From Bolinopsis microptera (taxonomy: Eukaryota; Ctenophora; Tentaculata; Lobata; Bolinopsidae), in the NCBI RefSeq assembly GCF_026151205.1, contig NC_087082.1:2820001-2880000 (forward strand): a stretch of 60,000 nt of DNA. The letters are read 5' to 3'. The notes beneath the pieces were generated by a model. That model saw nothing but the letters and a program-made list of their open reading frames with translations, made no database searches and was not told the origin of the DNA. The first letter of the stretch is position 1. The number at the start of each line of letters is the position of its first letter. The translations under genes and the position numbers were made by a program. Positions 1 through 60,000 of this stretch are shown here, in pieces.

Positions 1-2413
1 CTCAAACTCAAATGAACGTGACGGTAAATGTTCTCTTTGATATTCATGACCCGATTAACCACATACGTAGTTAAATTTAGCCGAGTTTATGTATCATATT
101 AACCTCGGCGGCGTTTAACCTTATTGCATGATCTCTCGTATGTGAGATGAAAATTGGCTAAGATTGGCTAAAATCTAATTAACAAAATATCCCGCAGAAT
201 AAGCGTATAGGGACTAAAATAGTCCACACTCCTTTCCTATATTTTCTTCGAATTTCCTGACCCAATAGATCAGTGATGTAAGATCACATACGGAATGATA
301 ATCTAATTGTCCAGATAACACAAATTCCAACTGCTCTCTACTTTATAAAAAACAACGTACTACAATTTCAACTGCTGATGATTCTTTGAAAGAAATTTCT
401 AATAAAACAGTAAACTCAGTGCCAACAATTTAAAATGAAATCAAAGGGGTCGTTCACATATTACGTAATCAGCCGACGCCAGGGGAGAGGGGAGTTTCCA
501 AATGATTACACTAGTATAATGATTAAGTATCTGCTTAAAAAAGCCAGCCATCTCAAAAATTACATATTGTAAACTGTTATCGACATTATTTATGGCCGAG
601 ATCCAATCTTTTTAAATGATCTCCTAAACATGTTCCGAAAGTTTAAAGGTGATCGATCAACAAATTTAGGAGGATAAATATTTGTAGACCCGGTTTTCAC
701 TACGTACGACTACGAGGGATACGCTTTTCTGTGCAGGAAAGTTGTGAGCATAATCGACGACACATTCCTATCATATAATTATATAAATACTAGTGTAACC
801 CGGCCTACGGCCGGGATTTCACTGCCGCAGTTAAATAGGGGAAGGAGTAATTACCCGCTGAGTCAAAACCCGGATTAGGCGAGCAATTGTATTCGAAGTG
901 CCCTCACGTATCCAATAGTATGCTTAAAAAATAGTAATTCTTAATCAATAATCAATAGAAATTAACCCTGCACCACACCAGCCTATCATATTTGTGAACA
1001 TGCATTACATTGTCGTATGAAAGTATGAACTCTCTCTACAGTCCAAACAGACCGTTTGAGCACTCCCTCCCCTAATAAGTTTATAGTATCATATGACCAT
1101 GTAATATATACGCCATGTAGTATATACGCTACATATGCAGAGAGAGAGAGAGAGAGAGAGCTAGCCCCGTAACTCTTGCCGTTCTTCTCAAGCCATTTTA
1201 TGTAACATATTTTGTGGTACAAAACCATCAATTAAACCACTTACCATCGGCCGATTTAAAAAAAATTTGCTTATGGGCTTCATCAGAGTTTTGTCGGGAC
1301 TATACCAAAAAAACCAGTCCCGTAACTATTACCGTTTTTTTTGTATAACCGTTCGGAAATTACACACAGACAGACACACAGACAGACACACACACATTCT
1401 GGTGTTATTAAGTTGATCTTCTTCGAATTTCCTGACCCAATAGATCAGTGATCTAACTCTAAGAATTTAACATACAGGAAGTTAAATGTTCTCTTCGATA
1501 TTCCTGACCCAATTTATCACATACGGTGTAAACTGTAAAGTAGTTAAGTTTTTTCCAAATTGTCCCACATTCAAACAACGATTTGTGATTTGGCACCTCC
1601 CTGTATATACGGTGGTAAAGCCCAGTACGGAACAGCCGTGAAGTTCGCTCACTCTAACCTCGGAGTAACTGCCGCCTACTTTACCTTATCCCATCCCCGT
1701 TTATCTGGTTCTAACGACTTCATCGCTTCCAGGAATCCAGGATGTTACTGGTCTAAATTTCTTCGAAGTAGCGCGCGCTGCTTTCTTCTCGCGCCGGGCC
1801 TAATTTCTTATTTTCGACAGTTATGCCTATGGGCACAATTTGAAATTTTCATCAAAAGTCAATCTAAGGCCAGGGTGATGAATTTGAAACGAAATAACAT
1901 TTATTTTTTCAAGTCGTTTGTGTGGGGATAGATAAAATAAAAAACCTTTATAATTTGTTCAAAAATCCACTAAAACTTCTTATTATATTCGGATTTCCGA
2001 ACACCCTGACTCGTAGATAGTAGTAAATAGAGAGGAAGATAAAACATCGCGAAACCTAAGTTTAATAAACGTGACTACAAACCTAAATACATTGTGATAT
2101 ACAATGTAAGTTCATTCGCCAATTTGGCAATACTATATTTTCCTCCATATTTGTTATCCACTACTGGACAATATTTCATGTTTCATTTGAAATAAAAGCC
2201 CGGGCCAAAAGATATTTGTAACCTTTTCACCAAGTTTGGTACTCAAAGAGAAACAAGAAACACAAATGTCTAATGTCTATGTTGCTTTCTCAAGTTTCTA
2301 TTTCAAATGTCAGCGACAATCATACGATTAATGGTTATGTAATTGTAAGCAGATCTCATGCGTTTTAAAGATGAAAAGTAACAGAATTAAAAATAATTTA
2401 ACCAATTGAAATC
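1..2413. other. Left flank without a supportable gene; repeat-rich
   Basis: No open frame here looks like a conserved protein. The stretch holds a dispersed repeat present twice (a block at about 25-67 recurs at 1484-1524, and a block at about 248-280 recurs at 1421-1453), an (AG)n run at about 1139-1160, a CAGACAGACACAC-type run near 1365-1395, and a Helitron-like end near 790. It lies downstream of the VPS35 polyadenylation signals, so it is intergenic with respect to that gene. The 123-codon frame at 1560-1931 resembles no family I know and overlaps the repeats. Confidence 0.5.
788..820 (-). mobile_element. Helitron-like 3' terminus
   Basis: Read on the minus strand, a perfect GC-rich hairpin (CCCGGCC-GTA-GGCCGGG) is followed after five bases by CTAG and then T. 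A short hairpin a few bases before a CTRR end, inserted next to T, is the known layout of a Helitron 3' end. Only this end is recognised: no Rep/helicase coding sequence and no clear 5' TC end are visible, so it is probably a non-autonomous or truncated copy. Confidence 0.45.
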
Positions 2414-2423
2414 TTTATTTATT
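2414..2423 (-). terminator. Polyadenylation signals of VPS35
   Basis: Two overlapping AATAAA hexamers on the minus strand (2414-2419 and 2418-2423) lie about 250 bases downstream of the VPS35 stop codon. The distance and strand make them the likely 3' end signal of the host gene. Confidence 0.6.
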
Positions 2424-2674
2424 CAAAATACAGTCTTCAACACTACTGCCAAACTTTGAGCTACGTAAAAACTTCTCTTTTTTTTCACAAAAATACAGTA
2501 AATATCAACAACAAAAATTAAGTAGTCAAACACAAAACAAACTGAAGTCATCACTTTTAACTGATCCACATTCCACAAAGTCCTGTGTCCACACCGTACT
2601 CGCATAATCAAGCGTCCAGTACTTCTTCCGTCCGTAAAATAAACGTCCAGAAATTAAGTCCCTTAACTTTAAAA

Positions 2675-3397
2675 CTACGACGCAGGAAAGTCCATGCCGT
2701 GCTTTGATTTGATGTAAGCGAGTGTGCTGTTGAAATGCTGAACGATCTGATTGGTAGCTTCTCCGGCCTCCAGCCCAGGCATGTCATCCCGGATTTTACC
2801 CACTAACTGGGATATCATTGCTTGCGTCACCTGGGACACAGTTTGTTGTTAAGAAAATGTTAAAGTGTTGAGAAGTAAATGAACATTTTTTTAATCGAAA
2901 ATTGATGCATTTTTTGCTAAGTTTTCTGGTATTTAAGGATTTGTTATCTTTTTGAAGAGTATTATAAGTTTTTGAACTGTGAGTAAATTTAAGACTCACA
3001 TCTGCACAGCCATTGTCCAAGAAGTAGATGTATTTGTTGAGTAATTCCACGAACAGCTGTACCTAGAAATGTAATAATAATATGATAAATTATCATTGAA
3101 ATTCCAATTGCTATCAAATATTATCGATAGTATTAAGAAGACAGGCCTCAAATAATCATAGTCACAAGTCAAATTCCTGAGCTGAATAATAAAGCAAATT
3201 CAATATTAAATCGTAAATTAACTACGATATAAAAGAAATTTCATTATGTGATTACACAAATCGAAGCTAAGTAGCATGATAAAATACCTGGACGGATGGT
3301 TCCATACATTGATTACTGATACGTACAGCCTTCTTCATACTATCTAAAACACGTTTTGTTTCGTTCATCGGACTCCCTTCGTTCTCTCTATTTTTAC
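2675..3397 (-). CDS. VPS35: VPS35 last three exons (p-r)
   Basis: Exon 3288-3397 gives [20 protein letters not shown] then [17 protein letters not shown]; exon 3000-3062 gives [20 protein letters not shown]; exon 2675-2830 gives [20 protein letters not shown] and onward to the stop TAG. These match the C-terminal region that contacts VPS29 in other animals ([42 protein letters not shown]). Introns here are 170-225 bp. Confidence 0.93.
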
Positions 3398-6300
3398 CTG
3401 GTAAATATTGGTTTAACATTCCTGAAATTATTTTCTTATCATGATTTCTAGCAGATACCATTCTAATAGAAATTCTATAACCTCGAAATGGGGGGTATGC
3501 AACGACCATTAATGACCATTAATGACCATTAATGACCATTAATGACAATGTCAGTTTTGTCAAAATTTCATCTACTGACATTAATGGTCATGTTTTTTCC
3601 GGCACTTCTTAGAGCGAAAAGGACGGACGCCTGCATCACTTAGACCCTACCTTAAGTTAACTAACTACAAGTATATGTTATTATTTTACATTTACAATTA
3701 GAGATTCGAAAGAGAAAACTTAGAATAGAATCTTCCGTGGTTAGGCAGACCTTCCAGAATATCACTTGAGTGGATTCCAGAGTGAGTTAGGGATTACATT
3801 TATTAAGTTCGAATGTAATGAAGAACAAATTTTGCGGCCACGGGATTTAAACCAGATAACAGTTGGTGACTTATTATAGTTATCAATAATAATAATTCAA
3901 AGGGCAATTTAGGAGTATCAGATCGTATCAATAGTAAAATAACAATCAATAATAAAATAATAATAACACGGGTATTAAAATTAAATACTTCGTTCCCGTT
4001 CTTATATCATATCAAGATTTATATTTTAGCCAAATCATTATGCTAGTCGATTATATAGTAATTACACAGTAGATGAACTTATTCAACTTTAGCACTTCAT
4101 GAAATACATCGTCATCAGTCTGAATCGGACAACAAAAAAGCTGATCTTTTCCTAGGATTAGATAGAACAATTCGTTTACAGTTCAATACTCTGCCTTTGG
4201 CAGTTTAAAGTTTTGACCCAAAATCGAGCACTGTCATCGTGATAGGGACAAATTGATGCGGCAGGAATTCGTCTAGATCTGCAGTTGCCCTTTTTTGAAG
4301 CAGAGACACTCATTGATAAGATGGTACCGAGGCAACGAAGGGGACGTTTAGCATTTTTTGGAACAAAGGTAGCACTTAATGACCCTTTCGAATTGTTCGA
4401 CGTTGACAGGGCTTAGAAGAATTTTTGCAGCCCGGTTGGTATGGCACAGAACCCTCGAAACAGCCGGTACCAAAAAATTTCGATCTCCGACTTTTATTTC
4501 CAAATATCGTCTTACGATGGCATAGAAGGTACTGTGAGGAGGTATTGAAAATCCAAATTATCAAAAGCAATCAACACAAATAAAGGAAATCAATACAATT
4601 CAAATCCACGCAAACTGCAAACAAGCATGTATACTAAGTCAACTGCAAACAAGCATTTATACTAAGTCAACTGTAAACAAGCATTTATACTAAGTCAACT
4701 GCAAACAAGCATTTATACTAAGTCAAATGCAAACAAGCAAACAGACAAGCCAAGTTACCAACGTATAACAGAATGGTGCTTGGCACTCATTACGAAACCG
4801 AGGTCCGAGCCTCTATTAGGCGAATATTAATTCGTTTTCTCAAACGAGACTCTGGCAATCGATGTAGGGGGCTGTGAGAAACTTTATAGAAGTGATACAA
4901 AGTGATCATAATTGTAAATTTCTTGGACATGTTGCTTCCAAGATAGTTCAGAATTTCAATTATTTAATGACCATTAATGACCATTAATGACCATTAATGA
5001 CCATTAATGACCATTAATGACCATTAATGACCATTAATGACAATGTCAGTTTTGACAAAATTCCATCTACTGACATTAATGGTCGTTGCATACCCCCCCT
5101 CGAAATTTCAACGTTTCGATCTATATAATAGACAATATTTATGTTCATCTTGGGTTTTCATATCGGGGAAAATAAAAACGACTGGAGTGATTGACACCAA
5201 TGTTCGAAATTTGTACAAGCTCGGAGAGAAGGTCGTAAAGGATGAGGAATCTATGTAAATAGTATTTGTTAAATATGTATATATTGTATTGTATTGTATT
5301 GTATCAGATGCCATCGTGGAGTAGGTGATCTCCTGTACCTTTTCCGCATCGACATGGAAGAAAAAACCTAGACATGCAACCTACAATCCGGTGATTGCAG
5401 CCCTTGCGGAAGACTATATTAAGGTCTTTTATAATTAATGATGCATAATGATAGCTTGTAAACCCCAGAAGTTTCCAGTATCATTATGGATCGTTACACT
5501 TTAAGAGCCTGGTGACACAAAGCCAAAAGCTGCATGCTGGGACCAGCTTAAATTTGTAAAGAAACGAATGGTCTTCGTATCATTCATTCCTGTAATGAGT
5601 GCGGAAGGGCGGCGAAAATTTTAGGGAGTTATATTATGAAAAATTGTAAAAAGAATGTGTGCCTACTTGGTCTCCAATTGGCCAAGAGAATATAATTGGT
5701 CTCCAATTCCATATAGCTAAATTAAGAAGTGCTAAATGATTTCCAAACGTATGTACATATATATGTATATATAGTGATCTGAAAAGAGTCCAATATAATT
5801 ATAAAGATAAGTGTCCACTGTCCACATTAGACGTCTGTATTCGGTAATTGAAATTTTAGTTGAAAAATGTTTATCTCCAGATCCTACTAGACTCTTCTTG
5901 AAATTAATTTATACTGCTTCCTTTCAAGTTGTTATCTTTCTCTATTTCTTTAGCGACATACGTACATCCCATTATATCGTTTACTTTCACTTTTAGTTTT
6001 ACCCCTCTTCGTGATCAGCCAGTTCTTTGTTCACTGCCCTGTTTGAGGCGATATTTACAGAGAAATCTTGCAAACTCGTTATCTTTCTCACTCTTGATTT
6101 CCTTGGTCCTCCGACAAGGCTTGGCTATCAATTCATACACTATGTACGGTATGCAGAATGGAACTAAGAAGGGCATTGAGAAATTCCCATGATTCCTCAC
6201 AGCGCTGTATTGCATGATAGAGGTAAACTGAGAGAAACGCCAGTGCGCATCCTTGTCAGCGTGGACCTTGTTGTACACTTGAATCATAATAACGAAGATG

Positions 6301-9300
6301 TAGTTGACACAAAGGACACCTAGGATAATAGCGTAGAGCAGGAAGACAAGGATCATAAAGACAGTGGCCACATCATCTTTATCCATCCTGTGCAGGTTAT
6401 CTCTGTGGTTGGCTGCCAAACCACCAAACATTGTCCACATCAGAGTTATAACAGTGTTACCGAAAGTTGAAAAGTAGAAGAAATCCTTCTTGCTGTCTTC
6501 CATGCCGTGAACTTTTCTGTAGCACGAGAACATACCCATCATAGGCACAATGAATCCTAGAACGAAGAATGCAAACAAGAAGATCAGCGATGAAGCTGCT
6601 GCAAATGTTTCTCTAGCAGACTGGATTAAAGGACCGAGTTTTGGAATGTTTATTGTGTATATCTGGAGCATGTTTACCAGTGCTACAACAGCTCCCAAAC
6701 TGTAGAGATAAATCGTTAATTCCATACCCTTTGGCACGCGGAGAGTACTTAAACTCACATCATCATTGTAGACTCCGTATATACTAGATCTTGGTCTTGT
6801 ATACAGTTCCAACTTAACGACCATTCCAGCAAGCAACAGAAGCAGAAAAGTAGCATCTACTACGTTAAAGAAGTTGCTGATGTACCTTTTGAGGAATGTA
6901 CCACCTCTCTTTTGAATTACGTGGTAAAACTCAGAAAGTGCCATCCCAAACATACACACCCACAGAACAATCTCAGCAGGAGGTATCTCCGGGCGAGGGA
7001 GCATCACCAAGATGCTTCCATCTTCTGTCACCTCCAAGTTAGTGTTATTCTCTGCTGTAACTCTACCTTCTTTCAGCTCTTTCAACAGATCATAGGTTGA
7101 GTCAAGATCAGGGCTAGTGTTTAGGATAACGAACCAGAGAAGAGCTATCAGCATTGTGTAGTTCATTCTATCAGCTAGATAGGATGAGTAGGGGGAGAAG
7201 AACACTTTTCTGTGCTTTTCTCTTTCTTCTGCGGAACAGAGGAGGCTGAGGTAGAGAGAATAAGGCAGGTAGAAAATGTTGCACAGGAGAAAGAATGCTA
7301 TTCCTATCATTGCGTGAAGTGCTCTTTCAAATATATTTCCTAAATGGGAATATCTATCAGTCAAGTCGTATCCCAGGAACTTCTTCCACCACAGTTTTTG
7401 GTAGATCTTGGAGGCGACAAGTTGAGTGTTTTGAGATTTCAGCACGTCACCAAACATGGTTTCGTCCTCCATTTTCATTAGGTTGATGACCTCAATGGGA
7501 GTTACACAAGCCTCCATTAACGAGAGGGCGAAATCTCTGGGAATCTTCATAAGATCCTCTATCTTTCTATCGCAGATAGAATTGTTGTCGTTCTCTATTT
7601 TTGCGTACACTCTAAGACGATACTGTAGTCTCAGAGCAGTCCTCATTGGATCTCGACGCAGCATCAGTTCTTCCCGTGTCACGATCTTCTGTAAAAGGAG
7701 GATAGGTGTATAGATGTCATGAAGATCAGCCCTGTAAGGCGAACTTCTCACAATCATCTCCAGCAGACCGATAACATATTCTAAATAGTGATGATCCTCT
7801 TCAAAGTCTGTCACGTGACCAGAGTACGAGTCAATCCAACCAATTGGATCCTTTAAATACTCCAATTGGTCACTGTCTTTTATCAGGCATAGATCTCCTG
7901 TTGTCCCAGGACTCAGGATTTCTTTAAGAACTTTGGTGTCCTGCTTGGCCTTCGATGCGAACGTTGATTTCCTTTGAACGGCGAGCGTCAGAGATGATTC
8001 CATCACTAAAATAAATGAGTGAAGATCGTTAATAACGATTGATTTGAACTGCGGTAGTTACACTAAATAATAAAAACGTGGGCACTGCTCGTTATATGTG
8101 AGGAAGTGTAGTAAGTCACATAGTTATTTTTCTTATATGTTACCAACTATCTAACAATCGGAAAATATTTTAAAACTATATTTATAATGACTTTAATTAA
8201 GCGTAAAACTATCTTAAAAGAATCCGAACTGGTAAACCATGGTGTTTTAAAACTGCTAAAAACTGAAGCTTCTTAAAATTAAATTAAAAGTTCAACGCAG
8301 TAAAAATACTACGAAGCATGTCTACAATAATCAATATAATAACTTTAAATAAAGTTCTAAAAGTAAAACAAACAAAAAGTCTCGGCGTCCTGGTAATAAT
8401 CAGAAAATAATCGCGCCTATTAGAAAATAAATTAGCTCATGACGGTACAAGCTGACTGATGTTGCAGATAGCTATTAGAAAATAAATTAGCTCATGACGG
8501 TACAAGCTGACTGATGTTGCAGATAGCTATTAGAAAATAAACTAGCTCATGACGGTACAAGCTGACTGATGTTGCAGATAGCTATTAGAAAATAAATTAG
8601 CTCATGACGGTACAAGCTGACTGATGTTGCAGATAGCTATTAGAAAATAAACTAGCTCATGACGGTACAAGCTGACTGATGTTGCAGATAGCTATTAGAA
8701 AATAAATTAGCTCATGACGGTACAAGCTGACTGATGTTGCAGATAGCTATTAGAAAATAAATTAGCTCATGACGGTACAAGCTGACTGATGTTGCAGATA
8801 GCTATTAGAAAATAAATTAGCTCATGACGGTACAAGCTGACTGATGTTGCAGATAGCTATTAGAAAATAAACTAGCTCATGACGGTACAAGCTGACTGAT
8901 GTTGCAGATAGCTATTAGAAAATAAATTAGCTCATGACGGTACAAGCTGACTGATGTTGCAGATAGCTATTAGAAAATAAATTAGCTCATGACGGTACAA
9001 GCTGACTGATGTTGCAGATAGCTATTAGAAAATAAATTAGCTCATGACGGTACAAGCTGACTGATGTTGCAGATAGCTATTAGAAAATAAACTAGCTCAT
9101 GACGGTACAAGCTAACTGATGTTGCTTCTGTAACGACCTACATTCCATCATTACATGTACGTGATGTGTATTGTGTAGCTTCGTGAGACAATGTCAATAG
9201 TTAGTGCATGCGTTCTACTAAGAGTGACGACATAATCCACGGTTTTCAATCCTATCTAGTTTTTGCAAATGTATCTTATTTATTATAATTTATAAGGGTT

Positions 9301-12300
9301 ATTATATTATAGTTATATCTCCATTGATTTTTATGAAAACATGGACTTTGAAACCAGGAAGTGGTCCATTATTCGCTAGCTTAATTTGATGTATAATAAG
9401 GTATCATATCAATTGATCACTGAAGTAAAGAGTTCACAGCTAGGACTGTTGCACAATTAAGAAATTCCATGCGGTATTAATGACAATTTACTTAGTAGCA
9501 GCTGCTGGAATAGCTGACTCCGCGGTAAATCGGTTGTTAAAGGTAGAATAATTTGTTAAATAAATCAATGTTTTTCTAAATAAAGAAACAAGAAAGTTGA
9601 ATAACCCTAACCTGACCAATAGATGTGCGCGCATAAACTAACTGCGCGGCACTGATCTGGTTTCTTCAGGAGTTTGCTGCTTGCTCTTAAACACTGAAAT
9701 GGTTTACTTCGTCAAAAATTAGTTTTTAACGTTGCAGTGTGTTCAACATGTAAGCGCGATGGATGCAGACTGCAGAGGAATGGCCGAACTTTTTCGCACC
9801 ATTGCCGTTATCCGCGTACATGTTCCTTCTGAGTGTGTCAGTGTACAATGCAACTGGTAAGATCTTATTATTATTATTATTAGACTCAATAAAAAGCCCT
9901 AGTTCGTCGTTCAACAAACAAACAAATAAAAATACCAAAACAATAGACGAACCTGGCTTCTGAGGGGCTCGTGATTTTCTTCACTGAAATTAATCGTCCG
10001 TTCAAATGTAGCAATGATGAGGGATATAGCCACAAGTTGGGCTTTACTGTCGCTTACTTCTTCTTCGTAGATCGCGAACGCTCGCGAAACAAACTCGTAC
10101 GCTATCGTCTCTGTAAAGGTCTGACATTTAATGTCGATGTACTTACAGTGTTCATGATGAATTTATTTGTTAACTCGTGTGTTATTTTTTCAAGGTTTTA
10201 ATCAAAGAATTTAATGGGTTTTTAACAGTTTTAAAGAAATCTTAACTTGATAGGGCATAGGGGCAATTAAATGGCTGAGCAATACTACGAATCGTATGAA
10301 TCTCCTTAAAAACTAAATAGAGCTGATTAATAATCCTATTTGCTTGCCTGCAGTTGATATACCCATCAGATCGCATATAAGAGACGCTTGTAGGAACAGT
10401 CTGAGTGCTAAGTCCCAGTACTCTGCCTTGACCAGCGCGGACAGTAATGAGTTTATGTACTGCAGTATCTTGCAAACCTGAAGTATGCATATGGAGACGT
10501 CAGTACGTCACGTCTACTGGATTTGTGGATCGGGAGGCTACAGTATTTACTATTTTCTAGACTAGTGAGTATAGATTATATCAATGAAGTTATATCCGAT
10601 TAATAATTAACAGGGAATTAAGTGAGGAAATTTATCTGACATCCCATTGGATCCGGTTTCGTAGCTACTTGGCCGGATATCATCAAGGAATTTCGAAAAC
10701 TTTCAAGAAAATAATTTAACTTTTCAGATACTCAAAATCAGATTTGACGCTTCGGCTTACAAGCACTATGAGTTATGACTAACTGTAAGTCAGTAGTACT
10801 AATACTGTATCAACAATTAAATAAAATATGATCTCGACATAATAATATGTTAGTTGCTTTTTATTATTAGATTTTATCGTGAGCAAATTTTGATTTACAC
10901 GTTAACTGTTTAATCTTTTAATGACTGATATGATAACAATTTGGACCATTTAATTAATTAATTACCGATCACGTATTGATTATTCACGTGAATCAGCATT
11001 CCGTTTGACCTTTAGCTCTCTTTAAATATTCATTATGCAGCCTGCCAAAACGCATGTTACTCTTGTGTAAGAGGAGGTCTTGTCACTTGTACCGCAGCTT
11101 CAATAATCAATACCACCAAAGCTTCGTCACAAGAGTTGTTCAAAGCCGTGACACGTAACACTACTGACGATTAACAAAGTCCTGGTAGATAATCATAGTC
11201 CCAACTCGCAATAAATCAAATCACAGCTTGTTTTCTGACGAAATTGGAGTAATCGTATTCGGAGAGAACAGTGCAATCATGACACTTCAGCCCAGCTAAA
11301 GTAGCAAAACTCACGGGGACCCTTGATATTCTGGCAGGTATAGAGACATGGGTTATACTATTAGATCGAGATAATTAGCTGACACCCTGTTGCCAGGTGC
11401 TCCTGATCAAGCAATGGAGATGAACATATTATATTTAGACAAACCGATTTGATTAATTCAGGTGACGTATAACAACCCTAGCAATGATTATAAAGCTGGC
11501 CGGTCCGTTCAACTTACAATAATTTACTTCGACTCGCAACGACTACCCCATGGTCGAGTCGTATCAGTATATCTGTAGCACTAGATAGCAGTAGGTAACA
11601 GTGGGTAGCTGAGTGTTACAGTGGAGTTCCCACCTACGATTGGTGGCTGAGAGGTGGCGCGCCTGAGAGTACGCCTCTGCATACACCGCGCCACCTCTCA
11701 GGCGCGCCACCTCTCAGCCACCACTCGTAGGTGGGAACTCCACTGTTAGACTGCAGTCAGGATGAGTGGTTAGGGATCACGTGATTGGGGATCACGTGAT
11801 TAGTCAGGGGAGTTATGTTTAGAAAATCAGAAAAAATAGTTTCAATGGCTGGGGTTGGTATCTCAATTAAGTCAACTAGCTCAAAACCTGGTCATTTGCC
11901 AGATCTCTGAAAAATAAACTTACTTGCTTGGTCCAGCAGTTCCAGGGCTAGACATTTTATAGCAGACATAAGCCTCACTAAACAGATAATTTGAGTGGTC
12001 TATCAAAGTTACTTGAGTTTAAGGCAAGGAAATCATTGTTTATATTTCCAGCCAGTTACATTACTGGTACAACTACATTGTAGGGAGGTTTGATCGTGCG
12101 TGGTGTAACCGCGGCGAAATTCTTGTTGTACAATGGATCCGACCTTAGGAGATTAGGGAGGGGCAAACGACTTTCTTATAAGTATAGTGATCTCTCTAGT
12201 CCAACCCTCTAATTTCAGTGCAGATTAGACTTCCAGTCTGAAATTGCCCAGTTCTTAGAAATATGGATCCTGGATTTACCTTCAGTGGTCGACTGTCCAT

Positions 12301-15300
12301 TCTGTTTATCCTGAATGGGATTATGTTGGAACCAGTATGTTTCTACAGGTCCGGACTGGTATAAAATTCTGCCGTCCACCTAACTGATCAGTATTCAGTT
12401 TTAGGTCTTGTCTTTTTTTAATAGTTACATGCAGGGGAACGTGATGGTTTTGAATTTTTCTCGATCAATGACTCTTGTGCCGTAGGCACAAAAGAGTCAA
12501 GGACAAGGGTTAGCAAACAAGGTGTTTGTACATTTTAGCTTGTGTCCACGTGCACGTTTGTTCATCCAGAGTTTTAAGTTGCTATGGTAACATATACGCA
12601 AAATTATTTTTGCGTCATATTTTCCAGTTTGACAGTAACATACAATTAGAATATACTAATATAAATACTATGACAGGGCGAAAAATAAATATTTACAAAT
12701 CAATCTACCGTAATTTGCCCATACCCTTAAACAGCGTTTTTAAAGGCATCGTTTTTGACAATAATGTCAGCCTGCGAGTAGCCGATCAATGGCAAATTAT
12801 TACCTTATATGGGCATCACGAGGGGTATAAGCCGATTATAATGAAGGTATTTCTGAATGGTAGATCCAGAGTTCTGACATATGCTGTTTAAAGAATGTCC
12901 CTTTCCACCGATTATTACGTCATTTCTCGCCACTAATTACCGGTTATTGACCGGTTATTGACCGCGCGGTTATTGACTGGTAGTGAGGAATGACAGTTCC
13001 CCAAAAACCCTTCAATATTGAAAGTGACATAATCTCCTATTTTCAAGTGATATAGATCTATTCGACTTTCCGGGGGAAAGCTTTTCTCGTCATGATTTGT
13101 AATGAAACAAGTGCGCTAAAAGTCTTTTAATCCATGAGGAATCTCCACGTGTCGGTAATTTTTATATTTTAAAACTAGTTTTCTCTTTCTAGCCACACTT
13201 AACACTAACAGTCTTGCTGGGTTTGCTCAAGGTGGATGATTCTTTAGTTGATTGTATCGGATAAGACAAACTCACTAGGCTAGGGCATATAATATAGTGG
13301 ATTAGTTTCCTGGAAATTGTTGAGAGAGCTATGAATCTGTATTGGATTCTACCTTCACATGAAGCAAGGCCCATTCAGATCCACGAGTCACCCAATCTAT
13401 TGATGTGATGAGAAGAATTTGTGAAGTAAACCATAGTCTGTGACAATGAAACTGGTCGTATGTGATATCATTATCATCAACCCTTCACAGTATTCTCCAT
13501 ACTTGCTAAATGCTAATCCAATATAACATGGTCGTGGCCTAGTCTGTTGAACGGTCGTAATTTTGCTTCGATTCTTTGCTATCACTTCCTTAGGAACACA
13601 TTTGTAGATTGTAAGGACTCAGTGAGCGAGCAAGTTATAAGCAATCCAATCATTGCCCGCTCGATTTACTAAAACGTTGAACAAAACCAGTTAATCGACG
13701 GATTTCTATTTCAATTTTATAATGTAGCGTAGTTTTTAGTTTAGTCGATGGATTTCTCCTACAAAAAGATTTAATATTGCAGTTTTAGCAGGTACATCGT
13801 AATGCTCCCTAAATTTGTTGAATCATTTAAATCGAAGACGCTGGTGTGTTTTAGTGCAAATACAGACAAATGATGCAACGTAGTTATTAGTTTAGTCGAT
13901 GGATTTCTCCTACAAAAAGATTTAATATTGCAGTTTTAGCAGGTACATCGTGATGCTCCCTAAATTTGTTGCACCATTATCGAAGACGCGGTTTATTTTA
14001 GTGTAAATACAGACAATGATCTCATTTATCAGAGAAAAAAAGTCCCGTAGTTGTAATCGATTATAATTTTCTTTTCGATAAATAACTGATGGTAAAATCT
14101 TTGTTTTTAAACTGTTCAAGTGCATTATTGTTAGTCAGGTGTTTGTATTTGCAAACAGAGTTAAACGTTCGTTGCAGCATTTCTCTGGCTAAAGACTGCA
14201 CGAAAACCCAAACAAGGCTCCAAAAATTAGCCTCGTAATGAACGATTATAGGGGAGATAATTGTAAAATGTGGGGCGGTTCCCTTGGGACAAGATCGTAT
14301 TAAAACGCTTCCCTCCACACAAATAGGTCAGTAAGCTCTGGGATCTCACTAAAGAATGTCTCAGTTCCTCGTTCTATCACTGATATTGGGCGTGGCCCAA
14401 TCTGCGAGTCTCGCTTCGGAGTCCGATAATGCCTTAGCTGTGAGTATAAGCGTACTTTTTACTTTTTACTTTTTTCATATTATTGGACCATTGGCAATGG
14501 AATTTATGGTTTGAGCAAGATTTTTATGTATCTTGAAATAGTTTAATCCAAATCAAACAAAAAAGTCCGTCCTGATCCGCGCACTATTATTCACATGGCA
14601 TACAGGGCATTAAAAAAGCAAGGGGACAATAAAATTGTTCGTAAACTTAACCTCACAACACCAGGACGGAGACGAGTGTTTGACCGGCTACAATATGAGG
14701 TACGACCTGGAGTGCCGGAGGAAGAGGCGGGCAGCAGCGGAGGAGGCGGAGAAGTTAGAACTACAGTTAGCAGATCAGGTGGTTGAAGAGGGGGAGGGGA
14801 GGGCGCTGGTAGAGGAGGAAGAGGAGGATCTCAGTAAGAGGTGAGTGGGGTAGCTGGTTCAGGATAGTTCAATTTCACAAGTAATGTTTGTTTCATACAA
14901 ATTAAACGAACGAACCGTTCTGAGGTTTAAATTGGATTTTTTGTTTGTGCTGAATAAATGCCTCCCATGAAGTGTACGCTGGTAATTTATGATATGTTCC
15001 ATATCTCAGGTCAGCAGATGAGCAGGACTGGAACTACAGTGCCCGACGTGGTCGCGGCAAAAGGTGATCAATTTCTACATAGTATACCTTAGTTCCCAAA
15101 AATTTGTGTGCAATTAAATTGAGCACAATTTATTTGAGCCCGAAAAATTTGGGCAAAAAATTTGAACTCATTTGGGCGACCGAAAATTTGGGCACAAATT
15201 CTTCGAAAAATGAACGATTTTCCACTAAAATTGGGGGGGGGGGGGGGGGGGGGGGCCAACCATATTAAAGTATATTAAAATGTAGGATTTTTCCCGATTT

Positions 15301-18300
15301 TGACCCGGGGATATACTTTAATATACTGTAATATACCTACAATATACTTTAATATCCCTATCTCCTTGGAGGCCTACTTCAAAAATTGTTGCCCAAAATA
15401 AGCTTGAAATGCAATTCTTAATCAATTCCAAAAAGTTCTTGAAAAAATATTGAAAACTGATGGAGTTATTTCAATTTTAATGAAGTCATTTTGGCTAGTA
15501 TTCCGAACCGAGATATTATGTGCAATTTTCCCAATTTTGTTCATGGAGGTCTTTTTACTTAGTATCCACTATATTCAACAAACACTGAGTTATATCTTTC
15601 ACATAGAGTTAGTCTCATTAAAAATTATTGAAATTTTATCGAATTTGGTCAAAAGCGAATTTGGGCAAAAGCGTATGCCCAAATATGGGCATACTTTTTA
15701 AAGCTCATAGCTCAGCCAATTTTTGACCAATCTGGATGGAAATTCATGTACTAGTCCTAAAACAGGCTTATCTTGCGAATCTGAGTGAAAAATATAGTTC
15801 ATCATGTAAATCTTAACGAAGAATATAAATCTTCTAATTGTAGGTATATTAAAGTATATTAAAATGTAGGATTTTTTCCGATTTTGACCCGGGGATATAC
15901 TTTAATATACTTTAATATGGTTGGCCCCCCCCCCCCCCCCCCCCCCCCCAAATTTCAGTTAGATATTTGCCTTAGTTCATTATTATTCTTTATTATTCCA
16001 GTCATTTTGCTTTCAATTGTAAGCATGTAGGTGGTAGTCTGAGTTGTTTCACATTATAAAATTTACGATCTGCCCAGTAACTACTAAAAAATACAGAGAT
16101 GATGGCACAGTACAAAATGATAGATATATACAATAGTGATATTTAGTCTCTCAATCAGATAGTATATTTAAAAGGGAGGCCAGATGACATAAGGAAAGGC
16201 TTTGAGAAGTCGGGTATAACTGATGCTTGTAGATCAGACTTTACGGTGGATGATAATCCATTTGCAGATCTTGTTTAAATCTGAAAATCTCTAGCTATCC
16301 GTACCTCTAGCCATTTGTTTTATTAGTAGCTGTTAGCTATTCCAGTAATTTCTATTCATTTAAAATATAAGCCTTTTTAATTGGTCAAGCCATGAATGAC
16401 AGATTAGAAAACTAAAATTTCAAATATTATTTCACTTGGATATGAAGAAAAAGCCATCTTTCTATAGATTTCAGGGCCACAGGCCAAATGCCAAAAGTTT
16501 GGTTAGCAAAAAATTTAGCAGACGGAAAAGATTTACGCAATTAATTTGGTCTGCAAAAAATTTGGGCGAGAGGCCCGCTCAAATTTTTTATCGCCCAAAT
16601 TTTTGGGAATTAAGGTATTGTATCTTGTGTTGTATTTGTATTATGTGATGGTTGATGGTTTGAATAAAAACTGCAACTTTAACTCAAAATTATAAGTGCA
16701 AGGGGTGTGTGTTAATATAAAATCGCACGATTGATATTTATATTGATAGTAATTCATGATTATTGATTATTACACAATGAACGTAGAACAAAATATCTGT
16801 AAATGGTCGATATTTGATATTTATGAATCTAATATACTTTTATCTCAGGTCCAACAATGAGGAGCAGGACTATGGCAACTATAGGCGGGGAGAAAAAAGG
16901 TAAATATTATCTCATTGAATAATCACATTATATTATTTAATAAGAAACTTTCTTAGTTCAAATCTCGATTTGAGAGAGATCGTTTCATACTTTAAAATAC
17001 AGAGGCCTGATTCTGTCATAGAAACACGCGACCGCCAATTTTTCCTTAAAATGAAACTCACAGATCGGCTGAAGAGCAAGACTACGGTAACTACAGACGA
17101 GGGTAGGTTGAGTGCATTCTATATCTTAGTCTTAGTCACGTGATATATCTTAGTCTTAGTCACGTGATAGTCTTAGTCTTAGTCACGTGATACATTCTAT
17201 ATCTTAGTCTTAGTCACGTGATACATTCTATATCTTAGTCTCAGTCACGTGATAGTCTTAGTCACGTGATCTTAGTCTTAGTCACGTGATACAATAAAAT
17301 AACTGCGTTCGTCAACTGATTGATAACGCGCGTTAACATTATATGGTATTGCTGATCTCCTTGTCAGTAACATATTAATAAAATTTCCTGACAATTTTAA
17401 ATTAAAATCGCTAACGGAATACTAGATGTCTGAGAGAGTTGTGATCAGTCTGAAATATTCTAAATATTTTAACTCCTTTTTTACCAGGGATTCAGAAGAT
17501 CAAGATTACGGGAACTACAGGCGAGGCGACTAAACGAACTGGTGATCCGGGGGGACTCTCAGAGCACCATGATGAATTTGGGTGTCTATTAAAGATATTT
17601 ATGTCCCCATGACTATATTATAAACGCTATTTATGGGCGAACTGCCAGGGGTTTAACTAGATGAGAGGGGTATAGGACACGAAGGCTGAGGACACAAGAA
17701 TTGACGTCAACGTATCATAAACAAACGTTGAAATCAAATTGTATGATGTTACAAGTTTATTATTGGTTTTGGTTCTTTATTTTGGACGGTGTTTGGTTCC
17801 ACCCTCGTGTACACTGTTCATGTTACTATGTTAACTCTTAATATGAGTATCATGAGATCCGCCCTCGTTTCCATGAGTATTGCCCTCGTGTCCTCCGCCC
17901 TCGTGTCCGGTTCCCAGATGAGGGAACTAGTTTATTGTTTTTTCAGTTTGTGTTGGTGTCATTTGCTTCATTCTACTTTATGCAACTTTGAAATGTGTGT
18001 CTTTGATTTGTATTACCACCGAATTTAGGTAGCAAAATCTTTTATGTGCTAAACAGTAAAAATAACTTATTTGGATGGGGAAAAGTGACAAATCACAGAT
18101 TATAATTTAACAAATCTGTTTGTCATGGTATGACGAGACACAACTATGATAGTGTCACACTGTCAAATCAATCCTAACAGGATTAATTTAACCAATATTA
18201 GGATGAAGTATAAGAGGGAAGGAGAAGTTGTAAAGAAGATTTCTATAAAGGGTTTATGGGCATGAATTCATAAAATAGGTCTTAGAAATTCGACTACGTT

Positions 18301-21300
18301 AACAGTTCCTCAATCCTGAAATTAAGATAATTTTCATTAAAACAAGAAGAACAAACCTTCTTCTCCCACTTCTCGTCCTCTTCCTTAAGCTCAAAGTAGA
18401 CCCGACACAACTCCATGGCTCTGAAGACGAGGGAGGGCAGGGTGTACTGTATTCTCTTGTCTCCTCCGAGCAGCAGGTGTTTCTTGCACATGTTCAGGAT
18501 GAGAAACTGTTGGTCTGGTACTTGGGACGCCATCTGGTGAACAACTCGTCCTGCAGGAAGAGGGGGGTTTAGTGATATGCAACGGGGGAGGGGGGGGGGG
18601 GCGGGGGGGGGGTTAGTGATGATTATATGCAACGGTGGCAATATGTAGGTGCGGTGGTATTTTGTAAATAGTGCGATTCCGCACCCACCGCACCCACTGC
18701 ACTTGCCTTTGATATGCAAACACAATAAAATAAATGGGGAGAAAGTTCTGTTATCTTATCGTCACTTGCAAAGATTATTAAATCAAAGTGACCACTCAGT
18801 AGTAAAAATTGTTAAAATAAGGCCGCTATGATAATGAAGTAAGCTAATAAAATTAATTTTGATTTTTGTGTTGAATAACTGACACAAATTTCTAAACGAT
18901 CGTTTTGTCATAATTAATAATAATTCGAATTAAGAAAAACTTTTGGAACACTACCTTAAATCTGGGACAACCTATAACTATAACTTGATGCAGTCAAACC
19001 AAAAATAATAGTACAATGTACATACTAGGTTTATTAGTGTTTTTTGCCTCTTTTTGACTAAACGTAATATATAACTTAACACCCTTAAAATCTTTTCGGA
19101 GAATAAACTGGAAGGACATTTTTACGTGACAAAACCACCTTGTACCTTTGTACCATCTTACAAATAAAACTTTTGTAAAACTAATGAAAAACGTTTCCCC
19201 GCATTAAAAAAGTGTCGGCTTAAACATTGTACTAAACTTGCCACCGCAGTGTCCACTGTCCAAATTATGCGACACCTGGACACTTTGTGTACTTTACTGA
19301 GGCCCCTACACATTTATATATAAAGTGGGTGATTTTACTTCGTTTCTTGTGACCTGCTTGTTTTTATCAAATTATTCCTTTGAAATGAGGTCACCTTGCA
19401 CCGTTGTCAAGGGTACTTTATTGCAACCAGATTTCACAATTCTTTATACTTGGAGTTTTGGCTTTGTTTTACAAATTATGTATACATTTCAATGACAAAT
19501 CTTAAAAGTTCCAGGAAGCTATATATGGGTCTCTTGAGGACTCGAATCAGATGGTTAACTAAGAGCAAAACATTACTCCTATTAATTGTGTTTCTATCAG
19601 TGTCACTGTATTCTCTGCAGACTGGCATCAACAGAACAAGTTACCAGGTAACCGAGCTATCTAGTAACCAGACATCAGTTACCAAGTTACCAGGTAACCA
19701 GTTCCATCAGCACCGTCTCAGGTGGTGGTGGATGGGCAGGTGTGTAGACTCCCCAGATGGTCACAATCTAGTTGCGACATGGTGCGATCCTGATCAGGTT
19801 CAGAGTTTCAGTCTCACAACTGACTACAAGCTCATATATGATCGTACTGCTAAATGTGTCGGATACAATTCTTTAAAACAGAATTCTCCTCTTCTTCTCT
19901 TCGATTGTGATGCAAAAGAACTGGAAAACGTTTATCTCTTCCAATTTGATATCCTGAACAGTTCATATCTAATACCAAAATCCAGTGATAAATCTGATCA
20001 ACTGTGTATGTCTCCTATTTCTAGGCCAAAGAATAATCCTAGTCTTAACGATCCTGTTGGTATGGCAAAATGTAACGATATTGCCTCTAGGCTTTTAATT
20101 ATGGAAGAACAATTCTTCCAAAACGACAGAAAACTTCTTAAAAACCTCATCATACCTCCAGGAGACAAATCTTGTGACTTCAAAGCGTGCGGGATGAACA
20201 AGCAAACACCACTCATAAAACAGCTGCCACCAGAACAGATCACTAAATGTTCGGAGCCCTGGAAATGTGTCACAGTTGTCATTAAAACTGCTCGACGCCC
20301 TCGCTTAGTTCTGCGGTTAGCTCAATCTATAAGGGATAGTTACGGTTACGACCTACCTATCTCTTGCTTTGACGACGGACCAGATAATCACTCGATAGAA
20401 ATCCAGCAGCAGATCTCTCAGTATCCATTATTGAACTATGTAGTGGGCAGTAAAGAGAACTACGGTATTGCAGAGGGTAGGAATATGGCACTGTCTCTAG
20501 TCCGAACCAAGTACTTCTTCCTGCTAGATGATGACATGATGTTCCTCGAAACTACTGAAATGAGTGTGATGATCGATATTCTTGACACAACCGACGCAAC
20601 CGTGGTTGGGGGTGAAATGGTTGACAGGGCCAATTTTGCTTCCTTGTTAAAGTTTGGGTATTTCGGGGGAACGAAAAGAAAAATGGGATTATTCATTGGG
20701 ACATGTGATAAAGCAAACCGAACTGTGCCGAACTATTCCATGTGCGTACAATGTGACTTAAACACAAACGTTTTCATGGCGAAAACTGAATCCATACTCT
20801 TGCTTGGAGGATGGGACCCAGAACTCAAAGTACTAGAGCACAAGGACTTCTTTATCCGGCTAAAAGCAGCAGCACTTAAACTAGCTGTGTGCAGGCACGT
20901 CAAGGTAAAACACGATCCTCCGGGAGAGGGTTCAATAGATCGGAATGAGGAGTATCTGGCTAAGAGAAAAAGTAATTATTATAGGTACACTAATTTACTG
21001 GTAAATCGGTACAATATTGAAGGTATTTTCGCTAAGTACGGACAGGAGGTTAACGATGAGGGGGAAGTGATGTTCTTTGATAAGGATTAGGAGAATAATA
21101 AAACATGTTGATAGGGACTGTTGAATATTGATACTGTTGATAAGGACTGATGATAATAATAATGGCGAGCAATTCTTAAGAAACAAGATCAACTGCTCTT
21201 TTGTTAGCATGAACTTTAAAATATATAAAGATATAATACTAGAAACCTGCTGGTCGAAAGCTTTGTTCGAGGAAATTTTAAAAATCAGTTTTGTTTTAAT

Positions 21301-24300
21301 TTCTATTCATCATCATTCTAGCTCTGTACTACTGCAGTAATATGGATTTTATTTGACAATGACGACAACGTTGTAAGTATTCGGATTCCCGATACTTCTT
21401 ACCGAGTCAAAAAATATCAATCACATCCAAAATTATGAATAGTTATACCGCGAGCGTAAATGTGAGCTACTTGCTACTAGACAATCTTGTTTTCTTCGAT
21501 TTGCGCACTGATCTCTGTGTCTGTATTAGCCTTGACGTATCTAAACTTTCTGACTAAGAATGTTATTCTAAACGGTTTGTATCTCATTTGTATACAAGTT
21601 TAACTAATATGCATATGAGACATGGATTTAAGTGTTGGACCTCATTTTACCCAAATGTTAAGGGATTACTACTGTTCATTTATTGAAAAACTGTGAATCA
21701 ATCAACAAACTCGCACAAGTTTCGGTGCAATGAGAGCAAACCATTTGAATCTTCAAGAAATAAAAACATTCAGATATCCATGTCACAAATGAGATATTTA
21801 TTGATAATCTATATTATATTTTAAACTTGAAGAAATATATATTTTAAAGTTCATGCTACCAAAAGAGCAGTTAATCTCCATTCTCATAAATAAAAATTAG
21901 TCAGTACTCACTATTATCAATATATTCAACAGTCCGTATCAACACCATTATCAATATTCAACAGTCCGTATCAACACCATTATCAATATTCAACAGTCCC
22001 TATCAACACCATTATCAATATTCAACAGTCCGTATCAACACCATTATCAATATTCAACAGTCCGTATCAACACCATTATCAATATTCAACAGTCCGTATC
22101 AACACCATTATCAATATTCAACAGTCCGTATCAACACCATTATCAATATTCAACAGTCCGTATCAACACCATTATCAATATTCAACAGTCCGTATCAACA
22201 CCATTATCAATATTCAACAGTCCGTATCAACACCATTATCAATATTCAACAGTCCCTATCAACACCATTATCAATATTCAACAGTCCGTATCAACACCAT
22301 TATCAATATTCAACAGTCCGTATCAACACCATTATCAATATTCAACAGTCCGTATCAACACCATTATCAATATTCAACAGTCCGTATCAACACCATTATC
22401 AATATTCAACAGTCCTTATCAACAATTTAACATAATTTATTTTCCTCAACCTTATCCAAGAACATCACTTCCCCTTCATCATTAACCTGCTGTCCGAATT
22501 TAAAGAAAATAGCTTCAATATTGTACCGGTTCCTCATTAAACCGGCAAACCTCCCTTGATTACTTTTTCTCTTTGCCAAATACTCCTCATTCATATCTAT
22601 TGAGCCCTCTTCTGGAGGATCGTGTTTCACCTTGACGTACTTGCATAGAGCTACTTTAAGTGCAGCAGCTTTTAGCCGGATGAAGATGTCCTTGTGCTCT
22701 AGTATTTTGAGTTCTGGGTCCCATCCTCCAAGCGAGAGTATGGATTCAGTTCTCGCCATGAAAACGTTTGTGTTTAAGTCACATTGAAAGCACATAGGAT
22801 AGTTCGGAACGGTTCGGTTTGCTCTATCACATGTCCCAATGAAGTATGCCATTTTTCTTTTCGTTCCCCCGAAATACCCAAACTTTAACAAGGAAGCAAA
22901 ATTGACCCTGTCAATCATTTCACCCCCAACCACGGTTGCGTCGGTTGTGTCCAGAATATCGATCATCACACTCATTTCAGTAGTTTTGAGGAACATCATG
23001 TCATCATCTAGCAGGAAGAAGTACTTGGTTCGGACTAGAGACAGTGCCATATTCCTACCCTCTGCAATACCGTAGTTCTCTTTACTGCCCACTACATAGT
23101 TCAATAATGGATACTGAGAGATCTGCTGCTGGATTTCTATCGAGTGATTATCTGGTCCGTCGTCAAAGCAAGAGATAGGTAGGTCGTATCCGTAACTATC
23201 CCTTATAGATTGAGCTAACCGCAGAACTAAGCGAGGGCGTCGAGCAGTTTTAATGACAACTGTGACACATTTCCAGGGCTCCGAACATTTAGTGATCTGT
23301 TCTGGTGGCAGCTGTTTTATGAGTGGTGTTTGCTTGTTCATCCCGCACGCTTTGAAGTCACAAGTTTTGTCTCCTGGAGGTATGATGAGGTTTTTAAGAA
23401 GTTTTCTGTCGTTTTGGAAGAATTGTTCATCCGTAATTAAAAGTTTAGAAGTAATGTCGTCACACTTTACCATACCAACAGGATCGTTAAGACAAGGATC
23501 ATACTTTCTTCTAGCAATAGGAGACATACACAGTTGATCAGATTTATCACTGGATTTTGGTATTAGATATGAACTGTTCAGGATATCAAATTGGAAGAGA
23601 TAAACGTTTTCCAGTTCCTTTGCATCACAATCGAATAGAAGAAGAGGAGAATTCTGTTTTAAAGAATTGTATCCGACACATTTAGCAGTACGATCATATA
23701 TGAGCTTGTTGTCAGTTGTGAGACTGAAACTCTGAACCTGATCAGGATCGCACCATGACACAACCAGATTGTGACCATCTGGGGAGTCCACACACCTGCC
23801 CACCCACCACCACCTGAGACGGTGCTGATGGAACTTGTTACCTGGTAACTTGGTAACTGATGTCTGGTTACTAGATAGCTCGGTTGCCTGGTAACTTGTT
23901 CTGTCGATGCCAGTCTGCAGAAAATAAAGTGACACCGATAGAAACAAAATTAATAAGAGTAATGATTTGCTCTTAGATATCCATCTGATTCGAGTCCTCA
24001 AGAGACCCATATATTAGCTTCCTGGAACTTTTAAGATTTGTCATTTGAAATATATGTATAGTTTATACACTATACAGTATACACTATACATGTAAAAAAG
24101 TCCCAAGATGAATAATTGTAAAATCTGATAGCAATAGCGTACCCTTGACAATGGTGCGGGCAGGGTAACCTCATCTCAAAGGAATAACTGGATAAATATT
24201 TAGCGGGAGAAAAGCAAGCGGGTCACAAGAAAAGAAGTAAAATCTATTAGAAAAGACCCGCCCTTTTTGTATACAAACGTGTAGTGGCCTCAGTAAAGTA

Positions 24301-27300
24301 CACGAAGGGCCTTTCTTTGATATATCAAAAACACTGATATATTCAGACAATCCCCAGAGCTGTCTAAATGTCAAGATAAGCAGATTGGTAACCAGGTAAC
24401 CAGATTGGTAACCAGGTAACCAGATTGGTAACCAGGTAACCAGATTGGTAACCAGGTAACCAGATTGGTAACCAGGTAACCAGATTGGTAACCAAGTAAC
24501 CAGATTGGTAACCAGGTAACCAGATGATTGGTAACCAGGTAACCAGATTGGCAAGGTAACCAGATTGGTAACCAGGTAACCAGATTGGTTTAACCAGTTA
24601 ACCAGATTGGTAACTAAGTAACCAGATTGGCAAGGTAACCAAATTGGTAACCAGGTAACCAGATTGGTAACCAGGTAACCAGATTGGTAACCAGGTAACC
24701 AGATTGGTAACCAGGTAACCAGATTGGTAACCAGGTAACCAGATTGGTAACCAGGTAACCAGATTGGTAACCAGGTAACCAGATTGGTAACCAGGTAACC
24801 AGATTGGTAACCAGGTAACTAGATTGGTAACCAGGTAACCAGATTGGTAACCAAGTAACCATATTGGTAACCAGGTAACCAGATTGGTAACCAAGTAACC
24901 AGATTGGTAACCAGGTAACCAGATTGGTAACCAGGTAACCAGATGATTGGTAACCAGGTAACCAGATTGGATCAGAAGCTGGTAATGAAGGGGAACCTAG
25001 TGTCTCAGTTCGTGACTCCTGTTCTACTGGGACTGTAGTTCGACACGTACTGAAGTTCGACCTGTAGAGTCGATCTTCGGCGAACTTAGTGTCAAACTTA
25101 AGTGTCAAACTAATGACTGCAAGTCCTAACATGAAAGCTTAAACCTTATTCCCTGGGGAGACAATAAAATCTCAACAATCTCACTACCGACAAGAGGATA
25201 AGATGATGTTAAAGTTCAAATAACTCTGGTCTAACATTCTACAAATAACAGCGTTTACTAGTATTATAGCTCAAAAAATTAACACTGGGAATTAACTGTT
25301 AAAAGTGTAGCTGAAAAAATGATTCACCACATTGGGGAATTGGTAGATTTAGTATCATTTTTAGGCGGACACTTTTTTAATGTGGGGAATTTTTAACATT
25401 AGTGATTAGTTTTACATAATTTAAATTATTGAGGTTGGGACTTGGGACTGAGGACAAGCTGGTTCTGTCAAGTAGCAAGAAATGCGGCCGCTTTTTTTTG
25501 TGGATGGCCGCTCAATTTCCCGATCCGTGATGGCGTATTTTATCATATTTCATACAACCTGGGGATCCCAGGCTTTACTGTTTATAAGCATGCAGATATG
25601 GTGGAGTGATACTGATACTGATAGGCCGAGCGCCGTCCAGTTAATTCCATATTGAATTTGAAAATCGTGTATATTTCTATGTAATCATATGTTTATGGTT
25701 AATGCATCCTGATATCCAAGGATCTGTGCCAAATAGTAATACAACTCGTAATACTAACTCTTAATACTCGTAATACTAACTCAAAATAATATGCTATCAA
25801 TTAGTGCCTAGTGGGATACGTACATAGTGAAATTAACGATTTACTTTATCGGTTCAGCGCCGCGCGCCAATAATAATTTAATTCAGAATATCTCGCGAAA
25901 TAACTTTGCGTAGTTACATTAGGAACGTGGGCTACACGGTTGCAATCTACCATGTACAAAAAAAACTCGTTCGCTAATTCTTGTCCTTGACTCTTCTGTG
26001 CCTTCGGCACTTTGAGTCATGGACCGGGAAAAAATGTCTTTTGAGGTAATTTAAGGTAATTTGAGGTAAAAAAGGAGTAAGGGGTTGCAGTTGGAATAGT
26101 CAATAGCTAGATGCTGTCAGCGGGGGCATCGAGTTTCATATAGTCGAGGAGGAAATGTGTATACCTCTAATCAACATGGTATTATCAAAACAGAGGTGTT
26201 AAACTAAACTCTCTGCTCCTGCTGTATTAAATGTCGTACACTGATATATGCCCTAAAATACTTCGCTAAAATATTGTGCTAAAACGAGTACACAACAAAG
26301 GCATTCAAAACCATCAAAAATCCGAATTTTCTCTCTTTTTTTTTAACGTTTTTTTATTTAAGCAAATGATTTTTAAATCCATTTTTTAGACAGTAAGTAA
26401 GAAAAGCAGTCGTTAAGCAGTAAAAATGTTATAATATGTTTACATGATGATCAGTGTCTAATATCACATATCATCTTCATCAAATGGGTTTTCGTGCATG
26501 AGATAGTCCATGCTTTAAGCATCAGTGATTTCTAGCTTTATGGAAAACTTTTTTATCAAACTTATACTACCCCGGTCCTGCATTTCAGTGTTAACTTTTA
26601 CATGCCATTCGGCGTGAAGTGGTTTTATCTTAGACAACTTTAGGTAAACGTTGGACGGACCTCAAATGAACGGAATTTATTTGAAAAATATATATTTCGT
26701 CAAGTTTAAAATATAATATAGATTATCAATAAATAATAAATATCTCATTTGTGACATGAATATCTGAATGTTTTTATTTCTTGAAGATTCAAATTCAGTG
26801 TTGAAAATGATACCTTTACTTCAGAGTGTGATACTCATTACTCTAATAACCTCTTATTACATAACCGAGTGCAAGTTTTTGGAACAATACTGTTAGGCAT
26901 TATGAACAGTTTGTAAGATAATGAGTCGTGACCATCCAGTTTATCTGTGATCTTTAAAGTTTAATGGTTTATATCAGGCGACTCTTACGTTCGAATTACT
27001 GTCGCGATTGTATTGTTGCTTTTACCACAGCTTCGGGCGTACGCGATAATATACTAATATAGCTGCTATCCCATCTTGCCTAAACTCAGCATTATTCACT
27101 GCACAGCAGTGTATGAGTTCTTTTTATTCATCACGTACTCTCTCTCTTCTCGTTTATCAAATTATAAAATATTATTACCTAACCTTTATTATACCGTGTC
27201 CGTTCATTGTCACTTACAAACAACAAACACACTATACAGCTCTTCTGAGTAGGAATACCCGATTATAGGATTGTAAATAATGGCAGTTAAAGACCACTTG

Positions 27301-30300
27301 CAACCGACCTTTTCTTTTCTTATTGTTCTGAGGCAATGGTTTGCTCTCATTGTGCCGAAACTTGTGCGAGTTTGATTCCGATTCACAGTTTTTCAATGAA
27401 TGAACAGATCCAATTTGAGCAGTAGTAATCCCTTAACATTTGGGTAAAATGAGGTCCAACACTTAAACCCCTTAAATCAGGGACAAAAGGATTTCGCGAT
27501 TATTTTGGCCAAAAGTCGCGATACCGCGAAATTTAACAGGCTATACATTAAAATACACATAAAATTTGTCGCAAATAATGGGAAAAATCGCGATTCCGTA
27601 CATGCCGCGATTTCCTTTTGTCCCTGACCTAAATCCATGTCTCATATGCATAGGTTAGTATTATTAGTATATTAGTTGAACTTGTATACATGTTACATTT
27701 TTAAGAAAAATGAGATTCAAGCCAAACCGTTTATAATAACATCCTTAGTCAGAAAGTTTAGATACGTCAAGGCTAATACAGACACAGAGATCAGTGCGCA
27801 AATCGAAGAAAAACAAGATTTTCTAGTAGCAAGTAGCAGTAGGGAGCTCTTTTCTGAATCTATTGACTCTCACAGGGCAACATTTTCCATCACAAGCTAT
27901 CACACCTTGCAGTAAAGTCTTCTCAAATCCTTAATCGAGTAACCTGTGTAATTTACTGGAGACACCTGCACAACCTCTGATCACCCGAAAACAAAACGTT
28001 CTCATTTTGTCGCCAAGAAACTGTACACTGATTCAGTTGCGGATCCTTTAATGTTCTGTCCGTGACTACTATCACAGAAACTTCCAAAGGAATTATTTTT
28101 GCATATTCATATTTACGAGGAAGGATGCAAGGCTGATGGTCAGTTAATGCCTCGATGTGAACTATTATGACTGGGATGTCTATACTCTACCCCACACTAT
28201 GTTAACTAGCAACGAAACACCTTGACCAGTATACAAATGAGACCATATATGTTTAGGCTAGGACTTGGGACAATGCTTTCCTTGGAATGCCTCCGACTCT
28301 TTTAGACTGGCATAGTTGCTGTATAACACTTGTTGAATTTGCAACTAATAGTAGTCGTCGACCAAGCAAATTTCGTTTTTTATGTTTTTAGATTTCACAT
28401 TTTGACATCTGTTTGCTGAATGAATAACTTTTGAGAATCACTTCATATCTCATATACACCCATACATCATATATACCCATACATCTTTAGTATGTACATA
28501 TATATTTTACCTTACAATCTTTGATGTTTCAGTAGCAAATTGAATTTGAAGTTGTAAAACTTTTAGAAGGACATCTATTTATGTTTTCACCTCATTTATT
28601 GATCCTCCTAACTAGATCCTAATTTAAATCGCATCTTGCTTTGGGTTGCCCTACGTCTCATAACGTGTTAAATCAAAAAACAAAAATCTTTCGTATCATT
28701 TTTAATTTTATGTTTGAAGAACCCCCTCCAAGTGCTTAGTAATTTGTCGTGATTTTTGTAAAGCCCTACGAAATCTAAATATTTGTTCTCGACTCAACTG
28801 TGGGCTTTACATATTTACTACTTCAGCGCTACCGCTAAGTTTATGGCCTATGGGTACCATCGCCCATCGCTTATCCGAATGAAGCGAGAGGACAAATTCA
28901 ATTTCAGCAAAACTATGCTGATCTTATTTTCAGCACTTCTTTTGAGAGGTGTTGCCGCAAACGATCAAGGTAGGGGAGCTTTTCAACTTACATAAATACA
29001 GTGACTATACCCTATGACTCAGACTAGTAAAATTGTGTCAAATTCGTAAGTAATGACACCCCAAGACTAAGAGCAACAGTAAAAAACCCAAAAGCAAAAC
29101 CAGAAACAAACAAAAAACGTTAAAGTTTTATACAGAGTTTTTTCTGATTCAAAACGTTCCAGCAACAAGAACAAGAAATGAAGGTGAAATAGTACCGGTT
29201 TCTGCAAAACAATCTGCTACTTTAGACGATAAGATTGCCGAAAACGCTATAGACTTGGTTCTGAATACATCAGCTTCGGTGGTAGCTGATTCTAACGGTG
29301 ACACATGGCTGCGGGTTACTCTTGATCGGGTGCACTGCGTGGAACAAACTAAACGAATAAATGTAAATGGCAAAACTTACCAAACGTTTACTTGTTCGTC
29401 TGAGACGACGAATTGTACTTGTTCCGGACGTTATTGTAATTCCTTTCAACTGACTGTCTACATGGAAGGTATCACTCCTGACGACCTCCCAGCAAAACCC
29501 AACTGTAGATACGGAAACAGGGTTCAACTACGTAAAATAAAAGGTGGCACTATAGAAAACGTTTATGAACTTTCCATCATTGCAGCTGGTATGCAAGGTA
29601 ATATAATATGTTTATTTAGTATGAATCAAAGCAATTTCAATCTCACAAACATCATCAGTACCTAAATGAAAAGAAGGTGATTTAAGCTTTTTTTATGATT
29701 TTACAAACACAAATACGGCACGTTACGTTTTTGTACCATCTTTCAGATTGTACTCCTGTAACTAACGAGGACACAACTACAGATAAATGCAAAGAATGTC
29801 CACCAGGAACTTTCAACCAAGAAAATGGACAGAAAATCCAGTGTTCCGGATGTGGAGCAGGGACATTCAGTGTTGCTGGATCTGCAACCTGTTATCAATG
29901 TGAAGCAGGAACATTCAGTGCTGCTGGATCTGCAACCTGTTCTCAATGTGAAGCAGGAACATTCAGTGCTGCTGGATCTGCAACCTGTTCTCAATGTGAA
30001 GCAGGAACATTCAGTGCTGCCGAATCTGCAACATGTTCTCAATGTGAAGCAGGAACATTCAGTGCTGCTGGATCTGCAACCTGTTTTCAATGTGAAGCAG
30101 GAACATTCAGTGCTGCTGGATCTGCAACATGTTCTCAATGTGAAGCAGGAACATTCAGTGCTGCTGGATCTGCAACATGTTCTCAATGTGAAGCAGGAAC
30201 ATTCAGTGCTGCTGGATCTGCAACATGTTCTCAATGTGAAGCAGGAACATTCAGTGCTGCTGGATCTGCAACCTGTTTTCAATGTGAAGCAGGAACATTC

Positions 30301-33300
30301 AGTGCTGCTGGATCTGCAACATGTTCTCAATGTGAAGCAGGAACATTCAGTGCTGCTGGATCTGCAACCTGTTTTCAATGTGAAGCAGGAACATTCAGTG
30401 CTGCTGGATCTGCAACCTGTTATCAATGTGAAGCAGGGACATTCAGTGCTGCTGGATCTGCAACCTGTTCTCAATGTGAAGCAGGAATATTCAGTGCTGC
30501 TGGATCTGCAACCTGTTATCAATGTGAAGCAGGAACATTCAGTGCTGCCGAATCTGCAACATGTTCTCAATGTGAAGCAGGAACATTCAGTGCTGCTGGA
30601 TCTGCAACCTGTTCTCAATGTGAAGCAGGAACATTCAGTGCTGCTGGATCTGCAACATGTTCTCAATGTGAAGCAGGAACATTCAGTGCTGCTGGATCTG
30701 CAACCTGTTATCAATGTGAAGCAGGGACATTCAGTGCTGCTGGATCTGCAACCTGTTCTCAATGTGAAGCAGGAATATTCAGTGCTGCTGGATCTGCAAC
30801 CTGTTATCAATGTGAAGCAGGAACATTCAGTGCTGCTGGATCTGCAACCTGTTCTCAATGTAGAGCAGGAACATTCAGTACTGCTGGATCTGCAACCTGT
30901 TCTCAATGTGATGTAGGAACCTTTAGCGTTGGCGGTGCAAGTTACTGCATATCTTGCGATATGGGAAAGTCGACAAACGTTGAAAAAACTAGATGTGGTA
31001 GGTGGTAAAAACATGCTTTATTTGGAATAACCCACGGTGTCATAGATTCAGATCAATAATCTAACTTTAAACTTAACATCGTGATATTTAACAAAGAGGT
31101 ACTGAACTTGGCATATCATCCAAAAGTAGATTATATCCCAGAATGATCAGCTAGGAAAGTGTCATCACCTCATCGGTCAACTTTTAATAACCTTTCAACC
31201 TTCCTAGACCCATGTTCCAGTGGCTCCTACAAACACAGTTCTATGAAAGAATGTGACCAGTGCCCCACAAATACCTACAGCAGGGACAGTGCGGGATTGT
31301 GTACATCATGTCCTTGGGGATCTATCGCTAGTGAAGATCACACGAAATGTGGTATAATGAATAAAACTACAAACTTTACCCTTTACTTCCGACTACCCAA
31401 TATATATTGCAATACCCAATACCCATGCACTGTTTTATTTTCACAACGAGCTTATTATTAACTATCTAAAATAAAACTACCATCATAGATACGTTTAATT
31501 GTATCCCTTTATACCGCAGTATCGTGCGAGGGATTACCCTCAAGCTGGAAGGAAATGTTGACAGAGACTCAGTTCCCCCTCCCACCCGGGGGTGAAGTGC
31601 CCCTGAAGTGTAGTCCTGGATACAGTCTGACTGGAGATAACCCTGTCACGTGTGTTCAGGGAACAGAGTTCTCCTTCTCTAACACCCCTTCTTGTGAGCT
31701 AGGTATGTGAGGAGAAAATGAATAATTTAGAGCGTGTTTGTCTTTTCCAATAGTTTCTTCAATATCTTCGATTGATTGATGATTCATTTCACAATTCGCT
31801 ATAATGCATCTTCTTTCAGACGAATGCAGCAAATTACAAGACATAGAAAATCTAGAAACAACTGCTCAGTTTCCAGTGTCCTACAACACCCCAGTGACAG
31901 TGCATTGTGATATTGGGTACTCCTTGATAGGTGGTGACGTCATTATTTGCATTAGAGGCGATCAGTATCGGTCCATTCTCAGTCAGCTTCCATCGTGCCA
32001 AGAAAGTGAGTTATTATTTAATAGAAAATAGTGGAAGATTTGTTGAACTTAACCGCTATGAGTAATTCAATGCTAAATTCGGAAACACAAGGTATTAACT
32101 ATTGGTGTAATATCTAACAGTATGTACTCTGTATAAAACAGTATCTGTACTCTGTAGAATAACAGATATCAGTTTGGTGTGTACACTTTGACTTCATAAT
32201 ACTATACCATAACCATGTTTATCAAATAATCAGAGAAATGCTCCGGACTTCCTCCTGATATCTCGGATCTGGAGACGAGCACCCTCTTTCCTGTGAGTCA
32301 CAGAACAAGATTGAAAGTGAGCTGTTCAGGAGACAGAGAACTGAGGGGAGACAAGGTCATCACGTGTAATCAGGGTACAGACTTCCAGTTTCAACAGAAA
32401 CCTAAATGCAATGATGTCGGTATGTACAAGTTAAAGATAAGATACAAAATATATCAACAAAAGTCGTGATAACCAGGATTAAGGATACCTCCAGTCTCCA
32501 CTATTCCAATTATGCATACCTCATTATCAAATGAACAATAACCAAATTATACATTACACCAACACTTCCAGGAATTTGTACAGAGTTACCAGTAGGACGG
32601 CACTTGAAAACAGACTCAGTATTCCCGGTGAAGAAGGGAGACATGGTGTTTGTGAACTGTGTTCAGGGGTTTACTCTTACTTCTGGAGACAGAATGATAA
32701 CTTGCGTACAGGACGCTGAATACATCTCATCGGGTCAACTGCCCACTTGTATTATTAGTGAGTGGATATTGGATATTCTTGTGATGGCAAGTCCTGAGGT
32801 CCTTACACTAATATTTTGATCATATAACGATCCGAATAGTTGAACTTGAACAGATATCAGAATATGATGTCAAACAACAGCTGATTAACTGCTTTCAAAA
32901 CAAAGTGGTATTTTCAGACAAGTGCACTGGACTGCCAGATGTGTTGGACCTGAAGACCAGCACCTCACTAGCTGTGGACCACGGAACTAGAGTGGAAGTG
33001 GACTGTATCCCGGGATACAGTCTTACAGGGAGCCGGCTTATCACCTGTATCAAGGACAAGATCTGGGAGTATGAGCTTACTCCTTACTGTTTTCTAGGTT
33101 GGTTTTTGTGGCGATCTATTTATTTTAAACCCTTAAAATCTCTAAGATATAAGTTAAGATAAAAACAGCAATACGGCTACCCAGGTATAGGTCTAAGACA
33201 TAAAAACGGATATTTTATGAAATTTATGAAAGAAAAGGGTAAAAAACCTCTCTCTCCCCACAAAACAGGGCAGCCATTACGTCACTGCCATTGGGGGGGG

Positions 33301-36300
33301 AGCCAAGTGGATATTTGTAGATATTTGTAGATTAATGTAGAATGGATAATCCACGAAAAAGTGGATGACATTCTACAAATTTATACATTTATCTCCAAAA
33401 ATTCAGTAGAATTTCTGGGCACATATTTGAGATATACATTTTTTGTAGATAAATGTAGATATTTGTAGATTATTGTCAATGGATAATTCACGAAAATTCT
33501 ACAAATTCTACAAATTTATACATTTATCTCCAAAAATTCAGTAGAATTTCTGGGCACATATTTGAGATATACATTTTTTGTAGATAAATGTAGATATTTG
33601 TAGATTATTGTCAATGGATATTATGGATAATTCACGAAAAAAGTGGATGACATTATCCAAATATCTACAAATATCCACTTGGCTCCCCCCTGCCATTACG
33701 TCACTGCCATTACGTCACTGCCATTACGTCACTGCCATTACGTCACTGCCATTACGTCACTGCCATTACGTCACTGCCCTAACCTCCTTCAGACAAGTGT
33801 ACAGAACTACCAGCAGCTATGTCAGACATGACAACAACCACCACCTTCCCCGTGATAGTAGGAACAGTGGTGGAAGTGAACTGCAAGCCTGGTCACACTC
33901 TCACCGGGGACAATACCATCACTTGTATCAAAGATGTTTCCTTCACCATCGGTCAACACCCAGCTTGTACCATAGGTTTGATTCTCAGCAACAATTGTCA
34001 AATTTGTACACGCAAATATTCGTAAAATTATCTATAACTTATATGGGGGAAATAAAGATATTAAAACTAGAATCTCCAGATTACTGCACGGGGATAATAA
34101 CAGAAAACCACCTATCAACTACCGCCACATATCCCATCACATACGGAACTACCATCACAGTGGAGTGTACTCCTAAGTACTCACTGTTGGGCAGTAAAGT
34201 TATTACCTGCGACAAGGGGATTGTCTACTCTCACCTGTTTTCACGGCCTAAGTGTGTAAACCCAGGTATGCTACCCAGCTGAATTTGTCAAGATGATATA
34301 TTTGAATATAAAATGGCAGTATCAGTATTTAGCCTTTTTGACTATAATTTTCACTGTATTATTAATTTTATACTTATTTTCCACAGTAAATTTGGTCATA
34401 AACGTGATTATATTATGGTATTATTGTTGAACTGTAGTTGTGATCTACAGCTGTCAGTATAAGCCAAGTTAATGTTGCCTATAAATGTTGACTTTTATTG
34501 TCCACTGTTTCAGTCAGATACTTAACTACAGATATCCATCTCAACCACACAGTCATCAAATAGTTTATTTGTATAAATTAGTGTTTTTTAAACTGTCAAA
34601 AATTATATATTACACGTTGAGGATAATATATTGTATCAAACTTTATTAAAAAACTTTAACACGCTTACAGGTTGGATGGCTTCATGTTACCAGAATACGT
34701 TATGATAATACAAACACTGAGTTACTATGAAGGTACTAGGGACGGTCTTGATAGCTGACTAAACACTTTGATCAGCTGATTCTCACGAGTTTATTTGATT
34801 TCATTCAAAATGTTGAACAATACGTATAATTGTTAAACTATGTTCTCAGATCGGGTACATAGACACTAGACAGTCACTACTCAATTATCCCATGCAAGAA
34901 ACTTTAAACAATTATAGTGTGCGTATTTACCTATTGAAAATTAAAATATGACCGGTTTTTTCCATTACCCCTCTGCTGTGGTCTGTTGCGGTCGAGTCAT
35001 AATGAGTTTTGGTTTAATAAAACACAGAATTTTTCTGAATTTCCGATTCATGTTTATTGTTTAAAACTCATTCTCCAGTTGTTTACTGAACACGCTAATA
35101 TTTTATGATCTCCACTCGTTCAACATTAGAAATGTGTGAAAACCGACACCATCGTTTAAATCGTGCGAAACATTTTCAGACTTCCAGACACACGATTTGC
35201 AGATTATAAGCCGATTTGTACATTACTGTCCGGAATATACTAGGGTCACTTGATACTTTTTTCAATATTTATTTTATTTTTAATTAGTTTTTTATTAACT
35301 GCTCATGAGTAATCTAATTTATCCGTCACAGCGTTAGTCTCCAGGTGCATTAATTAAAATAAACTCATAAGTAAGTTGAGTTTATTTCTTTACTTTTTAC
35401 AATAATTGTTGGTCCTTATTGTAGTATTACTTATATACATTATACATATTATAATACTAGTACATCACAGACTCACAGAGTGCTGTGCAAGATGGGAAAT
35501 TGGATTTAGGCTTTTCTCTGAGAAATCTAGTAATAAGAAAATATCATGAAATAGCAAGGTGCAGGACTGGGAGGACTTTTACTAAATTTGGGTTCAGTCT
35601 GGTAAAAACAGCTTGATTTAGGTTTTTTTCCTGGAAAATAGAGCTTGATGTTTTGTTGATCTCCTAGTCGATTCGCAGATTTTTCTGAAAGGTGGGCTCA
35701 TATTGCATGAATAATATTTTCTTTTCACTAAATAGTTGTGAAATCTGGCTCCAACCAATTCGCGAATCATATTATTATTATAGTAGCAAAATGCAGGGGT
35801 TCATATAAAATGTTGGTCCAGTAGGGTAAATACACAACTTTAGTTACATACATTGTCTTGAGTGCAGGACGCAGTTTATGTTAAATTCATTGTTTGCTGC
35901 GCATCTACACTTGGTGGTAACAGCTGCTGAAAATGTTTTATTTATCTTTTAATATACCTTCAACTCCGGCAAAGTGCCATTATCTTCTTTTCTGTTGTAG
36001 GATTAGTAAGTTATATAGAACATTAGGCTGGTAATGTATACTAATGATGAACAGTTAGAGTATACTAAGTATATAATTATATAATTAGCTGATCGATGAC
36101 GTTGAGATGGACAATGAATTGTTGAACGTACTTGACTCCTAAGTCCTGGTCGTAGATCCCAACGCACCAGCGCAGTTCAATTACTTTTATATCTTGATGA
36201 GGCATGGTGCTTCGGCTGCCATAACCTTAGTACACTCATGACCAAACAGGACACACAAATTATCGAACAATTTTATTAGCTTTAATAGCATTGAATTCTA

Positions 36301-39300
36301 CTTTTTATTTGGGCCTAAGTCACACCTGTCTTACATTCTTGCATTTCAAATCATAGTTGTAACGTTTTATTGTAAGGTTACTTCGAAAACTAATGAACAG
36401 TAAAATTATATCAACCAGAGGTTGAACTTATCAATAAATAATTGTCAGCTGTAGTTTATTAAGTTGTTGATATTAAATAGAGGTCTTGACTTTAATTGGT
36501 ATGGTCCATTGTTGAGAGTTCTCCTTTGATTTTATTTTGCGCGATGAAATAAAGGTTTTTCTTCTAATTTAAAGGTAAAGTCACCTCAGTCATTTGTGTT
36601 TCAGTTTTGCTGGATATCTAGGATCTAGATGTTTGTCAAAGTTAACTAGATATTTTGAAATTTTACCTTTAATCATGCATTTTGGCCAGTCTTTAAGTCC
36701 TATCCTGCCATTATTTGAACAAACAGCCAACGATAATTTAGAAAGTTGACATGGGAGCAAGATCGCCGTATCTTCTATCTTAATTCCCGTGTCCATCTCC
36801 TGACACACAGAAACAACAATAACAACCCCCCCCCGCCCCCCCCCCCCCCAACCCCATCCCTTTCCTATTCTCGCAATAATTTCCTATGGTCATCATAATT
36901 CAGCCTTTCTTTAATATACGAAACTGCTCCGAGCTAAGTATTATCATTTATCACAAACTTTAAGGCCAAGCATTATATCTAGAAGCCTGCACGTATCCCG
37001 ACAGTGATTATATAACCAATATTAATTATTATCATCGCATTATTACAGTAAGGTGGCCGCTGATAATTATCATCCCAATTCAATTAGATGATGAATGACC
37101 TGGATAGCTGTATAAAAGGAGAATTATCAATTTATTATTTTATCAATGCAATATAGTAACGATAATTTGACAGTTATTATCTTGAATATTATTAAAGTCT
37201 GAGGAAATGTAATTTAATACCTTGGCCACCAGTTTAAGCTTTCGTATTTGGACTATTCATGATTATCTAGGATAACTCTCTTCTTTGTACTTTAGAAGAA
37301 CTAGCAGGAACCCGTATAATATAACCCTAAACGGCGTCAAGACTCAAGATACTAAAATAATTATTACCTATTTAATTGGCGTTTTTGACTCCATTTGGGG
37401 GTTCAAATTTTCGGCTCTAAAATCATTATTCCTTGGCAAATTTTTTAATTTTTCGTGCTGATTTGGAGGCCATTAAAGCATTTGACCCAGCCAAAAAAGT
37501 TTCAGTTGTATATCTTTTACGGTTTTTGCGGAAAGTCGCGTTAAAGTTGATGCCGTGGTGTCAGTAAAATGGCACGGATATATATCGTCTCGCTTTATAT
37601 ATAGTAAGATTCTCATGCTTATGGTTGCTATAAACCGCCGCTCATTACAATTAACGAAGCACGAGCCAAACAATTTTATATAACATTCAGTTTAGAGGAC
37701 CATTCAACTTAATGACAGATCAGAGATGATATTATTTTATAATTGATCTGATAAACTAGTATAATCTAAAGGTGATAAAGCTAGTATTTCACTTGTTCAA
37801 TTACAAAACTGTTTAAAAGCTGCTTTTTTCTAATGAATCTAGGAAATTTGAGACTGATATTAGAAAGCACTTCATGTGACCTTGATATAGTATAACGTAA
37901 TGTTGTGGTCACATTTAGCGTTAACACATGGTGTTGTCTTTGGTGGTGTTTCGTCATGATAGATAATATTGTCCATGATAAATTTTCCATGGTAAATTGT
38001 CCATGCTGTTCATTCATAGTCCTCAAGGTTAATTTGATATGAATTGATTGTTGAACTTTTTATAAATAGTTTAATAATTTCCAACTCACATTAGTGATTT
38101 AGAGTGGTATTCAATATTCAGCAGTTATTTTTACAGTCACGTGGGACTGTAATAGGTCATATAGCTACGTGGGGACAAATCTGATCCCCCTAGGCCCCTA
38201 CTCCTTTATAATATTATATTAATTAAAAGATATTTATACTTGAAGTATTTTCCCATCTTAGTATCCAGACCGACATTATTCGGCAGTATCCAAGTAGACC
38301 GACATGTGTTCCCGAACAGGTGTTCCCAAACAGGGTTAGGGTTAGGGTTAGGATTAGGAAGTGCGGACTGCGGACTACTATACTGTGTCTGGTGTAGTAC
38401 TAGTAAATCAAATATAAGTTTCACATGTTCGTGAGAAACAAGGGCGTGTCTTGTGAGAGCAATCAAGCAGAATTGCCCACCAATTATTGCTATTAAATAT
38501 AACATGTTATTGACTTAAAGTAAAGGTGTGATTGGGCCCTGACATGTCATGTGAGCACCTACTTTATAATGAAATAAGTATAAATATGGAGGAGAAATAA
38601 ATAAGTCTACAATTCAGATTTGATCTCATGCAAACATGCTCTTGTAATTACTGTAAGTTATCAAAAATTAAAACAGTTTTTGACTAAGAGGCTTAAATAG
38701 AGTACAGTTTTGCTCGGGTGAAATGCACTGATTCTACTGAACCGTGTCTGGCATAGTATATCAATTATACGTGTGAACTCCAGGTGTAAAACAATCAATC
38801 AGAAATGCCCGCAATCCATGACTATTTTATAACACGTCGCGAACTTAGAGAGTAGTGTCTCGACCATTAAGCCAACCGCAGCTAATATCTTATTTACCGC
38901 GGTTGGCTGATTTTAAATATAATATTAATGTTGCTATTCTAGGCAGATTTTAAAACTTAACTTACCAAGTTACCATGACTACCCTTTCCAGACATTTGAT
39001 TACGTATTCAAGTTCATTGCCAATACTAATTCACAGTTCACGCGCATTTAATACTGTCTGTTCAATCAAGATAATATAGAAATAGCAAATGAATAGCTTA
39101 ACAGCATTCTTTGAAATTATCGTTACTTAAAGTAGGGTGTTTAACGAATATCTCTCCTCAGAATAAATGAACCACTCCAGCAACTTCACCCTTGAAGAAA
39201 TACACCAGGACAGTGAACGAGTAACCTGGATTATCTACAACACCCTCATCATACTCTCCTCTCTTATCGGCGACACGATAATCCTCATAGCAACAACCAA

Positions 39301-42300
39301 GTACCATGCCATCAAACTGCACAGGATAATAGTGGTGGTGATCCAACATCTGGCGGTGACAGATCTGCTGCTGACCCTCTTCAAGGTCCTCCCCATGACA
39401 GTTTCACTCGTTACTAACAGCTGGGTCTTGGGAGGGTTCCTCTGTTGTTTGAACCCTCTTGTTGGGTGGCTGTGTAATCCTGTCACTATCTTCCTGACTT
39501 GCTTCCTCGCTACAAGCAAGCTCTTAATAGTCAAGCATCCGTTAAGAGCCCTTACTTGGTCTAAAAAGGGAGCACAGATTGCGTGTTTTGGAGTGTGGGT
39601 GATATGTTTACTTAATCCAGCTCAAATTATAAATTACATGGTTTTAATTCAGAGAGGGACAAGTGGTACCTTCCTTAGCTACCTTGTTTACGAATGTGTT
39701 TTCGACCGAACTTCAATAGAGGTCCCTTCGTGGCTGGGAAAGTGGCTGTACATGATCTATGGGGGTGTTACTTTCTTAATAATGCTGGTAACCTGTGTGC
39801 TAACATCAGTGTTGCTGCTGTTGTTTGCAAGGAAAGCAGCAAAGAGACAAGGACGGAAGTTACACTGGCAAGGGATGCTGACGATATCATTAACTGCAGT
39901 TTCTTTTATAGTCTCTTATTTTCCTTTCTTTATCATGAGACTAACAAGTCAAATGTTTGCCATTAAATACTCCATCCCTGCCTTGAGGACAGCACATTTT
40001 CTTCCCCACATTAACATTATGGCAAACTTTTTCATATACTCTGTCACTGTGAAAAGCTTCAGAGAGTTCTTGCTGGCAAGATTCAGAACGATTAGGTTAA
40101 ATTTGGGATTGTTGAAGATCCCGGAACAGTTTCATAGTACGGTCATTGCACAGAGCACGACTCTAGACAGAACAAAATTTGTTAATGACAAGTTGGTGTT
40201 TCAAACAGTGCTTTGAGTTTTTTGAGAGTTTATTTCCGAAGAATCATTGATTGACCTTAAGACTATAATCCACGGATCAGATTTTATGAAAGGGCTTGTG
40301 AATGTTTTTTGAGTGAATAAACTTTTGCTGACTCAAGGTCGCCAGGCGTCGCTTTTAGAGTTGAGACACAGTTAATAAACTGCGGAGTGACTAAAATGCT
40401 ATACAGCAAAAACAGAAAGCTCCAACCAAACACTCCACCTACTGATCCTAACCACCCTAACAACTCTCAAGCTCTCTCTCTTCAACCCTCATTCCCTCAC
40501 TCCTCTTGGTGCACAAAACCATTCTAACCTATGTATGTCCCCCTTACGGGTTCCACAAGCCCAACGGTACATAGTTAGACGAAAAACAGAGAAGCCTTGA
40601 TTGCCAGATCAAGGACTGCATCAGTAGCAGCGAAATACGGATATACCTTCTCCCTTACAGTCAGCGAGCTGACAACTATCTGACTGTGTCTTTTAGGCCT
40701 TGCCACACCACCTTCGCTATTGCATCCGCTCGCCCGTATTCACTGACACATGCCACACCTGGGTTTAGTATGAAGATGTACGCATATTCACCCAAGATGC
40801 GGAGATGCCTCAGTTTAGCAAGTTGAGATACAACAGCAAACTCACAGGAGCATGGATCAGAATCATCAGTTACCAACCTGACACCGTTTCGGGGCTTTAA
40901 TCGCAATACGGTTTCCTGTCAGGCGCCCCAGCAGTCCACCCTTGAACCACCATCTGATCCGAGAGTCACTTGAGGAGACCCGTTAGAGCTCGCAATTGGC
41001 GACGAGATAACGTTTATGGTTCCTCTAGATGTTATAGTGAACTCTCAAGCTCCAACCTTCCTGAACTCCCACTCCCTCTTTCTCGATAACAAGTAAATCC
41101 ATCTGGAACAGTGGGCTGCCTCTTTCCCACTGTCCCGTACCAGCTTCTTCAGCTCTCTTCCTCTAAAACCAATCCTCCTCGCAGCTCTCTCCAAACTCTG
41201 CGCAACCACTCCCCTAGCTCCAACTTCGACTGCGGCATTATAACAGCACCAACCTTTCGCCTGAATCTCAGCCTGCAGACCACTGTATCGGTCGAGTTTG
41301 TACTCGTGCGATTCAGCGATCCGCTCTTCAGATGGTACTGTTAGCTCCCACCAAATAACTGTCTTTGCCGACCTTGAGAATATCACAAGGTCCGGCCTCA
41401 GCCGTGTTTCCACAATCTCACTGGGAAACTTAAGCTGCCCCTCAAGGTCTGACAGCACTATCCAATCCCGATACCCACTCAGGATCCCAAAACCACGACT
41501 CTCCTTCCGGTCGTCTGTACCTGCTTTTCTCCTCCCAGCAGGAACAAAATCAATGAACTGTCTTCCATTGCCGGCCTTGTTCTTATAAGTGTTCACTCGG
41601 CGATCACAATGGAAGACAACCTGTTCAGAGATCTGCTTCAGAACCTTGTCGTGCCGCCATCTATACCTTCCTTGACTAAGGGCCACCTTACACCCAGCCA
41701 AAATGTGCTGAATGGTGCCCATCCTCTCCTCACATAACTTGCACTTCCCATCCTCATCTTCACTCCACTTGGAAACCATAGAGGGGGTTAAGAGGGTGCC
41801 GTACACAGCACTTAGCATGAACCCAATAAGTGAGTCACCATACTTAAAAAGTGTATGCCAGCTCAAATCCGTCTTCATTACGAGCTCTCTCCACTCACCC
41901 CACCTGCTCTGCATCTCCAGAGAACCTACTTGCACCTCCCTCTCTCTTTCAATGTTCTCCTTCACTCTCAGCATAACCTCCCTCTCTCTTTCCCGCTCAT
42001 CCATCCTCTCCCAAGGTTTTTTCCAGTCACCAAAACCGATGCCAACTCTTTTTTGAGGTTGCACCATCCCTCGCACCGATTCACAGACCAAATCTCTTCT
42101 GGCCTCTTCCAGTTCTGTCTCAGGCCTCCAAACTCTACCAGAACGAACTTGGGGCTGGACTGCTTTAATCAGGTCATCCTTAGATGTCTGATAAGATTGC
42201 AACAGTCGACACTTCTCTATCTTCCATGTATCTGTCAAGCTGCTCACCGGTAAGGCCACACTGGATGATTGACTGAACAGACAAAGACCACTCAGAGTGT

Positions 42301-45300
42301 GCCCCACCCCTAACCACTTTCTGAGGAAACTGTTGGTATTCTGTTCCCATCTGGTAACTGTTGTGAACGGAATATCATAGATGGCAAGAGGCCACTTCAG
42401 TTTTGGAAGGACCATGTACTGATATCCCCAGCACTTCTGGAGTCCAGTAAGGGAACTTTCATCGAGTCTCCGAAGAAAAGTGTTAAGGTCGACCTTGGTT
42501 GAGTCGATGACTGATTTGTCATTTCCTTCCACTCTTATCCATCTCCCAAGGAATTTTATCGGCTTCTCTGACACATTCGGAATCACCTCACCACCCAACT
42601 GCAAACACAACTCTCTCTCCACCTCCTCCTCTCCTACCACTACCTCCTCAACCCACCTCACAGCCACTCCCTTCTTCAACACCAGTGCTCTGGACTTGGA
42701 GGACTTTAACTTAAATCTGGACCAGTCCACATACTTCTGAAACACATTGAGTAACGTTTGCATATCTTCTGCACGTGCGGTGGTCAGACAGCTATCGTCC
42801 ATAAACAGCTTCAGAGTTGGTATTGGTGTGTCATCCTTGATGTACTCAATGCTTCTCGGAACCTTAGACTTTAGGTGTTCATGCCCAAGGTTCATGCACA
42901 AGACAAACAAGATGACTGATATCACACACCCCATGAAGATTCCTATCTCAAACTGCTGCCAGTCTGATGTCACCGTTCTTGAGGAGAACCTTCCGAATAC
43001 CCCGGAGAAGTACCGTAGGATAATGTTGATAACCTTCTCAGGGACGTTGTAGAAACGGAGGGCCCTGGCAATCAGAACATGGGGTACCGCTCCGTAAGCG
43101 TTAGCCAGGTCAAGCCATACTACACTCAGATCCTTCTTCTTGACCTTTGCCTCCTTCAGTACCTCCCACATGGCACCAAAATGCTCCGTGCACCCACGGA
43201 CGCCTGGCACACCACCCTTCTGTATAGAGAGGTCTACATATCCATTCGAGACAACAAAGCTGGTCAACCTCTTCGCCAGGATCGCCAAATAGATCTTCCC
43301 TTGAATGTTACCCAGGGAAATAGGCCGTCCTGAACTTGGTGAAAAGTCGCCATCCGCCTTTGGGATGTAGACACCCTCGAAATACCTACAATTGTCAGGA
43401 TATTCTTCTAACTTATATCCAGTTCTTAGCAGGTCCCAGAGATTCTTGGCAATACCAGGACATCTCTTGTACACTGTGTACGGGATCCCGTTGTTACCCG
43501 GGGCACTCTTGCTCCTTGCCTTCTTTACAACCTCCTCAAACTCCTTCTTGGATGCCGTTGTGAGGTCAAAGGCAACAGAGGGTTCAGGAGCACACTCAGG
43601 CAGACCCTCAAGTATACCAAGGGGCTGCTGCCGGGCTGGATCTCCGTATGTTCTGGCCAAGTGATCATCTAGCTCCTCCTTTGAACACTTAAGCTCACCC
43701 ACTGGACTTGGATTTAGCACTCCCTTGACTGTCTTGAAAGGGTCGCGTCCAAAATCCCCTCTAACTCTCCTTATCTCTCTCTGCTTCTGTCTCCTTTTCT
43801 CAGCCCTCCTCAACTTCATCAAACGACCAGCCAACACTCTCAGTAATGCTTCATAACCATCCTTCTCTATCTCACTCCTTGCCTTCCTTTTCTTCCTCCT
43901 CAACTGCTTCCTCTTTCCAATCAGGCTGTCAATCTCCTCCTTTCGTCTGTTCTTAAAGCTCATGGACTTCTTTCCACTACCAGCACCTACTTCAACAATA
44001 CCAAACAACTTGACACCCTCGTCGTACACTACATCACAATGACTCACCATCTTCTCTTGAAATGGTTTCCGCTTGAGAACCACTGCAAACTTCTCTACCA
44101 CACACTCATCAAACTTACTCCATCGACCATCATTGGACGCCGGCCACTTCACCTTGTCTCTTTTGCTAGCAGGTGGTTCGACTGAAATTCTCTTGTCAAG
44201 GAGAGCCCGGATATCTCTAGCACTGTGGTTGTTTTCCTGGCTAGATACCTCCGTCGAAGTTACAGGCATACTGCCAGCCGACGACTCCCCTTCCCAAATG
44301 CACTTCATTCGACCCCGATGGATATTCCTGCCTTTGACTGTGTCAAACCGACGTCCACATACACAGATACAACTCTGTCCCTCTCCTGCTTCAACCGTCG
44401 AGGACTCTCGACTACCTAAGTTTGTCCTTTTCCGGAGTACAGGTAAGTGGAGGGATGCCTACAAAGCCTTTATTGTTAACCCGGGCAACTCGTCTCTAAA
44501 TAAAGACTCCCGGGGCCTTAGAGAAGCAGGAGGCGTGGTACCGATGTAGGCTGAGGTAGCCACTTTTATGACCCCGTCTGACTTCTCTATTGCAGATCCG
44601 CTGCAGGCTCCGACCACTACCCAACCTAAAGACCAAAACCAGGCATACTATCTGTCTTATCATATGGGTCTTACCCCATGGTAGCTGGCCTATCCCAGCA
44701 GTATTCAACAAAGCAGAGTTGAGACACAGTTAATAAACTGCGGAGTGACTAAAATGCTATACAGCAAAAACAGAAAGCTCCAACCAAACACTCCACCTAC
44801 TGATCCTAACCACCCTAACAACTCTCAAGCTCTCTCTCTTCAACCCTCATTCCCTCACTCCTCTTGGTGCACAAAACCATTCTAACCTATGTATGTCCCC
44901 CTTACGGGTTCCACAAGCCCAACTTAATCCCTACACAAATCTTCGTATTTTACTGTAATTCAGAATATTATCTTTTGTTTCACTCTTTTGCCAAATCCTC
45001 AATAACTTTACCAAGTGTAACGATAAAATATCAAGCATACAAAAATTTGAGACAATTTGAAAATCCAATGAAATTTTTCTGCCGTCGCAAAATCAGCGAA
45101 TAGATGAGGAAATTTGAATAAAAAATGGTGATCACCTGCCCCAACTTTGATAAAACAAGATCCAACTTACCAACAAGACTCTGTTGAATCTCAAAGTCCT
45201 CTGGATCCTCGGGTTCTTTTGGCTGGTCATCTTGGTCGGAGATCAAACAGGACATCATCGTCAGGAATAGGTCAACCTGAAATAATACTGTAGAATATTG

Positions 45301-48300
45301 GGAGGTTATGATAGATGTTAGAAGCTTCATTATACATTGTTATCTTACCTTATGATACGGAATATAGGCGAGGTCTTGTGGTGGACCTCCACACGACTTT
45401 TTTTAAATTTCGGTATTTTTCGAAGTTCAGTTTTTATATGAAAAAACTGAATTGAAAGCTAATCTAAATTACAAAATGTGTCTTTATGGATATCCCTTTC
45501 ACCCAGTCGCAGCTCTTGTCGAACTACAGTACGTGTACCCTAGATGGAGCTAACATCACAGCGAGCTCGTTACCTCAACGATGCAAAATTCATAGACCTC
45601 TAGAACTCTTGAAGGACAGAATTATCTTTAGTACAGTGAGGTGCGTCTAGCAGACTGGGCCAACAATTCTACCACTTCAATAATTCAAGGTACCAAGTTG
45701 CCTTCGCAAATCAGCTCTAAACCATCAAATTTTATACAATGAGTCCCATATCCAGGAGCATAGCTTTTAACATATTTTAATGAGTGCGCACCATTTTCAT
45801 TAGTTTAGCAGTATATTAAGATATGTCCCTCGCCCAATGCTCAGACCCAGAGACGGCCACCTGTGGTAAAACCTTCATCCCTTAAATTAGCAAGTATATC
45901 AAATGAGCTGACAATGAGGCCGATGTCAAATGGGCTCAGTTTATAATAATTTTTTTACGATTTGTGCCTTCCCCTCTGCCCTTTGCTAAAACCGGCTGGA
46001 TCTTCAAATAATGCGTTTATGTTCTCCAGCCACACGCAAGACCGGCTAAAAAGGACTTGAAATATTTAATTTATGAGATCATTCCAGACAGCTCAGATCA
46101 TGCCATACAGAGTTGTCATATGAACTCTACCCCAGATCTAGCCCATTTCTAGGTAATTATATTCAATCCACGGATCACATCAGTATCACTAATTGTACGT
46201 CACTGATTGGTGACGACTGACGTGATCTGACCCTCTTTGAGGGCCGGATCAGTTTCCGGTCACAAAGTCCCCCAGTGGCTCAGATCTATCAAGGAGGTTG
46301 TTATTTAATAGTTTTACAAAAACTGTTCAATGGTATTTAGACTTGTTGATATTGTAGTTCTATGGTATTGAGACTTGTTGATATTGTAGTTCTATGAACG
46401 CTAGGATGGTATTTAGACTTGTTGATATTGTAGTTCTATGAACGCTCGTTTAGCGTGAACGCTAGGATCATTTAAACTCGTTTAGCGTTTTCTGAAGAGT
46501 TCTTCAACCGAAACTGAAGAAAACACTTGGATATAATGACAGCTATGGTGATCGTCATAATTGTTTGGTTTGTGGTGCCTCCTTGCCATGCCTTGGGTAA
46601 GTGAACAAGATTTTGAGTTTTTCGGACCGACCAAGGAATATCTTTGATTTCATTGCAAGTATGAAATGCAGTACCTCCCGCACCACTCGTTCAATTGGAT
46701 GCAAAGTTAAGCTCACATTTCATCTTTCATCAGTATTTCCTAGCAAAATAAAAAGAAAACCTTAACGTTTTTGTGAAGTTGTGAGATTACCAGACTGGAC
46801 TCACTTCTTAGCCATGATCAGAATCCGAATAAATTATAATTTCTCAGAATTACCAGTTTGGCCAGATGACTTTGCCATGAGTTTCAACGGAAAAAAAGAA
46901 GGCTTTACCTGCATCCTGCTTGAAGAAAAAACAAAAGGTTGGGACGATGAAACCAATTATCTGTGTTGGAAAGCAAGAACGAGAAACCCCGACATACAGT
47001 TCGACCAATTAGGTTAGATCTTGATCATGCTAATAGGTTTTAAGCGAAACTAAGTATACGTAACTGAAATATACGTACGATTAAAACATTCCATTCAGAG
47101 GAATTGGATAAAACTGCAGTTTGGTGACTGAAATTATTGTTTCTTTAATTACAACTATATTGAAGATACTGTAATATATACTGGCATATTTAAGTTTTAA
47201 CACAACATGCTCAATGCTCATGACTAAGATTACAAATTTGTGAAATGTAAAAATATATTGTCTGTAAAATGAATGAATGATAAACTCTTAGGAACTGCTC
47301 GCATCGGTGGACTGATTTCCAATCATATGAGATGTGTGATAGTCAAGGAGCCTAAATCGGCATATTGGGAGAACAACCGACTTTGCGTGCCGTTTGGATC
47401 ACCCTACACTCTATCTTGGTTCCACGAGGATGTAGACGATATTTCCGGACTGAAGTGCTTGAGCTGGAATGATCCAGAAACACCGAAAAATTTGGGCTGG
47501 GAAAACAACTACCTCTGCGCTACAATGAGTGGTGAGCAATTTGGAAAATTATTACATAAATTCGGATAAAATAATGATTTTCAAAATATCTTTTAAAAAC
47601 GTTTAACGTAAAAACACTTTCAGAAGACCTGCCAGTTTGGCCAGATGACTTTGCCATGAGTTTTGACGGCAGAAAACAAGGCCACTCCTGCCTTCTACTA
47701 CATGAATTTACAGTAGGGTGGACAGACAAGACCAACTTTCTGTGCTGGATTGTTGAGAAAAGACATCCTGACTTTCGATTCGACATATGGGGTAAATCAA
47801 TTCATATCATATAATATAAAAAATTGAGTTGAATTTAATTCTAGTCCCCGATTAGAATACGGCCTGCTGTAAGTGCTTACACTAATAAGATAAATAATTT
47901 ATATCTATGAATTCCAAGGAGCTGCTCGCCCCGGTGGACTGATATCCAATAATATGATATGTGTGATAGTAAAGGAGCCTAAAACTACCCACTGGGCTGA
48001 CAACCGACTTTGCGTGCCGTTTGGATCACCCTACACTCTATCTTGGTTCCACGAGGATGGAGACAATATTTCCGGACTGAAGTGCTTGAGCTGGAATGAA
48101 CCGCAAACACCGAAAAATTTGGGCTGGGAAAACAACTACCTATGTGCTACAATGAGTGGTGAGCAATTTGGAAAATATTCACATATAAATAATAAATTCG
48201 GATAAAATAATGATTTTCAAAATATCTTAAGCACAACTTTCTCCTTTATAATGTAAAAACATTTTCAGAAGACCTGCCAGTTTGGCCAGATGACTTTGCC

Positions 48301-51300
48301 ATGAGTTTTGACGGCAGAAAACAAGGCCACTCCTGCCTTCTACTATATGAAGTCACAGTAGGGTGGACAGACAAGACCAACTTTCTGTGCTGGATTGTTG
48401 AGAAACGACATCCCGACTTTCGATTCGACATATGGGGTAAATTTAATCGATTCATATCATATAAAAAATTGAGTTGAATTTAATTGTAGTCCCCAATTAG
48501 AACACGGCCTGTTTTAAGTGCTTACACTAATAAGATAAATAATCTATGAATTCCAAGGAGCTGCTCGCTCCGGTGGACTGATATCCAATTATATGAGATG
48601 TGTGATGGTCGAGGAGCCTAAATCGGCATATTGGGAGAACAACCGACTTTGTGTGCCGTTTGGATCACCCTACACTCTATCTTGGTTCCACGAGGATGTA
48701 GACGATATTTCCGGACTGCAGTGCTTGAGCTGGAATGATCCGGAAACACCGAAAAATTTGGGCTGGGAAAACAACTACCTCTGCGCTACAATGAGTGGTG
48801 AGCAATTTGGAAAATATTTACATAAATCCGGATGAAATAATGATTTTCAAAATATCTTAAGCACGTTTCTTATTTAATGTAAAATCACTTTCAGAAGACC
48901 TGCCAGTTTGGCCAGATGACTTTGCTATGAGTTTTGACGGCAGAAAAGACGGATACTCCTGCCTTCTACTATATGAAGTCACAGTAGGGTGGACAGACAA
49001 GACCAACTTTCTGTGCTGGATTGTTGAGAAAAGACATCCCGACTTTCGATTCGACATATGGGGTATATAAATTCAAATTATATTAAAAAAGAAGCAAAAT
49101 TCAGATGAATTTAATTCTAGTCCCCAATTCGAATACGGCCTGCTTTAAGTGCTTACACAAATAAGATAAATAATTTATATTTTATATCTATGATTTCCAA
49201 GGAATTCATCGCCCCGGTGGACTGATATCCAATTATATGAGATGTGTGATAGTCGAGGAGCCTAAAACTCCCATCTGGGCTGACAACCGACTTTGCGTGC
49301 CGTTTGGATCACCCTACACTCTATCTTGGTTCCACGAGGATGGAGACAATATTTCCGGACTGCAGTGCTTGAGCTGGAATGATCCAGAAACACCGAAAAA
49401 TTTGGGCTGGGAAAACAACAACCTCTGTGCTACAAAGGCTACATGGGGTAGGTGAACAGCAAGTTGACACGACTATTCTTTGTGTAGAATATAAGATTAT
49501 AATAATTATTCGATTTTTGAATATCTAGAAACAAAGTCGTGTTAAAGTATCATTTAAGTTCATGTATGTTATCGTCTCGCTTTAGAAATAGTAAGACATA
49601 ATTTAAACTTGAGGAATTTCAGGAGTGACACGTTACAACCTGCGCCTTACAACACCCGAAGAAACCTCAATATTAATAGGTAAATATTAACAGCTGGTAA
49701 TTACACCGGCACTTATTGAGAGCCCCGCAACAGCCCCGCAACAGCCCGCACAGACCCGCAACAACTGCCAACACCCCGCAACATCTGCGCAACTGCCCCG
49801 CAACAGCTGCCAACAGCCCGCAACAACCCCGCCACAGCCCGCAACAGCCCCGCAACAGCCCCCGCAACTGCCCCGCCAACAGCCCGCGCAACAGCCCCGC
49901 AACAGCCCCGCAACAGCCGTGCAACAGCTGCGCAAGCAGCCCCGCAACAGCCCTGCAACAGCCCGCACAGCCCGGCAACAGCCCCGCAACAGCACCGCAA
50001 CAGGCCCTGGCAACAGGCTGCGGCAACAGCCCGCAACAGCCCACAGCCGCAACAGCCCCGCAACAGCCGTGCAACAGCTGCGCAACAGCCCCGCAACAGC
50101 CCCGCAACAGCCCCGCAACAGCCCCGCAACAGCCCCGCAACAGCCCCGCAACAGCCCCGCAACAGCCCCGCAACAGCCCCGCAACAGCCCCGCAACAGCC
50201 CGCAACAGCCCCGCAACAGCCCCGCAACAGCCGTGCAACAGCCCCGCAACAGCCCCGCAACAGCCCCGCAACAGCCCCGCAACAGCCCCGCAACAGCCCC
50301 GCAACAGCCGTGCAACAGCTGCGCAACAGCCCCGCGAAACCTCTCCCTCCCAGTTTTTCAGCGATATCCTTTAACCCAGATATCTCAAGACACGCATAAA
50401 GATCAGAACCGTACGGACAAGAAAAGGTGCGAAAACTCGCCCTTACATTTTAGCAATTGGCTAAACATTCAAAACTTCCATCGGCCAAATGACGAAGTTG
50501 TGTGATATTTTTGTTAACATACCAATTCTGAGCAATAGATATAAAATTTTAAAAACTAAAATTAAAATCTGACCTGGTCATGGGAGTCGATGTGAGTGTC
50601 AGTCTGGATGACGTGTTCCGTAATATAAACGCACAACTCCTTTCTGACACGATGGTCCAGGAAGCTGAAGAGAGGGGTGAAATGTTCCAGCTGAAGGATT
50701 GTTAGAATGTCCTGGTAGTGGTCCACTGGCACTCTCAGCATGCGACTCAGCTCAGTCGAGCACCCTTTAGCTCGTGATCTGCGGTCATTGGGATTAGATT
50801 TGATTCAAATTTACGGCCAAAATTTTAAGTTTATATATTAAGGTTTCTTTGTTTTCCATTATTGACACAAAAGTGGAGGGATCAGGGAACCCTACGAGAA
50901 TACATACTTGTCTTCCTCGAAAATGTTGAAAGAGTTTTGAAGGACTTGGTCGACGTATCCTGTCTCGGTCGGATACACGTTGAGGGCTAGTTTTATCAAT
51001 GCTGATTGCAGCGCTAGGATGTCCTCTGGAGGCATTTCAGTGCGGCTCTGAAATGAAAAATGGTTTGTTTTATGAACAAACTAGGAAAAAACAGTAGAAA
51101 TACAAATTATGACAATTAGTCAGCTTGGTAAACATCGTTTAGGTAAAATTTGGGCCAACTTGCACCAATACCAACCTGTATGATTTGGGTCACTTTACCA
51201 CTGAATATCTCGAACAATTTGATATCTTCTGGGATATTGTTAGGATCTGCCTGAGCGTAGTTTGAAAGACGACCAATCTTGCTGATCAAAATATTTCTCA

Positions 51301-54300
51301 CATTGACAGCGCCCTGAGTGAATTGTTCGTTATTTTTACGGGGATGCCGACCGGAACTATTCCATTCTTTGAGATAGCACAGTGTTTTTTAAGATACCAT
51401 TTTACACTTACATTCTGTGACACATGATAATCTTAAAAGTAACTTCATACCTGAGGTTGACAGCAAGTATCCAAGAATATGTCCAAGGTTTTCAAGTGAA
51501 ATTCGTCAGGAAATACCTGAAACCAGATTAGATCAGTGATACGAATTCCATTCAGTCGACATGTTTTCTTCCGAACTTGCAATTCGTAAGAAAGCAACGC
51601 GTTTACAAGATCAACCGTAGGTGCGCGGGGTTGTATATAGACTGCTTGCTCCGCGCCTTCCAGATATCTGACATTTTTTTGGTAAACTGTGACAGACTGA
51701 CTAAATGTGCCAACTTGCAATTTGATCCAAAGACAAGTCATATTTGAATCGAAACCTTAGCCGTTAGCTTATCAGAGTATCAGATTTCGCCGAGGAAGAA
51801 ATATATTTCGCTTATACCACCTAAGAAGTATCTATTTCAAAACAATATAAGAAAACAAATCGGGTGAGAGGTGGTCAAATACATATCTTAAATACCTGGA
51901 TAATGCAATCCATGAGGTACTCTTGAGCGATGCTGTCTTTGCAGTTGATGAGTTGTTTCAGTATAGCAGGTAGCACATGCTGAAGGGTGTGTCGGGTGAG
52001 CATAATTTAAAACGGATTAATAAACATTGATTTACGTTCATAAATTTTGATTCGTATCATGAATATTAAATGATTCTCCTCAATACTATTGTATTTACTT
52101 TAAAATTGCTGTTATTGTAAAAAAAAGTAAACATTAAAACATATCCCTACATTTTGATACTTGCTAACAGTCACGCCCTCGAGTCTGCTTAGCCGTTCCA
52201 AGTTCGTTCCTACAAGGATCTTCAACTCCAACCTCTCCTGTTCACGCTTAGTTCTGTCCCGAGAATGTCCCTTGAGATAGTTGCATACTTAAATAATAAA
52301 ATTGATAAGTAAGGGGTGAAAAACAGATATATTTTTTCAGTCAATTTAACATAAAATGAACGAATAAGGAGATATAGTTTGTCAATATAAACCTACATAC
52401 CTGGTGCTGCATTCGAACCCATAGTTTATTCATCTCAGAGAAATTTAAAAGAATGAAATCGATGCTGTCATCGACTGTGCCAGTATCTTCCGATCTAAAT
52501 AAAAAGGGTTCATCCAGTACACAGTAATAGTAATATAAGAAATAAACTGCCTCTATTTTTTAAGAGGACAATTTACGGTTAAAGTTCTCCACAAAAAGAA
52601 ACAAATTTACTAAGTAATAATATAACTAACGTCTCATCAACATCTGGAAGGACATCCCTGGTGGAAGTTAGCAGGAAGTTTCGGAGGAAGAGTCCCCTAA
52701 GTGGGTGCTGAACACCTCGACACATCTCCACTAGATCCTGGACGAGAGTTAATTTAGATTTAGACACATCTCAACTAGATCCTGGACGAGAGTTAATTTA
52801 GATTTAGACACATCTCCACTAGATCCTGGACGAGAGTTAATTTAGATTTAGACACATCTCAACTAGATCCTGGACGAGAGTTAATTTAGATTTAGACACA
52901 TCTCAACTAGATCCTGGACGAGAGTTAATTTAGATTTAGACACATCTCAACTATATCCTGGACGAGAGTTAATTTAGATTTAGACACATCTCAACTATAT
53001 CCTGGACGAGAGTTAATTTAGATTTAGACACATCTCAACTAGATCCTGGACGAGAGTTAATTTAGATTTAGACACATCTCAACTAGATCCTGGACGAGAG
53101 TTAATTTAGATTTAGACACATCTCAACTAGATCCTGGACGAGAGTTAATTTAGATTTAGACACATCTCAACTAGATCCTGGACGAGAGTTAATTTAGATT
53201 TAGACACATCTCAACTAGATCCTGGACGAGAGTTAATTTAGATTTAGACACATCTCAACTAGATCCTGGACGAGAGTTAATTTAGATTTAGACACATCTC
53301 AACTAGATCCTGGACGAGAGTTAATTTAGATTTAGACACATCTCAACTAGATCCTGGACGAGAGTTAATTTAGATTTAGACACATCTCAACTAGATCCTG
53401 GACGAGAGTTAATTTAGATTTAGACACATCTCAACTAGATCCTGGACGAGAGTTAATTTAGATTTAGACACATCTCAACTAGATCCTGGACGAGAGTTAA
53501 TTTAGATTTAGACACATCTCCACTAGATCCTGGACGAGAGTTAATTTAGATTTAGACACATCTCCACTAGATCCTGGACGAGAGTTAATTTAGATTTAGA
53601 CACATCTCAACTAGATCCTGGACGAGAGTTAATTTAGATTTAGACACATCTCAACTAGATCCTGGACGAGAGTTAATTTAGATTTAGACACATCTCAACT
53701 AGATCCTGGACGAGAGTTAATTTAGATTTAGACACATCTCCACTAGATCCTGGACGAGAGTTAATTTAGATTTAGACACATCTCAACTAGATCCTGGACG
53801 AGAGTTAATTTAGATTTAGACACATCTCAACTAGATCCTGGACGAGAGTTAATTTAGATTTAGACACATCTCAACTATATCCTGGACGAGAGTTAATTTA
53901 GATTTAGACACATCTCAACTAGATCCTGGACGAGAGTTAATTTAGATTTAGACACATCTCCACTAGATCCTGGACGAGAGTTAATTTAGATTTAGACACA
54001 TCTCAACTAGATCCTGGACGAGAGTTAATTTAGATTTAGACACATCTCAACTAGATCCTGGACGAGAGTTAATTTAGATTTAGACACATCTCAACTAGAT
54101 CCTGGACGAGAGTTAATTTAGATTTAGACACATCTCAACTAGATCCTGGACGAGAGTTAATTTAGATTTAGACACATCTCAACTAGATCCTGGACGAGAG
54201 TTAATTTAGATTTAGACACATCTCAACTAGATCCTGGACGAGAGTTAATTTAGATTTAGACACATCTCAACTAGATCCTGGACGAGAGTTAATTTAGATT

Positions 54301-57300
54301 TAGACACATCTCAACTAGATCCTGGACGAGAGTTAATTTAGATTTAGACACATCTCAACTAGATCCTGGACGAGAGATAATTTAGATTTAGACACATCTC
54401 AACTAGATCCTGGACGAGAGTTAATTTAGATTTAGACACATCTCAACTAGATCCTGGACGAGAGTTAATTTAGATTTAGACACATCTCAACTAGATCCTG
54501 GACGAGAGTTAATTTAGATTTAGACACATCTCAACTAGATCCTGGACGAGAGTTAATTTAGATTTAGACACATCTCAACTAGATCCTGGACGAGAGTTAA
54601 TTTAGATTTAGACACATCTCAACTAGATCCTGGACGAGAGTTAATTTAGATTTAGACACATCTCAACTAGATCCTGGACGAGACTCGAGAGTTAATTTAG
54701 ATTTAGACACATCTCAACTAGATCCTGGACGAGAGTTAATTTAGATTTAGACACATCTCAACTAGATCCTGGACGAGAGTTAATTTAGATTTAGACACAT
54801 CTCAACTAGAACTAGATCCTGGACGAGAGTTAATTTAGATTTAGACACATCTCAACTAGATCCTGGACGAGAGTTAATTTAGATTTAGACACATCTCAAC
54901 TAGATCCTGGACGAGAGTTAATTTAGATTTAGACACATCTCAACTAGATCCTGGACGAGAGATAATTTAGATTTAGACACATCTCAACTAGATCCTGGAC
55001 GAGAGTTAATTTAGATTTAGACACATCTCAACTAGATCCTGGACGAGAGTTAATTTAGATTTAGACACATCTCAACTAGATCCTGGACGAGAGTTAATTT
55101 AGATTTAGACACATCTCAACTAGATCCTGGACGAGAGTTAATTTAGATTTAGACACATCTCAACTAGATCCTGGACGAGAGTTAATTTAGATTTAGACAC
55201 ATCTCAACTAGATCCTGGACGAGAGTTAATTTAGATTTAGACACATCTCAACTAGATCCTGGACGAGAGTTAATTTAGATTTAGACACATCTCAACTAGA
55301 TCCTGGACGAGAGTTAATTTAGATTTAGACACATCTCAACTAGATCCTGGACGAGAGTTAATTTAGATTTAGACACATCTCAACTAGATCCTGGACGAGA
55401 GTTAATTTAGATTTAGACACATCTCAACTAGATCCTGGACGAGAGTTAATTTAGATTTAGACACATCTCAACTAGATCCTGGACGAGAGTTAATTTAGAT
55501 TTAGACACATCTCAACTAGATCCTGGACGAGAGTTAATTTAGATTTAGACACATCTCAACTAGATCCTGGACGAGAGTTAATTTAGATTTAGACACATCT
55601 CAACTAGATCCTGGACGAGAGTTAATTTAGATTTAGACACATCTCAACTAGATCCTGGACGAGAGTTAATTTAGATTTAGACACATCTCAACTAGATCCT
55701 GGACGAGAGTTAATTTAGATTTAGACACATCTCAACTAGATCCTGGACGAGAGTTAATTTAGATTTAGACACATCTCAACTAGATCCTGGACGAGAGTTA
55801 ATTTAGATTTAGACACATCTCAACTAGATCCTGGACGAGAGTTAATTTAGATTTAGACACATCTCAACTAGATCCTGGACGAGAGTTAATTTAGATTTAG
55901 ACACATCTCAACTAGATCCTGGACGAGAGTTAATTTAGATTTAGACACATCTCAACTAGATCCTGGACGAGAGTTAATTTAGATTTAGACACATCTCAAC
56001 TAGATCCTGGACGAGAGTTAATTTAGATTTAGACACATCTCAACTAGATCCTGGACGAGAGTTAATTTAGATTTAGACACATCTCAACTAGATCCTGGAC
56101 GAGAGTTAATTTAGATTTAGACACATCTCAACTAGATCCTGGACGAGAGTTAATTTAGATTTAGACACATCTCAACTAGATCCTGGACGAGAGTTAATTT
56201 AGATTTAGACACATCTCAACTAGATCCTGGACGAGAGTTAATTTAGATTTAGACACATCTCAACTAGATCCTGGACGAGAGTTAATTTAGATTTAGACAC
56301 ATCTCAACTAGATCCTGGACGAGAGTTAATTTAGATTTAGACACATCTCAACTAGATCCTGGACGAGAGTTAATTTAGATTTAGACACATCTCAACTAGA
56401 TCCTGGACGAGAGTTAATTTAGATTTAGACACATCTCAACTAGATCCTGGACGAGAGTTAATTTAGATTTAGACACATCTCAACTAGATCCTGGACGAGA
56501 GTTAATTTAGATTTAGACACATCTCAACTAGATCCTGGACGAGAGTTAATTTAGATTTAGACACATCTCAACTAGATCCTGGACGAGAGTTAATTTAGAT
56601 TTAGACACATCTCAACTAGATCCTGGACGAGAGTTAATTTAGATTTAGACACATCTCAACTAGATCCTGGACGAGAGTTAATTTAGATTTAGACACATCT
56701 CAACTAGATCCTGGACGAGAGTTAATTTAGATTTAGACACATCTCAACTAGATCCTGGACGAGAGTTAATTTAGATTTAGACACATCTCAACTAGATCCT
56801 GGACGAGAGTTAATTTAGATTTAGACACATCTCAACTAGATCCTGGACGAGAGTTAATTTAGATTTAGACACATCTCAACTAGATCCTGGACGAGAGTTA
56901 ATTTAGATTTAGACACATCTCAACTAGATCCTGGACGAGAGTTAATTTAGATTTAGACACATCTCAACTAGATCCTGGACGAGAGTTAATTTAGATTTAG
57001 ACACATCTCAACTAGATCCTGGACGAGAGTTAATTTAGATTTAGACACATCTCAACTAGATCCTGGACGAGAGTTAATTTAGATTTAGACACATCTCAAC
57101 TAGATCCTGGACGAGAGTTAATTTAGATTTAGACACATCTCAACTAGATCCTGGACGAGAGATAATTTAGATTTAGACACATCTCAACTAGATCCTGGAC
57201 GAGAGTTAATTTAGATTTAGACACATCTCAACTAGATCCTGGACGAGAGTTAATTTAGATTTAGACACATCTCAACTAGATCCTGGACGAGAGTTAATTT

Positions 57301-60000: not shown

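Follow-up and report, generated by a model that had tools for sequence, protein, structure and literature searches.

An intron of the VPS35 gene of the ctenophore Bolinopsis microptera was found to be occupied, over most of its length (59510-52738, minus strand), by 152 tandem copies of its own 3' splice site. These copies are probably a tolerated minisatellite that grew by slippage from the exon border; the genome is rich in repeats, and exon definition probably selects the terminal acceptor. The window analyzed was the whole stretch of 60,000 nucleotides, and the coordinates of the relevant features are listed in Table 1. TRF called one array at 52719-59426 (period 44, 152 copies, 98% matches), and wrap-around alignment over 59425-52719 resolved 152 complete head-to-tail units, 121 of which were the same as the consensus without any change. 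Each unit is composed of the last 25 nt of the intron (TAAATCTAAATTAACTCTCGTCCAG) and the first 19 nt of exon c (GATCTAGTTGAGATGTGTC), and the units thus straddle the exon-intron border. The original prediction of about 150 tandem copies was borne out, as was its statement that the real exon is the last unit continued; the authentic border is the outermost unit (52762-52719), which runs on into unique exon c sequence. The shared exonic part, which had been put at 17 bases, was corrected to 19. The consensus unit matches the real exon at 18 of these 19 bases, as most units carry GTTG and the real exon carries GTGG.

Table 1. Positions of VPS35 and of the array-related features in the window.
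Feature	Position	Strand	Remarks
VPS35 gene	2678..60000	-	exons collinear with P0001 to its last residue at 2678
VPS35 exon b	59511..59580	-	ends KDILQ; donor CAG/GTCAGT at 59511/59510
VPS35 exon c	52631..52737	-	107 nt; starts DLVEMCRG; donor GAC/GTTAGT
Intron b/c	52738..59510	-	6773 nt; about 85 nt at the donor end unique
44-bp tandem array, 152 units	59425-52719	-	TRF and wrap-around alignment
Terminal unit (real 3' splice site)	52719..52762	-	acceptor at 52738/52737

The gene carrying the array was identified from its sequence as VPS35, in agreement with the prediction. A tblastn search with human VPS35 as the query returned collinear exons on the minus strand. P0001 (a 96% relative with the precomputed domain Pfam PF03635) matched exon by exon over residues 40-780. 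The first exon runs past the window, and the 116 contig bases that follow encode residues 1-38 of P0001; the VPS35 exons cover P0001 residues 1 to 780. The donor of exon b and the start of exon c were located where they had been predicted. The b-c junction was checked in the best 120 of 4985 homologues (112 by pattern and 7 by eye; P0003 starts beyond the junction). It was intact in all 119 covering homologues, which read KDILx/DLVEM or variants with no insertion and show one residue between the junction anchors; they include P0001 and P0002 (2.4-kb contig). These homologues bear out the junction for the protein, and we infer from it that exons b and c are probably joined correctly in B. microptera. 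Without the 151 extra units and the small insertions, intron b/c would by arithmetic measure 110 nt, which is close to the ordinary intron length in VPS35. Among the other introns of the gene, 11 of the 16 measured were shorter than 400 nt and several were 128-137 nt (one intron was left out, and three borders were off by one base).

Additional open frames were observed in the introns of VPS35. A single 680-codon TRPC-like channel frame (6015-8057, minus strand) lies in intron 9611-3399 on the same strand as the gene; those of its relatives that bear names come from Bolinopsis and Mnemiopsis. Nested genes are reported to be common in the ctenophore Hormiphora (PMC8527503). Two glycosyltransferase-family-2 frames, closely alike by eye, are arranged tail to tail (19384-21090, plus strand; 22427-24013, minus strand), and a 32-bp x 16 array lies between them at 21909-22424 in the 26.6-kb intron. 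The same intron holds a rhodopsin-like receptor frame (39167-40216, plus strand) and a 1137-codon reverse-transcriptase frame (41045-44458, minus strand). Four similar frames of 93-103 codons, spaced about 620-645 bp apart, were found in intron 50573-45277 (47273-49455, plus strand).

As predicted, the unit carries TTAAC and a CAG acceptor. GTCCAG and the acceptor context CAG/GA were present in 152 of 152 units, the real one included, CTCTCGTCCAG was unbroken in 150 of 152, and 145 of 152 had TTAAC no more than 20 nt from the acceptor. Counted by eye, just 11 nt separate the branch-like A of this motif from the end of the intron, a tight distance. Of the 151 gaps between acceptors, 148 measure 44 nt and the other three 50, 50, and 51 nt; insertions of 6-7 bp are present in three units (starting at 57797, 54843, and 54705). 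Mild degeneration is seen in the first two units on the donor side (59425-59338). The consensus unit contains four GT dinucleotides, none of which is near the 5' splice consensus by eye. A decoy exon of the intron-retention type needs a 3' splice site plus a usable 5' splice site.

The 44-bp unit was not found elsewhere in the 264.65-Mb genome; there were at least 71 matches, and all those listed were inside the array. When 33 VPS35 exon edges were compared with the minus strand of the window (a copy being at most 8 mismatches in 40), the edge described here was the only one with copies, and 1 of 33 is what a chance hit would be expected to give. In a sample of the genome (eighteen 10-kb stretches at set positions, 177,204 called bases), tandem arrays accounted for 16.1% of the sequence. 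Minisatellite arrays, taken as those with a period of 15-200 and five or more copies, numbered 13 in the sample; one exceeded 20 copies and none reached 100. Thus, tandem arrays are common in this genome, and the 152-copy VPS35 array is unusually long. For Hormiphora, PMC8527503 gives 13% tandem repeat by TRF. Two further arrays were observed in the window. A 48-bp x 22 array (29850-30920, plus strand) is open in three frames, one of which gives a cysteine-containing 16-residue repeat, and it is probably a coding minisatellite. A GC-rich 11-bp x 57 array (AGCCCCGCAAC; 49721-50335) lies about 240 bp past VPS35 exon j and is open in six frames; the VPS35 edge beside it had no copies on the minus strand of the window.

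Use of the decoys would truncate the protein, as had been claimed. If exon b were spliced to one of the 151 upstream copies, a stop would follow after 10 codons (144 copies), 12 codons (2), or 16 codons (5). The 152 acceptors are 110-6773 nt from the donor of exon b, and their distances to the donor that comes next range from 107 to about 6770 nt. The first decoy acceptor corresponds to an intron of 110 nt, and the four decoys nearest exon b correspond to introns of 110-242 nt; an exon no longer than 500 nt would result from only 8 of the 151 decoys (107 + 8 x 44 = 459). Eleven other units were identical to the real unit over all 44 bases. Provided that the intron is spliced accurately, neither the branch point nor the sequence upstream can therefore be what marks the exon. 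The real site must then be recognized by its position and by what lies downstream, in the exon bases past the first 19 and the exon c donor.

Masking of the decoys by RNA structure was rejected on the basis of an ordinary fold energy and of the openness of the terminal acceptor. Five tandem units folded at -40.9 kcal/mol. When the units were shuffled and arrayed in tandem, the mean was -43.2 (sd 10.3), and 167 of 300 such arrays folded as strongly or more so. The terminal acceptor was no more open than the decoys (0.31 unpaired, compared with 0.36-0.45 in seven sampled decoys).

For human 3' splice sites of similar strength, PMC9225289 describes a strong preference for the upstream site when the flanking introns are short and a much weaker one when they are long. 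According to the same source, exon definition favors the sites closest across the exon, the switch between the two modes occurs near 200-250 nt, and exons longer than about 500 nt are poorly included. We assume that ctenophores obey these human proximity rules. As introns of 110-242 nt would arise from the first four decoys, and exons of at most 459 nt from the last eight, both rules could be tested on this one intron.

The variant pattern bears on how the array arose and on how far its assembly can be relied upon. The exon-identical G variant was found in 13 of 152 units, including the terminal one, and in none of a middle run of 93 units, a gap obtained in 2 of 100,000 random placements; the unit at 58853 carries the G variant plus a second change. 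These counts match the prediction that the variant survives near the two ends only, and the distribution is as expected of an array that grew from the exon border and whose middle part turned over. Substitutions gather at the array ends, and units in the middle hardly differ from one another. For the published B. microptera assembly, wtdbg and TGS-GapCloser were used, with polishing by pilon using Illumina reads (PMC10232365 section 12). Both the copy number and the mid-array homogeneity rest on this short-read-polished wtdbg assembly, and the uniformity may partly be a polishing artifact. Of the predicted history, growth from the border is consistent with the variants, and homogenization in the middle may partly reflect polishing. 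It is unlikely that the array as a whole was a short one that long-read assembly, closing of gaps, and polishing with short reads had lengthened or evened out, a process that could also leave near-identical middle units with substitutions concentrated at the ends. Several internal units are marked by substitutions and by the 6-7 bp insertions, and no block periodicity was visible by eye. The G variant reaches about 1.3 kb inward from each end, which is probably past short-read-pair anchoring, and an assembler could alter the length of an array but hardly make one at a unique exon border.

The functional readings were weighed against the same data. The original prediction had raised regulation through NMD or splicing delay, and nothing was found in favor of a function: the fold is ordinary, and the search for constraint across about a dozen variable positions, which gave no sign of function, had no power. 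A regulatory decoy, in which the copy number tunes VPS35 through mis-splicing to decoys (NMD) or delay, is considered improbable. All 151 upstream acceptors keep GTCCAG/GA and all lead to an early stop, which such a decoy would explain, but acceptor identity is expected from homogenization alone, and the variable positions hold too few independent mutations to reveal constraint. The human ABCA7 border array has a similar copy number and a length that affects splicing (PMC5954066), and a minisatellite of C. elegans is over-represented near alternatively spliced regions (PMC4039745); against the reading, only 1 of 33 edges of VPS35 is copied, and the fold is not special. The more specific proposal of a copy-number dial under selection, in which array length would set the decoy loss or delay of VPS35 pre-mRNA and thereby regulate retromer dosage, is quite unlikely. 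We consider it very unlikely that the array is on its way to a new gene structure in which an internal unit would be recruited as an exon border and introns would be gained by tandem duplication. This model was put forward for amphioxus border duplications by the globin authors (PMC3087553), but the exon frame of the VPS35 units is interrupted by stops and their GT sites look weak (CTAGTTGAG, GATGTGTCT), and therefore they cannot be coding exons as they stand. Many acceptors at equal spacing might also suggest recursive splicing, with units serving as ratchet points for piecewise removal of the intron. However, a ratchet point requires AG/GT; the CAG/GA found at 152 of 152 acceptors contradicts this reading, which we regard as next to impossible.

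In the preferred reading, that of a tolerated minisatellite with the terminal acceptor chosen by exon definition, a 44-bp segment across the 3' end of intron b/c would first have been duplicated, and the copies would then have increased in number, with slippage or unequal exchange as the presumed mechanism. Growth would have stretched the intron from about 110 nt to 6773 nt (the lengths follow from unit arithmetic, and the route is what we infer). The true exon would be the sole place where exonic sequence and a 5' splice site come after an acceptor in the next 100 nt or so. As the three elements occur together only there, exon definition would pick the last acceptor and pair it with the exon c donor. 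Decoys beyond the nearest eight would be too far from this donor. The four decoys nearest exon b would compete through intron definition, and decoy products, which carry the premature stop, would presumably be removed by NMD. Several points count against this reading: the decoys are transcribed ahead of exon c; the short introns in most of the rest of VPS35 suggest intron definition, which would favor the first decoy; the branch-like A sits close to the acceptor; arrays of such a size are unusual in this genome; and the copy number may be affected by the assembly. On the best reading, the array would be tolerated rather than useful.

This kind of structure is already known, smaller in lancelets and large in humans. 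Amphioxus "mirages" are described in PMC3087553 as tandem duplications of exon-intron borders; the cases are Adh3, TnC, PGBD5, and the globins BflGb6 and BflGb9, and those in PGBD5, Adh, and TnC are described in PMC3902484. As in VPS35, the mirages are minisatellite units each lying across an intron-exon border with its splice signal, and the cluster ends escape homogenization (PMC3087553). The signal is present in many but not all units in amphioxus, compared with 152 of 152 in VPS35. The class is also marked by length instability (germline or somatic) and undisturbed regular splicing. In BflGb6, the 3' end of the intron and the 5' part of the next exon are duplicated, as in VPS35, but in 6 and 3 units of 150-160 bp with 81-100% identity (PMC3087553), compared with 152 units of 44 bp, 121 of them perfect; PGBD5 has 2-7 and 3-6 units (PMC3902484). 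The mirage host is amphioxus and the host here is a ctenophore; amphioxus as the source of this array was rejected on VPS35 identity, which is 56% for the Branchiostoma protein among the homologues listed. Duplicated splice sites reportedly compete in cis, as described by Reed and Maniatis. Equivalent sites competing in cis, with position deciding, resemble the VPS35 situation (PMC9225289), but they are laboratory constructs or human site pairs, whereas VPS35 has a natural series of 152.

In humans, the ABCA7 intron 18 VNTR has a 25-bp unit beginning with the authentic splice site. Its copy number of about 12-427 is of the same order as that of the VPS35 array, and its length affects splicing; unlike the VPS35 array, it is on the donor side, polymorphic, and disease-linked (PMC5954066). 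The units of the human IFI6 (6-16) minisatellite likewise offer more than one usable splice site, although these are donor sites and give three mRNA species (cited in PMC4526556). New introns may also arise in humans from variable repeats located where exons and introns meet (PMC2812944). No ctenophore exon-border minisatellite was found among the open-licence papers listed for splice-acceptor minisatellites, mirages, VNTRs with cryptic acceptors, border repeats, and ctenophore minisatellites. What is new is the acceptor-side scale among the cases found (Adh3 and TnC copy numbers left out) and a host outside the chordates.

The value of the array lies in being a natural test of splice-site choice, with nothing yet showing a function. 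It extends exon-border minisatellites from chordates to ctenophores, as far as found. With 152 near-identical acceptors in one intron, at distances that cover the intron-definition and exon-definition ranges alike, VPS35 of B. microptera offers a natural experiment in how a 3' splice site is chosen.
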